Shown here one piece after another: positions 1-64,000 of a stretch of 64,000 bases of DNA. Under the pieces are notes generated by a model. That model worked only from the letters and a program-made list of their open reading frames with translations. It searched no databases and had not been told where the DNA came from. The first letter of the stretch is position 1; the number at the start of each line of letters is the position of its first letter. A program made the position numbers and the translations under genes. Origin of the DNA: Paramacrobiotus metropolitanus (Eukaryota; Tardigrada; Eutardigrada; Parachela; Macrobiotidae); NCBI RefSeq assembly GCF_019649055.1, contig NW_026570439.1, forward strand, positions 62,001 to 126,000, written 5' to 3'.

Positions 1-1440
1 TTGTACCTTTACGTAGGAAATTACCGGACAAGCTTGTACTGCGGTACATATTGAATTGGTTCTGTTTGTTCATTACGTTTTCTCGGAAATTTAATACCGT
101 ACATTGCATTTTGTGAAACTGTGCAATAAATCCTAAAACGTGCAGTATAATGTAGGTTTGTAGGTAGCCATTGCGGGATGCTGGGAGAAGGCGGTTCGGT
201 GCTGCAACATATCAGTGCATTCCTTGTATTAACTAAGAAAATTTCTTTCTAACTACGGGTAGTAGACTCCGCGCAACGAAGCTTCGATGGACTACTAAAT
301 GCAAACAAAATTTGCCCTCGAGTCTCCAGCTCTAACTACCAAAAGAGTTCTTAACAAGGAAAAGCACCAAACTGGACATTAGCCAACTCGAGCGCAGCTT
401 TCGTAGTTAGAGCTGGAGACTTAACTCTACCTGTTTATTTCAAAAAAGACCCACACTGCATGTTGTAGAAAACATACATAACCACATGATATTGGTCAAC
501 GGTAATTCTGCTTTGCCAAGTGTCCAGGCCACTTCACTACGTTTATCAAAATCTGTAAATGTTCTCCGCAGTTAGATTGCCGCTTACTGCACCGACCATT
601 TTCTAGCCACCTTCCGCCAGGCAGCTATTATTATTCTCATTAAATTATATGGCGTGTAGCCGTGTACCAAGACAAAATGCAAGTTACGTTTTTAAACAGT
701 GTGGCGTGGCGCGCCGTAGTGTGAAGTTTGGCGTAACACGCAAATTTGTGTAAATCGCTGTATTGAGTCGTCAGTAATTACAGGACAAGCTTGTACGTCA
801 TAGCGGCTGCGTCACTACTCGTACCGCACATGCTCCTGCTTCGCAATGACAGCCGATAGACAGATTGTCTCTTGGTTGTTGCCCACGTCCGGGTGGAATA
901 TATCATCTGCGTAGTAAACTTCCTGGTTGTGCTACTGCGCGCACATAATGGAAAATTACAACTACGGTTAATTACCTACTAATAAAACCAATTAGTGGTC
1001 TCAGTTTGCAGGCTGTCTGTTACTAGGTGCGCTTCCGCTTTACACACGGACGAATCGCATCGATCTGTCAGCGACATTATCCAAGCATCATTGACAACGC
1101 CTGTAGTCTCCCGCTGATCGCGACCTGCTATCTTTTTTGCCTCTGAAAAGATACTTTTTACTTAGTTTCTAGTTTAAGATTTACAAAATGGACAGAATTA
1201 CGTATTTATTACACGGTGCTGTGCATCCGTCACGCACTAATTGTTTTCCGTATATTATATATTATGTTATATAAAGCTGTATTATTGTTCCATATGAACG
1301 TATCGTCGCCGGATTGCTATCTGCAGGATAGTTGCACATATTATGAATAACTGCAAGCTAATTGCAAGATTATTTACTGTTAAGGCTAGTTTCACATCCA
1401 TCGACCAAATTAGTGTATGTCATGCAAACTAATTTACTTA
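1..1440. other. No gene seen; AT-rich intergenic DNA
   Basis: No open frame with recognisable protein character was found on either strand. The only structured feature is the inverted repeat listed separately at 321-421. The stretch precedes the GPCR gene and may hold its promoter, but no core promoter element could be assigned. Confidence 0.5.
321..421. repeat. Perfect 19-bp inverted repeat
   Basis: The arms at 321-339 and 403-421 are exact reverse complements (AGTCTCCAGCTCTAACTAC and its complement), separated by 63 nt. It would form a stable hairpin and could be the remnant of a small palindromic transposon. No target duplication was recognised. Confidence 0.8.
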
Positions 1441-1759
1441 CTATAAAACCACTGCACTTCCACATTGAGTCTGTTTTATTATCGTTGCCCCGCTTATTAA
1501 TCGCATACAAATGCGGCTAATCAGTGCCAGGAATCGGAAGCTAGACAGTTTAATGCTTTGGTATCGCAATAAAGAGCAATCGAACACCGGCACTAAACGG
1601 TTGCCAATTCGTGGTTGTCCTGCCTTTCCGCTGTAGCCCAGTTCCTTTATAAGCGCTTCTTCCTCAGCGAGTGGAGATTTTAAGGAGCCAGTATGATTTT
1701 TGGTAATGAGCTGCATGGTAACTAGTTGATTTGGCTGGCAGCTAATTATTCCACGGAAA

Positions 1760-4679
1760 ATGCCGAACGCCACGGATTCCTGTGGATTTCCCTTGGTCAA
1801 TTTCAGTATCGAGCATGCCGCTCTCAGGCGCCAACGCCTCTGTAAGCAGTCCATGGACGAACGGACCGCCGTTACATTCCTAATATTTTTATCCGCTGGC
1901 ACGTTAGGCAACGGCGCCGGCGTCATATTTCTGCTGTGTCGTAATTTCTGTCGAAAGGCTGCCCAGTGTCTCCGGATTGCTCGTCCCCGCCGTTCGAAAG
2001 TTCGCAGCCAGGATATATTTCTCATAATCTATTTATCCATCCACTTCCTGTATTTGTAAGTTACATTACTAGTACATTCTGCACATTGTTCCTCCAAAGT
2101 TAATATGAAAAGACGCTTTCACTGAACAGCTTTATTATGCAGTTTTTTTACAGCTTTATTGTACAATATTGTTTTCATTGTGCAAATTGTAATACAGAAA
2201 GACGCTTTTTTCATTGCACATATGGTAATACAAAAAGACGCTTTTTTCATTGTACAGATGGTAATGTAACCAATGTGCGGGATCTACATCCGTACATGAT
2301 TTTGCGGCGCACGATTGTTACGCAGTGCACACTGCGTGCTAATTGATTCGGCCTACTAAGAAAGCATAAGAAAACCAAAGAAACCTTAAAACCGAAGAAA
2401 TCCTAAGTGACGTAATTTAATACCCTTAAAAACCTAAGAATCGTGAAGATAAATACAAATTACGCTAATCGCCAGCTTGATCACCATTATCTTGTCGCGT
2501 TCTTTACATTTCCCCAGTGTTTGCTAACGAAAATTTCCCCCATATTTCCCCAATATTTCCCCAATATGTGTTTGTCTGTTTTTCCGATTGCAGAAAGAAA
2601 GAATGGTAATATAAAAAGACGCTTTTTTTCATTTTTACAGATGGTAATATAAAAAACGCTTTTTCCATTGTGCAGGTGGAATCGTTGTCTTCTCCTGCTG
2701 GCTTCACACAGACTGGCAGCAGCCTTCCCCTGCCTGGATGAAGACCATGCTCTTGTGAATAATTTAATGGTTCTGATATTTATTGACGCTTTCCTAATTC
2801 TACTGAGCCAAGGGTATGAATAAGCCAGATTGTTTTATCAGTAATATAAACACGGAATTTTGCCAAATAGCTAGATTTTATTTTTTACCATTTTTCATAA
2901 GTTTTTGATTTTTTTCCGATCAAAAATTTCCCTAAGATCAAAACGGTATGACGCGGAGTCAATATTTCCGGCAGGACGTTGCCGTGAAGCGTTGCAGAGG
3001 GCCACTAGCTGATAAAACTTTATAGCTGGAAGAGAAACACTGATGGTGAGTACTGTATGTTTTTACTTAAATATTCAATTTTTTCTCATTCTGTTTGCCA
3101 TTTCTTAGGACGGGAATCAAAATTTTGTACGTTTCACATTGCAGGTTTTTAAATGTATAGCAATCTAAAAAATTCAGACGATTCCAAAAACAGACAAATA
3201 AGAAAAACTAATTTAAATAAAGAAATAATTTATTTATATAGCGTTAATATTTGTAATTTACTCAAAATAAATCGAAAGTTTTCGAATCGAAACGGTTTTT
3301 TTAAAAAAGGTTTGTCTCAAAATACTTGTAGTCTTTTATGGTGGCAGCATAAATCGATGCGGATTTACAGTAATAAGATAACTGTTTAAAAACGCTATAT
3401 CAGTGACTATTAAGACAGACTTAGCAATAGTCACTGATGTTATGCAATAATAATAAATTTCAATGCTTTGAACGGAAAAGTCTGTAAAAAAAGATTTGGA
3501 AAATTAGTTTTTCTAAATTTTGAATTTTATTTGAGTTCATTGAGTTAATTTAATTTGAATCATTGAAAAAATAGTTAAAAACTGTTGAATTGTAATTCTA
3601 TCTTCAATACCGGTGCCGTACTTTGCAGGGCTCTGGCGGTTTATGCCGTTGATCGTTTTGTTGCGGTATTTGCCCCGGCCCGTTATATGGCGATGCATGG
3701 CTCAACTTCACGAAACTTTATTTTCGGGGCAGTCTGCGTAGGCTATGCTATATTCATTGCCGCGTCGACGTTTTCGCTGCTGGCGCTGCACTATGGACCC
3801 GAATGGGGAATTTCGTCCTCAACAGCTGCCAACTGGTCGCTCGCTCACTCCTGGATCCAGGTAGGTGACAGTTATTACACTGACATCCTACAAACTATAC
3901 GCAGTTATTGTACTTACATGATTACATCCTACAGTCTATACGTAATACAAATACACTGACAGATCAAGCTTCGATAAAATACTTAAATAGTATGCACTTT
4001 ATTTCCATGGCTCGATAACAATATCAAGGTCTATTTACGATTAAACATAAAATACTTGACTTTTCTCATATTTCGTTCCTTTTGCGTTCCCGTTCTCATA
4101 AATTAGTCGCCTGCTTGCTATGAATGCTCATCGTTACTAATACAATGTAATCAGTTTAAGCCGCAGTGTTAAGAGAAAAAACGAAGCAGCAATGCCACAA
4201 CAAATAACCAGTTCCTTTACCGACAGAGTGTTCACCAACTGGCGTGTGCCATTATCATTACGGTATTCTGCGCTCTTACGGTATGGCATTTGTGGAAGCG
4301 CTTCAAGCGCAAACCGCCATCCCATCGTCCTTCCTCAAGGCGCCGGGATGCTCCGCAAAAAACCCACCGAATCCAGGGCGTCATCATTTCCGCCACTGTG
4401 GTTCTACTGGCCAGTACAGTGCTATACTGGATAGGCAACGGTGCGGATCTCGTCTGGTCGATTCTGTACATTGTCAGTCGCCGTCCCCTGTGCTGGTGTC
4501 CTCTTCCGGTCCAGTACATTATGCAACAGCAGACAGTGACTGACCTGCTGCGCCACCTACACTCCGCGTTATCCTTCGGGATTTATGGCGGCACATTGAT
4601 CAGACGCTGGTTATGTCCGTCAGGCGAATCAGCGTACTGCATTCTGGAGATGCGGACGATAGCTGTGATAAAGAAGTAG
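1760..4679 (+). CDS. Rhodopsin-like G-protein-coupled receptor, multi-exon
   Basis: This is a seven-transmembrane receptor of the plasma membrane, rebuilt from separate exons. Exon 1 (1760 to about 2055, GTAAGT donor) has an NAT glycosylation site and TM1 with the GN motif (SAGTLGNGAGVIFLL). Exon 2 (2712-2813) follows a pyrimidine-rich acceptor and encodes TM2 with its conserved Asp (NNLMVLIFIDAFLILL). Exon 3 (about 3629-3860) encodes the end of TM3 with DRF in place of DRY (VYAVDRFVAVF), then TM4, and ends at CAG|GTAGGT. Exon 4 (about 4176-4679) has an NATT site, TM5 (CAIIITVFCALTVWHLW), a basic loop, TM6 without the CWxP motif, and TM7 where NPxxY is degraded to SFGIY. The start of TM3 with its Cys is missing; a 36-nt exon at 3109-3144, flanked by good splice sites and phase-compatible, may supply part. 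Ligand and subfamily are unknown. It could be a decaying copy. Confidence 0.65.
2108..2660 (+). repeat. Degenerate tandem repeats in GPCR intron 1
   Basis: A unit of about 33 bp containing AAGACGCTTTTTTCATTG and ATGGTAATA occurs at about 2108, 2198, 2231, 2615 and 2650, in two clusters. Between them lie short CCTAAGAAA-type repeats (about 2360-2440) and an ATTTCCCC run (about 2530-2560). All of it is inside the first intron. The short open frames here are repeat translations, not exons. Confidence 0.7.
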
Positions 4680-4819
4680 TGGATAACATCGAGGTCACGG
4701 GGTTTCTCCACATATAATGGGACGCGCGCCGGTTCCTGGCTTTGCAGTTTGCCTGCCGCACAGGCAGAACTCAGAAATGCGCAGTTAATCATGACTAGCC
4801 ATTTTACTAGCCTCAGCAA

Positions 4820-6259
4820 GCTGGCGTGAAAGAGCTCATGGCTCGGGGCAACAGTTTTCGTTGTCAGTGGATTTTATTTTATTCATTGGTTAATGGAGTT
4901 TATTTTATTTGCTTTTATTTTGCTAGTTAAGTAATCTGATTTTCAGAAAACTAAATATTTTCATATACATATTATTTTATTTGTATTTCAAGCGATAAGC
5001 ATATACACATTTAAATATACTAGGAAAAATGCACGTTGGCGTGCATTTGGCAGACCGGAGCGCAGCATTTCCCTTGAATACAGCATGTCTTTAAGATTAT
5101 AAAATTAATTATTTGATCTGTCAGAGTACTTCGCCACATGTATATATAGAATAATAAAATTTTATATTATTTTGCAACATAAGCACTTCCAATTACTCTT
5201 TGGAAATGGCTTTCGTAACAATCTTTCGTAACAACTTTCGTAACGGACAGAAATCAACGAAGGTATTACTTCTGAATATAGAGGACCTTCGCTACGCTCG
5301 GCCGGTCGATTATGCATATAATATACGTACATAATTTTCATTTTTTTCTGTGCTATATTTTCGGTGGCAGGGTGATAGCACCGCCCATTTATATGACGTC
5401 AGCCTAGAAATCATACAAATTTTAAACTCAATTTTTATCCTGAATATTTGTGCACCTTTAGGTGGATTTTTGGTGACAGTACGTGTGGCAGCCATGCCCG
5501 TCAACCGATGTAATACGATATAAAATGATATGTTGCTCCTTATATTAACAAACTTAATGTACGATGACTAAATTATTGTATTTTGGATCTAATTTTTACA
5601 ATGCAAATATTATGCCAAGTGCAGTGATGTATTTATTTAGCTGCACAACTTCCATTTACCGTTAAACATGTGCTTATGCAATTGTTTATACTTTATATCA
5701 CCGTTAAACATGTGCTTATGCAATGGTTTATTTTTATGCAGTTGAATATCTTCACGAGTATCTGTGTCTGAATACGCCTGTTGGCTTGCTTATTGTTTTC
5801 CTAGCGTTCTGCTGAAGTTGTATACAATTGATTTCAGTATGGGTACTAATAAACGCTGGGAATGGGAATTGGGAGTTGGTATTGGGAATTTGTATTGGGA
5901 ATGGTATTGGTAATGGGAAAGACCCTAATAGATGGGAATGGTATTTCATAATGGGAGTGGGAATGGGAAAACGAAAATTTTTATAAGAAGAACGTAGATG
6001 AAGTCAAAACACTTTCTGGTATACATTATAACGCGTATCATTAATGGGTGGCCCAACAAAGCGGCGTTTGCTTTGCTGTGCTAGGTCCTGCCCAATGCTA
6101 AATCGTTATCCTGTTAGTTTCTTTTAGTATGTACAAAAAATGACCGGTACCATGTACCGGGTCACTTCCCTTAGCCTCTACTACAAAGATTTTGTTACAG
6201 TTATCATTTTTCTTGGGAAGATATTCAATTAATTTAATACAATTTTTGGAGCAACATCC
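4820..6259. other. AT-rich intergenic DNA, no gene
   Basis: No coding frame with protein character was found. It contains a direct repeat of about 32 bp (ACCGTTAAACATGTGCTTAT at about 5657 and 5699) and the G-rich microsatellite listed separately. The words AGAGGACCTTCGCT at about 5280 recur at about 34079. Confidence 0.5.
5857..5969 (+). repeat. GGGAAT-type degenerate microsatellite
   Basis: Repeated GGGAATGGGAATTGGGAGTT-like words run for about 110 bp with single-base variants (GGGAAT, GGTATT, GGGAGT). It is G-rich on the plus strand and lies in an AT-rich surrounding. There is no sign of coding. Confidence 0.8.
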
Positions 6260-6880
6260 GTAGGAGTACCGTATGACACCTATCAAGAAGCTGCAAAAGC
6301 ACTCCGACTTTTAGATGACGATGCCGAACGGAGTGCATGCTTAACCGAAGCGAGTCTGTCCAGTATGCCGAAATCGTTAAGGGACATGTTCGCGTACCTT
6401 TGTGTATTCCGCATACCCGCCGATCCTAACGGGCTTTTCGAATCGCATCAAGAGCAATTGATGGAAGACTCCCGGCAGATTTACTCGAAAGAGAAAAGCA
6501 AAAATAGGGCTCTATGGGACGTTGAGTGTGTCCCGATTCTAACCTGCGAACAGATAGGATTACCAAAACCAGCACGTCCTGTTGACAGTATTGGTGATGA
6601 ATACCAAAGGGAGAAAGAGACTGCAGACGGCGAAAGACTGAAGCGTACACTTAACCAACAGCAAAAAGAATTCGTTCGCAAAGTTCTGCATGCGGCAAAA
6701 AGTGCATCTGGCCCACAACAATGGTTTCTAGATGACCCCGGTGGAACCTGAGAAACTTTCGTGTACCAATGTTTGCTTCACATTCTGAGAGGGCAAGGGA
6801 AGACGGTGAAAATTCTTGCATGGACCGGGATTGCCGCGACACCTTGCCGCACCTGTCACTCCGCGTTCAAATTTCTCTGA
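6260..6880 (+). pseudogene. Helitron/PIF1-like helicase fragment, nonsense in Walker A
   Basis: One plus frame reads a stretch typical of Helitron helicases just upstream of and into the SF1B ATPase. In order it shows TYQEAAKALRLLDDDAERSA, then EASLSSMPKSLRDMFAYL, a variable linker, LNQQQKEFVRKVL, and WFLDDPGGT. At 6749-6751 a TGA stop stands where GGTGKT is expected, and the catalytic Lys codon reads as Glu. The frame then continues as FVYQCLL and VKILAWTGIAAT to a second stop at 6878. No Rep domain or downstream helicase motifs are present. It differs in sequence from the Helitron at 14.5-18.9 kb, so it comes from another family or an older copy. It cannot encode an active helicase. Confidence 0.8.
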
Positions 6881-7217
6881 ATCTAAATGAGTCTTCAGGG
6901 TCCAGCATGAAACCGAGTTCACCAGAAGCCAGAAGCAGTAGCGGTATTTTTGTTAACTATCGTAGTACAGTGTATCCATATCAATCGCGGCCGTGTTGTA
7001 GAGTCTTAATCGGATGTTTCATACTATACCAGATTCAGCGGATTTAGGGTCTTTAATTTTTGTCGATTGTTCGTAGTACGATGTCAGTCTAGACGTTTTC
7101 CACTGCGTACCGTTTCCAACTTAGATGTATCGCGCTTATCAGTCTTTAAAGCTTGTTAGTCCTTGCTTTTTCTCCATCTTTCGTAGTATGTCTGTTAGTA
7201 CATCTGTACATGTAGCA

Positions 7218-7397
7218 CTGTACATATTCAGCATGACTCCTTTAATCGTGTTAGTTGCAATTAGCCTTTCAATCCTTTAATTTTTAGTAATTTTCGTAGT
7301 TCAGCAGCTTAACGATTAAAGGAGTCATGCTGAATATGTACAGTGGATGTGCGATGTGCGAACCGACTAAAAGCTTTTAGTCGGTTCGCACATCCAC
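7218..7397. repeat. Two adjoining palindromes (32-bp arms, then 55-bp dyad)
   Basis: Arms at 7218-7249 and 7312-7343 are perfect 32-bp reverse complements. They are directly followed by a second palindrome (7343-7397) centred on AAGCTT, whose left arm carries a 7-nt internal duplication (GATGTGCGATGTGC). Together they resemble a compact fold-back element. No flanking duplication is obvious. Confidence 0.8.
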
Positions 7398-9124
7398 TTC
7401 GCTTAATGACCTCGCTGGGGTTATATATTTGAAATATTTTTCAAAATCTTTTTTATTGCTGTACGATGTCACTATGAAGTATATTTTGTATTTCTTTCGT
7501 TCTTCCTTACCTCGAACACAACTGGTCGCGCGCTAGCGCGACCGATACTTGTATTACTTATCTGTACCATAATATTCTTAAAATGTGTTTAGTAATATTA
7601 GTATTTAGTAATATTATGGTGTTACCCAGTATTTAGTAATATTATGATAATTATTACGCAGTCATGTACGGTAGTGGCCCCTTTTAAGTGCCGAGCGGGT
7701 ATACGTGAGGCTGCCTTGTACTTTACAAGCTCAACCTCGGCCTACGGCCTCGGTTGAGAATTTTTAGAATTGCAGAAAATAATTGTTTTAGCAGTTTGAA
7801 AATGAATTTAAGAACGAAAGTTTACTGGTAAGGAGATGCGGTTTGTTTTTCGTCGTCATTATGTACCCAGTGCTGAAGAATTTAACGACATCTAAAGTAA
7901 TGTGCAAAGTTAGTTAATTTTTATGTCAGATTGTCAGTGTTGCTGTTCTTATTATATTAATATGTTTTTTGGTTTTTTTACAACCACTTCGCATCGCGTA
8001 TAGCAAGAGAGCACTCAGTATAGTGATCTCATGTTACGCAATACGGAGTATGTTGTGTATCTAAATTACGTTGATATGCTATTGTAAATATAATCTAATC
8101 AATATAATTGGAAGTGTAGCAATATAATAAATATAACTGCTTCACAGAAGAAGTTATTTCCGAAATCTGTTTGCAAAGTGAAATATATGATTTAACAGCA
8201 TAATCGACAGATGAATGTGACATTACACGAACTGTAAAATTCGTGATAGAATATGATTAACTGAAATAGTTGTGGTAAGTATTAATAGTAAATTATTATT
8301 TAGAATGGTAGTTTTTTAAGGTAAGACTTGTATTAGCTGAACCGATCAAGAGGTAGCCATAAATATTACAGTGTATACAGTATGTATTGATATTAAAACA
8401 GGCCATCAGTACTTCAGTTGTGAACGAGTAAAAATGAAAAATTTAAATAAGTAACCTTTAAATAACACCGTCATAAATATTGTAGTTGACTCAATATGTA
8501 CTTATTATAGGATTCTAAAATATTTTGAAGCAGGGAAATCGGAATTAGTGTCGGTATTATCGGTTATTTATTATTATTAGTATCGGTACCCTTCAACATA
8601 TTATAAATGAAATATCATATTTAGTATAACAGTATGGCTACGCGCGCCCGTGTAAACACAGGTGTTGGCTTTATGCACAGGTGACCTTTTGAGCCCGGGT
8701 TTGAGGTGCTTACACCGAGTTTGGAAACGGGTGTTGGCTGTGGGCATGGGATTTCTGCATGTGCGTTGAGTGCAAGTACTGGTGATTTAGTTAATTTTAA
8801 ATTTATGTATTTATTAATGGTGAATGGTGGAGGATTATTAAACATTATATTATTAATAAATATTGCTAATAAATAGTTGAATTTTCTAAAAATTTGTTGT
8901 AACTGGCCGTTTGCTATGTATGACTGTGTGCCATACATACCCAACCCTTGCCACGTGGAGGCCGCCAGCCATGAAGGGTCATAAATTTTCAAAATTTTCG
9001 TATTACAAAACGAATAATAATTATTTTTTTCTGCAAAAAATTTGAATTGTAATGGTTTTATTTTATTAAAAATATAAATATAGCTTAAAAAATTGTGCAC
9101 TGTCTGATTTGCTGAAGAAAAGGA

Positions 9125-9310
9125 AATGAAATTTAAATTTAAATGAAAAAATAAGTTTATTTAATTTAAATTAATTTTTATTTTAAATTTAAAATGGTTA
9201 TTATATTATTATATTAATATATATTAATATGGTTATTGGTTATTATATTAATATTATTATGGTTATTATATTAATATTAATAATGTAATATTAATAATGT
9301 TAGCAATATG
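9125..9310. repeat. AT-only low-complexity tract
   Basis: AAATTTAAATTTAAAT words pass into irregular ATATTAATATGGTTATTAT repeats. The tract lies just beyond the 3' side of the minus-strand SGNH gene. Confidence 0.7.
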
Positions 9311-9638
9311 TTTTCTATATTATTAAATATTTTGCCTTGCCTTTTTATTTTTGTTTTCTATATTTACTTTGCGTTGAATTAATGTTTTAGAACTACATTA
9401 CTTTGTCACAACCTTTTCAGACATTCCTCTTACGAGTAGGGTCAGGTAAGTTGTGACATCAATTTTGGTTAATTTTTTTTATCACGCAGTTTCTAGGTTT
9501 ACGTTTTGGTAATTTGAATATATTGCCGTGCATTACGTCCTTCCCTTTATTCATTATGCTGCTGTATGCGCACAAAGTAATTTCTAAAAATATATAAAAT
9601 GATTCATAAACATTTTTTTTATCAAGTTTTGGTGACAT

Positions 9639-10457
9639 TTAAATTTTTTTCAAGCAGGTCTTAATTGCACTTCGAACTCGGTTGACTGCTTTCCAAGGAT
9701 TTTGGTTATAAATATTATTGAATTCATCTAACCAGTTTGTACGAGGTATCATAGGATTATAATAATCGAGATGCAAGCCATCATTCGTCATCGCTTCTTC
9801 AGGTGGAAAGTAATCAGCCATCTCGCAATATTCGACTGGCATGATGGTGGTGTTTTTAGCGATGTCCTTTAGCATTCCGTTGAATGACTCCACTAGAAAA
9901 TCTTGGAGTTCGATATACTCCTGCTTTTCTTTGATAGCTTCTGTGCGCTGTTTGTATGTTCCAACCAGTACTACCGATTTGGTGTTCTCGTAGTTGTATC
10001 GAATCCAGCCGTTATATGCAGTATACCATGACTGTATCTTGTCGCCCCAAAGTTCTCCATCCGCGTATAATTTTTGCCGATAACGGTACTGGTTAGACCA
10101 ATTCAATATACTGTTCGTTCCGGCCCATAAGACTACACAGTCACGAACTAGTCGTGTACAGTTTGGAATATTTGTTTTCCCGAAGCGATGGCTATCAACC
10201 AGTACATCACATATTGTCCCACCCGCTCTGGTACAGCATAAAACTGAACGACCCTCGATAATTTTGGATTTCGACATGTATACTCGGTTGTTGACGTAAA
10301 AATCATAAGGTTTGCTTAGGAAAACTCTTCCTAGTGAGTCAGTAAACAGTTGAACGGTTGCATCTTGTGGTCCACAACATAAAAGGTTTCCGCTCTCACT
10401 TGCGTAATCTCTACGGTGAACTTCGAAATGTTCTTTCGGATATTTGCGGTTTTCTCT
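9639..10457 (-). CDS. SGNH/GDSL-fold hydrolase-like protein
   Basis: The last exon encodes about 272 residues and opens after a pyrimidine-rich CTTTACAG acceptor at about 10458. It carries the SGNH family blocks: block I as FTDSLGRVF with the nucleophile Ser (about 10327-10345), a WAGTNSIL block supplying the oxyanion Asn (about 10105-10130), and block V as DGLHLD with the Asp-His pair (about 9760-9785). The expected activity is ester or acyl hydrolysis, substrate unknown. Upstream exons were not identified, so the true start is open; an internal Met at 10277 would lose block I and is rejected as the start. SGNH domains are known as passengers in some animal transposons (CR1-type LINEs), and this gene follows a Helitron on the same strand, so it may be element cargo. 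A host gene is the alternative. Confidence 0.7.
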   Translation of the reverse strand, partial: RENRKYPKEHFEVHRRDYASESGNLLCCGPQDATVQLFTDSLGRVFLSKPYDFYVNNRVYMSKSKIIEGRSVLCCTRAGGTICDVLVDSHRFGKTNIPNCTRLVRDCVVLWAGTNSILNWSNQYRYRQKLYADGELWGDKIQSWYTAYNGWIRYNYENTKSVVLVGTYKQRTEAIKEKQEYIELQDFLVESFNGMLKDIAKNTTIMPVEYCEMADYFPPEEAMTNDGLHLDYYNPMIPRTNWLDEFNNIYNQNPWKAVNRVRSAIKTCLKKI

Positions 10458-11945
10458 CTGTAAAGAACAGTACTAATGTGTAATTCATTGACCTTTAAAA
10501 TATTAAATTTTGATATTTTAATAAATTTATTTTAATTATAAAATATAGATAAATATTTTAAAGAAATTTAAATTATAATTTTAAATTATTCAGTTTATAA
10601 AATCGTGTTAGAAGAAAGGTGTTTAGGTGTTTGCATACGTTTAGCGGCGAATGATGCTGTTAACCATTCAAGTAAAGTACTAATTCCAGTAATTATTACC
10701 ACGTTTGTGTGGTTAGTAAGTTAGCAGTGTACCGGGTGGCTTATCGAAATGGCGGTTTGAATTACAATTTCGCACGGGGTTCTTCCAATACTGGATTGCC
10801 ATAGCCTTTGTTTCATTGGTAAGAGCAATGTTACAAAAATATTTAAAAAACGCACAGAAAAATTAAACTCGAAATACATTAGACGGAGTTTATCTTAAAT
10901 TGTTTTTAAAAGTTGGTCAGGTAGGATGTCTGGAATTACCTTACTATAAATTTGAAAGTGCTGTTGTTTAGCAAAAATCGCAAATGTACCGTACGTTGGT
11001 GTTTCGGGTTGAGGTGTGGTCTCTAGTGTTTTATAATGTAAAGTTATGCTGTTTGGCCAATACATGTAATTATGGTGATTGGGCACGGGACAATAAATAA
11101 GAAATTCGTAAGCAGGGGTTTTGATAGTAAATTTCTGGCCAGCCCTTTAGACGATTGTGTGTTTAATTTTAGAATATTTATTAAAAGGGATAACAAAGTC
11201 TGTAGAACTATGGTAAGCATTAGCACAGGAGTGCTTTCTGTATGCGGCAGTGATCTTCTACTCGACCGACAGTTATCAGTCGTTTTAGTTATTGTAAGTT
11301 CTTCGTACTTAATTCCGTAAGCAACGTAACAGCCAACTGTGTATGGTATTAACCTACAACTGTGCATTGGGGGGTCTGGGGTAGGGTTTACAACATCTGG
11401 GGTAGGGTTTACAAAATTATACACTTAACTCGAAAGTCGGTTTTACTTGCATAAAATACAATTTTTTATCGAATCAGTACCAAAAAATGAATTTCCATTG
11501 GATCCATGTTTGCTCTGCTTTGATACCTGCAACAGAAAATATTATGTAGTTGTAAATTATTCTGTGTTCAACTGTGGTATGCACGGATGAGGTGAACGTT
11601 ATAAAGTGCATTTTACATAAAATTTGCATTTTTATTGAACATAATTTTGGTATACTGTGAAAATCTAACTGCACAGACCAGCACTCTCTGTATTTGACGC
11701 CGTCACCCGCGTGGTGTGTAACGTTATGGTAAAACATACTGTTAAATCAGGCACGGTACTTAAGCTCCGTGTTTAATCACAACGTAAAACTCCAGCATGC
11801 TGACGGTAGCAGGTACAGGAAGTTCGGTCTCAGCAGTTAAATTACCTCTATATCTCATATAATTATCTCTAACTATAAAGTGCAGAGTACTACTGTACAT
11901 AATTACATATTTTATGTATTTAACATATTCTAGTTTTAGTTGTAT
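10458..11945. other. No supported gene
   Basis: AT-rich sequence with short frames only. A small direct duplication, TGGGGTAGGGTTTACAA, occurs twice at about 11368-11415. Upstream exons of the SGNH gene may be hidden here but none could be assigned. Confidence 0.4.
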
Positions 11946-12508
11946 CTTTTCGGTGCTGAGTAGGCTATTTAGATTAGTTTCCTTACGGAAAACTAATGCA
12001 GCGCTCCTTACGGATTGCTGAAAATAGCCTACGTTTTACCGAAAGTGTTATTATTGTTATTATTGTTCTGGTATTATTATTGTTGTGGTATTATTATTGT
12101 TAATTATTATTGTGCTGTCATTTACTTTTAAGTGAAATATTTTGTTATTTTGCGGTGAATAAGCAGGTTTTTTAGATTAGTTTTCCTTACGGATTGCTAA
12201 TGTAGCGATCCTTACGGACTGCTGATAGTAACCTGCTTATGCTTAAAGAAAACTCAGTGAAATATTTTGTTACTTCGCGGCGAATAAGCAGGCTGTGTAG
12301 TTTAGTTTCCTTACGGAAAGCTAATACTGTTTTCCTTACGGATTGCTTGACATAACCTGCTATAGCTCGAGGAACAAAAATGAAAACACTGAATTTTGAA
12401 AATGCAGTAATAGTATTCGATGTTTTCTTCATTGGTTGCTTCCATGGTTTAGTTATTCTTACGAATTGCTAATATAGCTTTCCTTATGGGCTGCTAAATG
12501 CAAGCAAC
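11946..12508. repeat. Four copies of a two-hairpin unit with covarying stems
   Basis: Copies lie at about 11946-12045, 12159-12240, 12287-12361 and 12435-12508. Each holds a TTAG...CTAA hairpin with a TTAC loop (TTTCC-TTAC-GGAAA in copies 1 and 3, ATTC-TTAC-GAAT in copy 4) and a second CCTTACGG hairpin. Each is enclosed by a closing stem whose sequence differs but stays paired: GTAGGCTATTT/AAATAGCCTAC, ATAAGCAGGTT/AACCTGCTTAT, AGCAGG/CCTGCT and GTTGCTT/AAGCAAC. Copies 2 and 3 also share about 35 bp of upstream sequence (GTGAAATATTTTGTTA...). The pairing was read directly. A function as RNA or as DNA binding sites is not known. Confidence 0.75.
12055..12120 (+). repeat. TTATTATTG microsatellite
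   Basis: TTATTATTGTTATTATTG-type triplet repeats separate the first and second hairpin units. Confidence 0.8.
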
Positions 12509-12788
12509 GAAGTGTTGAAAATTCGAAACTATTGTGCACCGTAGTTGATTCAGTTTTGTGTGTCTATGGTATGACATGATATATGTGCAGCGTTCTAACA
12601 TTTTAAATTCAAGTGGAAATTTTTTTCTATGTACTAATTTATTAAACAATATTTTAAACCAGGCTTGCATAAATGAGTTTAAGAGAGTAGTACATGGTGG
12701 TTGGTATTAGATACTCGTATTGTTATAATTTCGGATAAACAGGCATCTGCATCTTTTTACGGAATATTGTACAGCCACTGAAGTATTA

Positions 12789-14333
12789 TTAATGCGTTTT
12801 AGGTAATTTGGAATCCACAGACTGGTGAGAATCTTTTGATTTGCGCTTGTTCAGAGAGACCGTATCGCTTTCGATGTCGTTCATAGTTTCGTCGAGGAAG
12901 CTCATTGAATTCGGTTCAAGCAGTTCTTCTTTCAAAAAATTTTCGAAGATTGCTTTTGCCATGCTATTGCGTGTCAGCCAGTATACAGTCTTTTGTGGTA
13001 TCATTTTGACAATTCCGTCAGCATGATGCAGGTTTCCGAAGAAGATGAATTTAGATTCGTATTCGTTTGGTTGGATTTGATGCGACTAAAATGATAATAC
13101 TAAAGTGAACTGTACGTATCAAACAAATGGCTTTGCTAGAATTGTTATTACAAATTCCTTGGGAATAACAACGGTGAGTTGATCGTCAGAAGAATTGTCT
13201 CTCAGCTTCAGTGTTCGTTGTGATCCATCGAACTTCTCTACTGCTTCGATATATCCCAGAATGTCTGACGAACGGCATCGTAATTATTTGACAATAAATT
13301 AAATAATAATTGACGTGTAAAATCGTACTTATGTCACACTCTTTTTTCAACTTCATGATCTGCTTAATTTTGACACACTCTGGCAGAATCGGTTCCCAGT
13401 TGTCTAAGACGTCGATCAGTACGGACTGTGTCACCCAAAAATTGGTTCGCAGAGTAGCCGTGTAGCGATAATCTTTTTCCGTTGGCTCATTGGTAGTGCC
13501 ATTGCGGATTTCTAGTGCCTTAAAAAGCATTCGCTATGCTATCAGTCTGTATTGTGTTTAACAGGATGAGATTACCATTCCTGGTCGAAATGTCTCGACA
13601 AATTTATGTTGCGCGATTTGTTTGTCGAAAAAGGCCATATTGATACTTCCAGTTGCATCGGCCAAAACTAGACGCGCGATTTTTTTGTCGGGTTCGTTAT
13701 TTGTTGGTTGAACATTGCCAACACTCTGGACCATTGCGCGGAACAGTCTAAATAGGAAGTTTTCTGTTTAATTGTATATTTTTACAAAATAATTTATTAA
13801 TCATTTACGGAATTATTTTTCTGGCTTCGGGAAGTTCTGATAATGATGGCACGGGGGAAGGAATTTCAACGGGTGCCGTTTTGGAAGTAGTTGGCGTCGG
13901 CGCCAAAATTTTCTCGATCTTTTCCTTTTCACCATCCCTCACAGTTTCAAATTTTGCGATATTCCATTTTTGTCTGAGAATCGAAAGACTCGCTTAAAAT
14001 ACTGTATTGCATAAGCGCCTTACTGTTTTGCAAAACATTTTTGGTACAATTTTCGTCCATACTTTAACCGTTTGAATCCATTTGAAGTGATCTTGATAAT
14101 ACTTCCAGCAGCTGGTATTGGTTTTCCCGTTCCTGGCGTGTACTGAGCGGATTGCTCGTTAACGCCGTCCCAAAGAACTAGAGATTTTGGTTCCCGGAAT
14201 TCCTGTTTGAGACATGCCATTGTATAGTATATGCAAATTTGTAATGCACGTTGTAAACTCACAGTAACTTGCACAACAATTGCGTCTTTTGGCGTTACAG
14301 CAGAGCCGAATACTCCATAGGTGAGGTCCATTC
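12789..14333 (-). CDS. RPA-like single-strand DNA-binding protein of the Helitron
   Basis: Short exons separated by small introns encode OB-fold segments typical of replication protein A large-subunit relatives. Exon 14333-14263 joins 14202 onward and gives LVLWDGVNEQ and GSIIKITSNGFKRLKYGRK. An exon near 13740-13570 gives RLVLADATGSINMAFFDKQ and FVETFRPGM. A 42-nt intron leads to KALEIRNGTTNEPTEKDYRY. A further exon gives DILGYIEAVEKFDGSQRT and LTVVIPKEF, and the last exon (about 13089-12789) ends at TAA. RPA binds single-stranded DNA, and Helitron RPA homologues are thought to protect the displaced strand during rolling-circle transposition. One junction near 14000 does not keep phase, so a frameshift or missed intron is likely. 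The first exon is not established. It sits directly downstream of RepHel on the same strand. Confidence 0.65.
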
Positions 14334-14527
14334 CTGTATGTACTAACGTGGTTAATGTATTTAATAAATACGAATATCACACGAATTATAAGTTATTTAT
14401 TGGATTTTTTTAACACTACGGCGCTATTTGGTAACAGTATGCTCTTCATAAAATTACATATATCCTAAGAATATTCGGGATATTATTCACAACTAAGTTC
14501 TACGCAATTGAATTGCGTACTTTCTTT

Positions 14528-17500
14528 CTATATTAATAATTCTTTATAAACCACATTTCTAGTGCGTAGTGGAAACAGCGAATGCACTTGCACTTCGGAC
14601 AACAATATCAAAATATCATCACGTTGTCTGACACGACTCAAACCAACATAGAGCTGCCCGTGTGCAAAGGCAACATCTCGTAGATCTAGTACACATTTTG
14701 AGAGCGTAGCTCCTTGCGCTTTGTTAAAAGTCCGAGCATAGCAAGCTCTAACTGGAAACTGACGTCGCTTCATCTCAAAGTTTTTTTTCTGTATTTTCAA
14801 CGTAAACTGTATTCTTGGAATGTAGACTGTTTTGCCGGTTGATACCACTTTCGCTGTTATAACGTTTCTTGTGAAACTAAGGATAATAACTTTGGCATTA
14901 TTCAGAAGCCCGTCTTCCGGGGAAAGATTGCGAAGGAGATAACATTCCTTATGCCTTCTTTGACTTTCAGCTCGTGGGGTGGAACGTTGTTTTCGTTTAG
15001 TGAGTGCAAAAAATCTTCATTAAACTCTTCATCAAAATACCCTGCAAAAAGTTTACATTTGCCTAAGTTAAACACAAAACGTTTTTTAACCAACCAGAGG
15101 ATCCCTCGGAATTAAGCTCGTCAAAGCTGTATAGCGTTCCCGGTTTACCGGCCAGGTCTTTGTAAATGTCAGCGTTCAGTTCATCAACTTGGTAATTTCG
15201 CAAAGACAATATCGCTGAGTCAAGAATTTCCCGGTTTTGTTCCTTCAAGTTTGGGTAAACGAAGGCTTTTGCTTCTTCAACTGAAGTCGTGTAATTAAGG
15301 TAATCAGGAAGAATAACGTAGTTTTCTTTATCTTCTTCCAATGTTCCGTCGCCTACTTTCTCAAGCAATCTAAGAACGTATTTTTTTAACAAATGTTCGT
15401 ACAACAAATGTCAGTGCGCAATATACTTTGCATATTCCGGGTCCGCTTGCTGTCGAACTGATATTTTAAGCGAGAACGTTTTGAAAAGTTTCCACAATTT
15501 GGAGCTCTTAATGCTAGCTTCAACGATCTGAGTTCTTGATCCATACTGGATAACAGGAGGGATTTGTCGGAAATCACCAATTCCGATAAAAAGAATTCCT
15601 CCACACACTTCAGCAGAGCGTCTAACTTTTTGAAGCATTTCATCGACTGCATGAAAATTTTTTTTATGACTCATAACGAACTCATCCCAAAAAATGACCG
15701 AAGCAGCACGCAATAAATCTGCTCTCTGTGATTTTATAGGCACGTTGTACTCCAGTTTTTGCTCTGTTCCGTGGTTTTCAACCGGAATTTGAAACATCGA
15801 GTGAGCCGTTCGGCCGCCTCCGTAATTTGATGCTGCAACAGCTGTGCTGGCACAACACAAAGCAATTTTGCCCTGTGTACGTACTAAGTTTGCTATGCAG
15901 TTGACCAAGAAAGTTTTTCCCGTTCCTAAAACATTTCAGTAGCTTTATTTTCTGACTTTCGTAGTTGATAGCACAGTACTTACCAGCGGCGCCGTTAATG
16001 TATAGAAGACCGCCGCTGTTTGTCTCCAGCATTTTAACTACATAATCATAAACCTCGCGTTGATCGTTATTCAACATCGATAACAAATGCTCGTGTTCGA
16101 GTTCATTCTTTGCTGGATTATATCTTGCTATTTCTCGTTCAACCATGTTTTTCTCACTGTAAGGTTCCGCTAGGCCAAAATCGTGCATGTTTTTACCGGC
16201 GGAATCAAATTTTGCAAACAGATCAGACAATAACTTTTTTTCAGATTCCCATTCCGAAAATTTCTGATTCAATCGGTAGTCTTCTGCCATATGACTTTTG
16301 AAGGTTTCATATAACGATGGTCCGGGAGCGCCTTCTGTCACCAGGAGAAAAAACAGTGTACGAAGCTGCGCTGGGCTGCAAAATTGTGCAATCGCTTCTT
16401 CCATGCACAATTTGCTTTCAGTTGAATCATTGAAAAGGCCCAGTTTAGTTGCAGCATCCGCAAACGATTCGCATACTTCACCATTCACTGTTCTAAGCTG
16501 TTCATAAGATCTTGATGGTACGTGCTTTAGCAATAGGCGCAAGTACCATACATCGCCAGCTTGTGGGCGAATTAAAGCCAGTCGCGGCACATGGACGGTC
16601 TTGCGACAGTAAATAAAGTAGGTTTTTCCGTCTGACATTTGACACTCATTAACGTTCTCAACAGACTTTGGCTTCTTTGTATTGACAACATATTCTGAAT
16701 AAAAATCCATATATGTTAAAGCATCAAAGATTTCATTTTCAGGTCTTTGAAAATATTTATCTAAGGCTGACAGCTGGTTGATCTTTTCCACTTTTTTGTT
16801 GGGACTGTACACCACGTAGTTCCTGTTTGGAAGATGAACAGGATACTGTTCAACGGAAGGTAGCCGTTTTGTAGTATCGTATTCGTTAATACGCCAGGCT
16901 GCTTCAGCTGCCGAAATGTATCTCGCATTCAAGTATTCTGTAATTTCGTCACCCTTGGATAGCCGGACATTTGCATAATCTGGACCTTTATAAAAATACT
17001 TATAAAGGTAGGTAATTATTCTGACTGAATGGGAAATTTCGACGTTTATGTGGCAATCGTACTTCACCAGCAAATGTGAATTATAGGGCACCACATAACA
17101 ATCGTCTTCGGTTCTGCGCTGGTAATGCGGGAAACCTGCTTCGTCAATAAAGGTGACATTATTAATTGGTTTTGGGTAAAACGCAACACAGGTTTTGCAT
17201 TTGACCACTCCATTGGCGTCGGGGACATTAAGATGACCTTTTTGACGGTAACAGCGTTCTTCGACATGACGATGAACCATATGCCGTTTTACAGTTTCAC
17301 AAAGTTCAGGGTCATCTTTTGGAAATTCAGCCGAAATAACTTTGTTGATTTCGTCAGCTGTGCGAGGTTCTCTTGCCATTTTAATGGCAATATGCGCATG
17401 GGGAAGACCGCGTTTCTGAAATTCAATTACGTGTATCCGATAAACAACTTTACCACCCCCGAGAGCACGTGGAAGGTCGGCAAAGATTTCTTGCAGCTTT

Positions 17501-18858
17501 GCCTTAAAAACCCTTGCAACGATGTCTGGTCTATCTGAGGCATCTTGGAAAGGCTTCAGTTGGGATGTTATTTCAGGCCATTTTGGGTTACACGTTACGG
17601 TTATAAAGTAAGTTGGTTTTCCGTATTTTGCGACGATGGCTAAAGCATCTGCAGTATTGTCTTGCATGTTTCGCTTAGAATGGAGGTGGCTAGATGGAAG
17701 AAATGTACGCCCAACATCGTCGCCGTCAGCCACAGATTCACGCAATTCCTGCTTTTGACAAATCTTTTGTGATGCCCGATGAAATTCTAAGCGTGGTTCT
17801 TCGATTACGCTAAAACCATCTACTAAATATTCGTTCATCAATGGTCCAAAGAAATGAAGTGGCTCATGTCGCATTATCATCTGCCGGCAGTATTGTAATA
17901 AAGTAAGCTTTGTCGTCATCTTTAAAGCTAGATCCCACCCCAGCGTACCGCACGGATAAAGTAATACATACTGTAATTTGAAATACATTGCATTAGACGT
18001 TTGGATAAACGTCGGCTGATTTTCGGTTTTTTTCCAACACACAACTGCTCTTTGTTGGAAATCACCACTTGTGTCATCGCAGATGAGTGCTGCTACTTCT
18101 CGAGTAGCAGAAACCGTTAGCTCCATTCGAATTTCTTGAGACGGATTTTCTGACATGCACCTAAATCTTTTCCAAAAGTAATTATGTTCCTCAAAAATGG
18201 ACCGAAGACTTTCTATGATATTTGGGTCAAGTTTTTGATCAGCTCCCATAGATTTTGGTACTGTAGCGTCGCTTACGAACCACCGCAATGGTCCAGTTGC
18301 ATCCGATCCTGATCGAAGGCATTATTAATGCGTTTGGTATTTTTTCGTTAAAAAAACCTGGTTTTATATTACCGTTTAGCATTCGGTGATAAGTCCGTCC
18401 ATGAAGAATCAAATTTGACGGTCCCCCCGTTTGTTTAATAAATTCACCTGTTGTGCCAATGTCAGAGAAGGCAAACAAATTGTTGTATGCTCGGCTTCTC
18501 TCGCACAGCTGAGGTGTTGTTTGATATAAATGACGAAAGGCCTCTGGTATCGTTGGCAAATCAATAACCGTTCCTGGGGATTTTTTACTTCTTCCGCAAC
18601 ACATTGACGCCGAATCAGTGTTAAAAAGCATTGCGCCACAACGGTCGCACAACTTTGTTGTGATCTAGCAAATTTTTAACTTTATTTAGAAATCTCGGTA
18701 GATTTAACGCATTCCACTGATTGTGTTACTTTTTTTAATGGACCCAAGACACGCTTTACAGAGCTCTCCGTTTTGGTTTTTTCCAAAGCATATTTTGTTT
18801 TGCGGGTGGCCTTGTTTTTTTCACTTTGGTCGATTGGTTTTCTTTTCCTTTTTGGCAT
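14528..18858 (-). CDS. Helitron RepHel (HUH replicase plus PIF1-like helicase)
   Basis: The start at 18858 (MPKRKRKP) gives a basic, NLS-like N-terminus. A likely 44-nt intron leads to a CxxC...CC zinc-binding region (CDRCGAM, MCCGRSKK). The Rep domain shows YFITVTCNPKWPEI, the HUH motif GLPHAHI (about 17390-17410) and the Tyr motif YLYKYFYKGPDY (about 16970-17010). The helicase has a Walker A rebuilt across a 58-nt intron (15926-15983) as GAAGTGKT, then VIFWDEF, GDFRQIPP, LPPDY-type spacing, and LYVGLSRVRQRDD at the C-terminus. A second intron of 57 nt (15370-15426) removes an apparent TGA and restores EYAKLLEKVGDG. A third of 53 nt (15042-15094) joins SSG to YFDEEF. Two frame breaks remain, near 18310 and near 14950 (between KVKEG and YLLRNLSPEDG). 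The protein nicks DNA by rolling circle and unwinds it. Apart from the two breaks it looks recently active. Confidence 0.9.
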
Positions 18859-19009
18859 GATAGCGAAAATTTCTATCTATTTGTGGCAAAAGAACACCAA
18901 TTTATTGTGCGTGGTTGATTGTTAAAGGTGTTTGTATATATTTCATATCTTGACGCTTTAAGTATAATTTTGATAAAAAATATGTTAAGTAACTGTTAAG
19001 AATGCTACT

Positions 19010-20006
19010 GCTATAACGCCGTACCACTTGATAAACGCCGTACGATGGGTTAAACGCCTCCTGTGGTGGCTGCCCATTACACAGAGCCTCCGTACAGATT
19101 TAACATTGTGCAATGCAGAGTTGCGCTGCAGTCTGCAATGGTTTCTGTGCTAGTAACACTGCAGTTCTATACTCTTTTGTGTTCAAATTTAAATTATTGA
19201 AATTGATTTTAATTACATAAAATAAATTTTAACTAAGTACGATGGAGCAGTAGTTTGTGTGTCGCCATGGACTATCGATGTACAGTACTGTAACTTAGTC
19301 TGTAAGCAGTAAGTGAAGCCTGTAGACTCTACGGTATATCCATGGCGAACTTGCGAGCAGATTGTGCTGAAACTTACTGTCTTTATATTCGGAACCCGGA
19401 ATGCCAAATCATCCAGCAACAGAACAGCAGATCATCCAGGAACAGTAGGTCAGTAAAGACACAACAGTATAGGCTACAGCGCAAAAAGAGCACTCTTACT
19501 ATGCTACTCGGGAAATATTTTGCCCCACTCCAGAAGTTCCCTCTCTTATAGCTTGGTGTACTGTTCCTGAATGAGCTTCTGTTCTGTTGCTGGATGATTT
19601 GGCATTCCGGGTTCCGAATATAAAAACAGTAAGTGTAAGCACAATCTGCTCGCAAGTTCGCCAGGGATAGACCGTAGAGGCTACAGGCTTCACTTACTGC
19701 TACAGTACGAGTACTGTAAATACATCCATAGCCCATAGCGACACACAGGCGCTGTACAGTTTAACAAACGAAACAAAGAAGGATTATCCTCTAACACACA
19801 ACTCTCCATCGTATTTTGTAAAAACTTATATTAATGTAATTGAAATCAATTTCAGTAATTTAAATTGAACACAAAAGAGTAAAGAACTGCAGTGATACTA
19901 ACAAAGAAATCAGTGCAGACTGCAGCGCATACGGAGGCTTTGTGTAATGGGCAGCCACCACGGGATGCGTTTAACCCAACCTACGGCGTTTATTAACTGT
20001 TATGGC
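19010..20006. mobile_element. Long-TIR fold-back element, about 1 kb
   Basis: Arms of about 420 bp (19010-19427 and 19579-20006) are diverged reverse complements covering almost the whole element. Matching landmarks include AACGCCGTA, GGTGGCTGCCCATTACACA, CTGCAGTCTGCA, and CCAAATCATCCAGCAACAGA. The central spacer is about 150 bp and has no coding capacity. It is non-autonomous, and no clear target duplication was found. It lies just upstream of the Helitron genes. Confidence 0.8.
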
Positions 20007-22129
20007 TAATTTAAGAAATTAATTGTCACTTCGAAAAGCTTCTGCCATATGTACGGCACCGTGCATTTTTCCTTGTATTAAGGGCCTTGCACTAATATAA
20101 TAAATCACTATGAAATACAATGTGTAGCACTGCAGTTTACGTAATGTATCATTAATACAGTACTTGATAATGTATACATTAATACAGTACCTGATAAATA
20201 TTTAAATATTCGTTCCTGTCAATATTTTAATATTTGATATGGTGGACCTTAAATAAGTTTCGCACGATGCGTACGAGACAGCGGAATCGACTGCTTCTTA
20301 AGGGATTCGACTGCTTCTTAAGGGATTCTTAAGGGAATTCGTTTACATCCAAAGAAACTTTCGCTCTCGCGCACTCCCAAACACTTTTTTACATTGCTTT
20401 GTTGTATTTACAGCCAAGAATTGTATACGTAAGTGTAAAATCCGTTTGCGCGCGCAACAGGATAACAAAATTCAGTTATCAGGATAACAAAATTCCAAAA
20501 AGTTTAAATGCATCGAGGTGTACGATAAGTCTCAGTATGGACAGAATCTTTTCACATTTTGCAGGTAAATGCGCATAATTATGAAGATCGTTCTTACAAC
20601 GATGCACTGTTCTAGTATGATTATAAAATTTTAGAATAAAACATCCGGTTAGGTAAGTTTCGCCCAGAACTTCTTAAACGGATGTTTGCGCGCACAAACG
20701 ATTTTTACATCAACGTATACAAATCAATTCGCTACAGAATGCATCAAAATGAATGTAAGAAGTGTTTGGAATTGCGCGGAAGGAAATTTTCGTGTATGTA
20801 TCCAGATCTGGCTACATGTACCGGCCTACTTCCCTCAATTAATTTTGAAATGTATCTTTCTTTTTACAGTTTAATAGGCAATAATAACTAAGAAATAGTA
20901 ACCATTGCCTGAAATGAGACAGTACATGCACTTGCATCTAAGTATGACATTGCGGCAGTACATATGGCTAAATTAAGCGCAGTGCATAAAAACCCTGAAT
21001 CTGTATTGCTTCCTAAGTGTTTCCAGGAACCCTAAACTTAAATCGAACCCATGCCGGTAAGCGGTAACCCTAAATATCTGACGTGGCATTTATAAATCGA
21101 ACCCAACATGGCATGTACTACGTGTAGTTCCTACTCGAAATTAGAGCACCTGTTCGAATACAGAACACCGGCAAAAATTTAAGTATCTAAAGTTATTTTT
21201 TAATTTTACTGTTAACAGTAAAAAATAATGATGGTCATGCAAAATTTAAATTTCAGTAAAAATAACGATCTTTATATGGTGGATTAAGTGATTAAACAAA
21301 AACCTTAACGTAATTGCGGTTACAGTATACGAGTATTTCGAAAAAAGGCAAACGGCCACTTACGTGCGTTAAGGTCACTTACACGAAGTTTTGGTTGAAG
21401 TGTTCGTATGAACCTTTAAAGGAACAGGCTCGAGAAAGCGGAGAATCAATGGAGGCTCTCGTAGCTGAACGTTGACACTTGCTGGATCGGTAACTGTCCC
21501 TTTTTGGGCGAAGCTGACAAAAGCGAGAACAGAGAACACAGAAGACCGCTGGACTACCGTTCGAAAAGACACGAATACAGGGAATGGCAGGGATTCAAAA
21601 ATCAATGCCAATGTACCATTAACCGCACTGTTTAAAAATAATAATAAAATTTCATCTGTCGCGTTCGAATTTTGCATCGGCGTAAAATAAACCTACCGAA
21701 TTGACAAACATGTGGCACTGAATACTAAATATGTGTCTTACTTTATATACTATGTGTGTATGTATGTGCATATGTATGTAAATAAATAAATAATTTTTTG
21801 TATTGCATATACAGCATAATAATGCAAGACTTATGTCGTGCATTGGAACTTATATTAGTCAGCGAATTTGTTAAATATATGTGATCTATTTCCGCCAATT
21901 GGTATTTTGCGTCTTAAAATCCGCCTATCAGCAAAATTAGTTTGGAATGCGTTTCGTAAATCGTAGGATAAAAATAATGAAAAACGAAAGTCGTTGCCGG
22001 AAACTACATGATTTTAGGATTTTTTTGAGCTATCGTGTAAAAATCAGTGTCGAACGGTGTAGGAGGAGATGTTGGCCGAAGAAACGGCTCAGTTAGCTTT
22101 GTATATATAATAACTTTACTGTATACGTA
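20007..22129. other. Intergenic, mostly AT-rich
   Basis: Contains tandem duplications (GACTGCTTCTTAAGGGATTC twice at about 20290-20330; CAGGATAACAAAATTC twice at about 20458-20500) and the degenerate palindromic element listed at 20440-20700. A minus frame at 21375-21677 (100 codons, with one hydrophobic stretch) has no recognised domain and is not called. Confidence 0.45.
20440..20700. mobile_element. Degenerate copy of the GCGCGCAACA palindromic element
   Basis: TCCGTTTGCGCGC at 20441 and GCGCGCACAAACGA near 20688 face each other. The interior shares AGTTTAAATGCAT, GGTGTACGATAAGTCTC and GAAGATCGTTCTTAC with the better-preserved copy at 49311-49723. The match continues on the right side to about 20840 (GTGTATGTATCCAGATCTGG against GTGGATGTACACAAATTTGG), so the full repeat is longer than the palindrome. 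Confidence 0.65.
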
Positions 22130-22277
22130 CTGTACTGACACGATATTGAGGTTCAGCAAAATCCCATGGACCGCCCGCGCTAATCGTCGGTTCCTTTGAC
22201 ATCAACGAAACCGACGCCTAGTGCGGGCGGTCCAGGGGACTTTACTGACCCTTACGATTAATATCGTGTCAGTACAG
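22130..22277. mobile_element. 148-bp palindromic MITE (copy 1)
   Basis: Terminal inverted repeats CTGTACTGACACGATATT (22130-22147) and its complement (22260-22277) enclose an inner palindrome of GGACCGCCCGC and GCGGGCGGTCC around GTCGGTT...AACCGAC. A related copy in inverted order lies at 52371-52515. It is non-coding and non-autonomous. Confidence 0.85.
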
Positions 22278-22786
22278 TAGTTGAACTCAATTAAGTACTT
22301 GTATACTTCTCTTTTCCTGTTAAAGTGTTCAGTGCATAAAATGTTACATAAAAAACCATGCCAATCTGTAGCACATACGTATATTTTATCAAGGCTTCTG
22401 CAGAGCAGGTTCACACTTTCCATGACAAACGTAGTCTTCCCTACCATCAAGGCATTCGTACGGTTGTGTACATCGTAATAATTTCACAGCAGAAGTTGAC
22501 ACAATAGAAACATGGGGATTTCCCAAAACAACATGGCTTCGATCTGTAGGTGCATGGCAACGCACAGTCCCCATGTACTAAACCAGTCGCAAAGGAACGA
22601 ATGTATTATGTATTTATGTTACAAATATCCTTTAATCATCAGTTTCGATTTTTAATCACATTAATTTGAATAATTATTCCGAATCCTGTCTGCAGACTGC
22701 AATATTCTTTCCGCTAATACCATATACTGTAAACGCCACGCTAAATACCGTTAATAGTAATAAATATTCTGTAATACCGTTCAATT

Positions 22787-23056
22787 ATGAGCACTTTGCA
22801 GTATCTTTTCGTCTTCGTAATCTTACTCCTCCTCACCATAATAAGCCGCCCGACAATGGCCCAGTGGACGGCGGATATGGACGCTTCTGCCGGTTCCCAG
22901 GACTATCATCATCCGATGGCTGTCGCCCGTCTGCGCCGTGCCGAAGACGCACCTGGATCGGTTGCCCACGCTCGCACTATACGCTGTATATGCGGCCAGT
23001 TCCTTTGGTGCTGCAACATCGACTGGCAGATGCCCGCCTACAATTATTGGGGCTAA
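22787..23056 (+). CDS. Putative secreted Cys-containing peptide precursor
   Basis: An 89-codon frame opens with a strong signal peptide (MSTLQYLFVFVILLLLTII, with a likely cut near TMA-QW at residues 24-26). A dibasic processing site, RLRR, follows at about residues 48-51. The C-terminal part holds a Cys cluster (RCICGQFLWCC) and ends NYWG directly before the stop. A final Gly after an aromatic residue is the usual amidation signal of invertebrate neuropeptides. The last segment also has W...W spacing of seven residues, as in some W(X7)W-amide peptides, though the Cys cluster does not fit that family. The gene may be a neuropeptide or another small secreted peptide; no family is claimed. A longer overlapping frame (22666-23304) is rejected as a shadow. 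Confidence 0.5.
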   Translation: MSTLQYLFVFVILLLLTIISRPTMAQWTADMDASAGSQDYHHPMAVARLRRAEDAPGSVAHARTIRCICGQFLWCCNIDWQMPAYNYWG

Positions 23057-23304
23057 ACGGGGCGGGGCTTGTCCATTATGAACCTCCCCCTCCCGCGGCA
23101 AAATATTATCTGATTATCTGTATGCCGTACGTATGTGCTTCTCTGTTCTCTGGTGCTACTAGAAACCATGCAACAATTTTATTAAGCTGCGCAATTTATC
23201 TGGCAAGTCAGATAATGCAATACAGCGCAACGAAATATTGTTCTACGGTTATGAAAATACAACGAGCTACTACTAGTGTGGAGCTTTATAGCCTTGCCAA
23301 ATAA

Positions 23305-23960
23305 TTAAAGAAAGCTGTCATATCGAGATCATTTGACACTTCGTTAAACGGCAACTTAACAAAACAAACGCAAAACAACACACTTCACAAAACAAATACT
23401 TGCTTTCGTCAGTTTGTCCACACAGTCCAATCGGCAGTTGGAATAAAAATTAAGCAGTGAATTAACGCAAATATGCTTCCATAACAAATTACCATATAAA
23501 ACGAAATAAACGGTCTCCCAGTAATTACTTAATTGCACATAATCCATAAATAATCGTGGCTGCTTAGAGAATGAGACGATGCGCGTCTGCATTGCACTGT
23601 ATTTCATTTTCGCTTCCTTTATTGGCTTCATTTAAGTGATTAAGAATTGCTTATGGCAAAGATCCAAACCTGAACGAGCATGTACCTAAAGTAAAAACAA
23701 TTTAATAAACTGGTGTAATAATGCCAGCCACATGTTTTTGTGACGATTTGACAGCAGATTTGTTGCAATGGTTTGGTTGAGAAAGTGAACATATTTTGCT
23801 GCCGGTGCAGTTGTTGTCATCACCTGCCAGTCTAATGCGATAGACATGTATAGAAGAACTTTCGATGTGGCAGACTCCGCGCAGATCGCGCGGAGCATTT
23901 AATGCGATGGACAAATCATAATCCAGTGAAAAAATTAATGCTGTAGTGTAGTGTACGAAG
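23305..23960. other. No gene seen
   Basis: AT-rich sequence with overlapping short minus frames (23356-23631 and 23686-23914) that show no domain, signal peptide or paralogue in the window. Confidence 0.45.
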
Positions 23961-23968
23961 CATAAAAT

Positions 23969-24431
23969 GACATAATGGTATTATATACCGGGAAAGCTAT
24001 GACGTCATCGATGACGTTATTCGACTCAGAATTTTTTTCTGAGTCGAATGGTGATGACCTTTTGGGAGGAAAAGGTCATCCTGAGGACATAGCAGACAAT
24101 ACCTTGATAAGCTGCTTAACAATTGCTTTTGTGGATTTCAGCACTTTTCGTATATCTTGATCACTTCCCCTAATTTATATCACCTACAACTAATCTAAGA
24201 AACCTAGGAACCCAAAGAAACCCAAGAACCTATCCTAAGAAAAGAAACCATAAAAAACCTAAGAAAACCTTAAAACTATTGGTAAAACACTATATATAAG
24301 CAGGTTACGGGACGACCGTTGGATGACCTTTTCCTCCCAAAAGGTCATCACTATTCGACTCATAAAAAATTTCTGAGTCGAATGACGTCATCGATGACGT
24401 CATAGCTTTCCCGGTGTAATACCATTATGCC
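23969..24431. mobile_element. hAT-like MITE with 8-bp target duplication
   Basis: TIRs of about 110 bp (23969 to about 24082, and about 24320-24431) share CATAATGGTATTA, CGGGAAAGCTATGACGTCAT, ATTCGACTCAGAA and CCTTTTGGGAGGAAAAGGTC. The element is flanked by the direct repeat CATAAAAT at 23961-23968 and 24432-24439. An 8-bp duplication fits the hAT superfamily. Each arm carries the dyad TGACGTCATCGATGACGTCA or a one-base variant, which contains CRE-type TGACGTCA. The centre (24190-24300) is CCTAAGAAA-type low complexity. There is no coding frame. Confidence 0.75.
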
Positions 24432-25399
24432 CATAAAATTGTATATACCGTTGACGGTTGGCGGTAATATCTACTGGGAAATTTGCCAGTTTCTTTAACT
24501 GACTGCAGAGATGGCTTTAAACCTGAATTGCGAAATTTCTCTCGCAAAAGCGGAACATTTTTTCATTAGTTTCCGATATGTTTCTTAATTTCAAGATCAG
24601 TAACCAAACAATTACCCACATTTCGTGCAGCCACTGCGTTAGGGAGTCTGTAATTCGTTAGAACTTAAAAGTTGTAGAACTTAGAAGGACTTCTAATTTA
24701 GAAGTTGTTCTCCCTTCCTGTTTTTTTTTTGTCATTCCGCGCTTTTTCAAGCTGTAAACTATCCGATAATAGGTTATAAATTTTACGTTCCTTTGAATCC
24801 CAGCTTGACCACTGGTGCCCTTCATGTCCCAGTTTAACAATCAGTATACTAACAGACTAATCAATCTACTTGCTACAGCTATTCATTTTTTCGTCGTAAA
24901 TATGGTAAATATGTCGGTCAACGGACTGCTGGTCGATCTGCTCTGTCCCATTCCGCGACGCGAATTCGTCACGGCAGACCGACTCTACGTGCCCAGCGAA
25001 ACGAGCAAGATACGTGATCACGACGCTGATCTCCAGAAATTCTCTACCCTTCCCGTGGAAGTTCTAGTGCCGGAGACACAGTTGGGTCCGTGGATTTGGC
25101 TGCCGGATGAAGAACTCAGTTTCCGCGTCCGATCACTTCGGCTGCGTTACGTTTCGGGCGCAAAGGTTCACTTCGGCCAACGTTCATTTCGGCCCTGGCT
25201 CATTTCGGCCACCACTCACTTCGGCTAGAGCTCATTTCGGCAACTGGAGATTTCGGCCGTTTTAGGTTTCTTAAGGTTCTTAGGTTTTCTTAGGTTTTCT
25301 CAGGTTTCTTAGGTTTTCTTTGGTTTCTTAGGTTTTTTTGAGATTCTTTGTCTTTCTAAAGCTTTCTTAGTTTATTCTTATCTTATTGTTAGATGTTAG

Positions 25400-26050
25400 A
25401 TCGCCGTTGGATTGCGTCTGGGGGCACCGGTCATTACCCCACACCGCTGTGTTTGCGGTGAGTGGGCGGATGCTCGAGGCTACCATGGCCTAAGCTGCAA
25501 GAAAAGCCGCGGACGAATCCCTACACATAAATGTCTGAACGCCATTGTGAAGCGCAGCCTCGCATCTGCTGGTTTCGAAAGCGAACTGGAACCGCAAGGC
25601 ATCTTTCCAACAGACAGTAAGCGGCCAGACGGTGTTACCTTAACACCTTGGGAGAGAGGACGAATGCTGGCATGGGACGCTACTTGCGTCAACACAATGG
25701 CCATATCGCATATTATTGCGACACCAGCACGAGCAGGAGCAGCAGCAGCACAGGCCGAGCAGGGCAAGATCGAAAAATATCGTGATATCGGCCAGGACTA
25801 CGTGTTTCGCGCTCTTGGTTTTGAAACGCTCGGACCGCCGGGACCGGATGCTGCCCGCACGATAACGGAATTCGGACAGATGATACGACAGGAAACCGGC
25901 GAAAAACGAGCCACAGAATATCTTCGCCAGCGGATTAGCATTGAAATTCAACGAGGACATACGGCATCGATCTTGGGGACAGCGCCGATTGGGGCAAATT
26001 TAGATCAAATTTTCTCTGTGATTAGGCCGCCTCTGTCGATTGATGCTTAA
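25400..26050 (+). pseudogene. C-terminal endonuclease-like fragment of a retroelement protein
   Basis: The frame starts with VGLRLGAPVITPHRCVCG, then GYHGLSCKKSRGR and HKCLNAIVKRSL. It continues with LEPQGIFPTDSKRPDG, MLAWDATC, and QRGHTASILGT near the end. A CxCG...H...C knuckle followed by (R)PDG and a WDxTC strand is the pattern of a restriction-endonuclease-like (PD-(D/E)XK) domain. From memory, this module follows the reverse transcriptase in many invertebrate retroelement ORFs. No reverse transcriptase precedes it here: the sequence upstream of 25400 is low-complexity repeat. It is therefore a 5'-truncated fragment carried inside the TIR element. The roughly 212 codons are unbroken, so recent capture or retained coding is possible. 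Confidence 0.65.
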
Positions 26051-26364
26051 TGTGATTGTTTCTGAAGTTGTTGTGAAATTTTTCTGTGAACAATTGTTTT
26101 GTAATATCTTACAGTGAGATTAAGATAAGTACAGTTAAATAGATGTTTCTTAGGTTTCAGGTTATTTCTCATTTCCGGTCAAGCTTCCCTAGTTTTTGCA
26201 AAATTTTTTACGTTGTTTTAGGACTTCCTTGTTTTTCTTCGAATTTTTTGGTTGCTTTATGGTTATGTTTTTTTAGGTTTTTAGCACTCGCCTGCAGCGG
26301 TAGACTTCCGCTGATCAACCTTGTTACGGTCGGCACGAGCTTTTGAATTGTAAGAAATGCGTTA

Positions 26365-27605
26365 GAGAGACAATGTGGGGCAGGGGATAAAAGGTGGCAG
26401 TGGCAGTTGCCACTTCACGTTCTGGCAAGCTACAAAACGTGGCAACTTTAAAAAAATTCAGAAAGAGCTTGAAACGATTCTGCTATCCAACGATAACTTC
26501 TGTAGAGAGAATCTTTTTATTTTCACAGATCGACTTTATAGAACATATGTTTTCTTATGTTTCTTATATTTTTTAGCGTATTCTTGTGTTTTTAAATAAA
26601 AATAAGGAACAAAAGAAAAGTATGAAATATAAGAAGAGATGAAAAAACAGAAGAAACCGAAAAAAGTTAAAAGTCAAGAAAACGGAATCGAATCGGTAAG
26701 TTATACAAGTCAAGTGGTCTAAGTCCAAGTTTTAGTAATCCAATTCCAAATGCGACTCCGATATTCTGCGGTGGCTTTATTTTTGTCATCCAGAATGTGC
26801 CACATGTCAAGCAAGATCAAACAGTTTGTCGAGATCGCGTGTTCTTATGGAACACGAATGGAACGCTTCGGCTAGAATAACTTAACTTGGATTTCCTTGC
26901 TGCTGCCTTCGAAATTTACGGACCCTGGGGAGACGCAACCAAAAAACTACTGTAGTGGAGAAGGTTCGAAACGGCAAAGCACTTCCACTGGCCAGAATAA
27001 AACAGTTTTTTAAGCCACGAGTATCTGTGCAAATACAACGGGGAAACGCGCTTTGTGAACGCTAAAGGACATTTCGCCTAACAATTTGATTCGAATCATA
27101 AAAAACAAACTAAGAAACCTGAGAAAACCAAAGAAAACCTAAGAAATCTAAGAAAACTAAGAAACCAGAAGAAAACGCTTTCGGTATTAGCGTTATTTAT
27201 GATTCGAATCGCATTTATTGGCGAAATGTCGCGTAGGTGAAATGGGATGATACCAGTCTCTTGTTATAAATGCTGTTTTGTATAGTACCAAGTTTGTACT
27301 TGTATTACGACTATGAAAGCAAGTACTTGGGGAACTGGGATATACGGGATTGTTTTAGAAACATAAAAAACGTTAAAAAGCATGCGAAAACATAAGTCCA
27401 ATTGAGTGGATTTGCGAAAATACAAAGGTACTTCCTTTATAACTCATCGTTTGATGGCGAAATCGTTTCGAGGCGAATTCTAGCTGATTCTGAATTTTTT
27501 TGAGTTGCCACGTTGCCACGCCAGAACACGTAGTGGCAACTGCCACTGCCGGTAGCAGTTGCAGGTGCCACTGCCACCTTTTCTCCCCTGCCGACATTGT
27601 GGTGA
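26365..27605. mobile_element. Nested 1.24-kb element with about 230-bp TIRs
   Basis: GACAATGTGGGGCAGGGGAT and AGGTGGCAGTGGCAG at 26368-26410 face CTGCCACTGCCACC and CCCCTGCCGACATTGTGG near 27565-27602. The similarity continues inward through CGTGGCAAC, TTCAGAA and CATATGTTTTC-type words to about 26590 and 27370. The arms are diverged. The interior has no coding frame. Confidence 0.75.
27068..27232. repeat. Palindrome around a CCTAAGAAA tract
   Basis: ACATTTCGCCTAACAATTTG with GATTCGAATCATAAA on the left faces TTATGATTCGAATCGCATTT with GGCGAAATGTCG on the right. The spacer is an AAACCTAAGAAAACC-type tract. It is probably another MITE inserted in the nested element. Confidence 0.75.
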
Positions 27606-29481
27606 GAGGAACCCGTCAAATATTCCTCACTAAACTGTGAGAGCAAATGAAAAAGAAAAGGAACAAAAATGCATGAACAACGAGAACTCCATCGCTGCAA
27701 ATGGCTGATTATGTAAGCCGTATTCAGCCGAAATGTTCTGTGGCCGAAGTGAACATAAGCCGAAATGAACGTGGCCGAAAGGAAAACGGCCGAAGTAATC
27801 GGTAGCCCTCAGTCGGAGCTTGTCTGCCGCATCCGACATGCACCGGCTTCATGGTCCGCTGGAAGTGCAAGCACAGCGGAGTGTCTGCCACAGATTTCTT
27901 TCCCATCGAACGCGTCCGACGACTGAATGTCCGAAACGGCGCACCGCGCGAAAATATCTCTCGGCGGAACTTTATTAAAGAACCCTGGGAGCTATACCCT
28001 GAATTTACCTCGCTTTGCACCGAAGAAGCAACGGCGTTCATCCAGCAGTTAAACAGCAGTGACGAGCTGGCGCGCTCTCACTGTCCGCTTTTCGTGGTGG
28101 ACCTCGCCGATAGCCAGCTGCAGTTTCTACTCTTCGGAAAGGGAAAGGGTCCGTGGGAAATTACGCAGCACTCGTGGATTCGGAGTTTACAAGTATGGAA
28201 GATTTTTAAAGTGTCTCGCCTTCTGGTAAGGATCCGTTGTGTTGCGCTTTCTGACGTGTAATTGCACGAATTGCAGCGCGTTGTGGTTAGACTGGAGATG
28301 GAGAGAAGTCGCCATCCTGATAACAGTATATCCAGTCGCCATCCCGATAGCACCGGACACGACTGCGCTGCCGGGGAACTGTGGCTGGAAGTTATCTCGC
28401 ATTTGGCAGCGCGGACACAAATGCAGCTGCGTGCTGTGTGCGGCACGTGGAACCAATTGATGGACGCGCCAGCATGGCGCAGTCGCATTCTAATCCAAGA
28501 TCCCGCTGACTCACAGGCAGGATACACCCAGTTTCTACGTTTGGCGACGGTTTACCAGCGCTTGCAAAGTGACACCCGGCACATTTCGGTGGACGGCCGA
28601 AACGGGGAACAGTGCCCCGAAAGCATGTTGATGCTTTGGGAAATCGTCCGCTATGTGGTTCAGCAGCGGACGGGTATCCGCCTGCGCAGCCTGCATGCTA
28701 GCCACCTGCATTTCCATCTGGAAATTGTCTCTGATGATCGTCTTAGCGACAGCACCGGTGCCTCCGAATGTGTTTTGCATCGATCTGGCCATCCATTGGT
28801 TATGGCGAAAAGCGGGTTTCATTGGCTGCAGGATTTCGTTGCCATATGGGGTCACCTGCCGTGTGATGCCATCCTCATGGCCAACTGCGCTGTTGACCTC
28901 GTCTGCCGCTGTGTTAGCCCTGCATCATGCTGGAAACCGGGCATTAAAGTTGACCTTACACTTCCGGCAACGCGACTGCCGATTGGTCGGGACTTGGGCA
29001 GCGTATTGTGGGATGCGCTGGAGGCGACGCTGCCGGCTCCATGCGAAAAGGACATGCCGAAACTGACCCACTGGTTGGAGCGGCTTAAAGTAAAGTCAGT
29101 CAAAGTCCGGATGATACTGTCCTACTTAAGAAAGCCGTTTGCGCGGTAAGTATGCCATATACAGCTTTTATCGCTGTTTAGGATTTTCAGACTTGGAAAA
29201 GCATTGAGCGCTGTTTATTTCTGCAGATGCTGTGTGCGCTGGAATCAGCTGGTCCGCGTTCCTCGTCGCATTATCGTGGAAAGAAATGGTGCGTGCATGG
29301 CCTGCAAGATTTACTGCTGGATAAAGATTTACTGCTGGATATTTACTGTCGTGTATTACTCGATATTTTCTCGCGCAGTGCAGTCGCTGCAGTGAGTGAT
29401 AGCGTGGAACTTGGGAGGGATGAAGCAGTCAGATTGACAGCGAAATACCATAGATTCAGTACTAAAGTCGTGCAAGTGTAA

Positions 29482-30320
29482 TAATGCCAGGAATTATCCT
29501 CTCTTTGGTAATAGTACTGTGTGCGCATTTTTGTAGGAATATTAATTTATCTGTACGCTGCTGTCTTCTGCGTCATTAGTTTCGCTGCCTTTATTTTGCT
29601 AGATCAGCCATTCTTTAGTATATTGTTCGTTTCGAGGTTTCAGCATGGAGTTTACATGTAAACTTTCACTTGGTTAATGTCCAAAAAAAGCGAAATAGTT
29701 TGAAGGTTTTAAGTGTTAGATTGCAGGCGTTCTCAAAGATTTAGTTGAAAAATAAACTGAACGTTCCCAAAATTACGAATCCCCACCGCTTATGGTTGGT
29801 AAAGAAATGGCAGCCTGCTGGTGCGGCAGCATGAATCGGTGCTGCTGCGCAAATTTCGGCGATGTCTTAATGCCTTTAATTCAGTCTAGCAGAATAAAAT
29901 TTGCTCTTTTTCGTTACTATTCTTAATGAAGAGTGGACTATGCGTAATGCAGCGAAACGAAAAATTGATGACCAGCAGCATGATGATGAATGCGAGCGCC
30001 GAGCTCCATTATGGATAGTAATGCTATGCAAAGTTCAAAACCGACTAAACAGAATAAACATATCCCGGCAAAAAAGGCAAGGTCATGACAAAAAAAGCAA
30101 AAGCAGGATGAAAGTTTCTGGGTCACAAAGCGTTGGCCATTTTGAGAAGGAAATGTTGCGTCATGCGAGACAGAGTTACCGGTCGCAAGTCTCCCACGCC
30201 GCAGACGCACCACTTCTTCCCGCGATGACACGAAGGCGGGCGTGGATCGGCGGCCTCCACAGCACACAGTATCTATGGAAGAGAAAGGATCAATATTAGC
30301 AACAGCTTCACTGGCGAGGC
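29482..30320. other. Space between convergent genes A and B
   Basis: No gene is supported. About 130 bp at 29944-30090 (ATGCAGCGAAACG, CATTATGGATAGTAATGCT, CGACTAAACAGAA) recur in diverged form at about 39285-39420 downstream of gene D. The last exon of gene B, expected here by comparison with A and D, was not found. Confidence 0.5.
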
Positions 30321-32264
30321 TTATAATAGCGAGCAGTTTCGCTTTACCTTCGGAATCAGCCTGATATTGGCAAGGTACTCCTTATTGGCGTTCAACACAG
30401 CCAACAACCGGGACAGAATCCGCAGCTGCTCGTCAGACGGTGCAGGGAGTGTCGCTTCCAGAGCATCCCACAATGCGCCGTTGTTGTAATCCTCAGGCAT
30501 TGTAAAGCGAATGGAAGTTACGTGGAACAGAAATGTGGGCGAGATGCGCTCACGTTGAAAATTATAAGCGGCATACTTCAGCTCTACTGCAAAGTTGACC
30601 AAATAGATGGTATCACACGGACAACTGCGCCACGAAGCAACGACATCCTGGAGCGAGAGTGCGTTGGGAAAACTGGTCTGTCCTTTACGATCATCCGGCA
30701 GATGGCGTGCGCACCGGAGGTCACTCACATCATCAATATTCGCGTCAATCACCAGCTTCCACGATGCGCCCACCACGAAGACGGCGGTTAGATGGATGTC
30801 TTTCTTCCTATCCGCAAGAAATTCGATCACGGAGAACACTTTCCGGAAACTGGCAGCATTCAGTCGATTATCTCGATCAGCGATAATAACGCGCTTTGAG
30901 GTGGAATTAAGGCATTTGAAGAGCGGCGATATCAGCAGGCAGATCATCCGGTCGTACTCAGCTTTCTCCAACTGATCGCGTCCGAAGCTTTTGATAACAA
31001 TGTCGCCAGTCAACTGGGGCGATTGTACGATGGCGTTCCACGTGGCACAGATGCCGCGGAGATCCGTTTGCTTTGCCGTGTCCAACTGGGCGAAGACCTC
31101 CAACAGCAGCTCCGGCGGTAGCAAGCAGAGACCATCCTTTATCGGGAGGTTTACGGTTGTTTGCGCTAAACCAACAGCCGCAATGATGGATGGAAGCAGC
31201 TTAATCAGTTTACGCTCAAACTGAACCTGCTAAAACAACAGCGGCTTTGGTTATCGTGAAAGACAGCGACAAAAATCGTTAATCAAGTACTTCGCAATAC
31301 CAGACGTTTTCACAATATGGATTCGCGTATCCGGCGCCAGAGTACTTCGTAATCTTTGCGTTGATTCACATTAAAAACTTGTGACTATCTTATTATTAAT
31401 CTCGTTTACAATGTTGTATAATACACTACTTATCATGGAATGCAGAACAACGCGGAGAATACCGTATGTCTGGTGCCCGGTACGCACAACCGTATTTGGA
31501 AAATGTCCGGAATGCGAAAAACGCCGAAATACTCTTAATACGCCGAAATACTGTGGCACGCATGGATGCTGCATCCGTTTTGTAGACCTGGTGGAAAATG
31601 TACCACAGGCGTCCATCTGTAACGTCTACGTACAAGACATAGTAAATGTTCCCCATCTGTTCGTCATTATTCAATCGTTTGAGCAGTTCTCCAGCGGGCG
31701 CTGCAAGATGGTTCTTCGGCAATGGCACACTGCGCTTCACGTACTCCCATTTTTCAACAGCTTCGGGGACTGTTTCGCCAGTAATATCTATACGTAAGAA
31801 ACCGCCAATATGCGCTTTTTCACCACGGTGTACCTGCGCTCAACTCGTTGGAATTCGCTGTGGTTGATCCTGACTCGAATAGGTTCTTCCTGCGGCAGAC
31901 TTACCTGTGTCGGATGGCACGTAACCAGCTGGAGCTGGTTGACCGCTTTTCTCCCATCACGTGCTCGCCACTCTCGAGCGAATTCTGCTCGGCGGGACAA
32001 TGTCCGTGCAGCGCTGTCCGTCGTTCCACCACTGAACAATTGCCACTGCGTAACAAGGCTGGAAGATGAGTAATTCAGCTGGGAACCACATCAACGCCCC
32101 GGACACCATGTGTAACCGACCAAAATGTCCGGACGACCAAGACGTCCGGCGGACGTTTTAGTCGTTAAACCGACCAAACCGTCCGGGGGCCAAAAAAACG
32201 TCCGCCGTAAATTTTGCCCCTCAAAAATTTTTGCATTCTGGATGTGACCTGAAGTTCCTGAGAG

Positions 32265-32625
32265 CGTCTCAGCCCGGACACTTTGGTCTGAGCACTATTT
32301 TATCCCGAACACCTTGGTCGGAGCACTATTTCAGCCCGGGCACTTTGGTCGGAGCACTATTTCAGCCCGGACACTTTGGTCGGAGCACTATTTCAGCCCG
32401 GACACTTTGGTCGGAGCACTATTTCAGCCCGGACACTTTGGTCGGAGCACTATTTCAGCCCGGACACTTTAGTCGGAGCACTATTTCAGCCCGGACACTT
32501 TGGTCGGAGCACTATTTCAAGCCGGACACTTTGGTCGGAGCACTATTTCAGCCCGGGCACTTTGGTCGGAGCACTATTTCAGCCCGGACACTTTGGTCGG
32601 AGCACTATTTCAGCACGGACACTAA
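32265..32625 (+). repeat. 31-bp tandem repeat, left arm
   Basis: About 11 head-to-tail copies of the GCCCGGACACTTTGGTCGGA-containing unit, with single-base variants. Because 31 is not a multiple of three, all frames cycle and stay open. The long frame here is a repeat artefact. Confidence 0.9.
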
Positions 32626-34589
32626 GATACTTTTTTTCATGAAGATACCGTTTGAAACAGTGATGCTGGAATCAGCGGAGTAAGGTTAGTTGCGCTCATC
32701 TATTTTATTCGCACAACATCTTGCCGGTTCTCAAGAGTAGCATTCCTCAGCAAGCATTTATTATTATTCGTCGAAAATCGACAATTCTTGGCGGATTCTT
32801 GGCGTTCTTGGCGGGTTCAAGCATTATGTAATTAAAGCGTTCACCATAAAGTTCATTTCAATATTCATATTTGTCATAAATCGCTATGTTTCTAGTCCAC
32901 AAACACGAACAAAAACTTATAAAAAACTCTTAAGTCTCCACAAAGTGGGACTCCAAAATTTGGAGTACAAATCGGTTCAGAGGGCGATTCAATAACAATA
33001 GCACGCAATGGCTTAGACTTCACAAAGGCCTAGTTTATTTTTAGTCTATACATTTTACGCAATTGACAGGGCGATTCGACAAACGGTGGAACATGGGAGT
33101 ATCAGCAAACTACTAAATTCTAAATGCATAAACTAAATGCATAAACTAGGGGTATTCTAAATGCATAAATTACCGCAACAAAGAAACGGTAGTACGTTCG
33201 TCTGCGACCGTTAAGCGTGGAAATATCGATACCGTGCCAGTGCCGTTGTATTAACCTTTCGTATAACTGTTGCTCTTTTTTGAGCAAATCAATGCATAAA
33301 TGACGAATGCTGCGTTGTTAAAGTTAACTGTGTTGTGTTGATAAAGTTAAATATTTGTCGAAAATAAAGCTTGTTGAATCGCCCCAAAGGGTTGTCGCAT
33401 CGCCCGGCGAAGAACAATGGACAAGTACCCAGAGTTTCGCACCCGGATACACTGATGGATCCAGGTTTGTCTGGATCGCCCTACGTACCGTCCAAATCAC
33501 AAAATTTTTCTGATACAGAACACTGCCTTCTACATAAGTATCAAGCACCCACCCGCCATCCCGCAGCTACTCGGAGCTTGCCAGTTGCCAGTTGTCAGCA
33601 AAAGTTTCGCGATTCTCACTTGGAGCACTTCTTTAATAGGTTCCCCTAGTTTTTTGTGCGTTCAGTTGTCAAAATGATTTAAACCTTTCTCGAGCATATG
33701 TTTTTGTTATCCTAAAACCCAACGCTATACACAAAGGTTTCTAGAAGCTTGTTGCCCAGCCAGACCGAAACAGAAGACCGAAAATATCCAAGTAAACAAA
33801 ATTTGCAAAATTTCAGTATCACCACACAAGCTCCCAAGCAACTGAAGCCAGCAGTTACTTAACGTCCTCGCTGATTGGTTGTGGTAGAGGTCCATAGACT
33901 TTGTATGATAGGGTTTTTTGAAGTTTTCTATCAGACGATCTTTGGTTTTTGAAATCCACCGCTAAGGGATATGGGGGTTCGACAGACACACTGGTCTTAA
34001 GCTTTCATTAAGCGCAATAATTTATATGTGCATGACCGACGTGTCCGACGTGACAGAAAGTCCCGTTTCCTTGAACATAGAGGACCTTCGCTTCGCTTCG
34101 GTCGAAAATGTAATACTGAAAAACAAAAATAAAAAATATTAAACTAGAAAGCGTAAACCATTAAACATTTTGGGGGAAAAAGCGCCAGCATACTGTCGCC
34201 CCTTACACCTCATCACCTCACCGTAATTTTTAAGGTATTTTTTATTTTCTTAAAAGAAGCCTTACCAAGTAGAAAATGAAAACATCAAAATCTTAAGAAA
34301 CCTAGATTTGGCAGCTACTCGGTTTTTGATTACTTCGTATCTTGCCAAATTCATGCTGGCATATCGTTTCTCTAATGGGGATGCTCAATAGGTTACAGGC
34401 AATGAAATGCGCGGCGTCCTATGCGCAATTGCGCAGTGACTGTATTCAATCGCTAATTGTTTTTTTTTTCATTGTTTCGCTATCCAACAGTTCCGTATCG
34501 CCGTGGACGGTAGGGTAGATATTGTACAATAAATCCCATCCGCTTTCCCGCCAAAGGACGGCTGACTTGTGATGAACCCCATGACCAAC

Positions 34590-34885
34590 GTGTCTGAGCT
34601 GAAACCGTGCTCCGACCAAAGTGTCCGGGCTGAAATAATGCTGCGAACAAAGTGTCCGGGCTGAGATAGTGCTTAGTCCAAAGTGTCCGGGCTGAAATAA
34701 TGCTCCGACCAAAGTGTCCGGGCTGAAATAGTGATCCGACCAAAGTGTCCGGGCTGAAATAGTGCTCCGACCAAAGTGTCCGGGCTGAAATAGTGCACCG
34801 ACCAAAATGTCCGGGTCAAGATAGTGCTCCGACCAATGTGTCCGGGCTGAAGTAGTGCTCAGACCAAAGTGTCCGGGCTGAGACG
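34590..34885 (-). repeat. 31-bp tandem repeat, right arm
   Basis: Nine to ten copies of the same 31-bp unit in inverted orientation (CCGACCAAAGTGTCCGGGCT), more diverged than the left arm. This suggests the arms were not recently homogenised together. Confidence 0.9.
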
Positions 34886-35296
34886 CTCTCAGGAACTTCA
34901 GGTCACATCGAGAATGCAAAAATTTTTGAGTGGGCAAAATTTACGGCGGACGTTTTTTTGGCCCCCGGACGGTTTGGTCGGTTTAACGACTAAAACGTCC
35001 GCCGGACGTCTTGGTCGTCCGGACGTTTTGGTCGGTTACAACCGTGTTCGTATTAACACCTCCACGGGGATGCTCGAATCCTGACGATAAAGAATTTTAG
35101 CCAGATAACTTTCAGTGAACAGGTCGACTTCCTTCCGGAAAAGTCGGTGGAACGGCGTTAACTCGCGTCGTCGGTTGGGACAGAGAAAGTCGATGAAGAG
35201 CCCGGTGTCCGCCACGTCCACAACGTGTCCGTAGCGGAACAGTCCGTCGTCTCCCAGCACGTCGACACTGTTCCACTGGTGCAGAGCCTCAGACAT

Positions 35297-36314
35297 GTCT
35301 GAATACAGAGTATAAGTTTACACGGGCTGAAACCAGCGCTTGGCTGAAATTAATTCATTCTTCTATGAAGCAGTTGAGTCAAAAACTTAATAGATCCATC
35401 ACTACATGGTTCATTCAAAAACAGTGTGATTTGGCTGATCCAGTGCCCAGTAACTGTTACCTGAGCCGATAGATATCCTACACCGCAAGCAGCGTTCAAA
35501 GTCCACAGTAAAATTATAAGTACTCAACAAATATTGATCTAACACTTGAAAGCAGCCTGCGTAATATTTCCGATCGCTTTGTAGGATTTTGAGAACGACA
35601 TTGCTCGCTGCGCTCATCTGGGTTTTTTAATAGCGTGCAACAAGCAGAAGCTGTATATCCCAAATATCCGTCTGGCTGCACGAGGCAGTACGATATGGCG
35701 CCAGATTGAGTCGACAATGTGGTCTGCTCAGGGGATGTTACTGTACCAGGTATGTCAGATCCGAAGCCAATAGTGGATTGAATGTCATGCCGGGTCGATA
35801 ACATTTGAGTAATTTGTGCAGCTTATTCCTCTGTTCGGTGGTATTTCGTTCGGGTACTCCAGGATGATCGTGTACAGTCACTGGGCATATTGTAGCCGCC
35901 CGAAACGTATGTACGTCTCTAAATGATCAGAACGTCCCAAATAAAAAAAAAACAGCGAACGACCGTGAATTTTGTACGCCCACTTGTCTTGGTAATGTTG
36001 TTTTTTGTCTTTTACACTTTCAATGATGTTACAAGTGTTAAATAGATTTGGCAGAACAACATAATGCAAGGTCACGGCGCGGGTAAACCGGCCGGCCGGG
36101 TAAGCTGATACGGATGCAGCGTGTAAAATGAAAACATTAACGCTAACGAACGCAAAGTAGAAGGAAAAGTAGTTATGAAAGATATCGAACTCGCGAACCG
36201 CCAAAGTGTACAATGATAGAAGCGGTGTGTGAAGAAGCGGCACTACTCTGTATATGTAAGCGAATAAGCAGAGAAGCATAGCAGATAGAACGAGTGGACA
36301 TATCGCCCTAATGA
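35297..36314. other. Upstream region of gene B; no other gene
   Basis: At 35630-35770 about 130 bp (AAGCTGTATATCCCAAATAT, GCAGTACGATATGGCGCCA) match the region fused to the start of gene C at 42390-42480. This suggests a shared 5' region in the family. The minus frame at 35878-36279 is hydrophobic in part but matches nothing recognised. Confidence 0.5.
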
Positions 36315-36322
36315 ATCAGTAG

Positions 36323-36719
36323 CAGGCCCGCCACAAGGTTTTTGGAAAGGGGGAGGGGGCGCACCATTTTTTGGCCGCCGCCGGGGGGCGCTTAATAAAA
36401 AAAATTATTTTTATTTTCGAACCGTATTTTGGCCCGACAAAAACCGTCGATCGCTACATGGTATTATCCTGTGTCTGGTTTTAAAATGTTTTTGAAGCTT
36501 TGTGAACACGCAGATTACTAAATTCGAACAAAAAATTACAAATTTCATTAATTTCTGTATTAAAAAATTAAAAAAACGTACGGAACCAGGGCAGTAAAAC
36601 CGGCGCCGGGGCGGCGGAGCCCTTCTCGGCCGTCAGGACGGCGCGCCGGGGGGCGGTCAAAAACCCGGGAAAGGGTGGGCGACCGCCGGTGCGCCCCCCC
36701 CCCCTTTCTGGCGGGCCTG
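36323..36719. mobile_element. hAT-type MITE, GC-rich ends
   Basis: Ends CAGGCCCGCCA and TGGCGGGCCTG are perfect inverse copies, flanked by the 8-bp direct repeat ATCAGTAG at 36315-36322 and 36720-36727. An 8-bp duplication and CAGG ends are hAT hallmarks. The arms are G/C homopolymer-rich (GGGGGAGGGGGCGCACC and GGTGCGCCCCCC). The 397-bp element has no coding capacity. Confidence 0.85.
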
Positions 36720-36729
36720 ATCAGTAGCT

Positions 36730-37232
36730 ATTCAGCAATATATCATACAAGTGAATCAGTTCACTCACAAAGTAAACTGATGATCGAATTCAGTCATGAC
36801 TCGTAGCAGCGATATGAGCGCATGAAGCACGAAGAAGTATGCGTTTTCCTGTTTCCTCATCAATTTGCCGCAGCGTGTCTTTTGTCTAGTCAACTGTGTT
36901 TCAGGTTTAAAACGTACAACCACCCAGTGCGCACATGTGTGTTATGCTATGAAGCAAGCAATAGTTTTTCACTAAAAAAACACGTTATGAGCACACAATG
37001 CGCTCACCATGAGTTACGTTACTCACATAACAGCCTTCGCTACACCGTATAACACGTTCACGATCGTCTGCTTTTAAGCTTTCGCTGCTCATTTTCAGCC
37101 TTGTCAATACTACTGTGTCGATATCCAGAACGTTATTTTTACCATCACCTTAGTGCTGCTGCAGTGGGATCCCATATTTGGCGAAACTCAGGATGGGCTC
37201 TGAACTAACAAAGCCGCCTCTGCGGACTGAAG
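36730..37232. other. Upstream region of gene D
   Basis: No gene is supported. It lies between the hAT MITE and the first codon of gene D and may contain the promoter; no core element was assigned. Confidence 0.45.
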
Positions 37233-39096
37233 ATGTGGATTTTCAAGAATGGTTTGTTGCATCGTGGAAAGATTATCTCTGGCACGGAAAACGGTATCCT
37301 CGTCGAAACCCAAACGGGAAATTTTGCTGGATCGACCCAGCTGGTTCCATACGGGAAAGTCTATTTCAGCGAGAGAACCGTTCGACCAGAACTTGCAATG
37401 GAACTACTCAAACGTAAGACTCAGATTAAGTCATAATCATTTCATGTTCAGTACGGTCCTTCCTGAATCTTAAATAGGCAGCTGCAAGATTCTTTCTGGA
37501 ACAAGTCAACAAGACGCTTATCTAGTATTATGTCATAAACCCATAAGTTCAACCGGGATGAGAAGAAATTTTTAATTCCTATCTGTTTTTTTCCCTCCAG
37601 ACAGAGAAAAGTTGGTAGTGGATGTGCTAATGCGCCTTGACGTCGGCCAGCCGCTCCAATGGTATCCGGGTATCCTTCGACAGTTTAATAACGGTCGAGG
37701 CACATTCGGTTTGGTCGGCATCGTTCAGCAGAGTTTAACAGTCAAAGTGATTGTTCCTGCCAGTCGGATCCGAGCACGCTCCACGAAATGGGTGGCTGTG
37801 ACTCAGGAAGACTGTCGCGAGTTATCCGAAGAATCGCTCAAGGTATGGTCTTCCCTGTACAATATTGTTCGTAGTCTGTAAAATTCGCTGCGGCTAAAAG
37901 CAGAAGCCAGAAAGCAGAGGATATTACTGTACAAAAAAAGTCGTTCACGCTGGTCTATGTTCCCTGTAACTTGCGCGATACCCGGCCGAAGTAAGGAAAC
38001 GGTTGGACCTGGCAGTGGTACAACTTGATCGATTGTGTACAGTGTTGCTCTTTTCAGGGATCTACGGTTCGGTGCGTCGACGAAGCGGATGCCGATGGCG
38101 GTCCAGTAAAACGCCAGGATCCTGATCACAATTTGTCGGCTGAGAGGGGCATTCAATTGTTACCGGCGGTCATCCTAGCCGAAATATTTGAATGCCTGGA
38201 TACCTTGACCCGTTGTCGATACCGTAACGTATGCAGTCACTGGGACGCCGTTTTAACCATGCCGTCCGTTCACAGTCAGTTGCGTCTGACCTACACCGGT
38301 CGCGTCAATTCGGATGAAATGGAGAAAGAGGGACATCCTGAAGAGGAATACTGAACGCCGTCTGTGCCAGCAAGTGCTGGGCTCCCACCATTATCATCAC
38401 CGGCTCTCCAGGTCACGACGAACCAGCGGTGTTCTCCGTTAGCTTTTTGTGTCGCCTCATGAAAAAATTTGGACAACGTTCACCTCGCAAGATAATTTTA
38501 TCCCACCTGCGCGTCCTCATTGACCGGTCACAGGAGCGTGATCTGTCTCCCTAGATGCCATAGAGGCGGAAATGATCGCATCGGCATCTGCCTGCGAGGA
38601 CTTAATATTTCGCAATGTCAGATATACTCTCCTCACTGCAGCCGAGTCCAGTAAGGAAGTGGTCATCAGAGTGCATGTCACCGACGGCCGTCTAACGAAC
38701 GGCCAGCAGTTCAGTTCAAGCGCTTGGTGGACGATGTTTGGGGATGGTGCGCCGATACTGACCGACACGCAGCTGAACTGCATCTTGAAGTATTTGGGCA
38801 GGTTTCACCGCGATGGCGATGGAAAATGGCATTTTGTCAAACAGGTAAAATTTCCTCGGAAACGTCACTTATTCAACGCCTAATGCACTGATTAATTTGT
38901 AAGTAGGAACTGGCAAAGTTGGCGAAACCTTCCATCGGCCCGCAGATTACCCTGCCAATGGACAATACCAGCGCAAAGGACCTGGCGAAATTTCAGCTGC
39001 AGCAGATTTCCAAAGCTCACCAGCAGATGTACCTGCTGTATGCGAGGCTTCTTTCCTGCCAGCCGGCGGAACTGGAATCCAGAATATCGTGGTAAC
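37233..39096 (+). CDS. F-box family gene D, with frameshifts
   Basis: Exon 1 (37233-37413) encodes NGLLHRGKIISGTENGILVE with VPYGKVYFSE, the paralogue of the N-terminal domain in A-C. Exon 2 (37601-37842) gives VLMRLDVGQPLQWYPGILRQ and ends at AAG|GTATGG. Exon 3 (from 38058, after a TTTTCAG acceptor) encodes the F-box LLPAVILAEIFECLDTLTRC and NVCSHWDAVLTMPS. Phases agree across these junctions. The frame then breaks near 38350 (stop at 38354), resumes in another frame as NAVCASKCWAPTIIITG, and shifts again near 38550 before VIRVHVTDGRLTNGQQF and PILTDTQLNCILKYLGRF. The last exon (38908-39096) ends AELESRISW. With two shifts it is either a young pseudogene or carries assembly indels. Confidence 0.65.
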
Positions 39097-39536
39097 ACTG
39101 ATTACTGCTGGTTTCCTGGTTTAATCTGCCCAATTTTTCAACATCGTTGTTTTTGTTTGTGAGCATTGCAAATTCTTCTTTCATATTAATTTTTGTATCA
39201 GCTTTATCTACGTGAAAAAACATTGATCACGTAAATTAAAGACCTTCCTGTTGTCATCCACATGGCAGCAAAAAAATATGAATAATGCAACGAAAACTTC
39301 ATGACCAGTACTACTGTAGTAGCATAATGATGAACACGAGCACATTATGGACAGTAATGCTGCTCAAAGATCAAATCCGACTAAACAGAAGAGCATTTTC
39401 CGGCAAAAAAATCATGAATACATAATATTATATTTATGCGACAGGAAACCTGTGTGCACAGCAGCGGAAAATATATCGAAATTCCATAAACGTTAGGAGG
39501 ATGAAAAGAGTGCACACAGTAATACTATAATACGCA

Positions 39537-40725
39537 TGTGACCGGCAAAAATGTCCCCCCTGTCCCCCCGGACATTTTTGCCGTGTCCCCCCTGCCACCA
39601 TCGCCAAAACAGTAACCCTTTGGCCAGAATGGTGACACGGGGGACCTACCACAGAAAGCTAATTTTCAGGTCAATCGGTGACCTTGAAAAACTGCCACCA
39701 GCGTTACCATAGCGTTACCAACGGAAAACCACTGTGATAATCGGTAACCCAAGTGACATTATTGCTGGAACGAATTTAGTGGTGTCCGATATGGGGGACA
39801 TTATTGCCGGAACCAATTTAATGGTGTCCGATATGGGGGACATTATTGCCGGAACCAATTTAATTTTGTCCGGCATTGGGGGTCATTATTGCCGGAACCA
39901 ATTTAATGGTGTCCGACATGGGTGACATTATTGCCGGAACCAATTTAATGGTGTCCGACATGGGTGACATTATTGCCGGATCCAATCCAAGATCCAAAAT
40001 CCGCACCAAAGCGCTAGTTTTTAGCTTCGATTTACAAGTAACATTTCATTAATCTAAAAGTTACGAGCACTTTAAAATTCAAAAAACAGCTCTTAATTGT
40101 CTACTCTGGCCAAAACAATTTGCTGAATTTTACCACCAAAAAGTGACAACATTCAAATCTCACAACTCACTTAACTGCGTTGAATAAATTGAATTAGCAC
40201 CTTTATTTGCTAAACAACAACGGCTTTCTCAAATATACTGTTTTTCAACACTTAAATCAATCTGGCAGCAACGTCCACTCAAGTAATCTATGACGTCCCC
40301 CATGTCGGACACCGTTAAATTGGTTCCGGCAATAATGTCACCCATGTCGGACACCACTAAATTCGCTCCGGCAATAACGTCCCCCATGTCGGACACCATT
40401 AAATTGGATCCGGCAATAATGTCATCCATGTCGGACACCATTAAATTGGTTCCGGCAATAATGACCCCCATGTCGGACACCACTAAATTCGTTCCAGCAA
40501 TAATGTCACTTGGGTCACCGATTATCACAGTGGTTTTCCGTTGGTAACGCTATGGTAACGCTGGTGGCAGTTTTTCAAGGTCACCGATTGACCTGAAAAT
40601 TAGCTTTCTGTGGTAGGTCCCCCGTGTCACCATTCTGGCCAAAGGGTTACTGTTTTGGCGATGGTGGCAGGGGGGACACGGCAAAAATGTCCGGGGGGAC
40701 AGGGGGGACATTTTTGCCGGTCACA
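39537..40725. mobile_element. 1.2-kb fold-back element with 42-bp-repeat arms
   Basis: The ends TGTGACCGGCAAAAATGTCC and its complement are flanked by TACGCA at 39531-39536 and 40726-40731, a clear 6-bp target duplication. Arms of about 460 bp hold a unique part (CCTTTGGCCAGAATGGTGAC, GGTCAATCGGTGACCTTG) and then a tandem unit of about 42 bp containing GACATTATTGCCGGAACCAA and GGTGTCCGACATG. The central spacer (about 40000-40260) is AT-rich. The ends resemble those of the element at 32111-35040. A solo arm lies at 50515-50802. Confidence 0.9.
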
Positions 40726-40890
40726 TACGCACAATGATACTAGAAAACCAGGATCGGTAATATGAATACTGAGTAATCATTAGTAACGGAAGTTACTATA
40801 AACACTGTGCAAATTCAAACAGTTCATGTTTTGTCGAATGTCTTGAGAAACTATTCACACAAATCGATAGCCAGATTAAGGGGAAAGTTA

Positions 40891-42460
40891 TTACCTAAGG
40901 TAATAAGGGACTACCGGCGAAGGGTAGCGCTCAATGGCCTCATGTTGAAAACCTTCGTGGCCGCAGTCACATCGCAGCGTTTTTGTGGCCGTTTCCTCCG
41001 CAGGCTCCCAGCGCATGCAGGGACACTCGGTGCAGTCCGCTGGGAAAGAGTCCAAATAAAAATTGTACTTAGGTGATTTAGCTCCACGTTCCGGCGAGGA
41101 TTTATTTCGCAACAGATGCAGCGAACATCCGGTGTGCCAAGCCGCGCGCATCTTTAATTTCCTCGGTGCACCCACCAAATAGATGGCGGTTAGGTGGATG
41201 TCAGTCTCTCTGTGCACGTAAGTGATCACGTCGATCACGGTTCGGCAGTCGGTTTCGCTTAACGTGCGCCCTCGACTGGCGATGACGAGACGACGCGTAG
41301 AGGAACGGAGACATTTGAAAATCGGCGACGTCAATAAGTATATCCTCCGACCGTTCGAATACTTCTCCAGCTGATCGCGTCCGAAGGTTTTGATGATAAT
41401 ATCCGCGGTCAATTGCGGCAACTGTAAGATGGCTTTCCACTTGGCACACACGGCGCGCAATTCCGTTTGCTTCGCAGTGTCCAACTGGGAAAAGACCTCC
41501 AGAAGCAGCTCCGGTGGGAACGCAGTCAGTCCGTCCATCTTCGGATTTCGGTCAGGTAAAGGCCTCTCAAAAAAAGGGGGGGGGGACAGAAGTTCCGCAA
41601 TTATTTGGCGGTCCAGACGTTCATAGTCCGTCTACGAAAACGTGCGACAACTTTCTTACTGCAAAAGACAATGCAATTAAACAGGAGGCAGGATTAATTA
41701 TTTTCTGCGGCGAAACTCACCGTATCCGTTTTATCGTCCTGACGATAAATGTACCATAGTCGCCCTTCAGCAACGCCGACGTAAAGCACTCGGCATTCCT
41801 TGCTCGCAGTCCGTTTTGTGCTGTTGACGTATTCAAGCAGAGTTTCAGCGGGCACTGAAGAGTACTCGGCCGGCAGCGGCATGCTGCGTGTCACATAATC
41901 CCCTTTTTCCACCGCTTGTAAGGAAACACGCAGTTTACCTAAAACCCGATCCAAAAATGGGATGTGTTATTACAGCGGGTTCCATGTGCGAAACATTGTT
42001 CGTGCTCCATCAATTTACCTGTGTGACTTTGGAGCGCATATCCAAGCGGAATAGGCGCACGAAAACTGAGCCACTTAGTCCCCGCCCCTCTCCAGCGAAG
42101 CCGATTCGCCGGGACCACGTCCGTATAGCGCTGCCCGTTATTCTTCCACCGTAGTACCGCCGCCTGGACCGTGTGTTCCATCACGACTTTGTGACTGCGA
42201 TCCTCTTCACCCGGAAGCCACGTAAACGGACCGGAAGGAGTCTCACGCATCAGTACTTCTAAAGAGGCGGAGCAATATGTGCGAGGATGTCTGGCAGCAA
42301 GACTAAATCCGATGCGGGAGCGATCATCCCGGAACAGTCGATTGAACGGTGTTAACTCGCGGCGTCGGTTGGGACAGAGGAAGTCAATGAGCGCAACAAG
42401 GTGAAGCCGTATATCCCAAACATCCGCTAGGCTGTACGAAGCAGTACGATATGGCGCCAA
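40891..42460 (-). CDS. F-box family gene C, shortened at both ends
   Basis: Three exons join in phase. 42460-42019 encodes ALIDFLCPNRRRELTPFNRL, SLEVLMRETPSGPFTWLPGE and VLRWKNNGQRYTDVVPANRL. 41938-41721 encodes GKLRVSLQAVEKGDY and RVLYVGVAEGRLWYIYRQDD. 41538-40891 opens with the F-box, AFPPELLLEVFSQLDTAKQT and LRAVCAKWKAIL, followed by IIKTFGRDQLEKY. The first about 35 residues of gene B are replaced by sequence homologous to non-coding DNA upstream of gene B (MAPYRTASYSLADVWDIRLH), so a deletion fused the 5' flank to the middle of exon 1. The protein ends PYYLR, well before the LWDALEATLPAP region. By F-box analogy it would bind Skp1 and recruit an unknown substrate. All remaining frames are open, making it the best-preserved member. 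Confidence 0.7.
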
Positions 42461-42907
42461 ACTCAGTCGATAGTGCAGTCGGTTAAACGAATATTACCAG
42501 CTAAGTCAAGCCAGTGAGTTCTAAGAGGTTTTCCTATCCTCAGCTCGGTTCACTGCTGTTTCGAACGGCTATCCAGACATTCAGTTTACTGTCACCGGGC
42601 ATTTTAAACGTGTAACATGGCCGCTTGACTTGGAAATTCGGCGACTGTTTAATTTGTATGAATTATGAGGTATGCGTTGAGGTACATGCGTTTGCGATAT
42701 TACACTTTTCAAATACTTAAATGCTGACAGCAGAGTGCTGGTTACAATTGCAAAACAGCCAAACTAGACGGACATTTACATGTGACCAATGTCACAAATC
42801 TGTTACGAAAGCGTATGTGACCGATAGGTAACGTGAGTAATATGAGAAGTAATACGGAAAAGACTATAAATAAAGCGAGACATGAAAGCGAGATCCAATC
42901 CAAAAGC

Positions 42908-43117
42908 AGACAAACCACAAATATTCAGTCAGTTAGCCCGAAGCACTGATTCGACTGCATTTGTCAGTGTAACGACACCGTCAACCAATCAGTAGCTCCG
43001 TGAAAGTCGGTGTCGACAAACCACAAATATTCAGTCAGTTAGCCCGAAACACTGATGCGACTGCATTTGTCAGTGTAACGACACCGTCAACCAATCAGTA
43101 GCTCCGTGAAAGTCGGT
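42908..43117 (+). repeat. Tandem duplication, about 105 bp twice
   Basis: GACAAACCACAAATATTCAG through AATCAGTAGCTCCGTGAAAG is repeated head to tail with two or three base changes. It lies just downstream of gene E. Confidence 0.85.
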
Positions 43118-43124
43118 TTCTTCT

Positions 43125-44000
43125 TCATTCCTCTTCGGACTCGGAACTATCGCTGGAATCGGATCCAGAATCCTGATCCATAGGCGTCGTTTCCCAGCTG
43201 CCCATCTTTCGCCACAAGACATACAGGCTGAACTTGTTCAGCTTGCTAACGTCCACGCTCGCCAGATTGTACAGGGTCAGCTTATCATTTAGATGATGCG
43301 CCGATGGACGCGGATCGCAGGCTTGGTAATGATTCAGAATCTGCGTATCAAATAGTCGGTTCAGTAAGCATGCCAGTACACCACACGATGAATTATTACG
43401 TTTGATCATGCTGTGATACCCTGCCCTTATCAATATCGCTAATTTATTATTAGAAGAAAATTCTATAGCAATAAGCCTGTACTTTGAAAAAAAGCCGGTT
43501 ACTCTACGGCCTAGTCACTGGCACAATACCGTACCCTTTTCACCGTTTTGGCCCTATCTTCGCTATCGATCCGATGCGCGATGCAGTGGCCAATTCGATC
43601 CACATTCAGCGGTGGTTCCGCGCAACACAGATGCTTCTCGAACACATCCCAGACCTGAATCGTAGCGGCAGCGCCGTCCTTCCCCAGGACATAAACAGCA
43701 GACGGAATGTTGCACTCCAAGAAGATCGTGTGGTCGTCCTTGACCCATTTTAAGGCATAACCTTTCCAAATCAGGCGCACAGCGCAGGACGCTAACCGCG
43801 CATGTCGTTTGGCCACTTCCGCGAAGACCTCCTTCAGCCTTAACGGATATCTTGTGTACTTGTCGATCACTGTCGTTCGTCGGTGCAGGATCAACTAGGA
43901 CTGGCTCAATCCGTACCAAGATCTTGTTGCGCGACAGTAGCGCCGTCGCAACGAAATGAAAACCGCTACGGGGCGCGACGCAGTATATAAAGCGTGACAA
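43125..44000 (-). CDS. F-box family gene E, C-terminal part
   Basis: The last exon (about 43433-43125) encodes ACDPRPSAHHLNDKLTLYNL followed by ASVDVSKLNKFSLYVLWRK. It matches the C-terminal exon of gene A (SSSHYRGKKWCVHGLQDLLL) and ends in an acidic Ser-rich tail (DQDSGSDSSDSSESEEE). Upstream frames (43563-44000 and 43511-43894) read FHFVATALLSRNKILVRIEP and then YPLRLKEVFAEVAKRHA, switching frame near 43850. No F-box remains. The 5' end abuts the 94-bp satellite, which starts at about 44030, so the array may have replaced the front of the gene. The true start is unknown. Confidence 0.5.
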
Positions 44001-44029
44001 TGCTAGGCAGTGCTTCTAAGGCTGTCAGG

Positions 44030-45292
44030 GAGCCTTACCGCGACGCCGCAAAAGCCGCGACACGGCTTATAAGCCGCGACACGCCGCAACAAGCCGCGAC
44101 CAGTGCCAGCGCACGTGCTAGCACTGGGCTGCCGCGACGCCGCAACAGCCGCGACACGGCTTATAAGCCGCGACACGCCGCAACAAGCCGCGACCAGTGC
44201 CAGCGTATGTGCTAGCACTGGGCTGCCGCGACGCCGCAACAGCCGCGACACGGCTTATAAGCCGCGACACGCCGCAACAAGCCGCGACCAGTGCCAGCGT
44301 ATGTACTGGGCTGCCGCGACGCCGCAACAGCCGCGACACGGCTTATAACCCGCGACACGCCGCAACAAGCCGCGACCAGTGCCAGCGTATGTGCTAGCAC
44401 TGGGCCGCGACGCCGCAACAGCCGCGACACGGCTTATAAGCCGCGACACGCCGCAACAAGCCGCGACCAGTGCCAGCGTATGTGCTAGCACTGGGCTGCC
44501 GCGACGCCGCAACAGCCGCGACACGGCTTATAACCCGCGACACGCCGCAATAAGCCGCGACCAGTGCCAGCGTATACAGGCTGCTGCCGCAACAGCCGCG
44601 ACACGGCTTATAAGCCGCGACACGCCGCAACAAGCCGCGACCAGTGCCAGCGTATGTGCTAGCACTGGCTGCGACGCCGCAACAGCCGCGACACGGCTTA
44701 TAAGCCGCGACACGCCGCAACAAGCCGCGACCAGTGCCAGCGTATGTGCTAGCACTGGGCTGCCGCGACGCCGCAACAGCCGCGACACGGCTTATAAGCC
44801 GCGACACGCCGCAACAAGCCGCGACCAGTGCCAGCGCACGTGCTAGCACTGGGCTGCCCCGACGCCGCAACAGCCGCGACACGGCTTATAAGCCGCGACA
44901 CGCCGCAACAAGCCGCGACCCGTGCCAGCGTATGTGCTAGCACTGGGCTGCCGCGACGCCGCAACAGCCGCGACACGGCTTATAAGCCGCGACACGCCGC
45001 AACAAGCCGCGACCCGTGCCAGCGCATGTGCTAGCACTGGGCTGCCGCGACGCCGCAACAGCCGCGACACGGCTTATAAGCCGCGACACGCCGCAACAAG
45101 CCGCGACCAGTGCCAGCGTATGTGCTAGCACTGGGCTGCCGCGACGCCTCAACAGCCGCGACACGGCTTATAAGCCGCGACACGCCGCAACAAGCCGCGA
45201 CGCGTGCCAGCGCATGTGCTAGCACTGGGCTGCCGCGACGCCGCAACAGCCGCGACACTTCTTATAAGCCGCGACACGCCGCAACGGGCGGC
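44030..45292 (+). repeat. 94-bp CpG-rich satellite, array 1 (about 13 units)
   Basis: Head-to-tail units of 94 bp contain CGGCTTATAAGCCG (a perfect 14-bp dyad), CCGCAACAAGCCGCGAC and GTGCTAGCACTGGGCT. Most units differ by one to three bases (GCGTATGTGC or GCGCATGTGC), and some have short deletions. The same unit in opposite orientation forms array 2 at 58776-64000. The many 60-90-codon frames are artefacts of a non-multiple-of-three unit. Confidence 0.95.
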
Positions 45293-46725
45293 ATCTAGGT
45301 AAATTGTATAAAGTCCGTATAAAAACTTTCCGATCTGAGCGCCAATGATCGGTAACCTATGAGTTGCTTGCCTGAAATTAAGCGATAGCGCTGGTTTCAA
45401 TTTAAACAGTGAAGCTCTCCACGTTCAAAGGTCAACAGATGCTTCTCCTCTTGTTTGCCTTTGGAGTTCGGAGGGTTGTTCGCACCGTTGCTTCATTTAT
45501 CCGCTCTTTGAACAACTGAGAAACCGTGATTGTGGTGATAATGCTTAATCTTTTTCTGACATTTCGTTTGAGATAATTATGTTCTGCTTTATGTTCTAAT
45601 GTGAGTAAATTTTTATATCAGGTGATACCACGTCTATTTCGTAGCCAGATCTGTATTACATCAATAAACTTTTCTGACGTGGCAGTTATATTAAAAATGT
45701 ATATGCCATTTGTTTTTTGGGTTTCTGCCGAGTGAGCTTCCTTAAACTTTTATTAATTACCTGCGGCTGTTGTTACCTAATATTCTTGTAGAAGTGCAAA
45801 AACAAACGGCAATGATAACGACGTACGTCGATGCGTTACCGATTTTTTCTTAAATGGGATATTCGCAACCGAGCATATTGTAGTTTAGCTCAATCTCAAT
45901 TCTGGCGCTGCATACCTTGCATGCGCAATAGTGCCCTTATGTTTTCCATCTGTGCAACAAATTTCTTTCGTTACAAATTGTATGCAGTTACCGTGTAGTC
46001 GTATTGCAGTGGAAACCAAAAATAACTGTTGCGCTTTGTTCGCATTTTTTGTCAAGGCAAGCACAGCTAACTGTTGTATTTTTTTCGAAATAATTATGAA
46101 TGCAGGCAAAAAATTAACATAAATAAAAAACCGCCACCCGTTCCTACAGCCGCCATAATTATTCCTTTTATACTGTTATATGCGCACTCTTGGGGTGCTG
46201 AGCGAGTCGGAGAAGTAACTTTTCAAGTTATTAGGTTGAAAAAGTTTTGAAAAGGGGGATGAAGCGTGTTGAGTCCGTTTTTGAAACAGCGCTCTGGCCT
46301 TGCTGTTGATTGTGGTAATGCAGCGGTAGTTTTCGGCACTTTTCTACGTGTTAAACCATATGAGCATTCTAATGACGGTATTGGTTATTTTGGTATTTTT
46401 TTCAATCTAATTGTGAAGCGGTAGTGTGTGTCTCCTATTGCTCTGAAAATTTCATGAATGGAAATAGAGGACCCCCATTTAAGAAACGGTTATAGGTCAC
46501 CCAGACGAGAAATGTGATCGCAGTTATTTAAAAGCATTTATACAAGTTAGATAGAAGTACTCTGCAGTGGTGCACTGATACGACTAACATTTCTTATATC
46601 AGAAAATTAAATGCTTGGAAACACTTGCAAATTTATTCGCTACCACCTACATAAATTAAACTAAACGTTTCAGCTGAAACCAGTATGATCATCACTTTGA
46701 AGAAACTGGACCTCTACAGTATATA
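45293..46725. other. No gene seen
   Basis: AT-rich sequence between satellite array 1 and the mariner-like element. Short frames only; nothing recognisable was found on either strand. Confidence 0.5.
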
Positions 46726-49109
46726 CAAAGGACGCTCCAAAAGTAAGTTTCCCTATTGTTTATCTCCCAGCACAAAGGCCTTTAGCTCTTATTATCCATA
46801 CAGATATAAATGCCCTTCACTAAGGAACCGAAGAAAGACACAACTCAGTTTAAGTACAATTAAAATGGAAAAGAATTGCCAAAAAACCATCGACCACTTT
46901 TCGCACTGTGCCACGGATTTTACCAGGACCGTTTTTGCAATTTTTCTCAAAACATCCTCTGAACTTTTTGTAACGCACTAAGCGTCCACAAGTTGAGTAT
47001 ACTTCTCTCTTTTAATCTCAATTATTAAACAAAAGAACTTACTCATACTGTTTTTATGGGAAAACAGAAACTATCGATGACTAGGAGCAAAACCCACAAA
47101 GCTGCCCTACTTCCAGACGATGAAATAATCTAAATTTCATAAAAAATTTTATTGTGCTCGCTATAACTTAAAGTCCATTGGTATCTTAGATGCGCATAAC
47201 TGCGCATAAAATGTTCTATTCATTGATGCAAAGAATCATGAATTCATGGGCGCGAGAAAGCTGAATAGGACAAAATTTGGTGTCGCGAGTAAAAAACTTT
47301 TTACTCAAACTCCTGAGCTTTTCAAGATAATCTGCGACTAGAGAAATAATAAGCATTCACTTTGTTATAAAACTTTTAATTCACCGCCGAGAGCTTGACT
47401 GGGCGGAAGTTATGCAAGAATGAATTGGGTTTTAAAAAGCCCGTGGACAAATTGAAAAGCGGTACGAGCCATTTTATTTCTCGTTTCTCACGTTTTCATC
47501 AAACCATTTGATTCTTATTTTCCTGGTTAGTTTACATAAATGCTTATTTAAAAAAAATATCAGTTTATATTATTTCAGATGGCAGGGAGGCCAAATAGCA
47601 CAAGCGCAAAGCCGGATAGCATTTAACGTAAAAAAGCTGGATATTTAGTGCGTGATACCCTTAGCGAAGCCATGGTTTCAACCAGTAACGAGTCAGAGAA
47701 AATTATTTTTTGCTGGTACCTGTATAGAGAAGGTGTCTCTTTTACCGTATCTCAACCTGTCACAAGCGCAAAGCCGGATAGCATTTATCGTAAAAAAGCT
47801 GGATATTTAGTGCGTGATACCCTTAGCGAAGCCATGGTTTCAACCAGTAACGAGTCAGAAAAAATTATTTTTTGCTGGTACCTGTATAGAGAAGGTGTCA
47901 CTTTTACGGTATCAAAACCTGTCACAAGCACAAAGCCGGAACTATTTAATGTAAAAACGCGGGGTATTTAGTGCGTGATACCCTAAGCGAAGCCATTGTT
48001 TCAACCAGTAACGACTCAGAGAAAATTATTTTTTGGTGGTACCTGTATAGAGGTGTCACTTTTACGGTACCTCAACCTGTCACAATCACAAAGCCGGATA
48101 CAATTTTACGTAACAAGGTGAGACACTTAGTGCGTGATAACCTTAGCGAAGCCATAGCTTCGACCAGTAACGAGTCAGAGAAAATTATTTTTTGCTGGTA
48201 CCTGTATAGAGAAGGTGTCTCTTTTACCGTATCTCAACCTGTCACAAGCATAAAGCCGGATAGAATTTAACGTAAAAAAGCGGGATATTTAGCGCGTGAT
48301 CACCTTAGCGAAGCCATAGCTTCGACCAGTAACGAGTCAGAGAAAATTATTTTTTGCTGGTACCTGTATAGAGAAGGTGTCTCTTTTACGGTATCTCAAC
48401 CTGTCACAAGCACAAAGCCGGATAGCATTTAGCGTAAAAAGGCGGGATATTTAGTGCGTGATCCCCTTAGCAAAGACATAGCTTCGACCAGTAACGAGTC
48501 AGAGAAAATTATTTTTTGCTGGTACCGGTATAGAGGAGGTGTCAGTTTTACGGTACCTCAACCTGTCACCAGCACAAGGCCGGATACAATTTTACGTAAA
48601 AAGGCGGGACATTTAGTGCGTGATACCCTTAGCGAAGCCATGGTTTCAACCAGTAACGACTCAGAGAAAATTATTTTTTGGTGGTACCTGTATAGAGGAG
48701 GTGTCACTTTTACGGTACCTCAACCTGTCACAAGCACAAAGCCGGATACAATTTTAAGTAACAAGGTGGGATATTTAGTGCGTGATAACCTTAGCGAAGC
48801 CATAGCTTCGACCAGTAACGAGTCTGAGGAAATTATTTTTTTCTGGTACCTGTATAGAGATGGTGTCTCTTTTACGGTATCTCAGCCTGTCACCAGCACA
48901 AAGCCGGATACAATTTTACGTAAAAAGGCGAGACATTTAGTGCGTGATCCCCTTAGCAAAGCCATAGCTTCGACCAGTAACGAGTCAGAGAAAATTATTT
49001 TTTGCTGGTACCTGTATAGAGGAGGTGTCACTTCTACGGTAGCTCAACCTGTCACCAGCACAAGGCCGGATACAATTTTACGCGAAACTTACTTCTGGAG
49101 CGTCCTTTG
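46726..49109. mobile_element. Mariner-like TIR element filled with 162-bp repeats
   Basis: CAAAGGACGCTCCAAAAGTA at 46726 and the complement ending at 49109 match over 26 bp with one difference, and each is flanked by TA. TIRs of this style with a TA duplication are typical of Tc1/mariner. No transposase with a DDE/D catalytic domain was seen. The left 0.8 kb is AT-rich. From about 47580 the element is a tandem repeat of a 162-bp unit whose last copy runs straight into the right TIR. Confidence 0.75.
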
Positions 49110-49131
49110 TATGCTTATTCTTTCAGTTTAA
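47580..49131 (+). CDS. Repeat-coded protein, about nine 54-residue units
   Basis: After a TTATATTATTTCAG acceptor-like site, MAGRPNSTSAKPDSI opens the first unit. The unit is exactly 54 codons and carries LSEAIASTSNESEKIIFCWY, LYREGVSFTVSQPVTSTKPD and ILRKKAGHLVRD. Units 7-9 are open from 48454 to 49131. Earlier copies are interrupted by TAA or TAG at one recurrent site (ATTTTACG to ATTTAACG or ATTTAGCG) and by a one-base loss near 47940. One copy lost exactly one codon. The fold and function are not recognised. Conservation of frame over so many copies suggests either recent amplification of a coding exon or selection on the peptide. The stops make expression of the whole array unlikely unless they are spliced out. 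Confidence 0.45.
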
Positions 49132-49310
49132 AACTTTAATCGCCTCTGTTGACTTCCAGTTGACGAAACCGCTTGAAAATCAATAATTTGAAAAATTAGG
49201 CAAATTGCTTTAGATGGCTCATTGAGACTTGAAGTCGAATTCAGTTGTTCGGTTGTGATGGTGTCATTTGATGTTCAAAGATTTCGTGTCTTAAATTTCA
49301 TTGGAATGAG

Positions 49311-49723
49311 ATCCGTTTTTGCGCGCAACATCCGGTTGCGGAGTCATAAGGGTAACAATATTCCAGAAAGTTTAAATGCATTCAGGTGTACCAAAAGTCT
49401 CATTATGGACCGATCGCTTTCAAATTTTGCAAGTAAATGCACATAACCATGAAGATCGTTCTTACACGGATCCAGACTTCCACGATTTTTTTAGAATTTT
49501 AAAACGAATTTTAAAATTTTTGAAATTCAATTTAAAACTTGAAAAACATGCTAGGATAGTGAATCGGTGTAAGAACGACCTTCATGGTTATGAGTATTTA
49601 CGTGCAAAATTTGAAAGCGATCGCTCCATAATGAGATATTTGGTACACCTGAATGCATTTAAACTTTCTGGAATATTGTTACCCTTATAACTCCGCAACC
49701 GGATGTTGCGCGCAAAAACGGAT
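49311..49723. mobile_element. Palindromic element with 157-bp TIRs
   Basis: Arms 49311-49467 and 49567-49723 are about 94% identical reverse complements, starting ATCCGTTTTTGCGCGCAACA and ending GAAGATCGTTCTTACAC. The spacer is about 100 bp and AT-rich. A degenerate relative lies at 20440-20700, and right-flank similarity to it continues to about 49860. Confidence 0.85.
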
Positions 49724-49999
49724 TTCACGCCTAGGTACACAAATCTTTTGGCTACAAAACATCATAAAGCAATGCCAAAAAGTATTTGGGAGTGCGCGAC
49801 AGCGGAAGTTCCCGTGGATGTACACAAATTTGGTACTATGCACCGGGCTAAATCCCTTTAGAACAGCTAAATAAACAAGAGCTCACTCATTAAACATTTC
49901 CGCTCTCTCTGCGGTGCCCAAAACAGAGGCGGCATTGCCGCGTTGTATCTCAAGAGACAGTCGCTGCCGAAGAAATTCGTGAGAGCGGACCTCTCCTGT

Positions 50000-50296
50000 T
50001 CATCTTGAAACCAAATAGCAATATTTCGTAGTCGTGCATTTTGCCCCGTTAGAGTGTGTATATTGAATGCGTGTTTTTCCCGTACACACACTCTGTGGTT
50101 GAAGATGTGCCAGCGAATAAGTAATTTGTAGACGTTGATGTGAACACTGAACACCGTTTCTAGTATATGATGTATATCCGTACCGGTGCGTGCTGCTGCG
50201 ACGTCTGCGGCTAGAAGTGTGTGACTGGACAACCTGCGGAATGCTTATACATAACCACAACATTACTAAACTAACCATAATATAATAACAAAACAA
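50000..50296 (-). CDS. Possible small secreted protein (low confidence)
   Basis: A 98-codon minus frame begins with a signal-peptide-like stretch (MVSLVMLWLCISIPQ), then a basic run (SRRRRSS), Tyr/Ser-rich sequence and four Cys residues. An overlapping frame (49867-50232) is as long and has no signal. Neither has a family match or paralogue in the window, so this may be chance. Confidence 0.2.
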   Translation of the reverse strand: MFCYYIMVSLVMLWLCISIPQVVQSHTSSRRRRSSTHRYGYTSYTRNGVQCSHQRLQITYSLAHLQPQSVCTGKTRIQYTHSNGAKCTTTKYCYLVSR

Positions 50297-50514
50297 GCCA
50301 TGATATTACTAAACTAACCATTATAACTAATATTACCTAACCATTATATTACTGAAGTAAGCATAACATTAGTTTAGGAATATTATCGCATAATAAAGAG
50401 GGCAAAACTAGGCATCTTCCACCGTTCCCCTGTGCTGCTGCCGTCACCCGACTGGAGCTTGACGTTGTGGCTGAACATGGCTTTTACAAACCGCGCCAGA
50501 TTTATTCACATGTA

Positions 50515-50802
50515 TTGCCGTAGTTATTCACTCCGGCAATAATGTTCCCCATGCCGGACACGATAAATTTCATTGCCAACATGATGTCCCTTCAATAAAC
50601 AACTTCCGCAGTTTTTTTTACTGGCAATGCTGTGGTAACGCTGGAGGCCGTTTTTGAAAGGTCACCGGTTGACCTGAAAATCAGTTTATGTAGGTCCCCC
50701 GTGTCACCATTCTGGCCAAAGGGTAAATATTCTGGCGATGGTGGCAGAGAGGACACGGCAAAAATGTCCGGGGGGACAGGGGGACATTTTTTGCCAGTCA
50801 CT
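50515..50802. mobile_element. Solo arm of the 39.5-kb fold-back family
   Basis: CGGCAATAATGTTCCCCATG, GGTCACCGGTTGACCTGAAA, CACCATTCTGGCCAAAGGGT and GGACATTTTTTGCCAGTCAC follow in the same order as the right arm at 40290-40725. No partner arm lies nearby. It is either a truncated element or a solo arm left by recombination. Confidence 0.85.
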
Positions 50803-50963
50803 TATGCCATTTATAATATGGTTGGAAACCAGCAGTTTCAATTAAAGCAATTTACCGAGATCCCGGTTCTAAATGTTTATTGGTTTTTCTCGCTAAACAA
50901 AGCGTAAAGCGCATATAACAGTGGTTTACATTATTGCGGCTTGTATACAGTACATAAGTTTTT

Positions 50964-51227
50964 TTGACGAGTAGGATAAAGAAAAGTTCGCACAAAGAAG
51001 TATCAACTGTCGGTGGTAAAGCAGCCAAACCGAAAACCCTGAATGTCAGTCGCGCTTTAATTGCATGCATGCTACACCAACTCCGGTTTGCTGCAGCATG
51101 TATTCTTGCGTACCAATACATACTTGCACGGCTTTTTAATGTTTTGTATGAACAGAACGTTATCGCTTTACGTTGGAAGAAATTCAAGGCCGAGCCTGAA
51201 GAGGAAGTTGGTTATAATTGGATGTAA
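50964..51227 (+). CDS. Unrecognised short ORF (low confidence)
   Basis: The frame gives KTLNVSRALIACMLHQLRFA and FKAEPEEEVGYNWM before TAA. The mix of basic N-terminus, helical middle and acidic end looks more protein-like than the surrounding frames, but there is no recognised domain, signal peptide or paralogue. It could be a terminal exon of a gene. Confidence 0.2.
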   Translation: MTSRIKKSSHKEVSTVGGKAAKPKTLNVSRALIACMLHQLRFAAACILAYQYILARLFNVLYEQNVIALRWKKFKAEPEEEVGYNWM

Positions 51228-52370
51228 TCAAAGTTTTATGTAGTAATCAAAAATGCGTTTGGCAAAACACTCGTAATTCAACTGGAAATGTTTATACAAA
51301 TTTGTACTATATAAAGAGCACCTTAGCATTGAAACATTTAGGGGGAAAAATGTGTCTAGCCGAACCAATCCCTTGTACTGTACTTCTGATGTAAGCCAGC
51401 TGGTGGTTTACGTTGTGGCTTGACAGTGTTTTATGTAAAGCGCTGCTATTAAGGCTGTGCGGCATTGACGGTACATGTGGTTTTAGCTGCACCGGGCTAT
51501 AATTCAGCTTTAGCCTGCTTACCTGCAGTTGTACGAGTGCTGCTTAATACCTGTTATCAGTACCTGTAATCTTTAAATAGCGGCGCTGTACATAAAACGC
51601 AAAAAGGGTACCGTGCATACGTATCGACCGTATCGTCCGTATCGCTTTTCCAGTACATGCTGTACCGGACAATAATATTATTTTCTAAAAAAACGAATAT
51701 AGTTATATACAACTACTGTATAATACAAAAACATAATACAGCAACCCCAGCAAAAAACACTTTTTCCTTCCCGATTCGGCCATCATTCGGGTACTGTAGT
51801 CAAAACGCGTAGTGCGCTCCCCCTTGGAAGTTGGAATGATATTCTTTAAATTTATATTGTGCAACGATTATCAAAGCTTCTTGCGACCTGACCTTTTTTG
51901 CTTTGATTACGAATTTTTGATCCTTTGTCCTTTGTGGCTTATAACGCTTTGTTTTCAGGAAGAACGAAGAGAGGAGCTTTAGGGTTTTCGGACTTGCTGA
52001 TCGATTTTAATAGCACCAAGTTAACATAAATTATCAATTTGAGCAGAGCGTATTAATTATGCTTCATGCAGCCGCACGTCGAAAATTGCTTTGCACCTGT
52101 GCTGTTGGCTTCAGCGGTACCGACACATAAGAACGCATTTGGAACTGTTTCTTTTAAACAAATGCAGATGATACGGTTTTCCGACGTGCTAAATGTAATG
52201 GCATTGTGAGTTTTTTCTTTTATCCTTTCATACAGTAGTGGATTCTGTGTACGAAGATCAGATCAGATCAGATCTGATCAGATCATTGGCTGCACTACGG
52301 TGAACGACAGGTCCGCTTGGTGATACAGTACAGGTTCGCTCGGTGAACGAATGACCGAACTACGGTACTT
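51228..52370. other. No gene; short simple repeats
   Basis: AT-rich. A GATCA repeat with a dyad (AGATCAGATCTGATCAGATC) lies at about 52257-52285, close to the MITE at 52371. Confidence 0.5.
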
Positions 52371-52515
52371 ACACGATATTAAAAATAACAAGTAAGGGTC
52401 AGTAAAATCCCCTCGACCGTCCGCAGTAGGAATCGGCTTCGTTGATGTCAAAGGAACCGACTGCTAGCGTGGGCGGTCGGATTGTACTGACCCTTAATAT
52501 CGTGTCAGTACAGTA
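52371..52515. mobile_element. Palindromic MITE (copy 2)
   Basis: ACACGATATT at 52371 and AATATCGTGTCAGTACAGTA at 52496 enclose the inverted order of the copy-1 core (GGTCAGTAAAATCCCC, CGGCTTCGTTGATGTCAAAG, GGGCGGTC). It is followed by CAGTACAGT-rich degenerate repeats up to about 52620. Confidence 0.8.
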
Positions 52516-53435
52516 CCATAACTGTCAGTACAGTGTCAGTATCGTGTCAGTACAGACTGTACAGTACAGTACCATCACCACTGTCCACTGCAGAGAGTAA
52601 TGCACAGTGCACTACCATCGAACACTACTAACGAACAGCAGAACTACCACTACTGTCCAGAGCCCAGAGCCTGCAAGGTGAACGAGTGACCCAACTACTA
52701 CCAGCATCGACTGCAAGGCTTCATTGAGTTTGTAATTTAGCACCTGGTAGACTTAGATTTGGGTTTTTCGGGTAAAACGGGCAAACAAGTAGTGCCAGTT
52801 ACTCTTCCCTGTAGTAGAGCCCTGGCCTACGCTTCGGTCATGCAGTGCCCGCGAAAAGCGAGTGCACTTTCCTAGTTTTTTTTGAAAAATTTCCTACAAA
52901 GGACGGTTGTCGCCATTTAGCGAATGAAACGTTTCAAAAAAGGGAAAAAAGTCAAAAACGACCCCGGACTGCTTAGAACAGTAAGGTGGCAATGAAAATG
53001 GAAAATTTACAATTAACAAAAACGGTTTGCAGCCCAATTTTAACTACATAGATTCGAGTTGTACCACATTCCGTGTAACTACAAACTCCATTAGATGTTT
53101 TGAATCTGTGTCAGTTCATTTTTCAAAATTCATGACAATCCATTATTCAGCCAGTAGTCACTACCAGTATAGAGAGGGTGTTCACGCCAAGTTGAAGGTA
53201 CTTCATGAATTCATAACATTCTTCCTTAGTAAAAAATTAAATTCCTGAATGTTTCATTAGACAGCCTGTAGTTTTCTGGTATAATTATATGGTTTTGTCG
53301 TACTTAGCAACACGGTGATTGTTGTTGTGTTTCCTGGCTGTTGTTGTTCTTGGTTTGTAGTATTCATACTGACTGGCCAGCGTTCATGTCATAATAAGCT
53401 CTATTTGCAATATGTGACACAGCCCTGCCGTTAAG
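52516..53435. other. No gene seen
   Basis: CAGTACAGT-type repeats, then mixed sequence with short frames only. CCTGGCCTACGCTTCGGTC near 52811 resembles the CTTCGCTTCGGTC word at 34090. Confidence 0.45.
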
Positions 53436-53857
53436 ATACAACGTACGACAAAAAGAGGTTGAACCGATCAGTCGGTCCGCGGTTCAAAATAACCTCGCAA
53501 CGACACGCCACCACTAAAACTTGGACGCTTACTCACTACTTTTAGACGCTCGCGCTCCGTGAATATCAAAGTGCAGCTATACTAGTTGCATATCAAAAGG
53601 TGTAGAAAAAAATTTTAAACTTTTTGATACTAAACCTGTGGCTGTTTATGGCGAACAGCACAAATTCTAGCCATTTTGCTTTCTCGTAGGCACAGCATAG
53701 GATCTGTGCGCATAACCGTTTGGCTTGCAATCAATGCTTAAGTCTATGGGAAAGCAAAATGGCTAGAATTTGTGCTGTTCGCCATAAACAGCCACAGGTT
53801 TAAAAAAGTTTAAAATTTTTTCATTCGCGTGTTTAACCTCTTTGTCGTACATTGTAT
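53436..53857. mobile_element. Fold-back element, about 420 bp
   Basis: ATACAACGTACGACAAAAAG at the left faces CTCTTTGTCGTACATTGTAT at the right. A second, better-preserved inner pair at about 53611-53683 and 53751-53820 contains GGCTGTTTATGGCGAACAGC and ATTCTAGCCATTTTGCTTTC and their complements. Non-coding. Confidence 0.8.
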
Positions 53858-54080
53858 GTAATCACTTGATTTTCATCGAGCGAAACAATTCTGCGAGACA
53901 GTGTTTCTGGAAGTAAAAGGAAGCCTGCAGTAGCATTGAACAAACCGCGAAAAAGCGATGCCCTATTCCAATAAAAAATTTCTTTACAAGAATAGAGCTG
54001 CCTACAACAGCAAAGAATTTTTTCTGCAAGAATAGAGCCGCCGAGACGGCCTTCTTTGTTTAAAAATTCTGTTTGGTGGT

Positions 54081-54650
54081 ACTGTAGCCGCTCGCTTGAG
54101 TTATACCACACAGTTGGTGTACGGGAAAACTGCGCACCAAATATACACACGCTGGGCGGGCAATATGCACGGACAGTACGGTCGTACGTTAGTTAACGTT
54201 TAGTTTGAAAATGCTTCTGTTATTGATTTTTAAGATGGACATTTTCTATTCTCAGTTTTATTTTATAATTTTCCGAGACAAACCGTTCTGTATCTCACGG
54301 CAGTCGTCCTCTAGACACCAGAATAGTGTTTGCTGAGTCTGCCTCCCCCCCTTAGGGGCACCCCAAAAACCACAACATATCAGATGTTGACTTATTATAC
54401 ACATCAGAGCCCTATGTTTATGCCTTTCTTATGGAACACAAGACAAAATTAATGGTCAGAGCTGTAATTTTTCTAATTTTAGACAGTACCAACGTCATTC
54501 AAATCGAGAAATCAAAATGGGAAAAAGCTAGCAAGAGTACTCGTACGGTAGCTAAGAGTCGTGCATTTTGCCCGGTCAGCGTGGGTATATTTGGTGCGCG
54601 TTTTACCCGTACACCAACTGTGTGGTATAACTCAAGCGAGCGGCTACAGT
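54081..54650. mobile_element. TIR element, about 570 bp
   Basis: Arms of about 100 bp begin ACTGTAGCCGCTCGCTTGAG and include CCACACAGTTGGTGTACGGG, GGTGCGCACC-type words and GCAAAATGCACG-type words, with the complement ending CGGCTACAGT at 54650. The two peptide frames reading RTPTVWYNSSERLQ on opposite strands are translations of the arms, not genes. Confidence 0.8.
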
Positions 54651-54659
54651 AAAGATCGA

Positions 54660-54842
54660 ATCTAGCCGGCAGGAAGGTTGGTGGGTTGATGGTTGATGTT
54701 CAAAGAAGGTCATCCACCTTCCTCCAAAGGTCATCGACCCATCTCTAAAGGTCATCAACCTTTCGATCAACATTTTTCTAAAGTTCATCAACCTTTCCAT
54801 CAACCTTTCTCCAAAGGTCATCAGCCTTTCCGCCAGCGGTAT
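54660..54842 (+). repeat. AAAGGTCATCAACCTTTC-type repeats, unpaired block
   Basis: TAGCCGGCAGGAAGGTTG followed by repeated AAAGGTCATCAACCTTTC and AAAGGTCATCGACC words. It matches the left arm of the element starting at 55126 but is a separate copy about 465 bp upstream. Confidence 0.8.
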
Positions 54843-55125
54843 CCATCCAATATACAGTATCATCGTTCAACAATCCAATATCCTTTAAATGCAGACCGCT
54901 ACGGAGGGGGCAGTGTACGGAGCACTAAATGCAAGCGCGCAGTTGATTTGTGGGGGTATTCGAATTTCATTTTAAAGATGTCGCACTACGTAATACGACA
55001 TCTTTAAAAAAAACGAATTCTGCATTCACTAATGTTTACTGTGTTGAAAAAGTCTATATCTGGTGAAATTTATTGGCTGATGTATGTAATAAGAGGAGCC
55101 TAAAAATCAGCTTTTGAAGCCAATT

Positions 55126-57747
55126 GTAGCCGGCAGGAAGGTTGACGGGTTGATGGTTGACGCTCAATGAAGGTCATCAACCTTTGTGCCAGAGGTCATC
55201 AACCTTTCTCTAGAGGTCATCGACCTTTCTGCCAGTGGTTATCAACCTTTCTCTAAAGGTTATCAGAGGTTATCAACCTTTGCATCCACCTTTCTTTAAA
55301 GGTCATCAACCTTTCCATCAACCTTATTCTTAAAGTCATCAACTTTCCCATAAAGGCAATGCACTTTTCTGGCAAATGCCGTCCACATTTCCGCAATAGA
55401 TACATACTTTTTTTCGAAACTCATCCACGTTTTCGGTGGCCATTGAAATCCTGATGAGGAAAACACTCTCAAATAATTAGTTGCGCTTTTACTATTTGTA
55501 CGAGCGTATGAGCGCTAAGAACTCGTGTACTATGCTCTCCATAACTCGTTTGATACCAAATGAGCGGCAAAGGAGCCCAAACGCATGCGCTGGACGGGTC
55601 TAAATCAAGTCGGTTAACTCCAGGATCTCTCTGCCGCGGTTTTCCACTTTTCATTTGACGACTCTGCGTCTGTAACTAGCAGTAAGGTGGATTGATGGAT
55701 GGGTGGACGTTCAATGATATCGCATCGACTTTCTGCCGCAGTCTTGCAGAATGGTGGACGGCTCATCCATCATTTTACTGAACCCGTCGGCGCCGACTGA
55801 TGTAAAAATGACGCCATTGAGTGCATTCAAACCCACTTGGAGATCAACATGCCGCCAGTGCTCCGGCAGAAAGGTGGACGCAGTTCAGTCTGTACTTTTA
55901 CCTCCGTCAATGTGCCATTTTTTTCTTTTTTTCCATCTCGGTATTGAATTTGTTATTTTTAAAATAAAATAAACTTTAACACAGGGGAAAAATGGAACAG
56001 AGAAGTCACGTCGGGAAACAGCTCTCAGGTTGCTGTCTCCATACTCTCGTTCGTTGAAATCAAATCCATTCCTCTCGTTCAGTTCTAGGTTAGATCATAA
56101 TTATGAGCAACTTTTCAAAAGGTAGAGAAAGCATTTAGAAATGTCTTGTTTCCAGGCAAGTTGTTATATGTAGCAAATAACGTAAATTAGAGCAATCCAA
56201 ATTTTTCGCAGACTTAGGGTGGGAAACATTAGAGTTCTACGCAGAGATCCGATCCGAAGCATGCTTATGGAAAACAACATGGTTTTAATTTACGGTGTTT
56301 GCTACAAATAGCAGCTTGTTTAGTACCAAAAAACTTTTTATGATTCTCTACTTTTTGTAATATTGCTCTGGTGGTTTAACCTGAGACAAAAAGAAAGGAA
56401 ATTTTTCGAGCTTGCCGTTCAGTACTCGTATACGGAGACAACCAGTTGACTAATTAACGAAGTGACTTCTCTCTCCTCATTTCACTAAACGTTCAGTTTA
56501 AAATCTTAAAATAAACAATGCAATCCGGAGATGAAAGAACGAGCAAGTTGAAGCAATACGCAGGTTCTGGCACAGACTCAGATGTGTCCACCTTTCTGCC
56601 GGGGCAGTGACGGCATGCACTGATCTCACAATGGGCCTGAGTGCACTCTATGGCGTTAGTATTAGCTGAATCAACACCGACTGTTTGGTTCGGTTGAAAG
56701 TTTGCTGAGTCGGCAGATCCGCTTGCCTGATCGACATATGTCTTACCGAGTGGCAAAATGCTCCTGTCACACAACGAACTACAGTATAATGAGCACAATA
56801 AGATCAATGGACACCGCCGGCGGAAAGGTTGATGACCTTTACGGAGAGGTTGATGACCTTTACGAAATGGTTGATGACCTTTACGGAAAGGTTGATGACC
56901 TTTACGGAAAGGCTGATGACCTTTGTCGAAAGGTTTATGATCTTTGCAGAAAGGTGGATGGCCGGTCAACCTTACAACCCAGTTCCCATTATGGATTTTC
57001 CGTAACCACTGATTTGGTATTGTGACTGGACGGTGCAATTCTTTTGCATTAGAGGCTTTAGCAAAAGATACTATATCCATCGCTCAACAACCTTTATCAA
57101 TTAATTGTAGATCGCTATTGAGGTGGTGGTGTACGGAGCACTTAGCCGAAGCGCGCAGCTGACTTCCGGGTTTTTTCAGATTTCGTTTTTTTTCTCGCAC
57201 AACGTGGTACGACATCTTTCAAGATAACGAAATTTTCCTTCAAAAATGTTTTTTTGTTTTTAAAAAGTCTGATCAGATGAAATTTAATTGCTTATGGATT
57301 AAAGGAAACCTTGAAGTCTAACACCATCATACGTTCAGGCAGTAACAACTAGACGACCAAATTTTCAAAACAAATAGAGAATAAAGCAATCGCAAAGTAC
57401 GGCTGTATTTTCGCCTTGCTATTGCGTGTCCTGTCCTGTGTCTCTGAGACCTTTGTAGAAAACATGAGGGCCTTTCGAAACGTTGGAAGGCCTTCGGCAG
57501 AAACGTTGATGATCATTAAAAAAAGGTTGATGACCTTTAGAGAAAGGTTGATGACCTCTGGCAGAAAGGTTGATGACCTTTACAGAAACGTTGATGCGCT
57601 CTGGCAGAAAGGTTGATGACCTTTAGAGAATGGTTGATGAGCTCTGGCAGAAAGGTTGATGACCTTTAGAGAAAGGTTGATGAGCTCTGGCAGAAAGGTT
57701 GATGACCTTCATTGAGCATCAACCCGTCAACCTTCCTGCCGGCTACA
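55126..57747. mobile_element. 2.6-kb fold-back element, GGTCATCAACCTTT-repeat arms
   Basis: TGTAGCCGGCAGGAAGGTTG at about 55126 faces CAACCTTCCTGCCGGCTACA ending at about 57747. Each arm is an 18-24-bp degenerate tandem repeat (AAAGGTCATCAACCTTTCTC), at 55165-55340 on the left and 57500-57720 on the right. A further inverted block lies inside at 56815-56965. The interior has no recognised gene: the minus frame at 56493-57080 is partly a translation of the inner repeats. The element appears composite or nested. Confidence 0.75.
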
Positions 57748-57939
57748 GCCGATTACCTTAATACGTGTTTGTAGGCTATTTGCAATCACCATACGCTCAC
57801 ACTTAACGATATGCAATGTACTTTTTTGTGATCTGCGATCGTGCCATCCCATGCCATCAGAAATCATGCTGTGTTGTGGCTGGGGTTGCTGGCTGGCAGT
57901 AACAACTAGCCGAATAAATTTTCGAATAATAATTAGGGT

Positions 57940-58545
57940 GAGACTATAGGCACCCCTTTCACCCCCGTTTGCTATAGGCACCCCCTTTTGCACCCTGTTG
58001 TACTATAGGCACCCATTTTCTATTACATAAATCTCGCACCCCGTTTTTCTCGCGCACTATACGCACTTGTTTCCTTTTTTCAATTTTTTCTCACAAGCCT
58101 GACAAAGATTTTCTAGCACGTTTCATGGTTTACAAAGATTTTTTTGAAGATTTTTTTGACGATCTTTTTTTTAGGTCATTCACATAAAATTTGTACAGTT
58201 ACTAGGCACTCCATCCGACAATGCGCCGGTTTGGCTGATTTGATAAATATTCTTGCATTTCTGAGGGTATGATGGTAATTTTTGTGAACTTTTGGGGCAT
58301 CGGACACCACGATGTTAATATTCGCCCGGCATCTTTCTTATGATTTTGGTTAGTACATGATTGACCATCCCTCTTCTTTTCTTTTGTCTAGTTCCACTTT
58401 ATCGTCCTTGGTCATGTGTTGTTTTCGTGTGCAACGGGGTGCAGGAATTAGTTAATCATAAAGGGGTGCCTGTAGTCTAAGTGGGTGCGAAAGGGGGTGC
58501 CTATAGATAACGGGGGTGAAAGGGGGTGCCTATAGCCATTTCCTA
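57940..58545. mobile_element. TIR element, CTATAGGCACCCCC-repeat arms
   Basis: CTATAGGCACCCCTTTCACC, CTATAGGCACCCCCTTTTGC and CTATAGGCACCC follow each other at 57943-58020. The inverted series GGGGTGCCTGTAG, GGGGGTGCCTATAG and GGGGGTGCCTATAGCC lies at 58468-58536. The 0.45-kb centre is T-rich without a gene. It is another fold-back element with short tandem repeats as arms. Confidence 0.85.
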
Positions 58546-58629
58546 ATAATTAACCAAATAAATTTTTTGAAAGACTACCCTAGCTGATTTTCGCAAACGC
58601 AAAACTACGACTGTGTTTTTGTCACATTA

Positions 58630-58775
58630 GTGCGTCCTCTACCCTGTGTCTCTGACATATTTGCTGTGACGAAAGAATGAAGGCCCTTTTAGAAAGTTTG
58701 ATCGCCTTCGGCAGAAAAAGTGATGATCATTAAACAAAGGCCAATGACCTTTAGAGAAAGGTGGACGACCACAGT
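58630..58775 (+). repeat. Duplicate of 57416-57560 ending at the satellite
   Basis: GCGTCCTCTACCCTGTGTCTC, GGCCTTCGGCAGAAA-type and GATGATCATTAAA, then GACCTTTAGAGAAAGGT, match 57416-57560 in order with about 80% identity. In the upstream copy the sequence runs on into GGTTGATGACC repeats. Here it stops at GTGGACGACCACAGTAGAAT and the 94-bp satellite begins. Confidence 0.75.
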
Positions 58776-61700
58776 AGAATGGCGTGTCGCGGCTGTTGCG
58801 GCGTCGCAGCAGCCCAGTGCTAGCACATGCGCTGGCACGCGTCGCGGCTTGTTGCGGCTTATAAGCCGTGTCGCGGCTGTTGAGGCGTCGCGGCAGCCCA
58901 GTGCTAGCACATACGCTGGCACTGGTCGCGGCTTGTTGCGGCGTGTCGCGGCTTATAAGCCGTGTCGCGGCTGTTGCGGCGTCGCGGCAGCCCAGTGCTA
59001 GCACATGCGCTGGCACAGGGTCGCGGCTTGTTGCGGCGTGTCGCGGCTTATAAGCCGTGTCGCGGCTTATAAGCCGTGTCGCGGCTGTTGCGGCGTCGCG
59101 GCAGCCCAGTGCTAGCACATACGCTGGCACTGGTCGCGGCTTGTGGCGGCGTGTCGCGGCTTATAAGCCGTGTCGCGGCTGTTGCGGCGTCGCGGCAGCC
59201 CAGTGCTAGCATATGCGCTGGCACTGGTCGCGGCTTGTTGCGGCGTGTCGCGGCTTATAAGCCGTGTCGCGGCTGTTGCGGCGTCGCGGCCCAGTGCTAG
59301 CACATGCGCTGGCACTGGTCGCGGCTTTGCGGCGTGTCGCGGCTTATAAGCCGTGTCGCGGCTGTTGCGGCGTCGCGGCAGCCCAGTGCTAGCACATGCG
59401 CTGGCACTGGTCGCGGCTTGTTGCGGCGTGTCGCGGCTTATAAGCCGTGTCGCGGCTGTTGCGGCGTCGCGGCAGCCCAGTGCTAGCATATGCGCTGGCA
59501 CTGGTCGCGGCTTGTTGCGGCGTGTCGCGGCTTATAAGCCGTGTCGCGGCTGTTGCGGCGTCGCGGCAGCCCAGTGCTAGCACATGCGCTGGCACTGGTC
59601 GCGGCTTGTTGCAGCGTGTCGCGGCTTATAAGCCGTGTCGCGGCTGTTGCGGCGTCGCGGCAGCCCAGTGCTAGCACATGCGCTGGCACGGGTCGCGGCT
59701 TGTTGCGTCGTGTTGCGGCTTATAAGCCGTGTCGCGGCTGTTGCGGCGTCGCGGCAGCCCAGTGCTAGCACATACGCTGGCACTGGTCGCGGCTTGTTGC
59801 GGCGTGTCGCGGCTTATAAGCCGTGTCGGGGCTTATAAGAAGTGTCGCGGCTGTTGCGGCGTCGCGGCAGCCCAGTGCTAACATGCGCTGGCACTGGTCG
59901 CGGCTTTGCGGCGTGTCGCGGCTTATAAGCCGTGTCGCGGCTGTTGCGGCGTCGCGGCAGCCCAGTGCTAGCACATGCGCTGGCACTGGTCATGGCTTGT
60001 TGCGGCGTGTCGCGGCTTATAAGCCGTGTCGCGGCTGTTGCGGCGTCGCGGCAGCCCAGTGCTAGCACATGCGCTGGCACTGGTCGCGGCTTGTTGCAGC
60101 GTGTCGCGGCTTATAAGCCGTGTCGCGGCTGTTGCGGCGTCGCGGCAGCCCAGTGCTAGCACATGCGCTGGCACGGCTCGCGGCATGTTGCGTCGTGTTG
60201 CGGCTTATAAGCCGTGTCGCGGCTGTTGCGGCGTCGCGGCAGCCCAGTGCTAGCACATACGCTGGCACTGGTCGCGGCTTGTTGCGGCGTGTCGCGGCTT
60301 ATAAGCCGTGTCGGGGCTTATAAAGTGTCGCGGCTGTTGCGGCGTCGCGGCGGTCTTCTAACGCAACGCTGGCACGGGTCGCGGCTTTTGCGGCGTGTCG
60401 CGGCTTATAAGCCGTGTCGCGGCTGTTGCGGCGTCGCGGCAGCCCAGTGCTAGCACATGCGCTGGCACTGGTCGCGGCTTGTTGCGGCGTGTCGCGGCTT
60501 ATAAGCCGTGTCGCGGCTGTTGCGGCGTCGCGGCAGCCCAGTGCTAGCACATGCGCTGGCACGGGTCGCGGCTTGTTGCGGCGTGTCGCGGCTTATAAGC
60601 CGTGTCGCGGCTGTTGCGGCGTCGCGGCAGCCCAGTGTCTTACTTATGCGCTGGCACGGGTCGCGGCTTGTTGCGGCGTGTCGCGGCTTATAAGCCGTGT
60701 CGCGGCTGTTGCGGCGTCGCGGCAGCCCAGTGCTAGCACATGCGCTGGCACGGGTCGCGGCTTGTTGCGTCGTGTTGCGGCTTATAAGCCGTGTCGCGGC
60801 TGTTGCGGCGTCGCGGCAGCCCAGTGCTAGCACATACGCTGGCACTGGTCGCGGCTTGTTGCGGCGTGTCGCGGCTTATAAGCCGTGTCGGGGCTTATAA
60901 GAAGTGTCGCGGCTGTTGCGGCGTCGCGGCAGCCCAGTGCTAGCACATGCGCTGGCACTGGTCGCGGCTTTTTGCGGCGTGTCGCGGCTTATAAGCCGTG
61001 TCGCGGCTGTTGCGGCGTCGCGGCAGCCCAGTGCTAGCATATGCGCTGGCACGGGTCGCGGCTTGTTGCGGCGTGTCGCGGCTTATAAGCCGTGTCGCGG
61101 CTGTTGCGGCGTCGCGGCAGCCAGTCTGCTAGCATGCGCTGGCACGGGTCGCGGCTTGTTGCGTCGTGTTGCGGCTTATAAGCCGTGTCGCGGCTGTTGC
61201 GGCGTCGCGGCAGCCCAGTGCTGTATACGCTGGCACTGGTCGCGGCTTGTTGCGGCGTGTCGCGGCTTATAAGCCGTGTCGGGGCTTCTAAAGTGTCGCG
61301 GCTGTTGCGGCGTCGCGGCAGCCCAGTGCTTCTTACATGCGCTGGCACTGGTCGCGGCTTTGCGGCGTGTCGCGGCTTATAAGCCGTGTCGCGGCTGTTG
61401 CGGCGTCGCGGCAGCCAGTGCTAGCATATGCGCTGGCACGGGTCGCGGCTTGTTGCGGCGTGTCGCGGCTTATAAGCCGTGTCGCGGCTGTTGCGGCGTC
61501 GCGGCAGCCCAGTGCTATGCGCTGGCACGGGTCGCGGCTTGTTGCGGCGTGTCGAGGCTTATAAGCCGTGTCGCGGCTGTTGCGGCGTCGCGGCAGCCAG
61601 TGCTAACACATGCGCTGGCACGGGTCGCGGCTTGTTGCGGCGTGTCGCGGCTTATAAGCCGTGTCGCGGCTGTTGCGGCGTCGCGGCAGCCCAGTGCTAG

Positions 61701-64000
61701 CACATGCGCTGGCACTGGTCGCGGCTTGTTGCAGCGTGTCGCGGCTTATAAGCCGTGTCGCGGCTGTTGCGGCGTCGCGGCAGCCCAGTGCTAGCACATG
61801 CGCTGGCACGGGTCGCGGCTTGTTGCGTCGTGTTGCGGCTTATAAGCCGTGTCGCGGCTGTTGCGGCGTCGCGGCAGCCCAGTGCTAGCACATGCGCTGG
61901 CACTGGTCGCGGCTTGTTGCGGCGTGTCGCGGCTTATAAGCCGTGTCGCGGCTGTTGCGGCGTCGCGGCAGCCCAGTGCTAGCACATGCGCTGGCACTGG
62001 TCGCGGCTTGTTGCGGCGTGTCGCGGCTTATAAGCCGTGTCGGGGCTTATAAGAAGTGTCGCGGCTGTTGCGGCGTGTCGCGGCTTATAAGCCGTGTCGC
62101 GGCTGTTGCGGCGTCGCGGCAGCCCAGTGCTAGCACATGCGCTGGCACTGGTCGCGGCTTGTTGCGGCGTGTCGCGGCTTATAAGCCGTGTCGGGGCTTA
62201 TAAGAAGTGTCGCGGCTGTTGCGGCGTCGCGGCAGCCCAGTGCTAGCACATGCGCTGGCACTGGTCGCGGCTTTGCGGCGTGTCGCGGCTTATAAGCCGT
62301 GTCGCGGCTGTTGCGGCGGCGTCGCGGCAGTAGTGCTAGCACATGCGCTGGCACTGGTCGCGGCTTGTTGCGGCGTGTCGCGGCTTATAAGCCGTGTCGC
62401 GGCTGTTGCGGCGTCGCGGCAGCCCAGTGCTAACATGCGCTGGCACGGGTCGCGGCTTGTTGCGGCGTGTCGCGGCTTATAAGCCGTGTCGCGGCTGTTG
62501 CGGCGTCGCGGCAGCCCAGTGCTAGCACATGCGCTGGCACGGGTCGCGGCTTGTTGCGGCGTGTCGCGGCTTATAAGCCGTGTCGCGGCTGTTGCGGCCT
62601 CGCGGCAGCCCAGTGCTAACTTTATGCGCTGGCACGGGTCGCGGCTTGTTGCGGCGTGTCGCGGCTTATAAGCCGTGTCGCGGCTGTTGCGGCGTCGCGG
62701 CAGCCCAGTGCTAGCACATGCGCTGGCACGGGTCGCGGCTTGTTGCGGCGTGTCGCGGCTTATAAGCCTTGTCGCGGCTTGTTGCGGCGTGTCGCGGCTT
62801 ATAAGCCGTGTCGGGGCTTATAAGAAGTGTCGCGGCTGTTGCGGCGTGTCGCGGCTTATAAGCCGTGTCGCGGCTGTTGCGGCGTCGCGGCAGCCCAGTG
62901 CTAGCACATGCGCTGGCACTGGTCGCGGCTTGTTGCGGCGTGTCGCGGCTTATAAGCCGTGTCGGGGCTTATAAGAAGTGTCGCGGCTGTTGCGGCGTCG
63001 CGGCAGCCCAGTGCTAGCACATGCGCTGGCACTGGTCGCGGCTTGTTGCGGCGTGTCGCGGCTTATAAGCCGTGTCGCGGCTGTTGCGGCGTCGCGGCAG
63101 CCCAGTGCTAGCACATGCGCTGGCACTGGTCGCGGCTTGTTGCGGCGTGTCGCGGCTTATAAGCCGTGTCGCGGCTGTTGCGGCGTCGCGGCAGCCCAGT
63201 GCTAGCACATGCGCTGGCACGGGTCGCGGCTTGTTGCGGCGTGTCGCGGCTTATAAGCCGTGTCGCGGCTGTTGCGGCGTCGCGGCAGCCCAGTGCTAGC
63301 ATATGCGCTGGCACGGGTCGCGGCTTGTTGCGGCGTGTCGCGGCTTATAAGCCGTGTCGGGGCTTATAAGAAGTGTCGCGGCTGTTGCGGCGTCGCGGCA
63401 GCCCAGTGCTAGCACATGCGCTGGCACTGGTCGCGGCTTTTGCGGCGTGTCGCGGCTTATAAGCCGTGTCGCGGCTGTTGCGGCGTCGCGGCAGCCCAGT
63501 GCTAGCATATGCGCTGGCACGGGTCATGACTTGTTGCGGCGTGTCGCGGCTTATAAGCCGTGTCGCGGCTGTTGCGGCGTCGCGGCAGCCCAGTGCTAGC
63601 ACATGCGCTGGCACGGGTCGCGGCTTGTTGCGTCGTGTTGCGGCTTATAAGCCGTGTCGCGGCTGTTGCGGCGTCGCGGCAGCCCAGTGCTAGCATATGC
63701 GCTGGCACGGGTCGCGGCTTGTTGCGGCGTGTCGCGGCTTATAAGCCGTGTCGCGGCTGTTGCGGCGTCGCGGCAGCCCAGTGCTAGCACATGCGCTGGC
63801 ACTGGTCGCGGCTTTTTGCGGCGTGTCGCGGCTTATAAGCCGTGTCGCGGCTGTTGCGGCGTCGCGGCAGCCCAGTGCTAGCATATGCGCTGGCACTGGT
63901 CGCGGCTTGTTGCGGCGTGTCGCGGCTTATAAGCCGTGTCGCGGCTGTTGCGGCGTCGCGGCAGCCCAGTGCTAGCATATGCGCTGGCACTGGTCATGAC
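58776..64000 (-). repeat. 94-bp CpG-rich satellite, array 2 (about 55 units, open-ended)
   Basis: The unit is that of array 1 in reverse orientation, read on plus as TCGCGGCTTGTTGCGGCGTG, TCGCGGCTTATAAGCCGTG, CTGTTGCGGCGTCGCGGCAG, CCCAGTGCTAGCACATGCGC. It runs to the window end, so its full length is unknown. Variant units recur in order: TTGCGTCGTGTTGCGG at about 59704, 60187, 60766 and 61160, each followed about 125 bp later by GGGGCTTATAAGAAG or its shortened form. This points to amplification of multi-unit blocks. There is no gene inside. Confidence 0.95.

Follow-up and report, generated by a model that had tools for sequence, protein, structure and literature searches.

Tandem two-armed hairpin units in a tardigrade Helitron suggest a folded site used by the transposon

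Bacterial and viral HUH proteins read the shape of DNA (the Rep protein of AAV is itself an HUH protein), and to our knowledge little is established about how the Rep of a Helitron recognises DNA beyond the terminal sequences and one 3' hairpin. An array of four repeat units at 11946-12508 in a stretch of the Paramacrobiotus metropolitanus genome (GCF_019649055.1, contig NW_026570439.1, positions 62,001-126,000 of the forward strand; 64 kb in all, hereafter the window) raises the question of what folded sequences might do in the interior of such an element, and in which nucleic acid they would fold. The units constitute a conserved folded cis element of a Helitron lineage, and the array suggests a folded site used by the transposon, probably in single-stranded DNA or else in RNA. 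Because it occurs in two diverged subfamilies, the array is a well-defined substrate on which to test if the HUH transposases of eukaryotes, too, recognise DNA by its shape.

The units and the element that carries them

The minus strand is the coding strand of the surrounding Helitron genes and the preferred direction in which to read the units, which are spaced by 204, 124 and 148 nt (Table 1). On that strand a closing stem of ~11 bp encloses two arms, each consisting of a stem of ~4 bp, an internal loop of 2-3 nt per side and a tip that is usually TCC-GTAA-GGA, with CC-GTAA-GG in most arms; the adjacent internal loops are rich in purines. Across the 26 arms of the 13 units scored in the window and its relatives, the loop reads GTAA in 21, GTGA in two, GCAA in one and ATAA in one, and is seven bases long in the last. 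The original prediction of four tandem copies, each with a closing stem and two hairpins, was borne out at this very place, with folds that beat those of shuffled sequences. The hairpins to which it gave TTAC loops are likewise there, but the minus strand, on which these loops become GTAA, is the better direction of reading.

Measured against dinucleotide shuffles, the RNA folds of units 4, 3, 2 and 1 have z-scores of -2.8, -4.3, -7.2 and -6.4 on the minus strand and of -2.6, -4.7, -7.0 and -6.8 on the plus strand, and such fold energies do not discriminate between the strands. The corresponding DNA folds of the minus strand have z-scores of -3.0, -2.8, -5.9 and -7.1, and for unit 2 the DNA fold of lowest energy preserves the closing stem but rearranges the two arms. 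Unit 4 is the most altered of the four; by eye, its outer stem extends to ~12408-12533.

The surrounding element is of the Helitron rolling-circle type by its Rep and PIF1-like helicase domains, which lie on neighbouring exon-like pieces, and by a hairpin near its 3' terminus, an end placed from a break in homology. The array shares its element with Rep and helicase ORFs and thus stands inside a coding element. It had been described as lying between RPA-like and SGNH genes of a Helitron; the place is correct, but the SGNH label was not confirmed, Pfam giving nothing for that 277-aa ORF at E 0.1, and the RPA-like gene shows a single weak OB-fold match. Among the eight ORFs scanned, which covered part of the exon-like pieces, one further flanking ORF has only a weak match to a Pif1 2B domain (E 0.09) and none matches an endonuclease family.

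The ends of the element were placed with the help of a second genomic copy, at locus C104, whose homology with the window comes in pieces and runs from window position ~7713-7723 to 22110. Since this homology stops beside a hairpin and since the C104 sequence has a head-to-tail abutment (Table 1), the hairpin end and position 22110 are taken as the 3' and 5' ends. The hairpin itself, at 7730-7758 on the minus strand, lies 5 nt from the end given by the homology break and has a DNA fold z-score of -3.7; its loop is GTA in the window and GGA in the abutting element on C104 and on C119. The Helitron2/Helentron subgroup is defined by asymmetric terminal inverted repeats and by a hairpin at either end; as to the present element, AGCTTGT at the putative 3' end resembles the complement of ACAAAGCT at the putative 5' end, both ends being placed from homology breaks only.

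Table 1. Features of the array and its Helitron in the window (positions are those of the 64-kb window)
Feature	Position	Strand	Remarks
Unit 4	12435..12508	-	Closing stem GTTGCTTGCAT/ATGGAAGCAAC; tips CCC-ATAA-GGA and TTC-GTAA-GAA
Unit 3	12284..12364	-	Closing stem AGCAGGTTATG/CACAGCCTGCT; two TCC-GTAA-GGA arms; arm-1 outer stem mostly unpaired
Unit 2	12157..12241	-	Closing stem ATAAGCAGGTT/AACCTGCTTAT; two TCC-GTAA-GGA arms
Unit 1	11960..12033	-	Closing stem GTAGGCTATTT/AAATAGCCTAC; two TCC-GTAA-GGA arms; outer inverted repeat 11948-12044
TTA/TTATTG simple repeat	12045..12111	.	Separates units 1 and 2; C104 has a shorter version
Rep part of Rep-helicase gene	15778..18321	-	Helitron_like_N, E 7.8e-42
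PIF1-like helicase part, exon-like pieces	14528..15935	-	PIF1, E 3.1e-45 on 15411-15935
RPA-like gene, exon-like pieces	12789..14376	-	One of four scanned pieces matches PF01336 OB-fold, E 2.4e-4, below the curated cut-off
277-aa ORF (earlier called SGNH)	9639..10472	-	Third codon positions change most
Candidate HDV-like ribozyme	8902..8982	-	Downstream of the units, same strand as the Helitron genes
Putative 3' terminal hairpin	7725..7758	-	CTCAACC-GA-GGCC-GTA-GGCC-GA-GGTTGAG then CTTGT; end from the stop of C104 homology
Putative 5' end region	22080..22110	-	On C104 the position matching window 22110 is joined head to tail by a 3'-end-like sequence

Recurrence, covariation and constraint

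The architecture recurs in other Helitrons of the same genome. The C104 copy has the same four units; its main blocks are 93-95% identical to the window (once joined, 92.8% across 7.7 kb and 93.4% across 1.4 kb), its shorter blocks 72-91%. Locus C119, reached by a genome pattern search for two tips, is a diverged Helitron whose helicase is 68-69% identical to that of the window in DNA; its four units, which have different stems and like tips, stand 180 to 750 nt past the end of the helicase alignment, and its BLASTN matches to the window are the helicase, the segment of the candidate ribozyme discussed below and the 5'-end-like sequence. Locus C13 has a single unit with GTGA and GCAA loops behind a helicase end that is 75% identical in protein to that of the window, and the 6 kb downstream of this helicase match window 8001-20000 by BLASTN at the ribozyme segment only.

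Across the genome, the exact tip-pair pattern occurs at 13 places, seven of them in the known loci C104 (two), C119 (two) and C219 (three). A GNRA version of the pattern occurs at 110 places as against 67 in a reversed control, and among the matches listed it is credible, judged by letters alone, only in C104, C119, C13 and C219. The original prediction had proposed a covariance-model search, and a model of the arms trained on 12 units, with the C13 unit outside the training, was run on the window and 35 loci. In the loci it recovers 13 units (the 12 training rows and C13), the next match having an E of 0.31; in the 64-kb window it finds the four units at E 1.2e-15 to 3.9e-14, all of them training rows, followed by 9054-9117 on the minus strand (18.8 bits, E 0.015). 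This last match, just upstream of the ribozyme candidate, could be a decayed unit or remnant or a chance resemblance, and a decayed remnant is also seen at C423 and C495 (15.1 bits, E 0.012); both are outside the count of 13. A tip-and-stem descriptor, run on 31 sources, picked out one tip pair in the window and one in L018 only. It disallows G-T and overlooked most of the true units, C104's among them, so its silence elsewhere is weak evidence that units are absent.

An Rfam search of window 11300-12800 at E up to 5 gave no match, and a further search gave five matches, none of them on the units; the units thus match no known Rfam RNA family by covariance model. A hammerhead ribozyme, considered by eye because of the three-way junction, was dropped, the conserved core of that motif being absent.

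That the stem bases differ between copies and change in pairs, as had been predicted, is seen on a MAFFT alignment of 12 units (C13 left aside) that was not fitted to the structure. Of its 239 base-pair cells 85.4% pair, compared with 75.0 (sd 1.4) in shuffles and 29-59% when the partners are slid, and 11 of 20 pairs change on both sides, a number reached by 2 of 500 shuffles. Cells with changes on both sides number 27 against 10.3 in shuffles, while further pair types show no excess (16 against 15.3). Another MAFFT count of the 12 units gives five pairs changed on both sides, which 28 of 500 shuffles reach. A second alignment, of 13 units, was built by hand to fit the structure, so its results lean towards it: the junction letters were omitted and, for Xb, the seven-base loop was entered as GTAA and the internal loop and closing stem were shortened. 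On this alignment 18 of 25 pairs have at least two Watson-Crick types.

The significance test of covariation that the original prediction called for was carried out in a tree-aware version, with a null written for this analysis after the idea of R-scape. On the hand alignment of 13 units, six of the 25 structure pairs but only three of 2186 others exceed the score for a per-structure E below 0.05, and a single pair of the 25 keeps that E when corrected for all column pairs; because the alignment is fitted by hand, the result counts as support and not as proof. The arm-2 stem, for instance, reads TTAG/CTAA, TCTG/CAGA or TTTG/CAAA across subfamilies. An inversion of arms during duplication, named beforehand as one of the findings that would refute the original prediction, did not occur, there being no coding-strand TTAC loop in any of the 26 scored arms.

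The close pair formed by the window and C104 allows recent constraint to be gauged. Units have changed at 19 of 304 sites and spacers at 123 of 1105 (p 0.013). Tip stems alone are unchanged at all 48 sites, and tip and arm-2 stems together at all 80 (p 1.9e-4 against spacers, in a grouping made after the counts had been seen). Closing stems have changed at 5/88 sites and internal loops at 5/38, and the arm-1 stems, at 5/32, have changed no less than the spacers. It is thus the tips and arm 2 alone that are visibly held over this short divergence. None of the ten changed pairs in the closing and arm-1 stems is compensatory between these closest copies, which implies that the covariation is old. 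In the coding sequence, third codon positions change more than first and second ones in nine of nine pieces compared; the Rep codons differ at 62/790 third positions against 15/791 first and 8/791 second ones, and the excess is weakest in the final RPA-like piece, where 7 third positions of 99 differ against 5 first and 3 second ones. Both copies have therefore been under selection after their split.

What the array may be

Several known systems resemble the array in part. Hairpin DNA in an element with a Rep-helicase is shared with the terminal hairpins of Helitrons, Helitron2 elements and Helentrons (PMC5148889, PMC4067079), but in the available text Helitron-type hairpins are single and terminal or subterminal, whereas here four two-armed units stand in tandem and internally. 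The 5' hairpins of Fusarium Helitron2-like elements have CC-GAA-GG tips (PMC5148889, in the text available), which are much like the CC-GNA-GG tip of the putative 3' hairpin of this element. Central tandem repeats and microsatellites, according to the available portions of two reports, are found in DINE-1/HINE and oyster Helentrons (PMC4067079, PMC8268682) and form, as here, an internal tandem array beside a simple repeat; no conserved covarying two-hairpin fold is described in those portions, and DINE-1/HINE are non-autonomous and without coding capacity, whereas the element around this array has ORFs for Rep and helicase. The inverted terminal repeat of AAV, as far as the accessible text goes, has a closing stem, two short arms and a conserved arm tip, a T-shaped hairpin whose tip is contacted by Rep (PMC5511163). 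For the units, binding of Rep at the tips is proposed; the AAV hairpin sits at the genome ends and has a Rep-binding repeat in its stem, while the units are internal, and no homology is claimed. No named element of this form was known to the original prediction, and none emerged from Rfam or from literature searches (Helitron and Helentron hairpins, stem-loops, tandem repeats, covariation, SGNH, RPA), the papers listed giving no description of such an array. Unless function proves otherwise, the covarying two-armed tandem unit is a new form of features already known, namely internal tandem repeats in Helentron-type elements and hairpins at Helitron ends.

Our tentative preference, held with somewhat less than even confidence, is that the units are Y-shaped sites in single-stranded DNA whose tips are read by the element's Rep protein; the DNA form, Rep as the reader and the effect of binding are what we infer here. 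During rolling-circle transposition the coding strand, as the transferred strand, would be peeled off, and each unit would fold in that single strand into a Y of a closing stem with two short arms. The feature recognised would be the TCC-GTAA-GGA tips together with the adjacent purine-rich internal loops, and the reader would be the HUH Rep encoded by the element or else an accessory protein that binds single strands. Four units might then provide multivalent docking or pausing at a place upstream of the 3' terminator. Consistent with this, the stems covary, the units change less than the spacers, third codon positions change most in the coding pieces, the Y unit recurs in C104, C119 and C13 despite the divergence of C119 and its different stems, and the putative 3' hairpin shares the plan of a stem, a GA/GA internal loop and a GGCC-GNA-GGCC tip. 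GNNA loops are also stable in DNA. A folded coding-strand RNA would be expected to tolerate G-U and not A-C, and among the 320 base-pair cells of the hand alignment (284 Watson-Crick, 17 other) there are 6 G-T and 13 A-C, so that no coding-strand wobble excess appears and the difference is not significant (p 0.17). In the Helraiser work, as far as its available text describes it, the Helitron transposase uses one donor strand, the top strand, and the 3' hairpin is a terminator that is not strictly required (PMC5876387). The missing RNA-like wobble, the likeness to the 3' hairpin and the parallels in Fusarium, Helraiser and AAV together favour DNA over RNA. Counting against it are the internal position of the units, ~4 kb from the putative 3' end, the changed arm-1 stems and the missing compensatory changes between the close copies, and the single pair that survives full correction with pair types not above those of shuffles. 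The loops GTAA, GTGA and GCAA, moreover, have the GNRA form classical for RNA, and no such array was seen near the other Helitron helicases examined (28 of 61 helicase matches, most with ~1.5 kb downstream).

It is possible, if somewhat unlikely, that the units instead fold in a coding-strand transcript, each as a three-way junction whose two arms are capped by GNRA loops. Situated downstream of the Rep or RPA-like coding region, they would influence the stability, export or translation of the RNA or its binding by proteins, in concert with the ribozyme candidate further downstream. The loops are GNRA on the coding strand in 24 of the 26 arms, the units of both subfamilies follow the Rep- or RPA-like coding pieces and precede the 3' end, and each of the four loci with scored units has, on this strand too, the sequence of the ribozyme candidate, of which the window copy was tested against Rfam; a candidate ribozyme on this strand suggests that RNA made from it matters, which speaks against the DNA sites. 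Set against a transcript fold are the scarcity of coding-strand G-U noted above, the lack of an Rfam match and the positions of AATAAA, which by eye follows the RPA-like ORF and precedes the units in the window, and in C119 shares bases with the stop codon of Rep, so that the units may be outside the mRNA. GNRA-capped three-way-junction RNAs, a recognised kind of structure, share the two capped arms on a closing stem, but the units have no covariance-model match and are mostly Watson-Crick with few G-U. Were the transcript fold true, a DNA transposon would carry a structured RNA beside a candidate self-cleaving ribozyme.

The array could also be an inert, palindrome-rich and satellite-like block, tandemly duplicated, in which template switching at quasi-palindromes and not selection kept the stems paired. 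Internal tandem repeats and microsatellites of the kind reported in Helentron-type elements (PMC4067079, PMC8268682, in the text available), and ten changed pairs without a compensation, would fit such a history. Yet the units change less than their spacers, the tip and arm-2 stems (grouped after the fact) have not changed at all, and the internal loops stay unpaired in most arms, where palindrome correction would tend to erase them; the architecture also persists in C13, whose DNA after Rep otherwise matches that part of the window at the ribozyme segment only. We consider inert repeats improbable. Very improbable is a reading in which TCCGTAAGGA is a near-palindromic duplex site, for example for Rep or a transcription factor, with the stems secondary: this 10-mer is itself an inverted repeat and the tip stems are fully conserved between the close copies, but the stems outside it covary across subfamilies, and recognition of a duplex needs no such pairing.

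Returning to the Y-shaped DNA sites, it is rather unlikely that all parts of a fuller picture hold at once, namely a Helitron lineage in which a docking array of such sites, read at the tips by an HUH protein, is combined with a downstream HDV-like self-cleaving ribozyme. A DNA transposon of a eukaryote would then combine a structural docking array in its interior with its own RNA processing.

The candidate ribozyme and neighbouring repeats

HDV-like ribozymes fold as a nested double pseudoknot of P1-P4, in which a G.U marks the cleavage site and a catalytic C precedes P2'. When 151 bases (8850-9000) were searched against Rfam, the three top matches were all HDV-like ribozymes and all below their gathering thresholds: RF00094 at 32.2 bits against a gathering threshold of 50 bits (E 0.0021 for the 151 bases), RF01787 at 18.0 bits and RF02682 at 15.7 bits. 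The candidate is not reported in Rfam searches of 19 kb of the window, or of 15 kb with the C71, C423 and C119 copies. By eye, its first pairing has a G.U at the site and its J4/2 strand reads GCAAAC, both of which are features of this class. A core pattern with up to three mismatches occurs at seven places in the genome (the window, C71, C104, C119, C13, C423 and C495, and so including the four loci with scored units) and nowhere in a reversed control; the C119, C423 and C13 copies have mismatches in P3, and C104 lacks half of P4. Literature matches for HDV-like ribozymes with Helitrons or DNA transposons concern R2, judged by title.

At C71 the ribozyme segment occurs without units in the 2.6 kb examined, and the segment can thus spread or persist without them, a point against the preferred DNA sites. 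There it is joined to sequence matching window 24.7-24.9 kb, which disagrees with the putative 5' end: since this match lies beyond that end, either the end has been misplaced or two repeats met by chance at C71. The locus is accordingly either an internal-deletion derivative of a longer element or such a chance junction.

Other repeats were noticed in passing. About 1 kb of the window (19017-20006) is absent from C104, and its ends look by eye like mutual inverted copies; it is perhaps an inverted-repeat or foldback insertion in the upstream part of the Helitron. A strong palindrome, also seen by eye, lies at 22124-22260 beside the putative 5' end and beyond the C104 homology. A sequence of 200-260 bp resembling the junction of Helitron 3' and 5' ends occurs at L018 4300-4560 and in clusters on C13, C119, C16, C5, C122 and others; it makes up most of the 53 matches obtained when 40 of 112 candidates were scored, and its occurrences are often ~2 kb apart, as would be expected of short elements arranged head to tail. 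On the plus strand, ~6240-6900 seems by eye to be a remnant of another Helitron-type helicase in the opposite orientation. Finally, self-comparison of the window reveals long tandem arrays at 58783-64000 (period ~94 bp), 47599-49082 (~162 bp) and 44038-45285 (~94 bp).
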